Of a stretch of DNA of 64,000 nt, positions 1 through 64,000 are shown in pieces (the first letter of the stretch is position 1; each line of letters starts with the position of its first letter). The DNA is taken from the NCBI GenBank assembly GCA_036898135.1, contig CM072512.1, positions 5,248,446-5,312,445 of the forward strand, in the 5' to 3' direction. Made by a program: the position numbers and the translations under genes. The notes under the pieces are model-generated. The model saw nothing but the letters and a program-made list of their open reading frames with translations, was not told the DNA's origin and did not search any database. Origin of the DNA: Oncomelania hupensis (Eukaryota; Mollusca; Gastropoda; Littorinimorpha; Pomatiopsidae).

Positions 1-50
<50 letters not shown>

Positions 51-972
51 TGCATTTATACAAGGCATTTTTCATTAGAATAACAACTCAATGCGCTTAC
101 ACACATCATTCGTACGCATCATCACAACATTCGCACTACATCATGTACAGCATCATTGAGAAAGTATTATTACTGTTCATACTATTTACACAGAAAACGC
201 CTTGCGGAACAAGTGCGTTTTTAAGCAGCTCTCAAAGGAAACAAGGTCTGCTGTACAATGTCTTAAACCGGCAGGCAGCGCATTCCAAACCTTGGGTGCT
301 TGAAAACTAAAAGACCGCCCGCCAACTGTCTTAAGCAGACGCTTGGGCGTTTTCAACAGTTTTTTTATCTGATGAGCGCAAAGAACGGGTTGTAGTGTAT
401 GTAGTGAGTACCTCAGACAGATATGGTGGAAGTGACTGGTCGAAGTGACGGAAAGCTAGGACAGCAATTTTGTATTCAATGCGGAAATTGACAGGGAGCC
501 AGTGGAGCTGCATTAAGAGAGGCGTGACATGATCACGTTTCCGTTTTTTTAAGCACAAGCCGAGCAGCACAGTTCTGTACACGCTGCAGTCGGCTAACTC
601 CATCAATGGGGAGACCAGCTAGAAGTGAATTACAATAATCAAGTCTGGATGTCACAAAAGCGCTGATCAACTGTGTGCATGCATCCCTCGAAAGAAACTG
701 CCTCAAGGACGCAATACGCCGAAGCTCAAGAAAGAACACACGACAGATGGTACTTGACAGGTACTGATGTGGTCATGCATGGACAAAGAACTATCTAGCT
801 TGACACCCAAATAACGAACAATATTACTAAATGGGATGGTGCTGCCGCCGATGTTTGCAGAATCGCTGCCGACCAGTTTAAGACGGGAAGATGAGCCTAC
901 AGGTATAACCTCGGTCTTGTCAGGGTTAAGCATCAACCTGTTGCTATTCATCCAAGCCTGGACACTGTCCAT
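1..972 (-). mobile_element. L2-like LINE fragment A (3' part, degenerate)
   Basis: On the minus strand three broken frames encode the end of a non-LTR reverse transcriptase. Positions 972-703 carry the NPDKTEV and VRYLGVKLD motifs of the RT thumb region, 739-533 carry RLDYCNSLL and LQRVQNCAARL, and 606-331 carry HVTPLLMQLHWLP. This succession is typical of L2/CR1-group LINE ORF2 C-termini. The element ends at the left edge in a (TAA)n tract (1-52), which on the element strand is a (TTA)n 3' tail. Frameshifts between the three frames show it is dead. It meets fragment B head-on near 972. Confidence 0.8.
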
Positions 973-1976
973 ATCGATAAACTACAAAAGGTTCAAAATT
1001 CTGCAGCACGGCTCATACTGAAAGCAAAAAAACGCGATCACGTGACACCACTACTATTTTCCCTTCACTGGCTTCCTATCCAAGCACGCATTGACTACAA
1101 ACTGTCAGTTCTCTGTCACAGTTTCTTCTCTGATACCTGTCCATCCTATCTTAGTCAACTCCTGTCTGCTTACTCACCTGCCCGACAGTTGCGTTCATCC
1201 GCAGACACTCACACCAAGAGTACGCACAAAAACATACGGTGAAAGATCTTTTGCTTTTTGTGGCCCTAAACAATGGAATTCGCTGCCAGCTAACATTCGT
1301 AGTATTGCATCCACGCAGACTTTCAAGAAAGCACTCAAAACACATCTTTTCAAGCATTATTTTCCCACTGATTGAACTAACGAACATCACAACTCTTCCT
1401 CCTGCTTACATCCAGTCGACTGCCCAGTTTTAAACTGTTACCTTGCGGGGAATGCTTGTGTCCGTGTTGAAGGTCATCTATTAATTTTATATAACGGTAT
1501 TTACCAATGTCGTCCAAGTTCTTTTATAACACTAGTTTAGTGAAATGTATCTGTTTTAGGTGAGTCCAGTCCTTTTTAATGTTGTGATTCATGTCCTTTC
1601 ATTGTATTTTACTGTCTTAAGAAATGTTTACAATCTTATGTTTTGTTTTTAAGGTGTATAATTTTTTTTTTAATAGTTGTTTTGCTTTGTTAAATGATGT
1701 GATAATGAATGTTTTTATTGTGGACATGTACTTTGGCCAGGCGCTCATGCGTCTGTGTGTGTGTGTGTGTGTGAGTGTGAGTGTGTGTGTGTGTGTCTAC
1801 TGTTAATTAATGTACATACTCCTGGTTTAACAGTTTTTTACTAGGCATGTTTTTGTTTTACATATTTTATTTTGTTTTAATATTATTGCTTTTTAGTGCA
1901 TTGTAAAGCGTGGCGAGCCCATGTCTGTTGGGGTACCACGCTATATAAATCAACTGTATTATTATTATTATTATAT
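972..1976 (+). mobile_element. L2-like LINE fragment B (3' end with (ATT)n tail)
   Basis: This is a plus-strand 5'-truncated LINE. It encodes LQKVQNSAARLILKAKKRD and HVTPLLFSLHWLPIQARIDY, then, after a frameshift near 1220, FCGPKQWNSLPANIRS up to a stop near 1375. This is the same protein region as fragment A but a different sequence, so it is a separate insertion of a related family. A 600-bp 3' UTR follows. It contains an internal (GT)n tract (1757-1797) and ends in (ATT)n at about 1958-1976. The same 3' UTR recurs inverted at 46831-47062. Confidence 0.8.
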
Positions 1977-1984
1977 ACGCATTG

Positions 1985-2330
1985 TCAATTCTCCGTAATC
2001 ACCAACCACAATCTATCAGAATTCTCGAAATCCGTCAAACCGCTGTCGTTATTTCCACGAGTCAGTGGACTTTATTCTAACCAATCATCACCAAGCACAA
2101 TCATCTTGCAGCATTCTCGAACTCCGTGACACCGCTTTAGTTATTATATCAGCAAAATCAAATCTTCTTACTCTAACCAATAATCACCAAAGCACAACCT
2201 AGCAGAATTCTCGAATTCAGTGAAACCACGCGGGCACACGTCAGTTGTCCTTACTCTACACAATAATCTCCAAGCACGCCCTAGCAGCGTTGTCGAACTC
2301 CGTGAAATCGCTTTAGTTTGTATCCACGCG
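1985..2330. repeat. Degenerate tandem repeat, about 90-bp unit, four units
   Basis: The phrases TCACCAAGCACAATC, GCAGAATTCTCGAA and CCGTGAAACCGCTTTAGTT recur in the same order about every 80-95 bp, with substitutions and small gaps. No ORF or RNA is evident. Confidence 0.65.
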
Positions 2331-2891
2331 TACAGTGCAGAGGTAGAAAACTGAATGTTTGAGCTGTTGGCCAAGAATGACGCACTATTGTTTGCAGTTG
2401 GGTGGTGCCCAGTCAGTAGACACTGTCATCACAACCCATTCCACACACTGACAGTCACTGCCACTATAAGTACTGAATGCAGGACATGACACCTACCCGA
2501 AAGACAGAGGGAGGTAAAGGAGGGAGGATGGAAAAAAGAGGGAGGGTGAGAGAGAGAAAAAATGGAAGGGCAGGGGAGAGAAAGGGGAAGACAAGAGGAA
2601 GGAGGAGGAGGAGGCAAAGAACTGAAAGCCCCAATGCTAAAGGTAAGAGGTCTAAAACTAGTTTTTAAAACTTCCACATTAAAAAAAAAATTATACTGTC
2701 GATTTCCCAAGATGGTATTTATTTTAGAAAAAATGGTAAGGATTCAAACATACAACGTTTTGTTGAGAAAGAAGGAGAAGAAGAAGAAAATCAGGATCAT
2801 GATGCCAAGCGGGAAGTTCTACAGTTGAAACGCGTGTTCTCAGAATCAACAACCCTTTTTTGAAAGCACGAACGTGTACACACCCACCATC

Positions 2892-2922
<31 letters not shown>

Positions 2923-3834
2923 CGTCACCCCAGCCAACTCCACCCCCACACATACACAGACAAACACACAAGCACGCCGTAAGATGACAGAACGACCAAA
3001 TAAACAAACTAATACATTAACTAAACCTTAAACAAATCCATTACTTAAAGATCTGTCAAATAGATCAACGAATTAGGTAAGCTACCTTTACATGAATCCA
3101 TCCATGAAATACTCACTAATGAACTATAATATTACATGAATTCACCAGTTAACTAAGCATTAAAATTGTTTTACTTACCTTACTGACATCATAATGGCCA
3201 ACACAGAAATAGCACACACAATAAATCGCCACCGCCACCCAACTTTTCAACAGCAACACCGTGCGTCTTGGGTTCAAATCCTGACTCTGAGCAACTCTTT
3301 TGAGTGGAGAGTACGCTATTTACGACAAATTAATTTACATTACGCAAGACTCACGAACTGGTAAGTGGGTACCGGAAAAACAAACTTTTTCCTCTTATCA
3401 CAGATTACTGTATATAAAACATATTTTTTAATTTAAAAAAACCGTGGTAGTCGTTTGCTGAATGTCCTAGAAGAGGAACACGCCTGTCTGCAATGACATT
3501 AGCCAGAGGAAATCCTCGGGAGACCCTGTAAGCCCGAACCATCCGTGTTTTATAACCTTTGTGCATAATTTACAATGACAGGGTAATAATATTTAAATCT
3601 CCCGTCACCACGCCAGGACTACAACAAGGGCATACAAAACACAGAAGAACAACAGAAGGAGAAAGGACAGAGGAGACATTTTGCTTGTAGCGAGGAAGAA
3701 AGATTAGCTGATTTGAAAGTCAGAAGGCGAATCCGGGCGAAAGTTAAAGAGTAAATTGTAAGAAAAACAGCAACGTTGGCCAGGACCATCTCGAGCTTTA
3801 ATTAATTATTTTTCATCTGCTAATGGTTCAAAGT
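2331..3834. other. Non-coding stretch with low-complexity tracts
   Basis: A purine-rich tract lies at about 2500-2620 and a (CT)n tract at 2890-2923. No exon, RNA gene or recognisable transposon was seen. One possible minus-strand splice acceptor near 3490 opens into a stop codon after a few codons. Confidence 0.5.
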
Positions 3835-3922
3835 GGGAATGGGGGGGGGGATGAGAGGGGCGGGGAAGGGAGGGTGAGGGGGGCGGGGAAGGGGGGGGGT
3901 GAGGAGTGGTTGGGTGGGTGGG
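3835..3922 (+). repeat. G-rich tract with quadruplex potential
   Basis: The plus strand carries runs of 3 to 10 G separated by 1-4 bases across almost 90 bp. This pattern can form stacked G-quadruplexes. The ORFs on either strand here are composition artefacts. Confidence 0.7.
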
Positions 3923-3989
3923 ATAGGAACGGCAACGAAGTTTCCTTTTCCTGTCTCTTCGCTGACATGTCCGAGGCGCCAACTTGCTG

Positions 3990-4215
3990 CCTTCAGAGCA
4001 TCGTTAAAAGCCCCAGACAACTGAGCACAACCCTCGGCGACCGGAGATGGGGGAGTATGGATCTAGTGTTTGCCGGTTGTACTTGTTTTAACTGGCGCAC
4101 TCACCCGTTTAGACATGAGCGTCAGGATCTTTAAAGTCCGTGCGATGAAATGCGTTCACAAACTAGACCTCGGTGTAGACCTCGGTTTCTACTATCATCC
4201 GAAGAACAGGAGGCG
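3990..4215 (-). mobile_element. SINE fragment, headless, same family as 6841-7325
   Basis: The reverse complement aligns with the body of the SINE at 6841-7325. Shared phrases are AACCGAGGTCTA, CGGACTTTAAAGATCCTGAC, GCTCATGTC, GGGTGAGTGC and GTGCTCAGTTGTC, in the same order. The tRNA-like head is missing. Confidence 0.75.
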
Positions 4216-4639
4216 CTTGCTTGAGCATCAGGGTGGCGCCATTTTTTGTCGCCACTCTAGGCCCCCAACCGTAACATTTGGAATCACTGCCTGCAACGTC
4301 ATCGTCGACATTCAAAGCTCTAGTCGTTTGGCCGTCGCTTTTACTACTTGACCCAGCACGCCCCAGTCAGACAAATACAGTAGGGCGTATATCTATGATG
4401 CAACATAAAGGCAAGCCGTGCAGCAACTGTCAAGAGGTATTTGGCTTATCTGACAGTAATGAAATTCCACTCTTCACTGTTACTGTTGGAAAAGGGTCCT
4501 CCATAAACTGTAATAGCCAACAGCTGCCACTACATTTCTTCTTGACGAGGTTTTCTATGGAGTTACTCAAACCTCCGGGACTACATAAATAAAAGAGCAA
4601 TAATTATAGCGCTTGCTTTATTTCCATACTTAAGTGCAG

Positions 4640-4912
4640 TGTAAAGAAACCCAGCGTTTGCGTGAATTAAAAAGTACAATGGTATGTCAGTGCGCGAATA
4701 TGGATCATCACCATAATGTTTGTTTGTAGATTATAGTCACACGACACTTTCGCATATAGGTGACTACTGGACCGATTTATACTGACACCAGCGGGCCAGT
4801 TGTTGGTAAAGGGGAAAATAATATGATCACACGTTGACCAATCCGGGATTCGAACCAGCGACCTTTCGGTTACTAGCAAGACGCTCTTACCAACTGAGCT
4901 ACCCGGCCCCAC
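4640..4912 (-). mobile_element. tRNA-headed SINE (second family)
   Basis: The minus strand begins at about 4912 with a tRNA-like head. Its A-box-like segment is TAGCTCAGTTGG and its B-box-like segment is GGTTCGAATCC. An unrelated body of about 200 bp follows. The anticodon arm does not pair well, so this is unlikely to be a functional tRNA gene. It lies next to a C-run and the (GT)n(GA)n tract. Confidence 0.65.
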
Positions 4913-5030
4913 TGCCCCCCCCCCCCACTCCCCACCATAATGCCAGCAACATTTCCTTACAACATACTAATGAAAGGTCAACAAGATCAATCAGGCCTGT
5001 GTAATGAATCCATGGTGTGTTTGTGTGCGT

Positions 5031-5109
<79 letters not shown>

Positions 5110-5247
5110 ATTTGCCATTGACGTATTATTTTATGTGTGTGTGCATCATTTGCTTCTGTCCAGTCATGATGGTGCTTGCTTCTTGTCATCCATGTAATTC
5201 TCTAATTGCATATGTTCATGCGATGTTATGGAGAATAAAATCTTGAA

Positions 5248-5300
<53 letters not shown>

Positions 5301-5361
5301 TCAGAGAGAGAGGGAGACAGATATATATATATATAGAGAGAGAGAGAGAGGGAGAGAGAGA

Positions 5362-5421
<60 letters not shown>
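5031..5421. repeat. (GT)n(GA)n compound microsatellites
   Basis: There are two compound tracts, 5031-5107 and about 5249-5421. Each is a GT run that turns into a GA run. The second has a short (TA)n and GGGA interruptions. ORFs across them are artefacts. Confidence 0.95.
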
Positions 5422-5422
<1 letters not shown>

Positions 5423-5442
5423 GTTTGAAAAGCGAATTCAGC

Positions 5443-5489
5443 ATTACATGGTTATTGCTTTAGGTCCAGCGGACTCTTCCGAGCCAAAT
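5443..5489. mobile_element. 47-bp micro-insertion of a LINE-like 3' end with 14-bp target duplication
   Basis: The insert contains TTTAGGTCCAGCGGACTCTT and GAGCCAAAT, the terminal sequence of the repeat family at 41785, 44325 and 52625. It is flanked by the perfect direct repeat AAAGCGAATTCAGC at 5429-5442 and 5490-5503. Length and target duplication fit an extremely truncated target-primed insertion. Confidence 0.85.
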
Positions 5490-5689
5490 AAAGCGAATTC
5501 AGCAAACCAACCGCTGCCAATCATATACAAACACATATACACAGAGACAACAAGCACACACAGATAGACGTAGAGGGTATACATAGACATTGAGAGGGTA
5601 ACAAAGGCAGATTACTTACTATTGGCTTAGCTCCCCTGGCTTGCTAATCGGCGGATTGTGCTGGTTACCCTGCAACGCAGAAACCCGTT

Positions 5690-6110
5690 AATTAAAGAAA
5701 GAAAATACAAGAAAAGAACAGAATGATCAGAAAAACAAAGCAAAGAAGAAGCAAAGAAAAGAAAGAAAGAAAGAAACGGAAGAGAGGAGGCCAATGAGGA
5801 GGAACATGACCGGGAGTGACAGGAAGACAACAACCAAGAGGAGAGATGAAGGGATCAGACAAGTAGAGGAGGCAGAGGAGGGTAAACGAGAGAAGGAGTG
5901 AAAGAGGAGAGGAAGGAAAAGGAGGAAGAAGGAAAAGGACGAGAGGTAGGGAAGGAGGGGGAGAGAGAGAGAAATCAACAGCAGCAGCAAATGGGGAGAA
6001 AAGGAAGATGAATGATGAAGAACGATGTAGAAGGTTTAGGACAAAAAGAGGAATAACAGAAGCAGAACGAGACAAGACAAGTAAGATGGTAGAAAGAGGA
6101 CAAAGGGCAA
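5690..6110 (+). repeat. Polypurine stretch
   Basis: The plus strand is strongly enriched in A and G for about 400 bp, with GAAA, GAGG and AGGA patterns and no fixed unit. The complementary long ORFs are rich in Leu, Phe and Ser only because of this composition. Confidence 0.75.
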
Positions 6111-6287
6111 CACAGTTCTGGAAAACACAGTAAGATTACAGAGATGACAAAATAAACAACCCAAAGTCTTGGCTTCATTCAACAAGTAACAATTCTTTCT
6201 CTGTGCCAAAAACAATCGAGGATGCTGGCTATTTAAATGCAATAACTCTCGCTTGGCGTGCCCAATATCTATTAAAGATTAGATTAA

Positions 6288-7411
6288 AGCCCCGGTCAGA
6301 CCTACCGATTCTCGTAAGATTTACCCGGTCACACGCTGCAATAAGCTGTGAAAGCTTACGAAAAAGTCCGGCGATGAAATCATAAGTCCGGACAAATCAC
6401 TGAATCCGAACGCATTGTGGCGTCGTTGACATCGCGACTAAAGAAAATGGCCGACACCACAACACAAAGCTTATTATCGGATCAAAGAGCAGAATAAGCC
6501 CCGAGTGTCTCTCTCCTCCCGATCCATGGTCCTACCTCTACTCCCCCCCCCCCTCCCTTACCCTCCCCATCGACAGAATTTTCCGCCTCATCTGCAAACT
6601 AAAACTGCTAAATATGGCAAACAATCTTCTCTCTCACTTTCCGAACTGCTGGAAAAGGAACTCTTTGCCATAGCTTTTACAACATGTAGCCTACGTAGCA
6701 ACAAGGGAGAGTGTTTAGATTTATGTCCCCTGACCCCGAAGCCTATAGGTGCAAAGAAGAGCACTACAGGAACAAAGAAAGAGGCCTATGAGCGAGCCGC
6801 AGCGAAGATCAACTTCCGCCTCTGTTGTATGGAATTAAGAGGCACGGTGGTCTAATGGTAGTGCTTTGGCTTGCGGATCTGAAGGTCCCGGGTTCGAGCC
6901 CTGTCCGGGCCATTGTGTTGTGTCCCTGGGAAAGACACTTTACTCCCATTTCCTACTCCTTTGGATGAGAGTATAAACCGAGGTCTAGTATGTGTGTCGC
7001 ATAAATTCCATCAAGTGCACTATATAAGATTAATCTTTCTTTTTTCTTTTCCATCATAACGGACTTTAAAGATCCTGACGCTCATGTCCTAGACGGGTGA
7101 GTGCCGGTAACAAGAACACACCCAGCATGCACTTGGTCCTTCTTCCCCATCCCTGGCTGGCCAGGATAGTGCTCAGTTGTCCGGGCGTCAGACCATGCGC
7201 CCAAAGGCTGCGGGTGGGCGTCTCGGGCGGTTTGAGTTAGATCCTGTATCGACCAGCGCCTAGCGTCTGGTCAAGTACGGAGAGATAAGTGCGCTATAAA
7301 AATCCTCAATAAATAATAATAATTTTAGCGTGTGACCGGTTGCTTCGTGCGATCAGTCCTGCGGTTATATATACAAATTGTATGATTTCATCGGTAGGTC
7401 TGGCCGGGGCT
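6288..7411. mobile_element. Inverted-repeat DNA element with TAA target duplication (Harbinger-like?)
   Basis: The left end AGCCCCGGTCAGACCTACCG is matched at the right end by its reverse complement with one mismatch. A second inverted motif, CCGGTCACACGCT, lies further in on both sides. TAA flanks both ends (6285-6287 and 7412-7414). A 3-bp TWA duplication is the PIF/Harbinger signature, but no transposase is present, so the class is inference. The element carries the SINE at 6841-7325. The rest of the interior (6390-6840) has no recognised coding capacity. Confidence 0.65.
6841..7325 (+). mobile_element. tRNA-derived SINE, full-length copy
   Basis: The head has a pol III A box (TGGTCTAATGGTAGTG) and B box (GGTTCGAGCCC) spaced as in tRNA. 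A body with GTGTCCCTGGGAAAGACACTT and CGGACTTTAAAGATCCTGAC follows. It ends in an AATAAT-type tail at about 7305-7322. Fragments of the same body occur inverted at 3990-4215 and 53270-53400. The insertion lies inside the inverted-repeat element. Confidence 0.8.
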
Positions 7412-7414
7412 TAA

Positions 7415-8797
7415 ACGACACCAGCAGCAATAGTTGGCACAATACAAAGATTAAAAGCGCATTTGAAAACGTGCCAACCTTTTTTTTTTTTTGGGTCAAA
7501 TTAATCTTCACCTCATGCTTTGTTACATAAGAAGTACAAAACCAGTAAATAAATGCAAACTGTGGTTTCATTTTAATTTTCAACTAAGGACTACTAAATC
7601 CTTCAGTAATCCTTGTTTTCAACTCCTGCTTTGCACCTGTAGTGTATTTGGAATGAATCAATAAATAAAATTTAAAAAATAATTTAACAAAAATAAAGAA
7701 AGCATTACATACTTAGTCACATGTAAGGCAAAAAAACCAACTAAACAACAGTTGTAGAAATAACCCATGCAACTAACCAAACTAACAATGTAACTAACCA
7801 TGTAACTAACCCAAGTGGATTTAAAACCCAGCAATGACACAATAGCAGCAATGTACAAAATTACCATTAACGAAAATCGAAAATGCAATCAATGAATCAA
7901 TAAAAGATTAATTAAAAAAAAAAAAAAAAACAGCTGCCGCTGTTGCAAGGAATAGACAAGCAAATCTACCCAAACCACTACAATAGCAAAACACAAACTA
8001 AATCACCGTCTTATGTCATGATTCACTTACATTGCAATGCTACAGGTTAAGACTATCAGCTAAGACGTTGTAGATAATTAATCTAACACTGGATTATATA
8101 ATAATAAGAATGATAAATACACTGATTTACAAAGCGCATATTTCTCGACGTTACACCGCTTAAGCCGTATATCCAAGATACTGCCACTACAGTCCTGTTT
8201 GTCTAGGCGAGACAACTATTACATGTGTTCTACCCCTCCTTCTTATCTCCCTTATTCTAACATGCTTGGCTTAAATTGTTGGGTTTGTTTTTAAATCCAC
8301 AACCGCACATATTGGATGCACTACAAGGTCAAATCCAGAGCTAATTAATACAATTTAATTTGGGTGGGTGGGGGTGGGTGGTGTGGGTGGGTTGTAAATA
8401 CAGTTTTGCTTCTACATTATCTTACAATGTCGTAACAAACCACAATAACCACATTATCGAACTGATAACAAAATCTTCTACATTCTGATTCAACAACATC
8501 ATAATATAATATAGCAATACTGACAATATAGTGATATTACACGTATGATTTTGAGAGCAATTAAACACAGGCAGAAAAGTATTTATGTGTAGAAGCATGC
8601 CTAAAAAATACAATACCCAGGCAGACCTCTCTAATTCCACTAGGACAGGAAAACAGCAGGAAGCCTAATAACTCTATTATGAAAATATAATACATGAAAA
8701 AGATAGAGAAACAAAATAAAATGAAGATAACAGCTTGAAAGAGAAAAATGCAAATATTCAAAACAAGTGCTGGCATTTATCGTATTTCTTAAAGCAG
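7415..8797. other. AT-rich non-coding stretch
   Basis: No gene or transposon was recognised. There is a poly-T run at 7481-7492, a poly-A run near 7914-7930, and a GGGTGGGT-rich tract at about 8361-8392 that could form a G-quadruplex. Confidence 0.5.
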
Positions 8798-8991
8798 TAC
8801 GTCATTAAACAATGACGTATGAAATCTGTATAGTGTTCTTTTTAGTCTCCTTCCTTCGTATTTTTTCAGGGAGAACTGCCATTTTCTCAAAATTGGATAC
8901 GTCTTATGATGACGTATGAAATGTTTATGACGTCGTCAGCTGATTGGCAACAAACTGCAGTGACGTAAACTTCATTACATAATTGACGTCA
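8798..8991. promoter_or_regulatory. Cluster of CRE/ATF-type TGACGT motifs with a CCAAT box
   Basis: Six TGACGT cores occur within 194 bp. One inverted pair has 9-bp arms (TACGTCATT at 8798, AATGACGTA at 8811). The others are TGACGTAT at 8910, TGACGTCG at 8928, TGACGTAA at 8961 and the full palindrome TGACGTCA at 8984. ATTGG at 8943-8947 is a CCAAT box on the minus strand. CRE/CCAAT groupings are typical of promoters. Here it would lie inside, or downstream of, the minus-strand SORBS gene. Regulatory function is inference. Confidence 0.45.
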
Positions 8992-9221
8992 TCATAGCGT
9001 GCCTAGTGAGGGGCTTTTGATTGACCATTCTGCCTGTGCAGTCATGCAGACTTGACTATTTCTACTCGGTAGAACATACTTGTGGTGATGGTGTGTGCAA
9101 TGTTTGTTTTTTTTGTTTAAATGATTTCGTAATTTGCTGAGTCGATTCATTGATTTCTGATTAAATACTGCTTCATTCAGCGATAGAAAAGATGAAAGGA
9201 GAGGAGGAGATAAAAGAAGAA

Positions 9222-9392
<171 letters not shown>

Positions 9393-9433
9393 ATGGCATC
9401 AGAGAAGAATATAAAAATCAAGGCAATGGTTTA

Positions 9434-11849
9434 GTCAATTTGCAAACTATTTTTTAAAAAATCACACCTACCAAAAATTACACATATGAACAATGTTTTA
9501 ATTTTTAGTTTGACATGATGTGATCCGTTAGTGATTCTCAAAAAAAAAAATAATAATAATAATCCAGAAAATGAGCAATCAAGCGTCATAAAAAAAAGTT
9601 AATTACTGTAACCAAACTTTAAAAACATGTTTAAACAAACAAAAAAACAAAAAACAAAAAAAAAACAAAAAAACTAACAACAACAATGATTGCTCTAGGC
9701 TTTGTACAATACCGCAAAGTCTAGCTCTAAATGATGTTTTGAAAAACGATAAGAGGCACATTTAAAGTTGGATAAGAAAAACTAACAAGTAACATGCTAC
9801 AAAAAAAGTTGTGCAGAAATATAAATTGTGAGACACACAGATGTATTCATAGAAAATCTTGAAAAGAAACAGACTTTCAATAAACTATAAACAGTAAACT
9901 GATCAACGACTTCTCAATGATTAGTCTTATCATTTAAATGCCTACCAACAACGGAAAAAGGTGCTATGTATAATGTATACTAGAAGGAGAGTACTACTCT
10001 GAATGTTGTGGTTTTTGAATGGTTGTGTTCAACTACAGAAAATGTTCACCTATACACTACAGTTGGTCTGCCCAAAACCTTATTACAGGATGGGATCTAT
10101 CGGGCGACATTTAAACATTAAAATAAAACAGGAAGGTGTTCCTACTCCGATTGGAAGTTTACTACCAAAAACTGGGATAGTTCAACATTATTACATGATA
10201 AGAATGGATTTCTTTCTCAAAGTAAGGTTGGGAATGTTGGGGAGGGACGGGACAGGGATAAAATGCAAACTGTGAACGGCAAAGGGATTCCATTAGTTCT
10301 ATACATATGAGTTTGGAAGAGGTAGCAATAAATACATTTGTTAGCGTTATTCCTCGCTTTTCCAAGGCAGCCGAGCACTTTACTAACCCAAAGCGGAGGA
10401 AAATAAGAATCTATCAATGCAATTCAGGGAATACATTTAGGAAATCAGTAAAGATTTGTATGTACGACAACTCTACAAATAAGCAAGCACATAATATTTG
10501 TTCTGTCAGCTCGTTGTGACTGATCAGCAAAAAGCACACACTGTAGTTTTGTTCCTAAAGCAAATAAATACGGTGTATTAACATCTATACACAAAAAAGG
10601 CAATTTGGTATTTCTGCACCAAACCCAAACATTTACAATGACAAAATATACACAACAACAATAGTACAACAGCATACTATATCCCAACTTCCCTACAAAT
10701 AATAAATATTTTATAATCACTTCCGAAACTAACCGACCAAAACTAAGATATTTAACATAGAATAAACACCTCAAAGTTCTAATTTCCCAAACAAAACATT
10801 TCATTTCCAATTTTTTTTTTGGTTAACAAAATCCCATTTTCCCGCAATAAGACCAGACGCCAAAATTCATTAAATGTTGACATTTTAAACTACATTTAAA
10901 AAAAAAACAACCTTTACGTCATAACACACGTCACAATATTTTTCCCTTCACCTTCTCTAGTTACCCAAACCCAACCCCATGATCAATACAACATTGATGC
11001 CACACGCTAGTGCGGCTAGTCACTACGCCCTGTTGCATCAAATCAACCATCCCCGAACCCCAATGCGCTCAATTACAACAACAACAACAACAATAAAGAG
11101 TTTATAAATGAAAGCAAGAGATTGCCGTGTTAATATCAACCGCAGCAAGAACAAAGCAGGTCTTCTCTTCGCCAAACAAAACAGTACCACATCAGCTCAG
11201 CTGTCATTAGCACAACTTTAAATGCTCTTACTACCAGTTAACAGAATATACACATCAAAATTAAAACTTCAATGCAGGTGATGGAAACGTGCCCAATCGC
11301 CATCGATGATTTGACGCTCGTTTCCAGTCTGTATTTAAGAAATTTCTTTTCATTCTCTTATAATATTTGGGAGGCATTTATCTTAAACCTAGGAGTACTT
11401 GGCCGGAGTCAACGGTGACTATTCTCATATTGGCAAATAGTCTTTACGGCTCTGCTATGTGCATAAATAAGCACTACAGTGTGTAAACTAACTCTCCATT
11501 GTTCGCCTGGCAACTTAAACCCCAGGGATCATAATTGTGATCAATAATTCAGTACTGTTTGGCCTGCTGAAGAGAAGAACTACTGTGAAGTCACACAGCA
11601 CAATACTCAGTCCAAGCAGTGCACGATACAACGAATATGTACACACAAATCTGCACGATTGATAATGAATCTGACGACGGCGATGATGACGATGTGTCTA
11701 ACCATAGCAGTAATGACCATAATGTGGTCGAACGACAGCGAATGGGTTAGACCACAGCGAAAATGAACAGCCTGAAAGATGACAACAGCAATGACAATGG
11801 GTCAACGGCGATGATAACGATAGCCAGAAGTCGATGATGGATGATATAC
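9434..11849. other. AT-rich non-coding stretch
   Basis: Scattered poly-A tracts and short unrelated ORFs only. No repeat family or exon was recognised before the candidate exon at 11850. Confidence 0.5.
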
Positions 11850-11909
11850 CTTGTTCTTTCGCTTACGCTCTCGAAGAGTAAATCCTGCTGAGTAGGACCT
11901 GGGCCTGGT
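11850..11909 (-). CDS. SORBS: Candidate SORBS-like exon 14 (60 nt, basic)
   Basis: A pyrimidine-containing acceptor (AACTCACTCAG) opens a 20-codon frame with RPRSYSAGFTLRERKRKNK and a donor AAG|GTATAT. It is phase 0 on both sides, so it joins the exon at 20030-20150 in frame. The basic RKRK cluster could be a nuclear-localisation or spliced insert. A stronger-looking donor (GAGC|GTAAGC) inside it would end the exon at 11867 in phase 1. No SH3 sequence is encoded, so the assignment rests on splice signals and phase only. Confidence 0.35.
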
Positions 11910-12117
11910 CTGAGTGAGTTACATAAAAACAATCATGCTGTCATTCCATACAATGCTGGTTCTTCACACTAATAATTATTCAATGCATGCCAACAATCAA
12001 ATTATCCATTCTTAAGTTAGCAATCTCGCTATAAATTATTTAAAAACAAAACCAAAACACAAAACATGATGCTATCCGCTACTTTCAACAATCGTGCAAA
12101 CATGGTCTTAACATTCC

Positions 12118-12120
<3 letters not shown>

Positions 12121-12181
<61 letters not shown>
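12121..12181. repeat. (TC)n microsatellite
   Basis: Pure TC dinucleotide run of about 60 bp. Confidence 0.97.
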
Positions 12182-12184
<3 letters not shown>

Positions 12185-12369
12185 GACTATTACTACATTC
12201 AAAATGCATTATCAACATCAGCAATAACACACATAATAAAACACTAAAAATGATCCAATAAACAAAGTAAATTATTTAAAACAGAGCAAAGAAGAAATGG
12301 ATAGAAGATCGATGCCACGAAATAGAGAACAGTCTGAACAAGAACAACAGCAAGAAGGCCCATCAGACT

Positions 12370-12508
12370 ATGAACGAACGAACGAAAAACGATGCTTAAC
12401 GTCCTATTGCATGAGCGTTAAGGACAATAAAATTGGGCTAAAAAGCCCTCATCATATATATTTACCAGACCATTTGGTCTGGCTCTGATTTAACATCCCT
12501 GTTAGTGA
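12370..12508. mobile_element. About 140-bp insertion inside LINE copy 1
   Basis: Aligning copy 1 with copy 2 (31985 onward) shows extra sequence between CAGACTA and GCGGCTGACAAG. The insert starts with (GAAC)n and contains the perfect hairpin CCAGACCATTTGGTCTGG. No coding capacity. It is probably a truncated retroelement end with a GAAC tail. Confidence 0.65.
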
Positions 12509-12699
12509 TGAGCGGCTGACAAGTGTTAAACAGCTCAACGTCTCCACGATCTAAAGCAAGTCTGGCAAATGCCTTAAAGAAGAACAAAAAGTGTTGGATA
12601 GATGGACAGAGTACTGCTCTGACCTTTACAACCACACACCAAACGGAGACCCATCACTTCTAAGCATCCCAGAACAAAGAAGAAGCCTCCCAATTCTCT

Positions 12700-12772
12700 G
12701 AGAACATTACATTACATTACATTACATGGTTATAGCTTTAGGTCTAGCGGACTCTTCCGAGCCAAATCAGGA
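12700..12772. mobile_element. 73-bp insertion of the GGTCCAGCGGACTC repeat in LINE copy 1
   Basis: Copy 2 lacks this segment. It starts with (CATTA)n and continues TTTAGGTCTAGCGGACTCTT and GAGCCAAATCAGGACCGG, the terminal part of the 590-bp repeat family. GAGAA occurs on both sides and may be a short target duplication. Confidence 0.8.
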
Positions 12773-13772
12773 CCGGAGAAGAAGTTGAGGCAGCAGTGCA
12801 ATCGCTGAAGAAGGGGACGTCAGCGGGCGTGGACAATATACCCGCAGAATTGCTTCCAGCAGGAGAAGAAGCGATGATTTTCGCCCTCACCATTATCTGT
12901 AACAAGGGCCCAGTCGCTTGTCATCACTCTTCACTAAAAGGGTAACCTTCGGAATCGTTAAAATTACCGCACCATCAGCCTCATCTCCATCCCCACAAGG
13001 TCCTCCTAAAAATAATACTCAACAGGTTGAAACCCCAAGCTGAACAAATCATAGCTGAAGAACACGCAGAATTCAGGTCTGGGCGAAGTACCACTGAACA
13101 GATTTTCAACCTCAGAATAATCTGCGAGAAATTCATACAGCGCCAACATTATCTATATCATCTGTTTGTAGACTTCAAGAAAGCATTTGACCGAATCGGA
13201 CATGCAGCTCTGTGGGCAACCATGAGAGTGTACACCATCAACCCTACCATTATTGAAGTAATCAAAAGCCTGTATAACAAGGCTACCAGTGCAGTCATCC
13301 ACAACAGCGCCATCGGGAACTGGTTCAGAACAATAATCGGCGTGCGTCAAGTATGCCTACCCTCTCCAACACTCTTCAATATATTCCTAGAGCGCTTCAT
13401 GTCAGATGCCCTTGCAGATCACGAAGGGACAGTCAGAATATGGGGTAGAGCAATCTCCAACCTCCGTTTTGCGGATGACATTGATGGATTGGCTGGAGAG
13501 GAACTAGAACTTGAACAGCTGGTACAGAAGCTTGACACCACCTCCATAGCCTTTGGAATGGAAATAAGTGCAGAGAAGACCAAAATGATGACCAACAAAA
13601 TCAATGACATCAACACGGACATCAAAGTCCAAGACCAATCCCTCAACACATTGCATAGCTTCAAACATTTAGGAGCCTATGCTGATCGAGTTTTTAAGCC
13701 AGGATAACAGAATATGATAACTTTAAAACAAGTAGAAAAATTAAACATCAGAAAACTCTCTAAACCCCAACA

Positions 13773-13859
13773 CGGAATGAAACTGAATCAATAGGAAATA
13801 AAGGAATGAAACTGAATCACTAGGCAAACAAGGAATGAAACTGAATCACTAGGAAATTA
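13773..13859. repeat. 29-bp tandem repeat, three copies
   Basis: The phrase GGAATGAAACTGAATCA recurs at 29-bp spacing three times. Confidence 0.9.
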
Positions 13860-15446
13860 ATTCTGTAGCTGAAGCACCATAAGTGTGGAGAGCATTACCT
13901 GACACGAGGGCCATAGTTTTTAATGGAAACTACGGCAACCATGCAATTAGCTCGCCATGTTGTAACGCTGCACGTGCATGCACTTTAGTTGCTGTAGAGA
14001 CTGACTCGAGAGGGCGGCCCAATCAATAGTGCAAGCAAAACAATAGTACATCTGCTGGCTCAGAAATGGCTGTGTTTGAATATTCTGCCCGTGTCATAAT
14101 CCAGTCTGTTTCACAATATAACGGTCACTGAGAATTATGACCAGCCACTCTGTTTTCAGAGACACAGGCTTCTAACAAGTTTCAAGTTGCAAGAAAGACT
14201 TGAAGAATATAATTAACTGGTGGTGACAGTAAATTTAGAATCTGTAGACTGAAATATAAACTCTGCTTTGAAAGACCAACAAGGAAGAAACTGGGCAGGT
14301 CTTTAGAACGTAGAAACGTTCAGCTGACCTGGTTTTGCTAACACTAGTCAATTCTTTCAGAAGACAACAAGGAGAAACCTAACTGTATTATATTTTTCAC
14401 CGGCTGCCCTTGACATCAACATTAACAATCTGATAATGACTATGAATACACAAGCGAAGACTTATAAATTGTTGGTGGAAATTCCCAGCCAATGAACGCA
14501 GAAACTGTCGACAAGTCACAGTAAAGACATGAGATAGATTCAAGAGCTGATCAGTCAACACTTTGTGGACCAATGAACAGCAGATCTGAACAGCCGGTCT
14601 ACCCGGACAGATGATGGACACTTGAAGCACAGCAGACGACAGCCCCATATGAGAGACACAGCACACCTGCGTTACAGCCGCAAGCAACGGGGAAGGGGGT
14701 GGAAAGGGGGAGAGAGAGGGGGGAAGGGGGTGGAAAGGGGGAGAGAGAGGGGGGAGGGGGTGGGAAGAATCGAGGGACCAGGTAGAAATACAATCAACCA
14801 CCCCGATCGATAGTGGCGGTAGCGTCAGGAACTGCAGCACACAGAAGACGGAACAAGACTGGACGGGTAGTGTTTGTTCTCCTTTGTTCTCACAAACAAA
14901 ATTAACCAAAATTGACCAGCTGTTCGCCGCATCTTCCCTCTAAAACAGAGACATTTATACTGCAAATATCCGTAGTGCTGTCTTTAGTGCTAATAAATGT
15001 ACGTCTCCTGCATTTGATAAGAATATAAGAATTTATCTATTCACTCATATATCTGTGTAGGACTTCAATAAAAACACAAATTAATACCATTGTTGAGAGT
15101 GGGTAAAGAAATATAACTCCTATGGGAGCCGAAAGATCTTTTAAAAAAATTCTCGAAACAACTCAAAAATCTCGAAATTAAAAGTATGCATTTAAATTAA
15201 AATAATGCAGTTAAATTACAATTAAAAATTAACCATTATGTTGCAGTTTGACACATTCAAAACAGGTTTTCACGAAACAAGGAAACTGTCAGATATTGTA
15301 TATGTAATTTTAACCACGTGTATATACCAGTATCCACAGTAACGTGGGAGCTACACAGCCAAGGACACACAACACGGGAGCAGAGGTTGGAAGAAAGAGA
15401 TGGTGGTGCCGAAAAAAACTTAATACAGGGACTGGGGGAGTAAAAT
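13860..15446. other. Non-coding stretch with a purine minisatellite
   Basis: At about 14690-14765 a GGAAAGGGGGAGAGAGAGGG-type unit is repeated about twice. The remainder shows no exon, RNA gene or transposon domain. The 170-residue minus-strand ORF at 14397-14909 is Pro/Leu-rich because of the purine tract and has no recognisable domain. Confidence 0.5.
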
Positions 15447-15650
15447 GTTTCAGTGGCTAAGGACACGGCCGGTACTGATGGTTTCAGTGGCTAAGGACAC
15501 AGCGGGTACTGATGGTTTCAGTGGCTAAGGACACGGCCGGTACTGATGGTTTCAGTGGCTAAGGACACGGCCGGTACTGATGGTTTCAGTGGCTAAGGAC
15601 ACGGCCGGTACTGATGGTTTCTGTGGCTAAGGACACGGCCGGTACTGATG
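15447..15650. repeat. 34-bp minisatellite, exactly six units
   Basis: The unit has GTTTCAGTGGCTAAGGACAC and CGGCCGGTACTGATG. Six units fill 204 bp. Unit 2 differs (ACAGCGGG) and unit 6 has CTGTGG. All others are identical in my reading, which suggests recent expansion. Confidence 0.95.
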
Positions 15651-16466
15651 AACAATGATAAAGTGGGGTCAACGCTAACAATGGGGATAACGGAGGGGGT
15701 ATGCTAACTGATGGGGTATCGGAGGGTGGAGACCGGAAGGGTGAAGGTGGGCCAGCCCACCTGGCTGATCAATACAGCTGCCTTGCGTGCTGTGTTGATC
15801 TGCACGTGCCGCCTTTTATTCTATCTGGTACTATCCATTAGGAAGCAGTTTCATGACGGAATAGGAGGCATATAGGCCTCTAAGTTATATAGAGGCAGAC
15901 TAAGAGGTGAAAGTGTCCTATTCCTTTCTTGTTCACGTTTATAAAACTGACCCTTGCTACATTAAGTAAATCGTGTAACGATGCAGCTCCATTTTCTTCT
16001 TTGTTTCTTCTTCTTCGATTTTCTCTCTTTCTTTGTTTCTTATAATAGGGATTAAGTCATTCTTCTCCTTCTTATTCTCAGTGGTATATGCTACCGTTTG
16101 TAACGAAAGCCCCTCTTTGGTCTAACTATACCTATATCTAAGTGAATGGATAAATAAAACAGACGAAAGAATCACTAACTATCTTATCTAGTCTTTCACT
16201 CAGAAACAAGGTATTTGTTTAGTGATGTGAATGTCTATTCTGCATGTGCGCGTTCTCCCGTTCTTTCTTCTAATACAACTAACTCTGACTCCAATTATCT
16301 GTCACACCCTCTTATAATACAAAATACGACAAACACATATATATTATCTTACAAACATTCCAAACCAATATTTCCACGAGTACAACTCGTCTTCAAAAAC
16401 CCACCTCACAAATATTTTCAAATAATCATGTACAGAACAGTAGAAAAACGAATACTCACAGTTTGC

Positions 16467-16632
16467 TTTGTGCCACACAATATTATAAGTCCAAAGGAAT
16501 TGTTCACGATATTATAAGTCCAAAGAGTTATTCACAATAAAGTCCAAAGAATTGTTCACAATATTATAAATCCAAAGAATTGTTCACAATATTATAAGTC
16601 CACAGAATTATTCACAATATTATAACTCCACG
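16467..16632. repeat. 28-bp tandem repeat, about six degenerate units
   Basis: GAATTGTTCACAATATTATA followed by AGTCCAAA recurs about every 28 bp. One unit has lost 4 bp. Confidence 0.9.
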
Positions 16633-16671
16633 ACTCCCACTGTCATAATCTCTCTATCTACATCTATATCA

Positions 16672-17302
16672 TTGACTTTTTCAAGTTCAAGTTCAAGTAC
16701 ACCGTCTTTCCCCCTTCGTCGCTCTTCTTTCATTCTACTCCTCCTCTTCTTCTTCGTCGCACTTCTCTCGTCGTCAGTTCTCCTCTTCGTCAGCTCTTCG
16801 CTCTTCGTCAGCCCTTCTCTCTTCGTCAGCTCTCCTCTTCGTCAGCTCTTCTCTTCGTCAGCTCTTCTCTCTTCGTCGGCCCATCTCTTCGTCACCTCTT
16901 CTCTCTTCGTCGGCTCATCTCTTCGTCAGCTCTCCTCTTCATCAGCTCTTCTCTTCGTCAGCTTTCCTCTTCATCAGCCCTTCTCTTCGTCAGCTTTTCT
17001 CTCTTCGTCAGCTCTTCTCTATCGTCAGCTCTTCCCTTCGTCGCCTCTTCTCTTCGACAGCTTTCTTTTTACGTCAGCTCTTCTCCTTTCGTCAGCTCTC
17101 TCGTCTTCTTCTCGCTTCCTCTTTCTCTTCTTCTTTCCCTTCTTCTTCTTCTTCGTATTCTTCTTCTTCTCTCTTCCTGTTCCCCTTCTCACTTCCTCTT
17201 CTTCTTCACTTCTTCGTCGTATATTTCTTCTCTCTTCTCCTTCTCACTTATTCTTCTCCTATCTTTTTCTCCTCCTTCTCACTTCTTCTTCTTCTTCTCT
17301 GT
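16672..17302 (+). repeat. CT-rich degenerate repeat (TTCGTCAGCTCTTCTC-like) and (TTC)n
   Basis: From 16740 to about 17110 the phrase CTCTTCGTCAGCTCTTCTC recurs with variable length. It then changes to TTC-rich sequence up to 17300. A 210-residue Ser/Leu/Phe ORF spans it only because stop codons are absent from this composition. Confidence 0.85.
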
Positions 17303-20029
17303 AGCCCCGCTACAAGTCTCTCTCTCTACAGGGAAATTATCAGCGAACACTGTCGCTGGAGAGCACACACCCTCTCTCCTCTCAAAACAAACGAAGACTG
17401 CCCAAAATCAAGCTCACGAATTTGCCGCCAACTAAAAATTCGTGACGTCATTGACTAGTAGGCCTATATTACTACAACCGTACTGTCAATGTCTTATACA
17501 CAAATATCGGTCCGTGACACCGTTACTATGCTAATATATTTTCAATTATAAAGCTGCGGCATGTTTCAAAGAGTCCAAGGCGAGCACTACATTTGGTGAG
17601 CGTGTGTGAATATGCGCCTAAGCGTGCTAAACACTACAACTCCATCACCACGCTCAACAAAACTGGATATTAATGGCAAATTCCTGTATGAATTTTCTTG
17701 TTGTGATAATACAGTTTTGTGATTGTCGGCCATGTTGTCCCACTGTTAGGGAACGTAAAGTGAGGGGGCAATGTACTCACACACCTACTACAATGTGTCA
17801 GGCCAATCACGTTTTCACAATATGATTTGTACTTTGAAACAATGTTTGCTCTCTTCACAATATTAATCTGTGGGCTTGTAACTGCTGAAGATGTTCACGA
17901 ATTACAGGTATGGAGAACCTTTTAATCTGTTGGGTTTTATCTCCTATAGCTTTTGGCTCTTTCTCGTCTACTTGTATTCATTGCTAGCATTGCCCACACC
18001 CAGACATGCCTTTATAACATATAGAAGTGCGCTATACAAGATTGGTTTGGAAACGCCAGCTCCAGTGTAGTGTAATTCTCAACACAGAAACGTGAACTAC
18101 ATTCATAATTCTAGAAAGTCCGATTGTCGAGTGCTTGAGCCATGAAGCGGGAGCCTACGATAGTCTGTTGACTAGGACAGGGTGACAGACGGTGTTGCTC
18201 GTGCTAACAATACTAAAAGGCGATCAAGCGTGTGTGTGAGTATGCGCGCGCAGTGCCGTTCTTTGTCCGCTGCCGCCTGTCAGATTCAAAGCCTGCTGCA
18301 CCCCTTTCCTTGTTCAGGCAGTCCAGCCTATCCATTTTCAGGCCTCACAACACGCATCTCCTTATAAAGCCAGCCGAAAGTATTGTACGTCTAAGGCCCC
18401 TAAACGCTCCGTGTCCTGGCACATAAATCTATCCTATTACGTGCAAAATATTGGATCTGAAACTGTCTAAAGAATTACTATTAACTACTCCTGACAATGG
18501 GAGACGGAGCGGTTGAACGCTGAGAGGGTGATATTTTATGGGAATTGTTGAATGTATGCCTGCAAACACTGATATTTAAATCAGGTCAAGTTGTTGTAAA
18601 TTCATCACTAATCCTTTCCTGCGCCATCTCTGGGTGTCAAGGTCGGGTTGGGGGTGTGAGTGCATAGCAAGAATGTCAAAAATGTCTCCTGCAGCGAAGT
18701 CAGTGTGTAAATTGTCGCTATCAATGCAATCCATATGGTACCATGATTTCAAAACACTGTTAAACATGAAGCCCAGTTTCTGACAACCATTATTGTATTC
18801 CGCGGAAAATTCCAGATAACATCTCTCTCACACAAATGATACTGGTCATATTTCTCAAACACGCCTTTCCCATTATGCAATTAGCTTCCTATTTGACAAC
18901 GGAAGCAGGAGATTACCACACTGAGTCAAACGGATGGAAACATTTGAGAAACAATATTTTTAAAAAATATCAATCTCAATATGAGCATCGTCAGAAGATA
19001 AACATCCATGCATAGTCTGAAATACACTTTCTCCACTTTGAATATCATGCATTCTCTCTAAAAGGAAACAACCAAGTTTAAAATAAATTGTAATTTAACA
19101 CCAACAGGTTTTTGTTGAAAATAACTTTTGCATGCATTTTGCTTACAAAGCACTGCCAAAGAAAAAGCTCCACCTGATGGAATTTGCCAAACAATCCTGA
19201 TTACATAATATAAAGCTGTAACATCCATGCATCTGTGTCCAACAGAAAAACACAGTATACAAAACAAGTGAAACCTACAAGAAAGAATCGTGAAGAAAAC
19301 TCCACAGAAACAAGAAAGCTGTGATATCATCAGAATCACAAGAAAGTAATAGTTTCCACATTCAGCATGCCAAGAAGATGAGTGATTTAAACCATTGGAA
19401 GAATATATAATTCCCCCAAATTCTCCACCTCAAATGACATTTCAAAGTTAAAGATTTCAAAGAAAGATACTATGACGCACCTATATAACGACGAGAACCT
19501 GTTTTAACCATATTAAGACAAACTTTCCCAAACAAACAAACTACGAATTTAAAAACAAATAAACAATATTAAAACACAGAAATAAACCTATAACATACAT
19601 GATAAACAATTTCAAGAAGATTGTGGCAGACTTGGAACAGGTTCATGCATATTGACATAACCAACTCAACTCATACAAACAAAGAATTAGTCATTAATAC
19701 GGATAACACACTCGTCATGCTTACATTGTAAACCATACTCCAAACATTTTCATTTCATACAATACAGCTTTCGAACCACGCACCAAGATTCAACCATCCA
19801 CACACGTCAAAAACATTTTTCTACATTCTCCAAAATCATAGAAGAACAAAAAAAAAAAGAACGATTATCCTAGGTGAAAAAAAGAAAAATAAACACGTAA
19901 AACTTCAAAGGAATCACCAATATATTTTAACTCAATGCATGCTAAACTGAGTTAAGAAATCACAGTGACCTTATTATTAAAAGCTTAGCCCAACGTTAAC
20001 TTAACTGTAGAATTATGCTGTAAACTTAC
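17303..20029. other. Non-coding stretch 3' of exon 20030-20150
   Basis: Probably SORBS intron if the candidate exon at 11850 is real. It contains one palindromic TGACGTCA at about 17451 and AT-rich sequence from 18950 on. The 63-residue minus-strand ORF at 18576-18767 was not recognised and has no convincing splice context. Confidence 0.5.
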
Positions 20030-20150
20030 GGTTTTAGCTTCTCTGATGGCGATGGATGAGAAGCCAGGCTCGTAGTCCATGATACTGCGGGGCTGGTTCC
20101 TGTACACCTCAATCTTGGATCGCACACTGGCTGGAGCCCAGACATGGCTG
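20030..20150 (-). CDS. SORBS: SORBS-like exon 13 (121 nt): conserved post-SoHo block
   Basis: Acceptor TTAGTTTCAG and consensus donor ACC|GTAAGT flank 40 codons, phase 2 to phase 0. The frame reads SHVWAPASVRSKIEVYRNQ then PRSIMDYEPGFSSIAIREAK. The RSIxxYEPGxSSI motif is shared with vertebrate SORBS (RSIFEYEPG) and lies between SoHo and the SH3 domains. The acceptor is a CAGCAG tandem site. The use of the second AG would remove one Ser. Confidence 0.88.
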
Positions 20151-23100
20151 CTGAAACTAAAGGAAACAACATAACCATTACTTTATAAAGGTTATCAGCA
20201 AAAAGCAAAAGTTTGTGCAAACATGATGATAGTGATAGCTGAATAAACATTAACATGACTCCACATACATTAACATTTGTTTTGGTAAAGTTGCATTTTG
20301 GTGTGAATACACAGACTCGTATAGCTGCACACATAGGAGCCAAGAATTAATTTGTTTCTGCATAGCAGACATAATTTATTTTTCTTGGTAACGCTTTTTA
20401 ATCGGGAAATTCTGGGCCGTCACCCTGGGAAAGACGTAGTCGCAGCCTGTGGCACGCCCAAGACCAACCTACCTAATATTAGTTGTGTTTTTGAAATTTT
20501 GCTGGGGGAGCAAACCGGAGTACCCGGAGAAAACCCCTGAGACGTTGCCCGAGTTAAAAGTAAATAATATTCGGAGAAACATAACGCCCAGATGCTGGAT
20601 CGATCCCACACCTGTCAGGCGCCATTGGTTTCTGGCCTGTGGACAAGGCAAGTTAGTCCCACCTTAGCCCACTTGGCCACAATGCTCGCTATATCTTGCT
20701 GAAGACGCCAACACTGCATTTGAAGTGGGAATTTAAGAACTCCTTCAATGTAATTGCTATCTAGTGGCATTTTGTGCCAGCATCGCTGAGTGGAATACAA
20801 CTCTGAATCCTTAATGACTAATTACGAATGAATAACAAATAGCAACAAAAATAATTTGTATTAATTAACCCATCAAAACAGGTAACAAACACAATAACAA
20901 CAAGACTATCTATTATACAACACCACGATCAAAGTAAAACACACACACAGACACGCAAACACATGTGCTCACACCTACAATGGTGAAACACATTAACAGG
21001 CAAGACAAGAACGTTGGGCAGCCATCAATGCAATACATAAACAAGCGAATACTACTTAAAAAGCATGAGCTAAATGTTTATCTCTCATAAAATATCCAGG
21101 AAAGAAATTGCTATCCCCAAACTCACTACATTTTATACTGGTTGCAACTTTGTAGAGAACGGGATTTTTCTGGGTTTTTTATTATTCGATTATTGTACGG
21201 TGTTTTTGATTGGCTAGGATTCGGGAGCCAATGATATGAAGGTTTGAATTAATCAAGTTTGAATTAGATGAAAAATTGTTCACTCACTCAAAAATTCTGT
21301 GTAAGGCTGGTGTGCCGTGGAGCAGTATGTGTATGTAGGCCAGAAAATAACAAAAAGTTAAAAGAAGGAAAAAAAGTAAATTGTGGAATAACTAAAAGAT
21401 GAAGAAGGCACTGTGAACGTGTCAAGGTGTACAGGTTCGGTGGAACTTTCTATCTGGAAGTGGAAGTTGTATTTTTGTGCTGTAAAAATTACAGGTATCT
21501 ATAACGTTTTTCATGATTGTGGGATTCTGATAAGTATATTTTGAAATTGCATTTGTTGTATTGGAAGGTGGTGAGCTGTTGTCCACTAGGACGGAATATA
21601 ATTTTTCATTGATGTAATAATATTATTAATTACATGGGGCGATAGTGGTAGAGTAGTAGATAATGAAATATGAATGAAAGGCGTGAGTATGTTTACTTGT
21701 AGTAATTTTCATTCATGGAATGATTATATCTGGATTGTGATCAACATCGTAAAAGGAAGGAAGACACGATCACACAAATGTGTTGAAACTAAAGAAGAAT
21801 AAATTATTTGAGTCAGTGAATTGACAGTTGTATATATATATGTCGTATAGCGGCCTACTGGAGGCTTACTTGGAAGTGAGAGGCTTACTCAGGAGCGGCT
21901 GTGGTTCCGTGCTGTCCAGGTGGGGACAGAGAGAGAGAGAGAGAGATCGGAGGCGAGGGACATCGGAGAGGGTCAGACTTACGCCCTTCGTCGTGACCAA
22001 AGTCTACGTTATCTACTCGGGTGGACTGGAGGTCACGATCGCTCCTCCGCCCGTCGACGCTCATTCGTGCGAATCATCTCTGGCATCTAGTGCCAGCTCG
22101 TGTGGAGACGGCCTGTAAAGGTACTGTGATTGTTTGTGCTTAATGTGGTGGTCAGGACAAGTGATTGCCTGACGGCGTTTATCCAGGCTCGGTCGCTCTA
22201 GTGCGGCATTGTCAAACCATTGTGGGATTGGTGTATAAAGTGAAACGATGTTGAAGTATTTGGTGTGAAAGATTAGAGTGAGAGATTGATAAGGATTATT
22301 GTTGATTATTTATATAAATTTTGAGAACGTGGAACGGATATCTGGTGTTGGTGTTTGTTTGTGTTGAGAAAAGTCCGTACGTTTGTGGGTGTGGTAGTTA
22401 ACAGAGAGAACGTGCACGCACACATAATTCTTTAGGAGTCATATATATATATATATTGCACCTACACTAAATATCCATTCGCTACATGTGGTGACCCTGT
22501 TGTTTCTCTGTGTTAGTATTGTAGTTTAAAGGTTGGTAGTATCTAGGTCAACTCTTTCACATTATTGGGTATAGTTTGATTGTCTCCCTTGTTTGATTGT
22601 AGAAGTGGTTTGTTTGTTGTGATTGTTTGATGTGTGATTATCTATATTAGTGGTTTTTAGACCGTCTCCAGTTTCACGGTAGGGCGCTCCTGTATAGTTT
22701 CAGAGTTGCTCAAGGGCTTAGTATCTTTTTCTACCTGTGGGGTCTATATTCTTTTTCATTGCTCTTTCTGCTGTCTTAGTAGTCATTGTTTACATTGGTT
22801 CTAGTATTTGTGTTCTGTAGGCCTAACTTTGTGTGTGTGTGAATCAGTGAATGAGTTAGTAGTTCCATGTTCTTATTTTATTATAGGTTAGTTACAAAGC
22901 CCCTTAGTGTTAATTTAATTTTGATTTTGTTTTTCTTTTAAATTTATTATTAGAAATTTTGCAATTGATTGTTGAATTTTTCTTTGCTTAGTGTTAATAT
23001 ACTTCTTGATTTGTTCTTTGACTTTGTTATTAGTAACTTTGGAATTATTTGTTGATTTTATTGTTGCTTGGTGTGGGTATAATTTATTATCTGTTTCTTT

Positions 23101-26100
23101 AACTTGAACGTTAATAATTTTTTGAAAGTTTTTGTTGAATTGTTCCTTTGTTGTGTATATACATTTCAGTATTGATTGAACTTATTGTTTGAATTTGCGT
23201 TATTATTTAAGTTAGTAATATTTGATTTGTTTATATTATCCTTGTTTAGTCTTAGTAGGTGTTAGTATTCGCCATACTTGTTTCTATGTCAGTATATTTA
23301 TTAAAGTAGTGTTGACTTTGAGGTATTGAAAAAAAAATTATTTTTTTTTTGGAAATAATTTATAGGGTTTAGACATTTGAGGACTTAGATTAATTGAACA
23401 CTGCTGTTATTGATTTGGTATTGAGTTATCTTCGCCTATTATTTATTATAATAATTTATTTTTTAAAAGGAAATTATAGTTGTTTATATGTGAGTGTTCA
23501 TACTTTATCAGTTTATTGAGTTCTCTTAGACTATTGTTTGTTATAAAAAGAATTTATTTTTAAAAAAAGGTAATTATAGTTGTTGATATTTGATTGTTAA
23601 TACTTTATTGTTTTATTGATTTGCCTTACTGCTATTTATTAGTTAGATTTGTTGATATTTGATTGTTAGTACTTCATCAGTTTATTGATTTGGTTCTTGC
23701 TATTTATTGGTTACTTAGATTTGTTTCATTTTGAATTTATTGTTGACTTAGCTTGGCTTGGGCTATTGTTAGTTTTTATTTTTATCATTCTTTCTTGGGT
23801 ATTCGGGACTTAGTGTATATATTGTAGTTTAGGTAGGTGTTGATTTTGATTTATATTTTGAAAAAAAATTTAAAACATGGATGACTATGATGATCTGTTT
23901 GAAAAGTTTCTTAAACAAGCTACTACTTTGGAATTGGCTGACAAACATAAGTATGTTCAAGAATGTTTTCAGCGACTGGAAAGACAAAGAGAACGGGAGG
24001 CTAAACAAACAGAAATAGAAAATGAGTCCAAAAGAAAAGATAAGGAAATGGATATGGAATCCAAGAAGCTAGATATAGAAAAAGAAATGGAATCCAAGAA
24101 ACTAGATACACAAAAAGAATTGGAATCCAAGAAACTAGATACACAAAAAGAGATGGAATCCAAAAGGATGGACATTGAACTTGAGAGGGAAAAAACAAAG
24201 CAGTTAGAACTACAAGCTAGTCAGGGTGGTCATGTTGCTGGTCAAGATCATGATCATGATCAGACTTATGCGAAGCATCAGTTCAAAGCTAGACCAATTT
24301 TTCCTAAACTTCCAATGTTTAGAGAGAAGACTGATGATATTGACTCATACTTGTTTCGTTTTGAAACAAATGCTTCTGCACTTGGCTGGGAAAAGGATCA
24401 ATGGGTTGTTTATTTGTCTGCCTTACTTGAAGGGAATGCTTTAAGTTTGTATCACAGTTTAGCTGCCAATGGACATTGTGATTATGACATTTTGAAAGAT
24501 AACTTGTTGAAGAAATTCCAATGTACTGCTGAAGGTTTCAGAGAGAAATTTCGTTCCACCAAACCAGATGCAAATGAACCGTTTCAAACTTTTGGCATTG
24601 AGCTTAATCGATTGTTTGATCGATGGGTTGCACTTTCTGGTGTCAAGCGTACTCTAGATGGCATAGTTGATTTGGTACTGGGTGAACAATTTCTCCAGAG
24701 TGTTTCTGCAGATCTGGCTACTTTCATTCGCGAACGAGGATTGGTCAGCCTCGAGGACATGGTGAATTGTGCCGAAAGTTACCGTCTTGCTCGTCCGGGT
24801 AAGAATTTGGCTCGCAAAGCCAGTACTTCTGCGTTCGCGTCGGTTGGTCAATTCAATACCGTTGCTGAAACTAATGCCGCTTCGGGTCGTTCGGATTTTC
24901 GCGGTGGGTACGGTGGTTATCGACGTCAAGTTGGTTACCGTGGCCGCTGGAACTTTAATCGAAGTGCGCCACCCACTGTTCCAGATTCTCATCAAGGTCA
25001 AAATCGTGGTGGATTCGGACGTGGCTCGTCCATGAATTTTTCTGGTAAATGTCAACTTTGCAAAGGCAGTGGCCATTCTTCATTCAAATGTCCACTCAGA
25101 AACAATCCGACAAATCCATGCTACATTTGTGGGTTGGGGGGACATGTTAAGAAAAGTTGTCCGTTTGCATCTTCTACACTCAAAACAGATACACAAAAGA
25201 CTCAGGTTGTCTCTGCTGCATTGCCTGTCGATCCTGAGGTTGTATGTTCAGTGGCTAGTCCAGCTGTTGGTCATCTACATTTGGAGTTGGGTACAGTGAA
25301 GGGTACACCATGTTCTGTACTTCGTGACACAGGTGCTACTATTTGTGGGGTGCGTCAGCGATTGGTGTCATCTCTCGAGTACATCGAAGGACAAGTTCGT
25401 TGTAAGACATTTGGAGGTGAGATTACTGTTTATCCACTTGCCAAACTTGCAGTTTCAACTCCATATTTTTCAGGTCAGTTGGTTTGTGCTGTGCTTCCTG
25501 ACCCAGTTGCTGATTTGATCATTGGGAACATTGCTGGGTTGACAGATTCTGTTGTTGGTGCTCAGGTTTCAGTTGAGTTGAGTGTGGCGGCTGTCACTAC
25601 TCGGGCTCGCACTGCGAAGAAAGATTTTCCTCATACTCCTTTAGTTGATGTTTCTCAGGATTTTGGTATTTCTCGTCAGGAGTTGATTGATTTTCAGAAA
25701 GCAGATTCCAGTCTTGCTTCATGTTTCACGTTTGCTCAGTCTGGAGAAAGGAAAGCTGTTGGTTCTGCTACTTATTTTTTCTTTGAGGATGCAGGTGTTT
25801 TGTATCGTTCGTACGAGAAGCCTGGTCAAATTCTACAGCAGATTGTTGTTCCAGAGAAGTTGCGTGCTGCCGTTTTGGCTACTTCACATGATCAGTTGCT
25901 TGCTGCTCATTGTGGTACTCGTCGTACTTTGACGCGAGTTCTTTCGAAATTTTTTTGGCCTGGAGTGTCAGCGGATACTTCAAGGTACGTTCGTACTTGT
26001 GATGTGTGCCAGAAGTCAACTTCGAAGGGGAAGGCTCCGCCAGTTCCGTTGGTTGTGGTGCCTCAGTCATCTACTCCATTTGAAAGGGTCCACATTGACT

Positions 26101-29100
26101 TGGTCGGTCCTTTGTCGCCACCTTCGGAGGAAGGCCATCGATACATTTTGACATTGGTCGACTTGGCAACTCGTTTTCCGGAGGCCGTGCCACTTAAGAA
26201 CATTTCTTCAGTGGAGGTTGCAGAGGCGTTGATGTCGATTTTTGCACGGCTGGGTTTTCCAAAGGTGATACTGTCCGATCAAGGTACTCAGTTTACCTCT
26301 GAGTTGATCAAACAGTTCTACGCACTGTGTGGCACTAGGGCGATTCGGACGTCTCCGTATCATCCTCAGGCAAATGGAATTGTGGAGAGGTTTCACAGGA
26401 CGTTGAAGGCGATGCTTGGGAAGGTTGTTCAGTCGCATCCAAAGGCGTGGCATCGTTACTTGCCTGCTCTGCTTTTTGCTTGTCGGGAGTTACCGTCGGA
26501 GAGTACTGGATTCAGTCCCTTTGAGTTGATGTTTGGTCGCCAACCTCGTGGTCCGATTTCGTTGCTTGCTGATTCTTGGACCCAGGACCAGTCTTCAAAG
26601 GATGCAGATGCACAGCCATTGTATTTGCATGTTTTCGAGTTGAAGAACATCATTGCTGAGACTTGTGAATTGGCTAGGCAAAACTCTGCACAATCATCAG
26701 CAAAGAACAAAGCTTACTTTGATAGGTCAGCTAAGAAACGCACTTTTGACGTTAAAGATGAGGTATTGGTTCTGTTGCCATCCGAGACAAATAAATTACT
26801 CATGAAGTGGTTAGGACCATACACCATACAAGAATGCATGCATCCTGACTACAAGATTGTGGTCAAGGGGAAGACAAAGATTTTTCACGCTAACATGCTA
26901 AAGCGATACTACCGTCGTCCCCAAAACGCTGCTGAAGTTGAAGTCTGTGTCGATTCAGTTGTTTGTGAAGGTGAGGTTGTTGATTGGGGCGATGTGATTT
27001 CAGACAGGTTTTTTGATGTTGACAAAGGGAAGGTTTCTCATCGTAGACATGTGGGTTGTTGTTCAGTGGGTTCGGCAGTGGTGAATACAATAGTGTTACG
27101 TGAAGAAACAACGAGACAGATTTTGGCGTCTGTGGGTGTTGTACTAGATGATGAGGATGATGATGTTGTGCTGCCAACGTTGCCTTTGGCATCATCTATG
27201 ACTGATGAGGACATTTCGTCAGTGGTTTTTGATGAGTTGTTGCCTGCGTCAGATCGTCAGGACCTTTTTTCTGTTTTTTCTGATTTTGCTGATATTTTGA
27301 CAGCAAAACCGGGTTCTTTTGGAGGAGGTTTGTTTTTGGATGTACATTTGACATCAGATGTTCCAGTTCGTCGTAGGGCTTACGATCTGCCGTTTGCTTC
27401 ACGTCAGGTTGTTGAACGAGAAATTCAGACGATGTTGGAGCTTGGAGTTATTGAGAAGTCCAGTTCGGCATATTCTTCGCCTGTGGTCTTGGTGCAGAAG
27501 AAAGATCATTCGTGCCGGTTCTGCATTGATTATAGGGCGCTGAATAAGGTTACTCTTTTTGACGCCGAACCGATTCCAGATGTCACCGAGTTGTACACAA
27601 GACTTGCATCCAGTGTGTTTTTCACTCGCATTGACTTAGCCAAGGGATACTGGCAGATTGTCGTCAATCCTGTGGATAGGCATAAGACTGCTTTTGCCAC
27701 CCACATGGGTCTGTTTCAGTGGGTTAGAATGCCTTTTGGATTAGTTTCTGCTCCTGCTGTTTTTGCTCGCATGATGAGGGTGTTGGAACTCCAGGAAGTT
27801 TCAGCTATGAATTTTTTCGATGACATCCTTGTGCACAGTGAAGCTTTCCAACAACATCTGGTGCATGTGAGGGGAGTTCTTCAGAAGCTGAAGCAGTACG
27901 GTCTTACTGCTCGACCATCGAAGATTGCTGCTGGTTTTCGCAGTCTTGAGTTTCTTGGGCATGTGGTTGGTGAGGGAGTGTTGCGGCCTGAGGGGAAGAA
28001 GATTGAGAAGATTTTGGCCATCCCTACACCTACAACCAAGAAACAGGTTCGTTCGATTCTGGGGCTGTTGGGGTTCTACAGATGCTACATCCCAAATTTT
28101 TCTGCACTGCTTGCACCCATTTCGGATCTTACGAAGGATTCAAAGGTCAGGTCCATTGTGTGGTCAGCTGAGTGTGATGAGGCGTTGACTGCGGTGAAAC
28201 GCTTGTTTTCTACTGCACCAGTCTTGCAGTTGCCACGATTGCAGGAACAGTTTGTACTTCGTACAGATGCCAGTTCGTTTGGTGTTGGTGCTGTCTTGAT
28301 GCAGGAGATGGAGGGTGTTTTGCATCCGGTCTGTTTCGCCAGCAGGAAGTTGTTGCCCAGGGAAGTGAGGTACAGTACCATTGAGAGAGAATGTCTTGCC
28401 ATTGTTTGGGCTGTTTCGAAGTTCTCACGTTTCCTGTGGGGTGTTGCATTCATCTTGCAGACAGATCACAGACCGCTCACATACATGCAGACATGTAGGT
28501 TCAAAAATACGAGAATCATGCGATGGGCTCTTTCTTTGCAAGAGTACAATTTTCATATTGAGCCTCTTCCGGGATCTCGCAACATTCTTGCTGATCTTCT
28601 GTCGCGTTCGGCTGTCGATCAGTTTGTGCCATAGATGTTGTGGAAGAACTTCTGTTCTTGGAAAAGACTGCTGCTTTTCAAAAAAGAAACCTCGGTCGGT
28701 CTCTTTTTTTTGTAGAGGGGGGGGGGGTAGTGTAGAGAACGGGATTTTTCTGGGTTTTTTATTATTCGATTATTGTACGGTGTTTTTGATTGGCTATGAT
28801 TCGGGAGCCAATGATATGAAGGTTTGAATTAATCAAGTTTGAATTAGATGAAAAATTGTTCACTCACTCAAAAATTCTGTGTAAGGCTGGTGTGCCGTGG
28901 AGCAGTATGTGTATGTAGGCCAGAAAATAACAAAAAGTTAAAAGAAGGAAAAAAAGTAAATTGTGGAATAACTAAAAGATGAAGAAGGCACTGTGAACGT
29001 GTCAAGGTGTACAGGTTCGGTGGAACTTTCTATCTGGAAGTGGAAGTTGTATTTTTGTGCTGTAAAAATTACAGGTATCTATAACGTTTTTCATGATTGT

Positions 29101-32100
29101 GGGATTCTGATAAGTATATTTTGAAATTGCATTTGTTGTATTGGAAGGTGGTGAGCTGTTGTCCACTAGGACGGAATATAATTTTTCATTGATGTAATAA
29201 TATTATTAATTACATGGGGCGATAGTGGTAGAGTAGTAGATAATGAAATATGAATGAAAGGCGTGAGTATGTTTACTTGTAGTAATTTTCATTCATGGAA
29301 TGATTATATCTGGATTGTGAATATAATTTTTCATTGATGTAATAATATTATTAATTACATGGGGCGATAGTGGTAGAGTAGTAGATAATGAAATATGAAT
29401 GAAAGGCGTGAGTATGTTTACGGAATATACGGCGTGAGTATGTTTACGGAATATAATTTTTCATTGATGTAATAATATTATTAATTACATGGGGCGATAG
29501 TGGTAGAGTAGTAGATAATGAAATATGAATGAAAGGCGTGAGTATGTTTACTTGTAGTAATTTTCATTCATGGAATGATTATATCTGGATTGTGAATATA
29601 ATTTTTCATTGATGTAATAATATTATTAATTACATGGGGCGATAGTGGTAGAGTAGTAGATAATGAAATATGAATGAAAGGCGTGAGTATGTTTACTTGT
29701 AGTAATTTTCATTCATGGAATGATTATATCTGGATTGTGATCAACATCGTAAAAGGAAGGAAGACACGATCACACAAATGTGTTGAAACTAAAGAAGAAT
29801 AAATTATTCGAGTCAGTGAATTGACAGTTGTATATATATATGTCGTATAGCGGCCTACTGGAGGCTTACTTGGAAGTGAGAGGCTTACTCAGGAGCGGCT
29901 GTGGTTCCGTGCTGTCCAGGTGGGGACAGAGAGAGAGAGAGATCGGAGGCGAGGGACATCGGAGAGGGTCAGACTTACGCCCTTCGTCGTGACCAAAGTC
30001 TACGTTATCTACTCGGGTGGACTGGAGGTCACGATCGCTCCTCCGCCCGTCGACGCTCATTCGTGCGAATCATCTCTGGCATCTAGTGCCAGCTCGTGTG
30101 GAGACGGCCTGTAAAGGTACTGTGATTGTTTGTGCTTAATGTGGTGGTCAGGACAAGTGATTGCCTGACGGCGTTTATCCAGGCTCGGTCGCTCTAGTGC
30201 GGCATTGTCAAACCATTGTGGGATTGGTGTATAAAGTGAAACGATGTTGAAGTATTTGGTGTGAAAGATTAGAGTGAGAGATTGATAAGGATTATTGTTG
30301 ATTATTTATATAAATTTTGAGAACGTGGAACGGATATCTGGTGTTGGTGTTTGTTTGTGTTGAGAAAAGTCCGTACGTTTGTGGGTGTGGTAGTTAACAG
30401 AGAGAACGTGCACGCACACATAATTCTTTAGGAGTCATATATATATATATATTGCACCTACACTAAATATCCATTCGCTACAAACTTAAGGCACAAGTAA
30501 GTAAAAAGCATAACAAATATTTTAAGGACTACATACAATGACCTTAGACCTAGATCTAAAAGTATTACTTAAGTTTCCATAGGCATCATATCAAGTAACC
30601 TTAAGCCTTGCATAGAGAAATCAATATTAAAAGCAACTTTTTTTTCCAAATTACTATACACGTGAGATAAAAACAGCATAAAGAACCCTAAACAAATAAT
30701 TAAACTCCTTTCTACATTCAAGACTCAATGGAAAATTGAATTTATGTGGGGAAAAAATTGTTGCAGCATTTATATCTCCAAACTACATTGCTTCAGAAAT
30801 ATAACTTATAATGCAATACCATACTAAGCAAATAATTAGATTGTATTGTACCTTATTTACTAGGAATGAACAAATAAATACAAATCTATTAAGCATATTA
30901 ATATATATTTTCACAGTCCTGGACATAAGAGCAGACACAAATACAGCATACTATTTCAAAGACTATCAGGCAGTAATATCTAAAATATTTACAATCATTA
31001 AAACAAAAAATCAAAAAAATTAAAAATACACCAAAGTTATTGACTATTAAAGTAGCAAACGGTCAGCAAAAAAATAGCAAAATTCAAATTCAGAATTAAT
31101 ACTAAGTGAAAACGCATCTACAGAGATAAAGCTTAAAGCACAAAGGTTCTTCTATTACTAAATGAAAACATTGTAGGTAAAAAAAAACAAAAAGCAAGAC
31201 ATGCTGACGATGTACCTCTCCAGTTCGGACATGGACCTTCACAGCAGCGTTCAGATGAGGATGGCAGTGTTAGCACGACAATGTTAGGTAGTGTTAGCAC
31301 GACAACATTGTGGTTATTAAGCACACAAGGACGTTGCAAAATCTAGTGTCACTTTTGCAACAATTGATGTTAACAATGAATTCAACAATCTACATAAAAA
31401 ACATGTTGCCGGCTACACATACGCGAGTCAAAAAAAGCGCACTGATGCACATTGTTTTAAATCCAAACAAGCTAAGATTCTGGCATATTTCAATTAATTT
31501 TGCAAAAGATAACAGCATCAATGTAAAAGCGGTGTCGGTCGTATAATGTAAAAGCTGTGCCACGCTTGTGCAGACAATGAGCACACTAGGACACTTAAAC
31601 ACTACATAACTAACTTAACATGAATTATACATACACATGTACTTAACAACTGATAATGTAGTTTTAGTGTGTTTCCATAATAAGAATTAACTGAAAGACG
31701 CTGGGGAGATCATTGTAATGTGCCTAGTAGCTTAAAGTGCTGCAGTCAGTTACATTCTGTCTCGGAGTATTTTCAAGGATTACATCCCTTCTGGGATCTT
31801 GATGGGTTGTAGGTCAGGGGAGGAAAGGAGGGAGGAGGGTGGTGAGGGTGACTGTTCGGGTAGAATTCAATAATACTGGCTTTGTGAGGGTCAGAGTACT
31901 TGGAACTAGTGGCTCCTCTTCTGAGGTATGTCTAAGGTGTAAGGGAGTTATTACGGCTTTTTGAGGGAAGAAAGGTATCTGGAGTTGTAGGATAAGTTAA
32001 TAGAGAACAGTCTGAACAAGAACAACAGTAAGAAGGCCTACCAGACTAAGAAGCGGCTGACAAGTGTTAAAAAGCCCAAGGTCTCCCCGATCCAAAGCAA

Positions 32101-35100
32101 GTCTGGCATGTGCCTTACAGAAGAACAAGAAGTCTTGGACAGACGGACAGAGTACTGCTCTGACCTGTCCAACCACAAACCAACGGAGACCCATCAGTTC
32201 TAGCTTGTCCCCAGAACAGAGAAGAAGAAGAAATCTTCCTAATTGATTCTTCGAGAAGAAGTTGAGGTAATTGTCCAATCGCTGAAGAAGGGGAAGTCAG
32301 CGGGAGTGGACAACATACCAGCCGAATTACTTCAAGCAGGAGGTGAAGTGATGATCAACGCCCTCACCATTACCTGTAACAAGATCTGGCAAATTGAGAA
32401 ATGGCCTACACCATGGACCCAGTCGCTTGTCATCACTCTTCCCAAAAAGGTAACCTTCAGAGTGTTAAAATTGCTGCACCATCAGTCATCCAAGCAAGGT
32501 CCTCCTGGAAATAACACTCCACAGGTTGAAACACCAAGCTGAACAAATCTTAGCTAAAGAACAAGCAGGATTCAGAGCTGGGTAAAGTACCACTGAACAC
32601 ATTTTCAACCTCAGAATAATCTGCGAGAAATACCTATAGCACCAACATCATCTATATCATGTGTTTGTAGATTTTAAGAAAGTGTTTGACCGAGTCGGCG
32701 TACAGCTCTGGGCAACCATGAAAGTGTACAACATCAGCCCCAACATTACTGAAGTCATCAAAAGCCTGTGTGACAGACAAGGCCACCAGTGCAGTCCTCC
32801 ACAACAGCGCCATCGGGAACTGGTTCAGAACAACAATCGGCATGCGTCAAGGATGCCTACTCTTTCTGACACTCTTCAACATCGTCCTAGAGTGCATCAT
32901 GTCAGATGCCCTTGCAGATCACGAAAGCAGTCAGCATAGGGGATAGAGCAATCAATCTCCAACCTCCGTTTTGCGGATGGCATTGATGGATTGGATGGAC
33001 AAGAAACAAGAACTTGAACAGTTGGTACAGAGGCTTGACACCACCTCCAGAGCCTTTCGAATGGAAATAAGTACAGAGAGGACCAAAATGATGACCAACA
33101 AAACCAATGGCATCAACACGGACATCAAAGTCCAAGACCAGTCCCTCAGCACAGACTCAGTGCATAGCTTTAAATATTCAGGAGCCATTGTATCAGACAA
33201 TGGGTCCCGACAGGAAGTCCTCTCCAGGGTCGCACAAACAACTGTTGCCCTGACAAGTTTGACGCACATTTGGAAAGACAGGACCATCAGTCTACACTCC
33301 AAGGTAAAGCCGCTGCGCTCCCTTGTCATCTCCATCTTCCTATACATTTGCAAAACATTGACCCTCACAGTAGACCTACAACGAAGAACACAATCATGGA
33401 GATGAGGTGCTACAGAAGATTTCTGAGCATTTTCTATACCCAGCAATCACCAACGATGAAGTCCGACAGACCATCACACAAGCCATTGAACAACACGCTG
33501 GCATGCTCACAGTGGTGAAGAAATGGAAACTCCCGTCACCAGAGCATCAGGCCTTGTAAAGACCATCCTGCAAGGCACAGTGTAAGGAGGCAGAAGAAGA
33601 GGGAGACAGAAGTAGAGGTGGGAGGACAACATTGGAGAATGGACTGGCTTGACACTGAGCGAGGCCATGAGGTTGCTGAGAACAGAAAAAGATGGCGTAC
33701 ACTGGTTAAACGATCATCTGTGGTGTCTCAACGACTTTCAAGTTACGGGATAGGATAGGATAGGATAGGATAGGACAGGGTAAGTTTAGGGCACGCATAA
33801 CAAAATTATTGGCTTCATGAACACCTAAACTAACGTGAACTACACAATAGTGATTTGACTTACTTTCTCCTGCTTTCCCTTGCAGGTTCTCTCTCGGATG
33901 TGCTGCGATGTTTCCTGAACAAGTCCTTGTAGCGACCTTCAGGTTCTGACCGGTACCCCGAGTCGTCGGCTGCCATTGACCCTGAACCTGTACAATCACA
34001 ATCATCTGAACACACAATGGTTAAAAACAAAGAAGAAGCCACGCATAATAATAGTAATAATAATATTATTTATTATTATTATTATAACTAGGAAACTTGA
34101 TAAGCGAGAAATAAACACAAAATAAATAACAAAAACAACAATAATAAAAACAATAACAATAATAATAATAAAAATAATAATCATCATCATCATTTGTTCT
34201 AATTTTATACTTACTATTTTTGTTTTGCTTGGCCGGAAACAACTTTTCCAATGTGATCCTTTGGACGAATAGATTTCTTATGTTTTAAGTAAGGCACAAA
34301 CTGACAAAGGCTAAATAAGATCCTTTAGCTTTCATTTCTGACATCTTTAATAAATCACACTGAAATATTATCCTTTCGTAACTTACCTTTTTGAGTAGTC
34401 TTTTCATAGGATGGTCGGTAAGGGTTAAAGTCTGAAAAAAACAAAACCCAGCACATTTATTAGGATTCGAGTTACGATGGCTCAAACACCATAAAAATAA
34501 ATAAATAAATAAAATCAAAAGTAAGGGTTAAATTAAGAGTCTGAAGAACACAAAGCAACAAATTTAATACTCAAATACAATCAAAATAAATAATGTCAAA
34601 TTTTAAAATCCATGAATAAACACACAAGAGACATAGGTCACAATCTCCTCAATTCAAAGGCAAATTCATGGGCTTTATCAGAAAAACTTGCAGAGCATTG
34701 TTTTGTATCACACACTGAATACATTTTAAAAATAGTAATTTTCAACTGGAAAACGATGATACCTTCTTCTGACTTTGTGTCCGAAATGTCATCTGGGAAT
34801 TTGTACGTAGGCTTGTACTTGTTTTGTTCTGCAAAAATACATACTATAGCAAAGGTTTGTGAGCGCCAATACAATAGTAAAACTCTTTATCACTAAAACC
34901 TCAAAACTCCTGTTGGCAAAGTACATCACATGAAGAAAAACTATGAGAAGTTATGCAAAAAGGTACAGAGATGGAAACAAAACTACAACATTTTACAAAG
35001 AAATGCATGAACAGCACAAACACACATACTTAATGTTAAAAATATTAACAGTAACCTAGTGCATCAAATCTATCGGTGAATATTTGTGAACAATGCTTAA

Positions 35101-37605
35101 GGTAATTTATGTCTTCTTGAAAGAGAAGTGAAATGAACTGCTTTAAAATGTAAAACCTTATTAAATATATTTTTCTTGAGAAACAATATGATTCTCTGAA
35201 GTATCTAAGTAAGAGAAGGTCAAAAAATCAGGCTAAATATATAGACTAGTTTTGTTGGTGCATAAAATATTTCATTTCAAAATTAGGTTGAAGAGGCCAT
35301 GCTTGCATGAAAAGTCATAATGGAACAGCTTATACTTCATATCATGCACATCACTCAACATTATGTTATCTACCTTTTTCACCGACGCTTCACATAACAG
35401 CCTTTACAAAATTCTATCTTTCATTCACCATTATCTCAATAGCAATAGTGTTTAAAAATGTGTGGTTATATAGTGCCTGGAGTTTAGTTATAATTTGCAT
35501 TTAATATTAAACTGAATTGCTCACTGCCTTAAAACGCCATTCTACATTTTGTATTAGTTCTGGCAGTAGAATATGGAAATAACTTATATTTAATTGAATA
35601 TTATAGAAACTGATGGAATTGTAAATCTTATTTTAAAATATAGTCAATTAAAAACCCAACAAGCTGCAATTTATTAGAAAAATAAGCAATAAAAAATTAT
35701 GTAACACATTTAAGCTTTAGAGCCAATGATAAAATCATGAAAACTCTTAACTGAACAATACACTTTAAAACTTCACTCTTGTAATATTAAAACAAACTCC
35801 AAGCTTAGAAAACAAAAAATAAGGAAGCCAAAATCAATAAAGTTCGGGTATAATTTTAAAAAAAAAAAAGGGGGTGGGGGTGGGGGTTGTGAAGGAAGAA
35901 TTCACCCTATAACACAATCGTTTTTACATAAAATCCTGAAAAATAAGACCTCCGCTGCAAAAAAGCAAAAATGCTACATGTGAAATCAAAACATGAAAAT
36001 ATGGCTCCACAAAATTATAAACTAGAAGCCACACTTCAACAACTAAAATGTGTACAAAATATAAAATAATCCATAAATCAACGAAGAGTTACACTGGCAT
36101 TCAAAACAAATGGACAGATAAATAACTAATATATATTTTTTTAACAACAAAGAGCAGAAACAAGAATACACTGCACAACATTCCTTTGAACAGTTAAAAC
36201 TAAAGAATAATATTTGTTTAGTAACAATCCAAGAACTGTTCCAGTGATACAAATTAACAAATAAAATTCAGCTATGATGGCCACTCTGAGGTGTAAGATA
36301 AGGTATTGTTCATTTAAGGCAGACAAGATATGAAATTAATATATGTGACCGTCGACCACAAAATGAGCCTCATCTTACTTCCATAATGCCTTTGAACAGA
36401 GCAAAATAATGCACTGAAAATCTTTCAATTTGACATTGGATGTTCAATGTAAAATGCTGTGGAGAAGCGTTGAAGGGAAATAGAATATTCATCTATTTAC
36501 AAACAGCTTACATGCCTCGAGAAAGAGGTGGCTGTTCATCATTGATCCTTGCAAAAGTGATAAAATGTGTCATTCTGGCTTAAAATATATTTCAACAAAA
36601 TGTTACATAAAAAGAACCATTTGATGTGATGTTCAAGCTCGTTTTCTACGAGCTGAGATGTGATTTTTTTTTTCATAAGGTGATTTAAACTGCAATGACA
36701 TAAAAATGCAAATGATTGAAGTAATGATTCTTCAATGGTGATTCAACATGATTTTCTAAGTAATTATCTGATCTGAAGCGAGTTAGAGTGATTCTACAGT
36801 GATTTGTAGTTGATTTTTGACTCATTTTGTGTTGCCAGTCATTGGATGCACTGCCAGAGGACCAGACATAAGCAGACACCTGTTTACATACCCAGTCTCT
36901 CAAGGTCTTTCACTGAGGAACAATAAACGTCAACATCAGCAAACTACTTCTCAATATAAACCCTACCCCACCTTAAGCTCTTTATATAACCTCACACATG
37001 GATGGGATATACATAAATCTAGCATCATGAAACTACAAATTGCATTAACCGAAATAAAATTTAAAATAAATAAGAAAAATAATTATTAATTATTTAATCT
37101 GTTCATTCTAGCAACTATAGGCACCAACAACAAACTACAACTATTTACATATCACCTACAATCATATATTGCCATAACTAAAACCTAATACATTCAAACT
37201 AGCAGGGCCACTGAAATAAAAAACATCTTAAGAATAATATTTACTTTACCATAATACTACTTTTTATACATCGTCAATACATGCTTGTCCCACCACTCCA
37301 AACCCCAATAGTGAAAGAATAGCAAAATACATAAACTGGAATAAGCCAATATCATGTTTTAATACATTAATTGTAACACTACAAAGCCAAGCCAGCATGC
37401 TGAATCTGAATAGGATGTATATCCTGACACCTACGCACTTGTAAGTCACAGTTTAAAAGTTTATAAATATATGTTAGTGTTAATAATTATTATACAGCAT
37501 GTACAACTGTAAGTACTCCATTATAGACGTGTAGGGTTAATGTTGTTATATAACACTAACAGTCCAGTCACCTTTGTTACACCTCATGTAAAAAATGCAC
37601 AAAAA

Positions 37606-37653
<48 letters not shown>

Positions 37654-40600
37654 GTCTGTCTCTCTCGGATGCACACACACACACGCCTTTTAGAGAAAAC
37701 CACATGATATATAGGATATGCTTTATTACCTCCCTTGACACAGTTTTAGTAATGTTCAAAAATCCCTTAGATCAGATTCTATTCAAACTGTAAATGCAGG
37801 GGGAAAAGGAGGTAGGGGTGGGCTGAAATAAATGTAAAAGTGTCAGAACACTGAACAATTGTAATCCTGCCTGGAAAATATTATACCACTCAAACGCATC
37901 ATATAAAATATTCAAGTACTAAAGATAAGGTTGTTAAAGAAATGCAGCTTAATTATGGCTACAATTTTTCTAGATCAAGGAATTAACTACTATGGTAAGA
38001 ACTTTCTTAACCCCAAATAAAGGAAGCTTCAAATGCAATACAATAATTCTTTCTGTTTTGTTTTTGTTTTTTAATCTAGAGGTAAACCAATGACGAATTC
38101 GATTCAACCTTCAAAATTAAAACAAATGTCTTAAAATAAAAATTGTAGATTGATTTCACAAAAAAAAAAATTACTGATGAAGTCATGGAGTAATGTCTGA
38201 TATTGGGATTGTCATGAGTGGTCAAGGTCAGTAACTATGGAGAGGGGACCGATGATAGAGTGAAATTTTGATCCATGTCAAACAGAGAAAGGATTTCAAA
38301 CAACGATTCCAAGCGACAAGCTCACTCACGCTGCTTATCATTTACTTCTTGATCAATCAACACTGAAAACCAAAAGGGAAAGAAGTAATAAAAATATAAA
38401 AAAACACAGAACACAAAAAAATTACCAAAAATACTATTAAAAGACCCCTCTTATCTTCCTAACCTTTTAGACTCACCCACACACTTCTCTCCAAAACAAG
38501 CCAACATAAAACTAACAGAAACTTAAAAGACGGCAAATAAAAAAGCTGGAACTCACAAAAATAATTTAAAACAAACTTCCAAGGAAAAACAACAAAATAA
38601 AGAGTACCCCAAGAAATTTTGAAGGAGAAAAACCACCACAACACACATACAAACTAAAGAAATTGCTTACAAATAAATCTGCTTCAAAATACCGTAGTTA
38701 TTTTACTTTTTTATTTAATTTTGTGTTGACAATTAAGCATGCCGATATCTGCACTGTCATTTACACTCTAATTCAAACAAATTTACCTACTATTGCATAA
38801 CAATTCAGTCCCCCAAAACAAAACAAAATAAAAGTCTGTTTATAAACCCCTCTAGTCTGAAGTTCACTGATCTAATCTTACACATAAGAACATAATCACA
38901 AGTAGACCATAAATCAAGATATAAACTCTAAACAATAAAAGAGTCATGTTAGTAAAATCAAACATCTTGCAATAAGAGAAATATAACATGTACAAACTGA
39001 TTTTTAAAAATCTTGTCAACTAATACTGTGCATGCCTATGAGTCATGTGTGACCAATATATTATTAGATACGTTTTGAAATTAATTATGGGCTATTGATC
39101 TAGAGAGAGAGAGAGAGTCTGTGTTATTTGTGATATCATGTACTTTCTTGGTGTGTAAAGTGTCCTCCATTTATCTGTCATCTTTTTCCTTCCCACTGCA
39201 TGTTGCTCTTCTTTCTATCGTTTTCTTTTGTTTGGTTTTATTGATTTTGACTGACAAGACGTATCATCACCTCATTGGCCAACCCGACGCATCTTTTTGG
39301 TTTTATGACTGGACTGTTCATTTATTTCCTTTCATTTGTTTTTTGGTGCCTGTCTTTCTTGTTCCTCTGTGTTTCTTGTGATTCTTCTCTTTGTGATTGT
39401 CGTGTTTCTCCCCCCTCTCTCCGGATCTGTTGCTCTCTCAAGTCAGTGGTAAAGCGTGCCGAGTTTTGATATGAGTTCGAATATTATTGGTGAACTGTGT
39501 TTCGTTTGTAAATCTTGTTTGCGTATTTTTCTCATGAGATCGGGATTATGACGCAAGACTGGTTTTGGTAGTAACGCATATATAAGTTTGTGTCAACTCT
39601 TTTCTGGTTAGTTAGATTGCTGGGTCTGAGAGAAGGTTGGGTCGTTTTTAGTTTATATGATATAAAAGTTGTGCTCACCTGTTTTGAAAGATAGAGTTTA
39701 AATGTGATGTTCACGATTTGTAGAGTTTTGTGGAAAGCTTTTATTTTACCTGCCTTTGGTACCAGACGTTGTTGTCGCCTTTTGGATCTGTGTGGTTTCC
39801 AAACGTCTTACAGCGGTCATAAGGTACTTATAGTTATTTTGCGTTTTGCATATGTTTTTGTTGTTTTGTGCAAATGATTATGACCTTTATGATTTTCTCG
39901 TTTTAGTGACTCATTTGATGCCTTTTCTGCAAATTGATTTGATTCTGATATTCTTTAAGCTTTTGATTTTCTAATGCTTAATAGAATTCGTTTTGATTTA
40001 GAACTTGGTCTTTTGTCAGAAGAATTATTGAGGTGAACACTTTGTTCAGGATCTGTAAATAAGGACAAGTCAAGTTTATTTGTTTTTAGCTTGTGGTCAG
40101 TCATAACGCGCTGATTATGCTGAACGTCTTTGCTTGATTAAAGCTAATTGTCGTCACAATTTGTCGGACTAAGTTTTGACGAAAAAGATAACTGTTTTGG
40201 TCTTTAATGAAAATAACGTTTTTGTCGGATTATCGGCCTTATTCGAAATGTTAACCCACTTGGGTATTTATACCGTTTTTACTTAAAGCTTTGCTGCTTT
40301 GTCTATGCCAAGGTAGATAGCTACGTTTTTGGGACTTCAGGTGTATTTCCTAGAATATGTTGTTAAATGTTTACGTATGTTAATTCATTTATAAATGTTT
40401 ACTGAGCTAGGTCATCGACGAGTATTTCCTAGTTTAGGCACCGTACCGAGGCTCGTTGGGTGAACGTAGCCGAATTGTTTGTATTAATGAATTGACTAAT
40501 GTTAGATGAGCATAGTCAAATTGTCTTGCGCCAATTGTTTTGAGGCTTGAAAGAATAAACGTAGCCTAATCGTCGTGCAAGTTAAAGGAACATAAAGCGT

Positions 40601-43600
40601 TCGTTCCTTCGTTTGTTCTGGCTTGGTTCCACGTAACTTTAGCTAAATTGTTGTTTATGAAATCAACTAAAGTATTTGTCTCTAAATTATTCTCCTGTAT
40701 GTGTATTCTTTCCGTTTTATTGCTTTGATTGTATCTTGTGTGAATAAGGGTTTTTGATACATTGTTTGGTACACTTGCTAATGTTTTTTGTGTTTATGTT
40801 TCTTTCTTTTCGCAGTATTTTACCACACATCGTCTAGCACAAGAAGCAGTTCATAGTCACGTATATAGAAATTAGTTGTCCCCATACTGATATGTACACA
40901 CACATACGTATTATTATATGAGACGTTGACATATTTCGTGAATGTTCTTTGACTACGAATAAATGAACTCTATGCTACTTCTGTGTTTCGTGTGCGTCAT
41001 TACTTGACCAGGCCCTAAATTAATACAGGCGTTTGACGAGCGAATGGAAATTCTCTTATCTAAATGGCGGCAATTACAAATACCATCTCCAACCTAGCAG
41101 GAGAAAAAAAAACCATTATAGTCATAATTACACTGACAGATTAGGAGTCATTAGTTGCAAGGTCATGTCAAGGTCATGGGCAAACCAAGGTTACACTGCT
41201 AGAGCTGAAGTTAAAAAGCATCCCAAGCCAGAGAGTTCTAATTAGTCTTTAAAACAAAGTAATTTTGACTGCCAAGTGTATATCCCAATACAGCCAAGGT
41301 GAACTGACAAGCTATTTGAGAAATGGTTTGAATGTACTGGAAGCAGATGAACAGTGCCACCATTCTGATATAAAACAGTCATCAAACCAACCTGCAGTGA
41401 AACACATTTTTTAAAATCAGAAAATCAGGATTTCCAAAATGTCCGAAGACGTCCATGTGAACCAACAAGTTATTTGAGAAATGGGTTAATGGTCCTGGAA
41501 GCAAGATGATTGGTGCCACCATTATGAAACAAAACAGCGATGAAATCCATTTTGCTGTAAAACACATGTTTAGTATCAGAAAAGCAGGATTAAGGCAAAG
41601 GCTGAGTGACTGGTTTTACATGTTAGATCAGAAATCACACAGAATGAACAACCAGAGATTTGAATTTGCCAACATCAAACACTGGTTGACGAGACATATA
41701 CAGGGTGGTGGAAAAGTAACTCCCTACTGAACACTGCTCATACCTTTTGTATGAAACGTAAGTATATCGTGATCGTTACCGTGGTAGTTTTTTGATTGAT
41801 TGATTGTTGCTTTAGGTCCAGCGGACTCTTCCGAGCCAAATCAGGACCGGACAACCCCCAATCCGCATAAAAGATCTGCCGAAACAACCCTAGTGGGAAA
41901 ATTGAATGCCCTCCACCGGCTAGTCACTTTACAATAAAGACATCCCACGCAGGGGACGGCTGAGGCTTTACCCCAACTACTCGAAACCCCGGTTACAAAA
42001 ACAAAATAGAATACAAACATCATTATAAATTATCAACAAAACACATACATATAAAATGCCTACATTGCTAAATAATAACATCATAGGAAGCCCTAGTGAC
42101 CACCCGGCAGAAAGCGTCCAACACTCCCAAGCTGATCCAACAGACCCCATACACAAACAAGGAGTCTTGTCCAGGAAGTTTTCAAGAAAAAAGGTAGGTC
42201 ATTGACCTAGCGAAGAAGAAGATAGTATAGCAGAGTGATAGGACAGATCAGGAATGGGAAAGAGCAAATGAGGAAGACAGCGACAGTGGGAATTTAAAGC
42301 ACTAAATTTCCATAAAGTGGGGATACTATTTATACTGAAACCCTCGGCACTCCAACGGGGGTACTGTTGCCGCAGTGAATCTGTCATGCCTACAAAGGCA
42401 AGACAGGTTTTCAACTGGGGCTTTCACTTTTCCCTTTATAGGTTAGAACAATCTACAGTGGCAAGATTGCTCATGACCCCAAGGGGATCCCGTGGTAGGA
42501 TTTCATTGATGATCTCTGATTTCATATCACAAAGGTGACAGCAGCTCATAATGGCCCATCACATTTTTATTTAGAAATAATGGTCACAATAGACCAGAAG
42601 AAAAAAAAAGGAAATGAAAGTGAAATGTATTTGAATAAGGAGATTGCAACAAGGCTATAGGAATGAAGTGAGCTTTAGATGAGTACATTAACATAAAGAG
42701 GTGTACAAAGCCCGTATTAGGTGCAAGAATGGGATTTTCATTGTTAAAACAGATTGGTCTTTACGTAGAGAGCTTGAATTCCATCTGAAATTGCTAGGGT
42801 CACAGTGAAGTGGGTGAGTCTGTGAGTCACAGTATGCAGGTGATGTATGGTGGATGCTATATAAGACAAGGCAAGACAGTGGCAAACAATAAACACCCTT
42901 GTTAGAAGCAGAACTTGGTGACAAGGAGAACAGACGGATGAAGAAGTTAGAAGGGGACATAAGAATTACTGTGTTGTGCACAGAGGGGTGTTCAAACTCA
43001 TGCCCAAACCAGCCACAAGCATGTAACAAGAGGAAGCAAGGAATACATAGGCACCTGCTTTCTCGAAAATGGAGTCTATCATATCATTTATTCCCAGCCG
43101 ATCTGGAAAGAAACACAAACAACACAGAATTGTGCACAGGAGTCAACATTCGTGTGCCTGTCCCGTCTGTACAATCAGGGGAAAGGTCATGCGCATAGAT
43201 AATGCACAATAAGATGGTGACTCAGTCATACAAGTTACTCTTACAACGACCGATCTGAGCGAGAAATACAAACGTATATTTTCATGACAGCTAAGCACAC
43301 GACAGTCATGGAAAGGGCAATCTCTTAACTTTGCATCATCCAAGTCATCACACACAGCTCATTCATGATGTTCAATGCAATCATTTTCAATCCCAAAAAA
43401 AGTGCAATAGATATCATGAATCAAGATACATTATGAAGGAACTAGTGTGAACAAAAGATCTGTGAAGTTTCAAAGTAAAATCAAATAAAACATACAGCAG
43501 CCCTGGTAAATTCTGAAATGTTGCAGTTCTGTTTTTAGCTAATTTATAAAATTTTAATTCACAAAATGGCTTACATCAGCAGGCATAAAAATATTACGAT

Positions 43601-46600
43601 GAATAACTGTAAATATCAAATTACTTATAATCAAACCACTTCTAAAGATTAAGAACCAACACTGCTTTAGAAAATGAAAACAAAAAAATCTGAAAACTTT
43701 CTTTTAAACTGCTGAAAATGGAAAAAGCACATATCTCAAAATCTGCCTCAATAAAAGCTGCAGGAAACTCCTTGCTGTAATTTTATGAATGTTTCACTTG
43801 CATTAATAATTAAAAACCTAGTTCTAGATACACAAAATAACTATGTGTGGCTATAATAAATACTAATACAAAATAAATACTACAGAAACATACTCTTATA
43901 GAAATCGGAATAAACATAGTGCAGATACTTGGAACTCTAGTGCAAATAAGTATTGTGCTACCATTACTTAGCCACTACAGAAGACACTCAAATAAAACAA
44001 AAACAAATAAATAAATAATTGAAGAACAAAATCAAAAGAACAAAACTGAGCCAAATCGGAGACAATTTCTTAAATCTGACGTTGGTGCCAAACCCTGTTC
44101 ACTCTATTAGCTGTATAATACTTTAAATGTTTAAAGGAAACTGTAATCTTAAAACCTGGAGCATGCAAACGCTGTATGAAAAATGACGATGGGAAAGAAA
44201 TGAATGAATTGTACCTTCTTTCTTGTCTGTGCGATGTAAACTCTTGTACATCTGTTTGTACCAGTCATGCTGCTTTTCCTCTTGAACATTCTGAAATCAA
44301 AAAGTTCTGGATGAATGTCTGGTTAGTTAGTTAGTAGTTATTCATTGCTTACAGGGTCCAGCGGAATGCAAAGAGCCGAATCAGGACCACAAAATCCCCA
44401 ACTTGGTTGAAAGAGGACTCACTCCTGATCTGTATAAAAGATCTGCTAAAACAACCCTAGTGGTAACACTGAAGGCACTCCACCAGCCGGCCACTTTACA
44501 ATAAAGACATCCCACAAAGGGGACGCCGAGGCTATACTCTAATTTATCAAACCCCCATTTACAAAAACAAAATAGAATATAAACATTATTATAAAATATC
44601 AACAAAACACATACATATAAATGCCTGTATTGCTAAATAATAATATCATAGGTAGCCCTATCGAGCATTTGGCAGAAAGCGTCCAATATTCCAAGGCGGA
44701 CCCAACAGACCTCGTACACAAATGAGGAGTTTTGGAAGAGTTTTCAAGAAAAAAGATAGGTGACTGGTCTAGCGAAGGAGACAGTATAGTAGATAGAACA
44801 GAGTAGGAATGAGAAAGAACAAAGGAGAAAGACAGTGACAGTGGGAATTTAAAGCACTAAATTTCCAGAAAGTGGAGATACTGAAATGTTTGGTGAAGTA
44901 TAGATCTATATACTAAAGAAACCAATGCCCGCTATCAACATCACTGAACATAGTAGACACAATCATGCTCTATAAACTGGTGGAAAGGCATCTTCTCTGA
45001 AAACTGTCAAATATGATAATGTAGTATGGGGAGTTTTACAAATATAAATACTATACTGTACACAACGAGACTCCTGACTAAGTGTTTTAGTGAAAAACAT
45101 GTATAGAGTCTTTTAATCTGCTGTGTTGTATCTCTTTACATCCCGTTGACTTGACTTTTCCCAATGTGAGACAACTTAAAAGTCTGCCACATGCTGTCAT
45201 TGTCGCGAGAGGACTAGTTTTACCCTGCCTATTTACTATTTAGCCTTGTTTAGTCATTGTAACCTTAGAAAGTTAGTGTATTACACAGCAGACGATTACA
45301 GTATACGGAGGTACACACACCGCGAGCTTGACGCAAACAGTGTAGTGACGTCAGCACTGTGTGCGTGAATCGTAAAGTTTGATCCAATCAGGACTCAGGC
45401 TGAGCGGCTAGATCCAGTTCTGACTGATTCAGTCCAAACCAGGTATTAGGTCAGTTGAGAGTAAGACGCCACAGGGTACACAGCTACACCTGAGTAGAGC
45501 AATACCTCCACTGAATAGACCAGGAAGCAGGACTTGAGAATCTTAGAATTCACTCAAGTAGCCACGGGGCCTGACTTTGTCAAACAGGTAAATGAACATA
45601 CTTCTGTTTCATCGTGATATATTTATATTATTGTTGAAATTATGTTTGTGGAATTTGCTATGCATAGAATTGAATTGTTAGGCCGACTTTGCCTGAACAT
45701 GTGGAGAAGCTGACCACGAGGCAAAAAGACGACCGGCCGACGCCATCTTGAATTTTGTACGGTGTTGTTTAACTTATATGTGTGCTTGCAGACCAGTGGC
45801 TGTACAAATGAATGTGTATAATATTATTAATTCTTGATGTGTATAAGTAGCCATGTTTTATATTTATGTATGTATAGGAAAGTAGAGTTGAGATTCCAGT
45901 GGACCACGGACGTAGCAGAATGTTCGTCGCTTATGTATAGAGATGTGGAGCTATCACTGAGGGCTACTTTGGCTTTCAGTGAGACGCTCTGCACAAACCG
46001 ATTATTCAGGGTTGTGCAGAATTCCGTCTCTTGTGTTACAGACGAACAGGCGAGATATCCTGTGCGCCCAACTCCACAGGAAAACCAAGTTGGCTGTTTA
46101 GCCTCTACAGCACAAGCCTGAGAGAGCAACCCTGGAAAACACCCTGCAAGACCCCACAGCGTGGCAAGGGACCAAACTACATGCCGACACATCGTGTACC
46201 AGAAGCTACCTCAACGAAGGACTTCAAACCCACTACGTGACAGTTAAGTGCATAAGCAAAAGTGCACCAAACTGATAGCAAAAGGACCACAGTAGTCCAC
46301 TCTTCAGAAACTATAGTAAAACGGACCACAGTAGTCCAATCTTCAAGAACTTTAGTAGCCAGTGCCCGATGAAGACATAACAGCTGCCTAGACTATCAGC
46401 GATCGAACTATTTGCATTGACTTACGAACTTTTAAGGTAGATTAGTACATCGAAAATCTTGTATAGAGTAGAAGAAATAAATGTGTGATTTTAACTGTTA
46501 TCAAGTGGCTGGACTACATATGATTCATAGCCGTGTGAAAGCAAGTGTGACAGTGATCTTTTACCATTTTTCTATCTATCTCTGTATCCCAGCCTTAACA

Positions 46601-49600
46601 CAGACCGAGCTAAACAAATAAATTTATTAAAGTAATTCAGCGGGTGACTAACTATAGCAGTTCCCATAGAATAAAGCGTGAGGGTTACAGCATCCATTGT
46701 GCAGAGCCCAGTAAACCCATAAACCCAGTGACAGTCATACACAGATGCCTGCCTCACTATCATCATTCAATACACCTTCCAGGAAGCAGTCCATTACTAT
46801 GGTTGAATTAAGGACAACATCTCCACAACATAATAATAATAATAATACGGTAGACTTATATAGTATGGTACCCCAACAAGCATGGGCTTGCCATGCTTTA
46901 CAATGCACTAAAAAGCAATAGTATTCAAACAAAATAGAGTAAAAACATGCCTAGTTAAGAACTGCTAAACCAGAAATATGTACATTAATTAACAGTACAC
47001 ACACACGCACACACACACACAGATGCACCAGCGCCTGGCCAAAGTACATGTCCACTACATCCCACATTGATCTGTTATTCGATTACCTTATTAAAACAAT
47101 AATTATCTCATTGCTTCATTTCAACAATATATTCATCTCATTGCTTCGTGTGAGCAATAACTATTTGATGGCTTCATTTGAATAAAATTGTATCTCCATA
47201 TTTTCAAACCTTTCTGAAAGCAAGAGGGACACCCTCGTTATCCACAGGGCCGATGCCTTCAAAGACCACAGGCTTGTGTTCCACAGTTTTAGTGGTGGTG
47301 GTTTTCTCTTCTGTCGGGACAGCGTAGTAAGTGTCTGTGTGTTGCTTGTCGCCGTCTAGAGTCACCTTTTCACCCAGGTACTGTGCCCCCCGAGGCAGGC
47401 GACCCTCTGTAAACAGGACGGTAACATGTTTGTCAACATCTGCAGTAAACTTATAGATATAGTATAAAAATATTGATACATTTTGTGTTTGTCTATAGTA
47501 TAATACTGTCAATACATTTTGTGTTTGTCTAGCTATTGTAGAACATTAACAAGCAGACACACACACACACAAAAACAGTAAAGTTTGAACATTTAAGAAT
47601 AATATATATTTAAAACAAATACAAAAAGGAAACTACAGAACCAACAAAATTATGGAGAAACTCAGATACAGTTTTCTTCATTGTTATTTTGCAAATCTCA
47701 CAATGTAGAATATTCTGTATTGTTAGTAAAAAAAAATATTTGAAGAACCAGGAAGATGACAGAGGCTAGTTTTATATCAGTTTTTACCTTACATTTAACA
47801 TCATTTAAAAAAAAGAAAAAAGATTTCATCATCAAAACCAAATCTGCATTAGCTTGGCAACAACTATCATCAAAATCCAGATCTAGATTGACAAATTATT
47901 CAGGCAGACAGAGAGATCAATAAACAGAATTCTTGTAAATGTAAAATATACGTGTATATATTGTAGTTCAAACATTAATATTCATGCAATTATTTTCCAT
48001 TTCACAAACTTAATTTCCCCAACATCTACATGCATCAAAACTAATTTTGATCAAATTAGTCACTGGTTATCTAGTCACCCATTTACAATTCTCACCACAA
48101 TAATAACTGATGCCATATTTAGTTATTCTTTGATAAAGATTATACAGTATGATCATATTAAAATATAACACTAGTACTGAATGCAATAATTAGTTAGTAC
48201 TCACACACACACAAAGACCACATCTTCATTCTGTAAAGTTAGCTACAGATTCTTACTTCCCTAAGTGTATACACAATAAATAATCTCATTCCTTCGAGTT
48301 AACTCATTCCTTCCTGCATTCTTTTTTTCTCATAATATATCGCCTACATTTATCTCCCAAACTATGCATATAAAAAGCAAGAAAGGGAGCCCACTCTATC
48401 AGTACTTTCTCCAGAACCAGACAACATATTTTTGTTGAAAATAACAAAAAGTTAATTTTGACCCCAAACTTTTCAGTCCAGAATGAGTTAAGATAAAATG
48501 TTTTTGAATATAAAAAATATTACACAAAATTAGAAAAATGCAATGCCAAACACAAATCACACCTCATGGTAAGAGCAACAAAATCTGTTCACCATGGCAT
48601 GTCAAAAATGTGTGAATAACTGAGCAACGCAAAAATGATGATTTTAATCACACACAAAATGATGTACAGGATGATAAATTAGCACTCCCTCCTAAAACAA
48701 CTAACAAGCAATGTTTTTTGTGAAACAGTATTTAATTTTAAAACACTTATTTGATTATGAAAAGAAACAAAAAAAAGATGTATGAATATCAAATGCATTA
48801 CAAAATCAAAGCACAGGTAATCAGAGAAACCTTCCAAATAAAATGACAAGACAATCATAGAAATCTACTAAATAATAACATATAAAGAACAATGAGAGTA
48901 ACGAAAACAATGAAAGAATAAAAGATTCAAACTTTCTGCTTAAATAGTTGATGACTTTGGCAGTTGAAAATAAAAACCAATTCAGTTAAACTCACACTAT
49001 AAAAGACCAAAGATATTTCTACACACAACTAAATATTTTTTTCTTAAAAAGCAAAATAAATAAATCTTTGTAAAAATTAGCAGGAAATACAAAATATTCA
49101 GTACTTGATGGTAGCTTAAATGAAGTATTTGGAGATTAGAAAGAAACAAAACGAAAAAAAATTAGTTAAAATAGCCAAGCACTATGTGCAACCACAACTA
49201 AATGCCTCTAAACCTATTTACAGTGCAGTACAGACACAACACAAAAGCACTTCTATAAATCAATGACAGCGGATGATACAATTCTGTAAAACGTATCATA
49301 ATTTCATGTACCTTTTCCTTTATCCGCTTTGCAGAGAAAAGGAAAAAAAAAACTATTTATGAAAGCACTGAAATATTAAAAAAAAAAATCTACATTTACA
49401 GTACCTAATTATTGTCTTATTACTAATATATAGCTCTTGGTACTGTTTACAGAACGATGATCTTAAGATACGTGACCATTAGTCCAACACACAAGAGAAA
49501 GCAGGCAGGCAATGTAAATGGTGATGAAATTAAATCCTCCTCAAACAAGGAGTCTTTTAATGAAGCGTCCCAATACAGTCTTAAAATATGTCCTTAGAAC

Positions 49601-52600
49601 ATCTGTTTTCCAATTTGTCAGAGGAAAAAATCCTTGGAAAATGTTTTTTTTTTTTCCTCCAAACTTTAGAACAAACCTGAATGGGAGTTTTTGAGTTCTG
49701 AGCTCCGGCATCCCGAAGTACTAAGTTTTAGAGACCTATCTATCAAATGATGCTTTGTTGATATACTTTAATTTGTAAGCCTCAAGATACTGAAAGAACA
49801 AGTCACTAATAGGTTCAGTGATTGTACGATCCCTGTCTCCACTGTTTCTATCCTGTATTATTTTCTTTCTTTCTTCCTGCTTTTCAGATGTCAAAAATCT
49901 AATATCGATGAGTGATTGTGATTATGCAATACAGCAAGCACCGGGCATCAAGCAAGTCACATGACCACCACTAGAAATGTTTGTGTTAATCGGCTAAGCG
50001 GTCAGAGACTGTGGACTTCTTACCATCCTCAACCATGATAGGCTTCTGCTTGCCTATATGGTTAAAGTTCAAATCTCCGGATGATCCATTTTCTGCAATA
50101 GCACGGACATGCTCATACAGCCTTTGATAAACCAAAACATTCAAATGCAAATCAACAATACTCTATGTTGTTTTCTCTTCCAAGATAAGTGCACCCCAAA
50201 TTCCTGACTTGGCAATAAAAGCAGATTATATGAATACTTCTGTGTAGCCATACTCGTTTCATATTCTGTGCAATTAATACAATTTCTTCACAGCAAAAAA
50301 ATCTTGGAGCCATGCTGAAGCCAAAGTGTTCTCAAAGAAACACACTTTCGCTAGCAGTAAGGAGGGAAAATTGGTTATTTTAAAAAATATTCAGTTGCAC
50401 GTGAAATAGCCAAACAAAGGCACATGCCACTGCATAAAAGGGTGGATCCCATTCAAAGCGATACCATGGAAACTACATTTGCAATTCAAGGTAGATGAGG
50501 TCCTAACAGTGTCAATTTAAGTTTATTAAAACTGAACACTTTTCAGTAAAATTTGCAGGTAAAAATCTTTTCTCAAATTTGAATATACATTTTTGCTCCT
50601 TCATTGCAGCAACAATTTTCTCTTAGTTCAAACTGGCAAAACACTAGGATGTTCTTATGTACCTGGTATGGTTGTTGCTTGAGTGTGAAGAACAAGAATG
50701 TGTTTAACACAGTCATGAAAGTATGCGGCAAAGTATCGGGTGAGCAGCAGAAGAGTCTTTATGAGTTTTATAAATGTCAAGTTGTGCAAAAGGCTAGTCA
50801 CATGTTCTGGCCAAATAGCATGACGTTCTCTCATCTGGATGCCGTTTCCGTGTAACCAAATGTTCCACTGTGAGAACCAGATCTAGCTTTGTCCTCAAAT
50901 CCATCCAACTATTAAACGTTAATAATAATGTGTCTCTCAGATTGAATAGAAGTGTTATGGTTTGTGTGTTAGTGAATTTTTTTATTTGTGTGCATTGAAT
51001 TGTCTTAATTTTGTCTCTCCTCAAACTGTTTTCATTTGGGAACTGTGTGCAGTTAATTACTTTATTGTTGCCTGTTGCTGTGTTATGGTATGGCCATGCC
51101 ATCAGAGCATCAGGTCTTGCAAGGACCATCCTGCAAGGCACGGTGCAAGGAGGCAGAAGAAGAGGGAGACAGAAAAAGAGGAGAGAAGACAACATTCAAG
51201 AATGGACTGGCATCACACTGAGTGAAGCCATGAGGGTTGCTGAGAACAGAGAAAGATGGAGTACGCTGGTGAAACGATCATCTGTGGTGCCTCAATGCCC
51301 TGTGAGTTAAGGGATAGGATAGGATAGGATAGAATAGGATAGTTGCTTCGTTATAGTCTTTGCATTTTTCAACCTTTAATGAGTGAATGTTTATAATTGC
51401 CTGTTCTTACACATTTATTGCAATTTGTTGTAGTACTGTCAGCAAATCATGTTCTACTTTCTCTGTCCGAGATAATAAAGTATACTTGAATCTTGAATCT
51501 ATGTAGCACTTTTCCATGTCAAGAGCTGCTCAAGGCACTAGCTGTTACAGGATCTAACTCAAGCCCCTCACTTGCTGCTTGCTTGTAGAATTTATAATTT
51601 TCTAAATTTTGTGAGTGTGGACAAAACAGTTTAGTTTTGAATAATGTGTAAACTTAATGTTTAACTGCACCAAGCCCTAGCATAACATCTCTATTTGGTG
51701 AACAGAGTCAAACGCTTGTCTGAAACTACCTGAACTAAAATGTCATCACATTCCTATTACGACTATAAAATCTGTTACAAATTCTGAAAGTAGAAGCCAA
51801 CCTTCACCAATATCATCTTCTGTTTTATACTAAAATTTTCAATTCGTCACGTCCATTGCATCATCATGCAAAACCTACCTCTACTTTTCTGCAGCAGTGT
51901 GATGTAGGGGCTCTGCGTAGACGGCAGATGGATGCCATCATCCCTGCCATCACTGAACACGCTATCACTCACGCTGTTACCGTTCAGCCTAGAGTGGCCA
52001 CCTCGCTGCGTCAACGGTGCTGTATCGCTGGTGGTGGTGGTGGTGGTGGCCAGTGTGGACATTGGGGTGTATTTCAGAGAGGAGGTGGGCAAGCTACTGA
52101 GGTCAGAGGTTGAGGAGGTGCTGGATCGACTGGGCTGCCAGGCATAGCTCTCCTCTGGCCTTACATGGGTTTCCTACACACACACACTACTCTTTTTTAA
52201 AACGACCTTCTTCTCTGAAACGTTTTACCACTTCGTCAGCATGGAGCTGTTGATTAAACACGCGCCATAGTAAATTGCCTTTAATAAATAACTACATAAT
52301 AAAAGTACATTTTCTTTTCTATTAAAAATTTCCCACTTTTCAATTCCAAATGCAGCAGTTCATTTATTTAAAAAAAATCGGTATCAAAATGCACTTGCAA
52401 CAATAACGTACAAATGTTATTTCAAGTTTTTTTCATTACGACAAAAATTGTACAGTCTTCAACAAAAACCCAACATCAACAACAACGCAATGTTAAGGAT
52501 CTTCATACTAGATTGTATTATAGTCGTTCTTATACGTCACTTTTCCAAATCAAGACCTGCTCAAAACAAAAAACTCCAGCCATCCGAGAGACTAACATGC

Positions 52601-54245
52601 AGCCTCTGATGCTCTGTCTCACTCTCCAGGTAACTACATTACATTACATTATTATTGCTTTAGGTCCAGCGGACTCTTCCGAACCAAATCAGGACCGGAC
52701 AACCCCCGATCCGCATAAAAGATCTGCTGAAACAACCCTAGTGGTAAAACCGAAAGCTCTCCACCAGCCAGTCACTTTACAATAAAGACATCCCACGCAG
52801 GGGACGGCTGAGGCTTCACCCCAACTTATCGAACCTCCCTTTACAAAAACAAAATAGAATACAAACATCATTATAAATTATCAACAAAACACATACATAT
52901 AAAATGCCTACATTGCTAAATAATAACATCATAGGAAGCCTTAGTGACCACCTGGCAGAAAGCGTCCAATATTCCCAAGCTGATCCAACAGACCTCATAC
53001 ACAAACAAGGAGTCTTGTCCCGGAAGAGTTTTCAAGAAAAAAGGTAGGAGACTGGGCTAGCGAAGAAGACAATAGTATAGCAGATTGATAGAACAGAGCA
53101 GGAATGAGAAAGAGCAAATGAGAAAGACAGCGACAGTGGGAATTTAAAGCACTAAATTTCCAGAAAGTGGGGATACTGTTTATACTGAAACCCCCGGCAC
53201 CCCAACGGGGGTCTCCAGGTACCTGAACACAATCCTGGGAGATGGGCGTGAGGGAGAAGGGGCCTAGTGCTTGCTGGGTACAGCCATATTTATGTAACTA
53301 GCACTCACCGTCTATGACATGAGCATCAGGATCTTTAATGTCTCTGAGCTGGAATGCTTTGCGTCACAGACTAAACCTCAGTTTATAATTATACTCTTGT
53401 TTGAAGGATTGTAGATCTCTGCCTTTCAGTCAAGCAACGGAAAACAATATGCCATCAGCAAAGCCTAATACTGTAGAATAATTAGCAACGCTAAGCTTAA
53501 CAATCGGTACAAACCAGCGAAGCTTTTCTCTCGGTCGGAGGTTTGACACTAGTATTGAGTCGGACAGGTCTGTATTCTTTCTTGGTGCCAGCGGGAACAC
53601 CACTGGGTTTCCACACAGGGGTGAGGTTCTTGAAGGACGCTTCAGGGGGGCTGTGGCTTGACAACCCTGGACTTTTGCCGATGGGCTCCGACTTCACAGA
53701 GGATGAAGGGCTCAAACCAGGCGACCACACTCCTGTACAAAGGCTGATACTTATAAAATATGTACAAGGGTTGACGTCTGTACAAATAAACTATAATTTC
53801 AATGTAATAAACAGCAGACACCAACAGACAACGCTAAGTGCCTCTGACCCTTCAAACGGCTATGTTTTCTTAAGTAAATATTACATACATGAAATATAAC
53901 AAGGCAAGAAACTGCTTGGCTCGCCCAGCTGTGATGTGTGTGTGTGTTTGTTGGTGTGTGTGTGGTGGAGAGAGAGAGGGAGTTAGTTGTAATGTTTACG
54001 AGTGTGATGTGGATGAAAGCAGATTATTATATATTCTTAATATATACCTATCTAAAATGTGATTCTGCGCCTGCTTAATTACTTTGGGGGTACAAAAGAA
54101 TTGTGTTGTATTGTGTATTGTATAAGTAAAAGATATCAAAATATCTGAATTTCTTAATAAAAATATTTAGTATTAATAGTTTTTTCATCATATAAAAAAT
54201 AATAGTACTGCTTAATGTATTGTCTTAATGTGTGTACCTCGCATC

Positions 54246-54296
<51 letters not shown>

Positions 54297-57200
54297 CATT
54301 ATTATTATTACAGCAGACTGACCTGGTTTCGTGAAGCTGGAGGGGCTTTTTAATCCGTTGACTTGATCTGGCGGTTTCTCTGAAAACAGCAATAGAAACC
54401 AACATGACTCGTGATGTTCTGGATACTTGGAAGTGTGTCAACAATAAAAAGAAAGTTTGTCATTTCATTCTGTAGGATAAACAATATAACATTTGAGGTA
54501 TATCACAGCTACAGGTGCATAGTCCATGGGGCTTCATATCCACCAAAAGAAGGATGAGGGGTGAGGAGGTGGAGATTTTGGAATAGGAGTGAGTGTAGGT
54601 GGTATTGTACCCAGGCAAGGTGGTATTGTGCCCAGGCAAGGTGGTATTGTACCCAGGCAAGGTGGTATTGTGCCCAGGCATGGTGGTATTGTACCCAGGC
54701 AAGGTGATATTGTACCCAGGCAAGGTGGTATTGTACCCAGGCAAGGTGGTATTGTGCCCAGGCAAGGTGGTATTGTACCCAGGCAAGGTGGTATTGTACC
54801 CAGGCATGGTGGTGTTGTACCCAGGTAAGGTGGTAGTGCACCCAGGCAAGGTGGTATTGTGCCCAGGCAAGGTGGTATTGTACCCAGGCAAGGTGGTATT
54901 GTACCCAGGCATGGTGGTGTTGTACCCAGGTAAGGTGGTAGTGCACCCAGGCATGGTGGTGTTGTACCCAGGTAAGGTGGTAGTGCACCCAGGCAAGGTG
55001 GTAGTGCACCCAGGCAAGGTGGTATTGTGCCCAGGCAAGGTGGTATTGTACCCAGGCAAGGTGGTATTGTACCCAGGCATGGTGGTGTTGTACCCAGGCA
55101 TGGTGGTGTTGTACCCAGGCATGGTGGTGTTGTACCCAGGTAAGGTGGTATTGTACCCAGGCAAGGTGGTATTGTACCCAGGCATGGTGGTATTGTACCC
55201 AGGCAAGGTGGTATTGTACCCAGGCAAGGTGGTATTGTACCCAGGCATGGTGGTATTGTACCCAGGTAAGGTGGTGTTGTACCCAGGCATGGTGGTGTTG
55301 TACCCAGGCAAGGTGGTATTGTACCCAGGCAAGGTGGTATTGTACCCAGGCAAGGTGGTGTTGTACCCAGGCATGGTGGTGTTGTACCCAGGCATGGTGG
55401 TGTTGTACCCAGGTAAGGTGGTAGTGCACCCAGGCAAGGTGGTGTTGTACCCAGGCAAGGTGGTATTGTACCCAGGCATGGTGGTATTGTACCCAGGCAT
55501 GGTGGTGTTGTACCCAGGCATGGTGGTGTTGTACCCAGGTAAGGTGGTAGTGCACCCAGGCAAGGTGGTATTGTACCCAGGCAAGGTGGTATTGTGCCCA
55601 GGCAAGGTGGTATTGTACCCAGGCAAGGTGGTATTGTACCCAGGCATGGTGGTGTTGTACCCAGGTAAGGTGGTAGTGCACCCAGGCAAGGTGGTATTGT
55701 GCCCAGGCAAGGTGGTATTGTACCCAGGTAAGGTGGTAGTGCACCCAGGCAAGGTGGTATTGTGCCCAGGCATGGTGGTATTGTACCCAGGTAAGGTGGT
55801 AGTGCACCCAGGCAAGGTGGTATTGTGCCCAGGCAAGGTGGTATTGTACCCAGGCAAGGTGGTGTTGTACCCAGGCATGGTGGTGTTGTACCCAGGTAAG
55901 GTGGTAGTGCACCCAGGCAAGGTGGTATTGTGCCCAGGCAAGGTGGTATTGTACCCAGGCAAGGTGGTATTGTACCCAGGCATGGTGGTGTTGTACCCAG
56001 GTAAGGTGGTAGTGCACCCAGGCAAGGTGGTATTGTACCCAGGCAAGGTGGTATTGTACCCAGGCAAGGTGGTATTGTACCCAGGCAAGGTGGTATTGTA
56101 CCCAGGCAAGGTGGTATTGTACCCAGGCAAGGTGGTAGTGCACCCAGGCAAGGTGGTATTGTGCCCAGGCAAGGTGGTATTGTACCCAGGCAAGGTGGTA
56201 TTGTACCCAGGCATGGTGGTGTTGTACCCAGGTAAGGTGGTAGTGCACCCAGGCAAGGTGGTATTGTACCCAGGCAAGGTGGTATTGTACCCAGGCAAGG
56301 TGGTATTGTACCCAGGCAAGGTGGTATTGTACCCAGGCATGGTGGTATTGTACCCAGGCAAGGTGGTATTGTACCCAGGCATGGTGGTATTGTACCCAGG
56401 CATGGTGGTATTGTACCCAGGCAAGGTGGTATTGTACCCAGGCAAGGTGGTATTGTACCCAGGCATGGTGGTATTGTACCCAGGCAAGGTGGCATTGTAC
56501 CCAGGCATGGTGGTATTGTACCCAGGCATGGTGGTATTGTACCCAGGCAAGGTGGTATTGTACCCAGGCATGGTGGTATTGTATCCAGGAAAAGTGGTAT
56601 TGTACCCAGGAAAGGTGGTATTGTACCCAGGCAAGGTGGTATTGTACCCAGGCAAGGTGATATTGTACCCAGTCAAGGTGCTATTGTACCCAGGCATGGT
56701 GGTATTGTACCCAGGCAAGGTGATATTGTACCCAGGAAAAGTGGTATTGTACCCAAGCAAGGTGGTATTGTACCCAGGCAAGGTGATAGTGTACCCAGGG
56801 AAGGTGGTAATGTACCCAGGCAAAGTGGTAGTGTACCCAGGCAAGGTGGTATTGTACCCCGGCAATGTGGTATTGTAGCCAGTCAAGATGTCATTTTACC
56901 CACGAAAGATGGTATTGTACCCAGCCAATGTGGCATTGTACCCAGGAAAGGTGGTAGTGTACCCAAGTCAAGTGGTATGGTACCTAGGAAAGGTTGTATT
57001 GTACCCAGGCAAGGTCGTTATTGCACCCAGACAAAGTACTTGTATATTATAAAAGTATTTTATAAAGGAACAAAGTTTGCAATAGGTACTGACCATGAAA
57101 AGATCTTGGAGGTTCTGATGGCACATTTGGAAAAGTCTGGTCAGCTCCTTCAACAACTGAAACATAAACACAATACCAATCAGAAAATACACCCCAATCA

Positions 57201-60200
57201 AGTAACTGACCATATAAAACATAAAATACACAGAGAAGTGTATAGCATGGATTTTAATACAATGCATAACAGAAAAAAGCAATAAAATACAAGACAACAT
57301 AACGTTAAGATTGTCCTCCATTTGTGTATCTTGTCAAGAACATCATCAAACTGATGAAAAGAGATGGTTTGCTTATCATAATTGCTCTAGGTAATAACAT
57401 AACACAATGTGCTACATCAAATCGGTCATTCTAATCTAGATTTTCATTATAAAATGCAAATGTTTTTATTCAACTAAAATAAAGGTCAGCAGACAAACGT
57501 AACTTCTTTCATTTAAGAATGCTTTCAAAATGAATTAAAAACTACAAATAAAAATTTAAATGTTAAATAAACACATTGACATTCACCTGAAAACTACAAA
57601 TTGAAATTATAGAAATGCACATAACATCACTTGAACACTAAAATTGATGTTAACGAGCCTATCATAAATCAAATGGAAACAAACATGTTGTGATGGTCTC
57701 ATGCAGCAGCATCAAATGCAGATCTGGAAACACACAATTATTTACCAACATGTACCTAGGCTGTGCATAAAGCAACAATTCCAAGTGGCAAGGTGCCAAG
57801 CATTTAATGATAGGCAAGGCGATTTATAACTGACAAACATGGATTCAAAGAAAACTATCCTCAACTTTAAAGGGATGGCGGAAGGAGTGAAGCAATGTGG
57901 GTTGGTGTTTAAATTACAGCTTTTGTGGAAATGAGTGTTGTAACTTTAGGAAATAAAATAGATATATATTCAATGTTTACAGGCTCCACGGACTGCCAAA
58001 AACCGAATCAGGACCACACAAAACTAAGCAAAATCAGACTAAATTGTTAACCTTTAAATATAATAATGGATGTAAATTAAATCAGCCTTACTAATAAAAT
58101 TTAACCAAGAATATAAACAAGACGACATGACCTATATGCGATAAACCAAATCAACATCATGTAAAAATTGAAACAGGTGTTGGCTATTGCAAACTTTTAA
58201 AATCTTATTAAACGGTATCGAAACAATATTTTTCTCTTTCATCAACCCAATCAGCACATTCAGACATAAAATTGCAGACGGAAAAGGACTTATCACATGC
58301 AAAGCATTACGGTGGTTCTTCTCCTTTTAAAAGGAAACTATGGGTGACATAAGTATGCCCAATATGAAGGTGAGCCAAAACAGTTTCTTTTTTGTGAGTG
58401 GATGCTAAGTTAGGCAAAGAAGCAGACAAATCTGGAAGAATTTGAAATAATTTGTTATTGATTTGATTATACCATTCGGTCTGCCACAACCGTCTACAAT
58501 AACAGCCAGTCATACAACGCAGTTCAAAGTGTGGACAGGAAATGATAAATAAAAGTCTGTGGTGTCTTAAGGTTTCAGGACTTGGTTAGATTACTTCAGC
58601 ACTTGATGTAAATAAATTAAAATTCCAATCAAATGAAAATTTATATTTAAAAAATAGTATTACCTTAATTCCGATTGCACGATGCGGCAACTTGTAATTA
58701 ACAAAAGTGTAAATTGCAGTAGGATGAAACGATTCTGAATCATATAATTATGAGATTATAGTGCATGCAGGATGCTGTTAGAGTGACATGATAATTTCAA
58801 CACTTTGAGCAGTTCTTTCACCTAAAAAGTGAGCTATAAAAAGGGCAACTGCTTATTGTTTTGTTCACAGCGAGGTGAGGATGAATTTTGCATTTGGAGT
58901 AAAGTATTTACAACGGTAGACAGTTTTGAAAGACATGACCATCAGTCTACATTCCAAGGTAAGGCTGCTGCACTCCCTTGTCATCTCCATCTTCCTATAC
59001 GCTTGCAAAGCATGGACCCTCACAGCAGACCTACAACGAAGAATACAATGCATGGAGATGAGGTGCTACAGAAGACTTCTGGTCATTTTCTATAACTAGC
59101 AACATCACCAACAGCGAGTCCGACGGACCATCACGCAAGCCATTAGACAACACGATGACATGCTCACAGTGGTGAAGAAACGGAAACTCCGATGATATGG
59201 CCAAGTCACCAGAGCATCAGGCCTTGCAAAGACCATCAGCACGGTGCAGAGGGAGAAGGGGGGAGAGGTGTAGAAGGGGAGGGAGACAGAGAGGAGGGGA
59301 AACAACATTGGAGAATGGACTGGCTTGACACTGAGCGAAGCCATGATGGTTGCTGAGGACAACATTGGAGAATGGACTGGCCTGTCACTGAGCGAAGCCA
59401 TGAGGATTGCTGAGGACAACATTGGAGAATGGACTGGCTTGACTCTGAGCGAAGCCATGAGGGTTGCTGAGGACAACATTGGAGAATGGACTGGCTTGAC
59501 ACTGAGCGAAGCCATGAGGGTTGCTGAGGACAACATTGGAGAATGGACTGGCTTGACACTGAGCGGAGCCACGAGGGTTGCTGAGGACAACATTGGAGAA
59601 TGGACTGGCTTGACACTGAGCGAAGCCACGAGGGTTGCTGAAGATAGAAAAAAGATGGAGTATGCTGGTTAAACGATCATCTGTGGTGCTCAAAAGACCT
59701 TGGAGTTACGGGATAGGATAGGATAGGATAGGATAGGATAGGACAGGATAGGATAACAGGCAATCCGTTGCAGTGCCAAATCTACACTGTGGCCCGAGTA
59801 GATACTAACGGGATTTTAATGGATGTGAATCACTCACAGAAAACTTCAACTGTATGACAATTATTTTTCTTTGCCCGCTTGTTCTATGCGCACTTGTAGC
59901 TTCATGCAGTACTAGCCCTTAATAAGCGGCCATCATCACAGCCATAATTGCCCAGACAATGAAAGTGAAGCATATTGTTTGACAATGATAGGTTCAAAGT
60001 GCTGATCGGGAGAAAGCTAGTACTTGGGTTAAAACCCAGCAATAATGCATTCCTTTGTAATATAATGCGGTGAATATGATACAATGACCATGCATGATGA
60101 GTTGGACACTATTGTACAAATACAAGATGGTAGGCCTGTTTTATTTCCATCATTAACATGCTGTGCAGTTTACATAACTTTGTGTATATTTTCTAATGTT

Positions 60201-61842
60201 CCCTGTATCAAGCAACTTTATTTTACATACAATACAAAATGCATGATTGCATCAAGCCTTAAATATTAATTTATTCATGTCTGCCGAGTGAGCGAGTGAG
60301 GTAGGTTATTTTATCAGGTAAAGCAACGCAGGTTAGTTCATGCTCAAGCCGCATAATTCATGTCAAAATGTAGTGAGCAGTTCTCACTCCAAACCAAGAA
60401 GGGCAGAATCCCATATCAAGGACCCTAAGCAAGACACAAGTTATGTTACACCACTGCAGACAAGACGTGAGATCACTCGTCAAACGGGTTTTCAGTCTTT
60501 GACGTTTTGTTAAAATACCACTGCAAACAGGACACAAGATTAAGAACAACCAAGGCATGCATAACACATAACGATTCATAGATCAGCTCATTCCGATTTC
60601 AGACATTTTTCAAAAGAGAACACATTCTGATTAGATCTCACACTCTGATTAAACTTCACACTATAATGAAGATCAATTCATTCTGATTAGAAAGGCACAC
60701 ACAGAGTTCACAATCATAGACGGCATGCAAATGTCACGACGCAAACCAAAGACGTGACTCAATAAGCATTGCAGTCCATGCTCCGGCAGCCCGTGGTCAG
60801 TGTGTACAAAACCATGGCCAGACATTGGTGGACGGAGCTGCGAGCCTACCTCTCTTGCCCCAGGGCTGGTCCATGGAGTCTGATGACCCTGCTGGTGACC
60901 TGCCAGCAGGTCTGTCCTCGTGGACCACTCTCACGGGGATCATCTTTGGTGTAGGCTTCGTCTTTGGTAGTGGCTGGGTGTCGGCGGTGTGGGTGGTAGA
61001 GTCAGTGTGCGATGATTTGGTTTCGTCGCTGCGAGCGATGATGGTGTCGCGGCTGTCGGAACTGGACACGGCGTTGTCGGAGGGCGGGGAGTGGCTGTCG
61101 CTAGCGGAGGGGTGTGAGGAGGACGAGGGTAGGTCCGTGTTGGTCCATAACGGTTTGGAATAGTCCTGGAACTTGCGCTCCTTCTCTAGCTCTGGTAAGT
61201 CCAGCGGTAACAGGCCGATGGGTCGCGTGTTGTGGGACCTCAGCGGCTTGATGGTGGGCAGAGTACTGTAGATGTGGTAGTCAAAGTCGTTAATGGGTTG
61301 GTCAGCGTCTACAGACAGTGGCTCTGTCACTGGAACTGCCTCTCCTCCACCTCCGCTCGTCTGTCGCCTCAACTCCTGCTGTTTTGGTAGCTGCTGCTGT
61401 TGCTGATAGTGGTGAGGGTGCTGATGGAGATGGTCACGTTGTTGCTTGGCAGTGGCAGAAGATTTTTTGGTAGGCAGCGTGGCGTAGGATCCCACCCCGT
61501 AGTTCATGCCATGGTGAGAGTCGGCGTCATCAGAGGGCTCACCTTGCCACGTGTACCCCGAAAGTTGACCTGGAGGGTCGTGGGTGGGTCTCGCGGAGTC
61601 GTGAGCGGGTCGCACGTGGTAGAAGGCGTCTGCACTCTCTGAAGTGGAACGAGTTCTGGACTGCGGCTTGGACGTCTGCACGATGATGGGCACCGTGCGA
61701 CCTTCGTCCACGCTCAGGCTGCGAGTGCCTTGAAAATACCCTGCCTCACTGGGCGATGACTGGGCAGAGTAAGCCTGAGAGGGGTGGCCAGAGTGGTCAT
61801 GGGGTCTGTATCCACCACAGCCTACCTCGTTTAATGTTACCT
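20030..61842 (-). CDS. SORBS: SORBS/CAP-family adaptor gene, partial (13 exons recognised)
   Basis: The product is a sorbin-homology adaptor. In this family the SoHo domain binds lipid-raft flotillin, and C-terminal SH3 domains bind vinculin, Cbl and actin regulators at adhesions and Z-lines. Thirteen minus-strand exons join without a phase conflict: 60850-61842, 57094-57156, 54323-54379, 53515-53732, 51879-52173, 50024-50092, 47210-47406, 44215-44290, 38330-38362, 34763-34828, 34387-34431, 33864-33987, 20030-20150. Together they give about 786 codons. Identification rests on FEGIGPVDNEGVPLAFRK plus HDWYKQMYKSLH (SoHo) and on IEVYRNQPRSIMDYEPG, the post-SoHo block of the family. The initiator exon and all SH3 exons are missing from the window, presumably beyond its right and left edges. 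All introns begin GT and end AG. Confidence 0.88.
20151..21150. other. Intron sequence with a degenerate dispersed repeat
   Basis: At about 20405-20680 a GC-richer block contains GTCACCCTGGGAAAGACG and CCGGAGTACCCGGAGAAAAC. These phrases look like old SINE or transposon sequence but were not assigned. The rest is AT-rich with nothing recognised. Confidence 0.4.
21151..22486 (+). repeat. 5' LTR (1336 bp)
   Basis: Begins TGTAGAGAAC and ends CATTCGCTACA. Against the 3' LTR I see G/T at the TTGGCTAGGATTC site, T/C at AAATTATTTGAGTC and a 4-bp difference in a GA run, apart from the large duplication. The 5' strand includes GGCGATAGTGGTAGAGTAG once, and four times in the 3' LTR. Confidence 0.93.
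22487..22510 (+). other. Probable primer binding site
   Basis: Two bases after the 5' LTR the sequence TGGTGACCCTGTTGTTTC starts with TGG, as expected for pairing with a tRNA CCA end. I did not identify the tRNA. Confidence 0.55.
23877..28634 (+). CDS. Gag-Pol polyprotein of the gypsy element (1585 aa, PR-IN-RT-RH order)
   Basis: The ATG follows an A-rich stretch, and no frameshift separates gag from pol. Residues about 36-122 form a charged coiled coil with an 11-residue ESKKLDTQKEL repeat. A Gag region follows. Zinc knuckles of CX2CX4HX4C type are at 392-405 and 415-428. The protease motif RDTGATICG has Asp484. Integrase has H671, H678, C708 and C711, then D741, D801 and E837 (D-35-E), and a GPY/F module (LGPYTI near 980). 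Reverse transcriptase is at about 1155-1400 with FFDDIL (Asp1315, Asp1316), and RNase H at about 1455-1580 (Asp1464). All catalytic residues examined are present. Most gypsy elements have integrase last; Gmr1-type elements have this order. Confidence 0.95.
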   Translation: MDDYDDLFEKFLKQATTLELADKHKYVQECFQRLERQREREAKQTEIENESKRKDKEMDMESKKLDIEKEMESKKLDTQKELESKKLDTQKEMESKRMDIELEREKTKQLELQASQGGHVAGQDHDHDQTYAKHQFKARPIFPKLPMFREKTDDIDSYLFRFETNASALGWEKDQWVVYLSALLEGNALSLYHSLAANGHCDYDILKDNLLKKFQCTAEGFREKFRSTKPDANEPFQTFGIELNRLFDRWVALSGVKRTLDGIVDLVLGEQFLQSVSADLATFIRERGLVSLEDMVNCAESYRLARPGKNLARKASTSAFASVGQFNTVAETNAASGRSDFRGGYGGYRRQVGYRGRWNFNRSAPPTVPDSHQGQNRGGFGRGSSMNFSGKCQLCKGSGHSSFKCPLRNNPTNPCYICGLGGHVKKSCPFASSTLKTDTQKTQVVSAALPVDPEVVCSVASPAVGHLHLELGTVKGTPCSVLRDTGATICGVRQRLVSSLEYIEGQVRCKTFGGEITVYPLAKLAVSTPYFSGQLVCAVLPDPVADLIIGNIAGLTDSVVGAQVSVELSVAAVTTRARTAKKDFPHTPLVDVSQDFGISRQELIDFQKADSSLASCFTFAQSGERKAVGSATYFFFEDAGVLYRSYEKPGQILQQIVVPEKLRAAVLATSHDQLLAAHCGTRRTLTRVLSKFFWPGVSADTSRYVRTCDVCQKSTSKGKAPPVPLVVVPQSSTPFERVHIDLVGPLSPPSEEGHRYILTLVDLATRFPEAVPLKNISSVEVAEALMSIFARLGFPKVILSDQGTQFTSELIKQFYALCGTRAIRTSPYHPQANGIVERFHRTLKAMLGKVVQSHPKAWHRYLPALLFACRELPSESTGFSPFELMFGRQPRGPISLLADSWTQDQSSKDADAQPLYLHVFELKNIIAETCELARQNSAQSSAKNKAYFDRSAKKRTFDVKDEVLVLLPSETNKLLMKWLGPYTIQECMHPDYKIVVKGKTKIFHANMLKRYYRRPQNAAEVEVCVDSVVCEGEVVDWGDVISDRFFDVDKGKVSHRRHVGCCSVGSAVVNTIVLREETTRQILASVGVVLDDEDDDVVLPTLPLASSMTDEDISSVVFDELLPASDRQDLFSVFSDFADILTAKPGSFGGGLFLDVHLTSDVPVRRRAYDLPFASRQVVEREIQTMLELGVIEKSSSAYSSPVVLVQKKDHSCRFCIDYRALNKVTLFDAEPIPDVTELYTRLASSVFFTRIDLAKGYWQIVVNPVDRHKTAFATHMGLFQWVRMPFGLVSAPAVFARMMRVLELQEVSAMNFFDDILVHSEAFQQHLVHVRGVLQKLKQYGLTARPSKIAAGFRSLEFLGHVVGEGVLRPEGKKIEKILAIPTPTTKKQVRSILGLLGFYRCYIPNFSALLAPISDLTKDSKVRSIVWSAECDEALTAVKRLFSTAPVLQLPRLQEQFVLRTDASSFGVGAVLMQEMEGVLHPVCFASRKLLPREVRYSTIERECLAIVWAVSKFSRFLWGVAFILQTDHRPLTYMQTCRFKNTRIMRWALSLQEYNFHIEPLPGSRNILADLLSRSAVDQFVP
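28712..28730 (+). other. Polypurine tract
   Basis: AGAGGGGGGGGGGGTAG lies directly before the 3' LTR, the expected position of the plus-strand primer. Confidence 0.85.
28731..30482 (+). repeat. 3' LTR (1752 bp) with an internal four-fold repeat
   Basis: Matches the 5' LTR end to end but is about 416 bp longer. The segment starting ATATAATTTTTCATTGATG and ending GGCGTGAGTATGTTTAC begins at about 29177, 29321, 29451 and 29595. The 5' LTR has it once. A short GGCGTGAGTATGTTTACGGA duplication lies near 29425. Confidence 0.93.
30488..31984. other. AT-rich intron sequence
   Basis: No exon or transposon was recognised. A possible 21-bp minus-strand exon near 31225-31245 has a weak acceptor and no phase fit with its neighbours. 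Confidence 0.5.
31985..33780 (+). mobile_element. Endonuclease/RT-type LINE, copy 2 (dead, with (GGATA)n tail)
   Basis: Broken frames give KKGKSAGVDNIPAELLQAGG, FVDFKKVFDR, EDRTISLHSKV-like text and the C-terminal ASGL...ILQGT...RRGRQ segment. The catalytic RT motif reads FADGIDG, so the second Asp of the ADD box is lost. Several frameshifts separate the parts. The element ends in a GGATA pentamer tail at 33748-33778. It is the most complete copy of this family in the window and was used to find the insertions in copy 1. Confidence 0.85.
33864..33987 (-). CDS. SORBS: SORBS-like exon 12 (124 nt)
   Basis: Acceptor GATTGTACAG and donor AAA|GTAAGT flank 40 codons, phase 1 to phase 2. The sequence is SGSMAADDSGYRSEPEGR, YKDLFRKHRSTSER and EPARESRR, highly charged and likely to be helical or disordered. 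The split codon with the next exon gives Asn. The intron that follows is 13.7 kb and holds the gypsy element and LINE copy 2. Confidence 0.78.
34387..34431 (-). CDS. SORBS: SORBS-like exon 11 (45 nt, phase 1-1)
   Basis: Acceptor TTTTTTCAG and consensus donor AAAG|GTAAGT flank 14 codons, FNPYRPSYEKTTQK. The Tyr/Pro pattern matches exon 10, suggesting tandem related segments. Confidence 0.75.
34763..34828 (-). CDS. SORBS: SORBS-like exon 10 (66 nt, phase 1-1)
   Basis: Acceptor TATTTTTGCAG and donor GAAG|GTATCA flank 21 codons, QNKYKPTYKFPDDISDTK then SEE. The YKPxYxFP pattern resembles the Tyr/Pro-rich segments that follow SoHo in the family. Confidence 0.75.
34829..38329. other. AT-rich SORBS intron
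   Basis: A G-rich patch lies at about 35870-35890 (GGGGGTGGGGGTGGGGG), and a (TCTG)n(TC)n tract with (CA)n at 37608-37685. No gene or transposon domain was recognised. Confidence 0.5.
38330..38362 (-). CDS. SORBS: SORBS-like microexon 9 (33 nt, phase 1-1)
   Basis: Acceptor GGTTTTCAG and donor CAGC|GTGAGT flank LIDQEVNDKQ, with split codons giving Val before and Gln after. The short length and symmetric phase suggest regulated inclusion. Evidence is splice signals and phase rather than homology. Confidence 0.6.
39110..41035 (+). other. TG-rich block of unknown nature, possible LTR or untranslated region
   Basis: The plus strand changes abruptly to a T/G-rich composition without coding capacity, between (GA)n at 39102-39117 and a GAATAAATG poly(A)-like signal at 40957-40965. 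A TATATAG lies about 100 bp before that signal. The sequence ends CTAAATTAATACA. This arrangement resembles an LTR, but no partner LTR and no target duplication were found. Confidence 0.3.
41300..41600. repeat. Diverged direct duplication, about 155-bp period
   Basis: Segments at about 41308-41435 and 41466-41590 share TATTTGAGAAATGG, CTGGAAGCA, GTGCCACCATT, AAAACACAT and CAGGATT in the same order. No coding function seen. Confidence 0.7.
41785..42363. mobile_element. 590-bp dispersed repeat, copy 1
   Basis: Starts (GATT)n then GTTGCTTTAGGTCCAGCGG, runs through CAATAAAGACATCCCACGCA, and ends CCAACGGGGGT. It matches the copy at 52625-53213 over its full length. The simple-sequence end suggests that the element's 3' end is on the left, so it would read on the minus strand. 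Confidence 0.85.
42364..44214. other. SORBS intron, nothing recognised
   Basis: Short ORFs at 42688-43029 (minus) and 42899-43198 (plus) have no recognisable domain. AT-rich from 43380 on. Confidence 0.5.
44215..44290 (-). CDS. SORBS: SORBS-like exon 8 (76 nt): C-terminal half of the SoHo domain
   Basis: Acceptor TTGATTTCAG and donor GAAG|GTACAA flank 25 codons, phase 0 to phase 1. The frame reads NVQEEKQHDWYKQMYKSLH then RTDKKE. The DWYKxMYKxLH helix is the diagnostic second half of SoHo. It joins the previous exon exactly at the expected point. Confidence 0.9.
44325..44890. mobile_element. 590-bp dispersed repeat, copy 2 (diverged)
   Basis: Has a (GTTA)n start, then GGGTCCAGCGGAATGCAAAG instead of GGACTCTTCC, and the same body (CAATAAAGACATCCCACAA). 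It ends about 40 bp short of copies 1 and 3. It lies 35 bp past the acceptor side of SORBS exon 8. Confidence 0.8.
45340..46500 (+). other. Possible two-exon antisense transcription unit or LTR remnant
   Basis: In the intron between SORBS exons 7 and 8, the plus strand shows a palindromic CRE (TGACGTCA, 45346-45353), a CCAAT box (45384-45388), a good donor (AACAG|GTAAAT at 45587), an acceptor (GTGCTTGCAG, exon from 45792) and AATAAA (46476-46481) followed by GT-rich sequence. A short frame at 45834-46121 reaches a stop. A roughly 39-bp unit with GGACCACAGTAGTCCA is repeated twice at about 46283-46350. Coding function is not supported. Confidence 0.35.
46831..47062 (-). mobile_element. L2-like LINE 3' UTR fragment
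   Basis: The reverse complement matches the 3' UTR of fragment B (1725-1976). It has TGGACATGTACTTTGGCCAG, then (GT)n, then TTAGTGCATTGTAAAGC, GTTGGGGTACCA and a final (ATT)n tail. Confidence 0.85.
47210..47406 (-). CDS. SORBS: SORBS-like exon 7 (197 nt): N-terminal half of the SoHo domain
   Basis: Acceptor CTGTTTACAG and donor AAAG|GTTTGA flank 65 codons, phase 1 to phase 0. The frame reads GRLPRGAQYLGEKVTLDG, then a Thr run, then VFEGIGPVDNEGVPLAFRK. The GIGPVDxxGxPxAxR signature is the start of the sorbin-homology domain in SORBS1-3 and fly CAP. It is completed by the next exon. Confidence 0.88.
47407..50023. other. AT-rich SORBS intron
   Basis: Poly-A/T-rich with short (CA)n patches. 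No exon, RNA gene or transposon was recognised. Confidence 0.5.
50024..50092 (-). CDS. SORBS: SORBS-like exon 6 (69 nt, phase 1-1)
   Basis: Acceptor GCTATTGCAG and donor GATG|GTAAGA flank 22 codons, NGSSGDLNFNHIGKQKP then IMVED. Both split codons read through to the neighbouring exons. Symmetric, so a possible cassette exon. Confidence 0.75.
51070..51345 (+). mobile_element. Endonuclease/RT-type LINE, copy 3 (3' end only)
   Basis: The frame at 51011-51310 ends with RASGLARTILQGTVQGGRRR, then EDNIQEWTGITLSEAMRVAE and WSTLVKRSSVVP before a stop. A GGATA pentamer tail follows at about 51310-51340. It matches the ends of copies 2 and 4. Confidence 0.85.
51879..52173 (-). CDS. SORBS: SORBS-like exon 5 (295 nt): Ser/Thr-rich linker
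   Basis: Acceptor GTGTGTGTAG and donor AGAG|GTAGGT flank 98 codons, phase 0 to phase 1. The sequence begins ETHVRPEESYAWQPSRSS, contains a run of six Thr from (ACC)n at about 52025-52045, and ends STQSPYITLLQKSR. It is probably disordered with phosphorylation sites. Confidence 0.78.
52625..53213. mobile_element. 590-bp dispersed repeat, copy 3
   Basis: Starts with (ATTAC)n, then TTTAGGTCCAGCGGACTCTT, and ends CCCCAACGGGGGT. It is closely similar to copy 1 and shares its far end, though each copy has a different simple-sequence start. Confidence 0.88.
53270..53400 (-). mobile_element. SINE fragment, same family as 6841-7325
   Basis: The reverse complement carries AAACTGAGGTTTAGTCTGTG, AAAGATCCTGATGCTCATGT and GGTGAGTGC, the body of the SINE family, more diverged than the other copies. 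Confidence 0.65.
53515..53732 (-). CDS. SORBS: SORBS-like exon 4 (218 nt): Pro/Ser linker with a conserved-looking motif
   Basis: Acceptor TTTGTACAG and donor CTG|GTTTGT flank 72 codons, entering in phase 1 and leaving in phase 0. The protein is Ser/Pro-rich (VWSPGLSPSSS) and then carries FKNLTPVWKPSGVPAGTKK and EYRPVRLNTS. Its non-repetitive composition suggests a short functional motif. I cannot name it with certainty. Confidence 0.78.
54250..54310. repeat. (ATT)n microsatellite next to an exon donor
   Basis: About 18-20 ATT triplets with one ATC interruption. It ends 12 bp from the donor of the exon at 54323-54379. On the gene strand it is (TAA)n. Confidence 0.95.
54323..54379 (-). CDS. 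SORBS: SORBS-like exon 3 (57 nt, phase 1-1)
   Basis: Acceptor GCTGTTTTCAG and donor CCAG|GTCAGT flank 18 codons reading KPPDQVNGLKSPSSFTKP. The split codons give Glu before and Gly after. The donor lies 12 bp from the (ATT)n tract. Confidence 0.75.
54597..57030 (-). repeat. 21-bp minisatellite, about 115 units, inside a SORBS intron
   Basis: The plus-strand unit is AGGTGGTATTGTACCCAGGCA. Variants replace ATTGTACCC by ATTGTGCCC, GTTGTACCC or AGTGCACCC, and AGGCAAGG by AGGCATGG or AGGTAAGG. Because 21 is a multiple of 3 and the unit lacks stops, long ORFs of 579-808 residues run through it on both strands (minus-strand heptad PGYNTTL). The correctly phased exons at 57094 and 54323 lie outside it, so it is intronic. 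It fills about 2.43 kb of a 2.71-kb intron. Edge units at 56580-57030 are the most degenerate. Confidence 0.95.
57094..57156 (-). CDS. SORBS: SORBS-like exon 2 (63 nt, phase 1-1)
   Basis: Acceptor TATGTTTCAG and donor CATG|GTCAGT flank 20 codons reading VEGADQTFPNVPSEPPRSFH. Its phases match the exons on both sides. It could be skipped without a frameshift. The 21-bp minisatellite begins about 65 bp past its donor. Confidence 0.75.
57962..58590 (-). mobile_element. RNase-H-type LINE fragment (I/Nimb-like 3' end)
   Basis: The minus-strand frame at 58513-58307 encodes ETVLAHLHIGHTYVTHSFLL then KGEEPP. This is the characteristic stretch that follows RNase H in I/Jockey-group LINEs. Further left is FLHDVDLVYRI near a stop, and then a 3' UTR ending TCCTGATTCGG...CAGTCCGTGGAGCC. 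That terminus resembles the 590-bp dispersed repeat. Confidence 0.7.
58900..59755 (+). mobile_element. Endonuclease/RT-type LINE, copy 4 (C-terminal part, expanded)
   Basis: Begins with the LHSKV...CKAWTLTADLQRR segment, continues EMRCYRRLL and VVKKRKL, and ends ...MEYAG/LVKRSSVV-like text with a GGATA tail at 59708-59752. Frameshifts make it non-functional. The DNIGEWTGLTLSEAMRVAE segment, single in copies 2 and 3, is present six times. Confidence 0.85.
59302..59643 (+). repeat. 57-bp in-frame tandem repeat inside LINE copy 4, six units
   Basis: The start ACAACATTGGAGAATGGACT recurs at 59302, 59359, 59416, 59473, 59530 and 59587, exactly 57 bp apart. Each unit encodes 19 residues (DNIGEWTGLTLSEAMRVAE with few changes), and the frame stays open across all six. 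Confidence 0.97.
59756..60849. other. SORBS intron, nothing recognised
   Basis: AT-rich. A few short direct repeats such as CATTCTGATTAGA occur near 60620-60690. No exon was found between exon 1 and exon 2 apart from those listed. Confidence 0.45.
60850..61842 (-). CDS. SORBS: SORBS-like exon 1 in window: long Ser/Gln/His-rich exon
   Basis: The exon has 993 nt and 330 whole codons, entering in phase 1 and leaving in phase 1. The acceptor is CTTGTCGTGCAG at 61843 and the donor is AGAG|GTAGGC. The protein is low-complexity and probably disordered. A His/Gln run (HLHQHPHHYQQQQQ) lies near the middle. After it comes a better-conserved-looking stretch with STLPTIKPLRSHNTRPIG and ERKFQDYSKPLWTN. 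A Ser/Thr/Asp-rich tail ends in MDQPWGKR. No domain is recognised. The frame stays open back to the acceptor without a clear start codon context, so the start is in an exon outside the window. Confidence 0.8.
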
Positions 61843-63440
61843 CTGCACGACAAGACAGAACCAGACCATGTCAGTATCAACGTCAACAACAAACCATACA
61901 GCAACCACACAGCGCACATTGCATCAGTTCACACAAAAGAGAGGAAATCGGCCCAGGAATTCGTCACCACAAAAAAGTTATCATCACCACAGAAAAATCA
62001 TCTTCAAGTCAAAGTTCTCAAGAACAAATCAATGCATCATTTCAAACAATCCATCATCAAATCAATCATCCAATCAAATCAAACGAGAGCAACCCTGTTT
62101 TGAGCAGCAAAGCTGTGCTCTTAAAACGTTCACACAATTCAACGTCTCTAATCAAACTTTAATTAAGAAATGAAACAGCGCCGGCTTCTGGTTAAAAGAT
62201 GGTGGAAGTTTTGGATGCAAAGAGATTAGGGAAGAATAACTGTCAACTGATTCGATAGGAAAAGAAATAACAGATTTGTTTAAAAACAATGTCACATTGT
62301 CAGGGGTTGTGGGGTTGGGTAAAATTTAACAATTCTTACTAATCAGGTGAAGCGATTACAATCTACACAATTATCTACTGCCCTTTAGCAAACGCCGTCG
62401 TCAACTGGTCAAATCGTTTCACACCTGAAAATCTAATCTAAGATCGATGTAAACATTCTATGCCAATATCCAATTACTGACGGAAGGGTAGTCGTAGAAG
62501 GGGAAAACAAAGGCTGGAAAATCTATGGGATTTTACTGTCTTGTAATGTTCATGTAACAAAGATTCAAAACTACTGATTATGCAAGGCACTACATATTTA
62601 TTTCTTGGAGTCTTCAGAGCTAGAACTGAAAAAAGGAACTGGCTCCCATAAATATTTTCTTTAAAAGAAGGTTTTGCCTTTAAAAAAAAAGTGTCACCTT
62701 TAACAGTCTTACAGAATATGGAGATACTATCTGGGTAGTAAACGTAGCGTCCAAGCAAAGCTCAATAAAACAAATATTTTCTGTAAAACGGTATTCATGT
62801 TATTTTTTCCTTGGTAGTCTTACGAAAACATAGCAACGTTCACTGTGGGATAAGGGTGTCATCAAAGCATTGTAATAATTATCCAACGAACGCTGACAAG
62901 AAATCCTGCTGGAGTAGGCAGCATTGATCTTTGTGCGGTAATGTGAAACATAGCGAACTACAACTGATAAATGCCTGTTGACACAGCAAACAACAGCTGA
63001 CAAATGTCTATTGAAACTGCTGATTTACGGTATAAATGGCTGTGGACACTTATCGGAGCTTGATTAATGACAGTGGACATCGATTTAAGGAATGGCCAAT
63101 GTTACGTTGAAACGCGCACGATAGTTCGTGTGTGACGAGCACGATAGATGCGATCGTTTTGTTTTGCTAAGCATGCAATAACAGAGTGTATTTATCCTTG
63201 ATTTGATTTTGCATTGTTATTAGAAGAAGATTTGTATAACGTTTGGTAATTTTAGTTGGTCGATATTCTTTGAGAATTTTCTAGAGTTGGTTGTTTACTA
63301 TCGATCGAAGCGTATGGATAATTCTAGTGGTAACTAAAGAAGCTTCCATCCCAAATAAGGTTGTATGACGTGAGACAGTTATGACGAAATGTGTTTTGTT
63401 TGGTTATAATTATGTCTTGCCCGAACGTTCTTTATTTCTC
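61843..63440. other. Upstream flank or intron of the SORBS gene
   Basis: No further minus-strand exon with matching phase 1 was found to the right edge. Short ORFs at 61756-62173 (plus) and 62474-63003 (minus) have no recognisable domain. Confidence 0.45.
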
Positions 63441-63449
63441 TGGAGTTAG

Positions 63450-63600
63450 AGAGACTATATAAGTGCCGCACTGTTTCAAAGGAAAGAATTGAAAAATTGA
63501 ATTGTAAAGTGGAAAGTTGAGAGTGGAAAAAGCTATTGTATGCAGTTGTTGATGTTCGCTGAATAAAGTTGGAAAACTACATACGACGACTCTCTGCCTT
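63450..63600 (+). promoter_or_regulatory. TATA box and poly(A) signal 100 bp apart, LTR-like
   Basis: TATATAA at 63456-63462 and AATAAA at 63562-63567 are arranged as in the U3-R part of an LTR. No ORF follows and no second LTR lies in the window, so solo or truncated LTR is an inference. Confidence 0.35.
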
Positions 63601-63646
63601 GTTGTTGAGCGGACAGGTGGCGTGGATAAACGAATCCGAGTTACAC

Positions 63647-63691
63647 TTATCAGTAGGATTCAAGCATTGGGGCTGAATCAACTACTGATAA
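63647..63691. repeat. Long hairpin (16-bp stem with 2-nt bulge)
   Basis: TTATCAGTAG and GATTCA pair with TGAATC and CTACTGATAA around an 11-nt loop, with two extra A on the 3' arm. A second hairpin with perfect 10-bp arms (ATGCCACTGG / CCAGTGGCAT) follows at 63748-63789. Confidence 0.75.
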
Positions 63692-64000
63692 AAACAAAAC
63701 CAACATCGAGTGTAACAGCCAATTACTGTTTTAGGTATAGGGCCTGGATGCCACTGGTATGTGGTGGTGAAGTTTGGTGCCAGTGGCATGCTAACAAGAT
63801 GATCAATGCGTAAGGCAAACAAAAAAATATTTTGTAAATAATTCCCACCATAATTGCGCAATATAATAACACCACCAATCTCCTAAACAGCATCAATCTC
63901 ACTGAACATTTACGATATCATTATCATAATCGATGGCAAACAACGTTTTTCAGTGGCTGGCGAATGGAATATTACATGCTTAATGGTGCTGTGTAAAACT

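What the first reader, a model, noticed from the sequence alone, without database searches (positions are those of the whole stretch)
21151..30482. Intact gypsy element with integrase upstream of reverse transcriptase
The ORF order is Gag, protease, integrase (HHCC, D-35-E, GPY/F), reverse transcriptase, RNase H. Ty3/gypsy elements normally end with integrase. The reversed order was described for Gmr1-type elements, first in deuterostomes. Finding an apparently active copy, with gag and pol in one frame, in what looks like a protostome genome bears on how widespread and old this lineage is. The RT box reads FFDDIL rather than the usual Y[LV]DD.
Basis: partly seen in the sequence, partly recalled or inferred. 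Interest (0 to 1): 0.8.

Follow-up and report, generated by a model that had tools for sequence, protein, structure and literature searches.

The report
Gmr1-like retrotransposon in a snail genome
The window holds a young, intact copy of a jumping genetic element whose enzymes come in an unusual order; it belongs to a known family (Gmr1-like) already seen in other invertebrates, here present in many copies in what is probably a snail.

Summary
Confirmed: 21151-30482 is a complete LTR retrotransposon with 5-bp target duplication, LTRs differing at 2 of 1332 aligned bases plus a 420-bp repeat expansion, and one 1585-codon frame Gag-PR-IN-RT-RNaseH. The order is inherited: 120 of 120 listed protein relatives and 17 of 17 fetched own-genome copies share it; RT and IN trees each put integrase-first elements, echinoderm ones included, on one supported branch apart from 14 canonical-order gypsies. 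Gag is SCAN-related. So it is Gmr1-like, though named Gmr1 could not be added to the trees. The novelty claim fails: Gmr1-like elements were reported in crustaceans (2013) and an annelid (2021); one-frame Gag-Pol and FFDD boxes are usual in the group. Host probably a caenogastropod. The frame is under selection (dN/dS 0.11-0.20, 8 copies). Beyond the finding: another Gmr1-like family in this genome includes copies with an in-frame 885-nt deletion of RT, Gag-PR-IN-RNaseH staying open and conserved, which implies mobilisation in trans by intact relatives, with mouse IAP 1delta1 as precedent.

The parts
21146..21150 (.). target-site duplication, left (AACTT)
21151..22486 (+). 5' LTR, 1336 bp, TGTAG...CTACA
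22489..22497 (+). primer-binding site candidate TGGTGACCC, 2 bases after the LTR; match to the 3' end of tRNA-Trp is recalled, not tested
   Evidence: sequence
22487..23876 (+). leader, 1390 nt, 27.6% G+C, with short tandem repeats
23877..28634 (+). single Gag-Pol open frame, 1585 aa
24531..24794 (+). Gag capsid region, SCAN-related (E 1.2e-8)
25050..25160 (+). two CCHC zinc-knuckle motifs of Gag
   Evidence: (one, below cut-off)
25284..25556 (+). aspartic protease region, DTGA motif
   Evidence: (below cut-off)
25794..26909 (+). integrase: HHCC, D-D-35-E, GPY motif
26910..27368 (+). linker between integrase and RT
27369..27971 (+). reverse transcriptase, box FFDDIL (FFDD at 27813-27824)
28161..28547 (+). 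RNase H
28717..28730 (+). polypurine tract candidate, 11 G then TAG
   Evidence: sequence
28731..30482 (+). 3' LTR, 1752 bp; tandem 145-bp array at 29174-29740
30483..30487 (.). target-site duplication, right (AACTT)

Best explanation
It is a recently inserted, coding-intact Gmr1-like Ty3/gypsy LTR retrotransposon. It should copy itself by the ordinary LTR-retrotransposon cycle: transcript from LTR to LTR, one Gag-Pol polyprotein without frameshift, cleavage by its protease into Gag, IN and RT-RNaseH, reverse transcription from a tRNA at the PBS with plus-strand start at the G-rich tract, integration by IN with a 5-bp duplication. The integrase-before-RT order is an old, inherited trait of the clade that changes where the polyprotein is cut, not the chemistry. 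Shown: anatomy, LTR identity, duplication, shared order, one branch in two trees, purifying selection. Inferred: transcription, polyprotein processing, primer, present-day mobility.
For: Anatomy. 120 of 120 listed relatives have IN before RT, 104 with Gag-PR-IN-RT-RH matched in full. Own genome, 33 match rows with 30 of 64,915 candidates scored: 13 full-length at 95-100% incl. the window (9 without stops), 11 partial at 94-98%, 5 full-length of a sister family at 71% (no stops); of the last 4 rows, two are the halves of one further copy and two are extra pieces of copies already counted. LTR pairs, some partial, found in 14 of 18 examined copies, 97.9-100% identical per long piece; identical 5-bp duplications can be read in 5 of the 18 (window, L015, L017, L019, L025). 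Trees; smaller sets. Window against 8 copies: dN/dS 0.11-0.20. SCAN link to Gmr1-like Gag: PMC3424704 and PMC4592553 (passages).
Against: The named type elements (Gmr1 of cod, Cigr-1) were not found in anything I searched, so membership rests on order, SCAN-type Gag and grouping with echinoderm elements. Six of the 14 canonical rows of the final trees come from contigs of bacterial MAG records (presumed eukaryotic contamination), and many canonical rows are long branches. Support for the single RT branch falls from 100/100 to 95/80 once more distant IN-first rows enter. No expression data.
Confidence: 0.93

Rival explanations
1. A canonical gypsy element whose integrase was moved by a rearrangement in this copy or this genome only.
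For: Ty3/gypsy elements usually end with integrase; 9 of 10 gypsy contigs found in prokaryote assemblies do.
Against: All 120 listed relatives, incl. Littorina, Nucella, Pecten, Argopecten, Patiria, Lytechinus, Holothuria, share the order; IN-first is one branch in both trees.
Confidence: 0.01
2. A Ty1/copia element or a gypsy-copia hybrid, the copia-like order coming from recombination.
For: Order Gag-PR-IN-RT-RH is that of copia.
Against: Pfam finds RVT_1, RT_RNaseH and Integrase_H2C2 and no copia RT model at E up to 1 (that copia RTs have a model of their own is recalled); IN has GPY and aligns with Ty3 IN; IN and RT trees agree on one branch. No copia rows were in the trees.
Confidence: 0.02
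3. A separate IN-first lineage that gained the order independently of vertebrate/tunicate Gmr1.
For: Type elements were not in the tree; in the RT tree the window sits in a subclade (24 of 36 IN-first rows) whose named rows are all snail, while echinoderm rows sit in another.
Against: Echinoderm and mollusc IN-first rows form one branch; Gag is SCAN-like as reported for Gmr1-like Gag.
Confidence: 0.04

Closest known systems
Gmr1-like Ty3/gypsy clade (Goodwin & Poulter 2002; known to me through PMC8220671, original not read)
   Same: IN upstream of RT; gypsy-type IN and RT; SCAN-related Gag; single Gag-Pol frame; no env
   Different: longer LTRs (1.34-1.75 kb) and 1.39-kb leader, 9.3 kb in all; fish Gmr families are 6.1-6.5 kb with LTRs of 337-518 bp (PMC11117352 table, passages)
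IN-first proteins of Littorina saxatilis (P0003, 69% identity over residues 600-1585) and Nucella lapillus (P0036, 65%, best local match over 51% of that region)
   Same: same order, nearest named relatives
   Different: separate families; only protein records seen
Crustacean Gmr1-like GyRex4, Gychoro2, GyMaja1, GyLiva4 (PMC3587641) and annelid LGF3 (PMC8220671), passages read
   Same: Gmr1-like in protostomes, published earlier
   Different: sequences not compared here; GyRex4 is known only in its RT/RH domains
Mouse IAP 1delta1 (PMC7411935, passages)
   Same: precedent for the RT-less sub-finding: internally deleted LTR element that still codes for a protein and needs GAG and POL in trans
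   Different: retroviral, deletion in gag-pol makes a GAG-POL fusion; the snail one loses RT and keeps Gag, PR, IN, RNase H

Membership tests
Gmr1-like clade | integrase upstream of RT | tested here: met
Gmr1-like clade | RT and IN group with deuterostome IN-first elements, apart from canonical gypsies | tested here: met
   (RT 30 IN-first + 14 canonical rows, 95/80; IN 31 + 14, 96/86; in 94% of 200 bootstrap trees each)
Gmr1-like clade | groups with named Gmr1 / Cigr-1 | not testable with these tools
   type sequences did not appear in any search made
Gmr1-like clade | SCAN-related Gag capsid | tested here: met
   PF02023 E 1.2e-8, 35 bits, cut-off 27
Gmr1-like clade | one Gag-Pol frame, no env | tested here: met
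   only 96 nt between the stop and the 3' LTR (coordinates)
Ty3/gypsy | gypsy-type RT, RNase H, H2C2 integrase with GPY/F | tested here: met
Ty1/copia | copia-type RT | tested here: not met
   no copia RT model among the 11 families at E up to 1
active LTR retrotransposon | transcription and new insertions | not testable with these tools
   no expression or population data; LTR identity only

The most novel reading that the evidence does not exclude
In the same genome a second Gmr1-like family has given rise to an RT-less, still protein-coding lineage (Gag-PR-IN-RNaseH, one frame) that arose once, is kept under selection for its own Gag and IN, and multiplies with RT borrowed from intact relatives: a lineage that has handed over only its polymerase.
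Probability: 0.35. Interest if true: 0.55.

Novelty: new member of a known kind. Interest (0 to 1): 0.36.

Why it matters
It adds a well-preserved, recently mobile member from a probable mollusc, with relatives of several depths in one genome, to a clade first described in deuterostomes, and fits the view that the integrase-first order arose once and before the split of molluscs and echinoderms, or has spread between them (the trees do not decide). The RT-less sub-family offers a natural test of which parts of a polyprotein an LTR element can give up and still spread.

Tried and rejected
Local rearrangement and copia origin: rejected by shared order and domain types. A retrovirus-like env: no room between the stop codon and the 3' LTR. 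RT scans of IMG/VR contigs: no confirmed relative. Phage records by protein: no match. Structured RNA and tRNA in the window: none. Host by mitochondrial COI and copy/solo-LTR count by LTR DNA: not completed, machine busy. Own-genome RVT_1 search and search with a canonical-order protein: not answered, so no canonical gypsy of the own genome is in the trees. Own-genome search with the RT-less ORF: not answered, so the number of RT-less copies is not known. Homologues of the RT-less ORF: 22 hits; nearest, P0130 (58%), breaks off before RT, so RT-lessness elsewhere is open. Single or repeated origin of the RT-less copies: 33 variable columns of the linker give no fixed difference except two at the breakpoint, and 33 variable columns of RNase H show no clean split by eye; unresolved. 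dN/dS against the 71% sister family: synonymous sites saturated, not usable. Literature searches that gave nothing usable. [quoted passage not shown]

Full report
The element. Two LTRs (21151-22486, 28731-30482) begin TGTAG and end CTACA and are flanked by AACTT. They differ at 2 of 1332 aligned bases, by 4 bases in an AG run, and by 420 bases because a 145-bp unit present once in the 5' LTR is there about four times in the 3' LTR. Since LTRs are as a rule identical when made, the expansion happened during or after insertion (inference). A PBS candidate TGGTGACCC lies two bases inside the 5' LTR end; I recall it as complementary to tRNA-Trp and did not test it. An 11-G tract precedes the 3' LTR. 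One frame of 1585 codons reads SCAN-type Gag, two CCHC motifs, protease (DTGA, Pfam score below cut-off), integrase with HHCC, DD35E and GPY, then RT (FFDDIL) and RNase H.

Is the order real and inherited? In the 120 relatives listed out of 1820 the order could be read in 120 by matching the window's own domains: 104 Gag-PR-IN-RT-RH, 8 PR-IN-RT-RH, 7 IN-RT-RH, 1 IN-RT. That list is ranked by similarity to the window's IN-to-RH part, so it favours the same order and does not estimate its frequency. As contrast, 9 of 10 gypsy contigs from prokaryote assemblies end with IN, and of the 22 hits of a later search 16 have RT first, 4 have IN first, and 2 could not be scored for order. In the window's genome (1.45 Gb, 428 contigs, unnamed) 17 of 17 fetched copies (12 of this family, 5 of the sister family) match collinearly over residues 1-1585.

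Phylogeny. With Ty3 as root, IN-first rows make one branch in the RT-RNaseH tree (30 IN-first, 14 canonical; 95 bootstrap / 80 SH-aLRT) and in the IN tree (31 and 14; 96/86). Earlier sets with fewer canonical rows, rooted on those rows, gave 100/100 and 94/99 (36 and 37 IN-first, 9 canonical) and 100/100 and 99/98 (39 and 41 IN-first, 5 canonical). Rows dropped: of 121 proteins, 2 (RT) and 1 (IN) were too short a match; unnamed relatives were thinned to every 5th, 6th or 12th by tree; L034 (broken frame) was left out throughout, Ty3, L028, L030 and L033, L030 and L033 of the final trees; of the 16 RT-first proteins seven were used. Starfish, urchin and sea-cucumber elements lie inside the branch with scallop and snail ones. 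The window's nearest rows are a sister family of its own genome, P0002 (unnamed, JGI) and Littorina P0003. The tool warned of long branches among the canonical rows. Thus a local rearrangement is out, and Gmr1-like is the best name, with the caution that Gmr1 itself could not be added.

Host. An ORF at 60800-61870 (-) has 8 homologues, of which the only named ones are two isoforms of one Pomacea canaliculata protein at 49%; two unnamed ones are closer (58-59%). The element's nearest named kin are Littorina and Nucella. A caenogastropod snail is likely (inference).

Copies, age, selection. The genome search scored 30 of 64,915 candidates, so counts are lower bounds: 13 full-length copies at 95-100% with the window, of which 4 hold stops, 11 partial ones, one more copy in two halves, and 5 of a sister family at 71% without stops. 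LTR pairs, some partial, were found in 14 of 18 copies (97.9-100%), and identical 5-bp duplications could be read in 5. Synonymous distance from the window to 8 copies is 0.05-0.13 with dN/dS 0.11-0.20: several source copies have kept working proteins. LTR pairs less diverged than copies are from each other fit continuing activity of several lineages. No expression was tested.

What is known. PMC3587641 (passages) calls its crustacean sequences the first Gmr1-like elements in protostomes; PMC8220671 (passages) adds an annelid family and repeats the order as the clade's mark; PMC8556966 (passages) says Gmr1 occurs in several phyla but did not find it in its own annelid set. The mollusc survey PMC6238403 (passages) names Gmr1 only in its background and lists a Cigr-1 clade and 16 new clades; whether some of these are IN-first I could not see. 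A search for Gmr1 with mollus- gave 27 papers, 20 listed, listing read only; among the listed titles I saw none on Gmr1 elements in molluscs beyond those named here. I make no claim of first report.

RT-less relatives. A Pfam RNase H search of the genome scored 150 of 12,532 candidates. Six of the places were fetched: in five IN precedes RT, and in the sixth (L038) IN precedes RNase H and RT is missing while the frame stays open. Four more places, picked for frames near 1210 aa, show the same junction (with L038 5 of 5), and Pfam finds no RT in L038 at E up to 1. In the IN tree L038 joins Littorina P0101. Two of the five copies, refetched with flanks, have LTR pairs at 99.9 and 99.7%; I did not establish target duplications for them. 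Of 20 more RNase H stretches (17 from frames of 1471-1536 aa), 10 are 96.6-99.0% identical in DNA to that of L038 and 10 belong to other families; 7 of the 10 come from frames of 1499-1507 aa. One of these (L068) was read upstream: RT is there, and the RT-less form lacks 885 nt in frame between short similar stretches. Four more kept the linker at the RT-length distance (4 of 4); their RT was not read. Among five RT-less copies (10 pairs) dN/dS is 0.07-0.11 at dS 0.06-0.10. The simplest reading is deletion between the short repeats, perhaps by template switching, and mobilisation in trans by intact copies, as for IAP 1delta1. The low dN/dS can also come from repeated deletion out of selected intact copies or from recombination with them; the linker columns do not decide.

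Verdict. The RT-less sub-family is the more unusual thing, with a known precedent in kind.

Noticed in passing
L038, L042-L047 (G000:C13:47.1 Mb, C2:36.6 Mb, C15:30.9 Mb, C11:16.8 Mb, C1:165.6 Mb): Gmr1-like family, five copies seen, with the RT domain deleted in frame (885 nt) but Gag-PR-IN-RNaseH open; LTR pairs 99.7-99.9% in the two copies checked; relatives with RT-length frames in the same genome, one read and found to hold RT.
   Followed up: partly
29174-29740: 145-bp tandem array expanded in the 3' LTR only (about four units against one in the 5' LTR).
   Followed up: partly
54597-57034: 21-bp minisatellite of about 116 units, open in several frames on both strands.
   Followed up: no
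12946-13707 and 32243-33405: RT-like fragments looking like non-LTR elements (by eye from the ORF list).
   Followed up: no
60800-61870 (-): ORF with a Pomacea canaliculata homologue at 49%, used as host hint.
   Followed up: yes
L026 (contig of a Candidatus Thiodubiliella MAG): IN-first gypsy element in a record labelled as a symbiotic bacterium; presumably host DNA left in the assembly.
   Followed up: no
24011-24163: 33-bp tandem repeat coding for a charged stretch in the N-terminal part of Gag.
   Followed up: no
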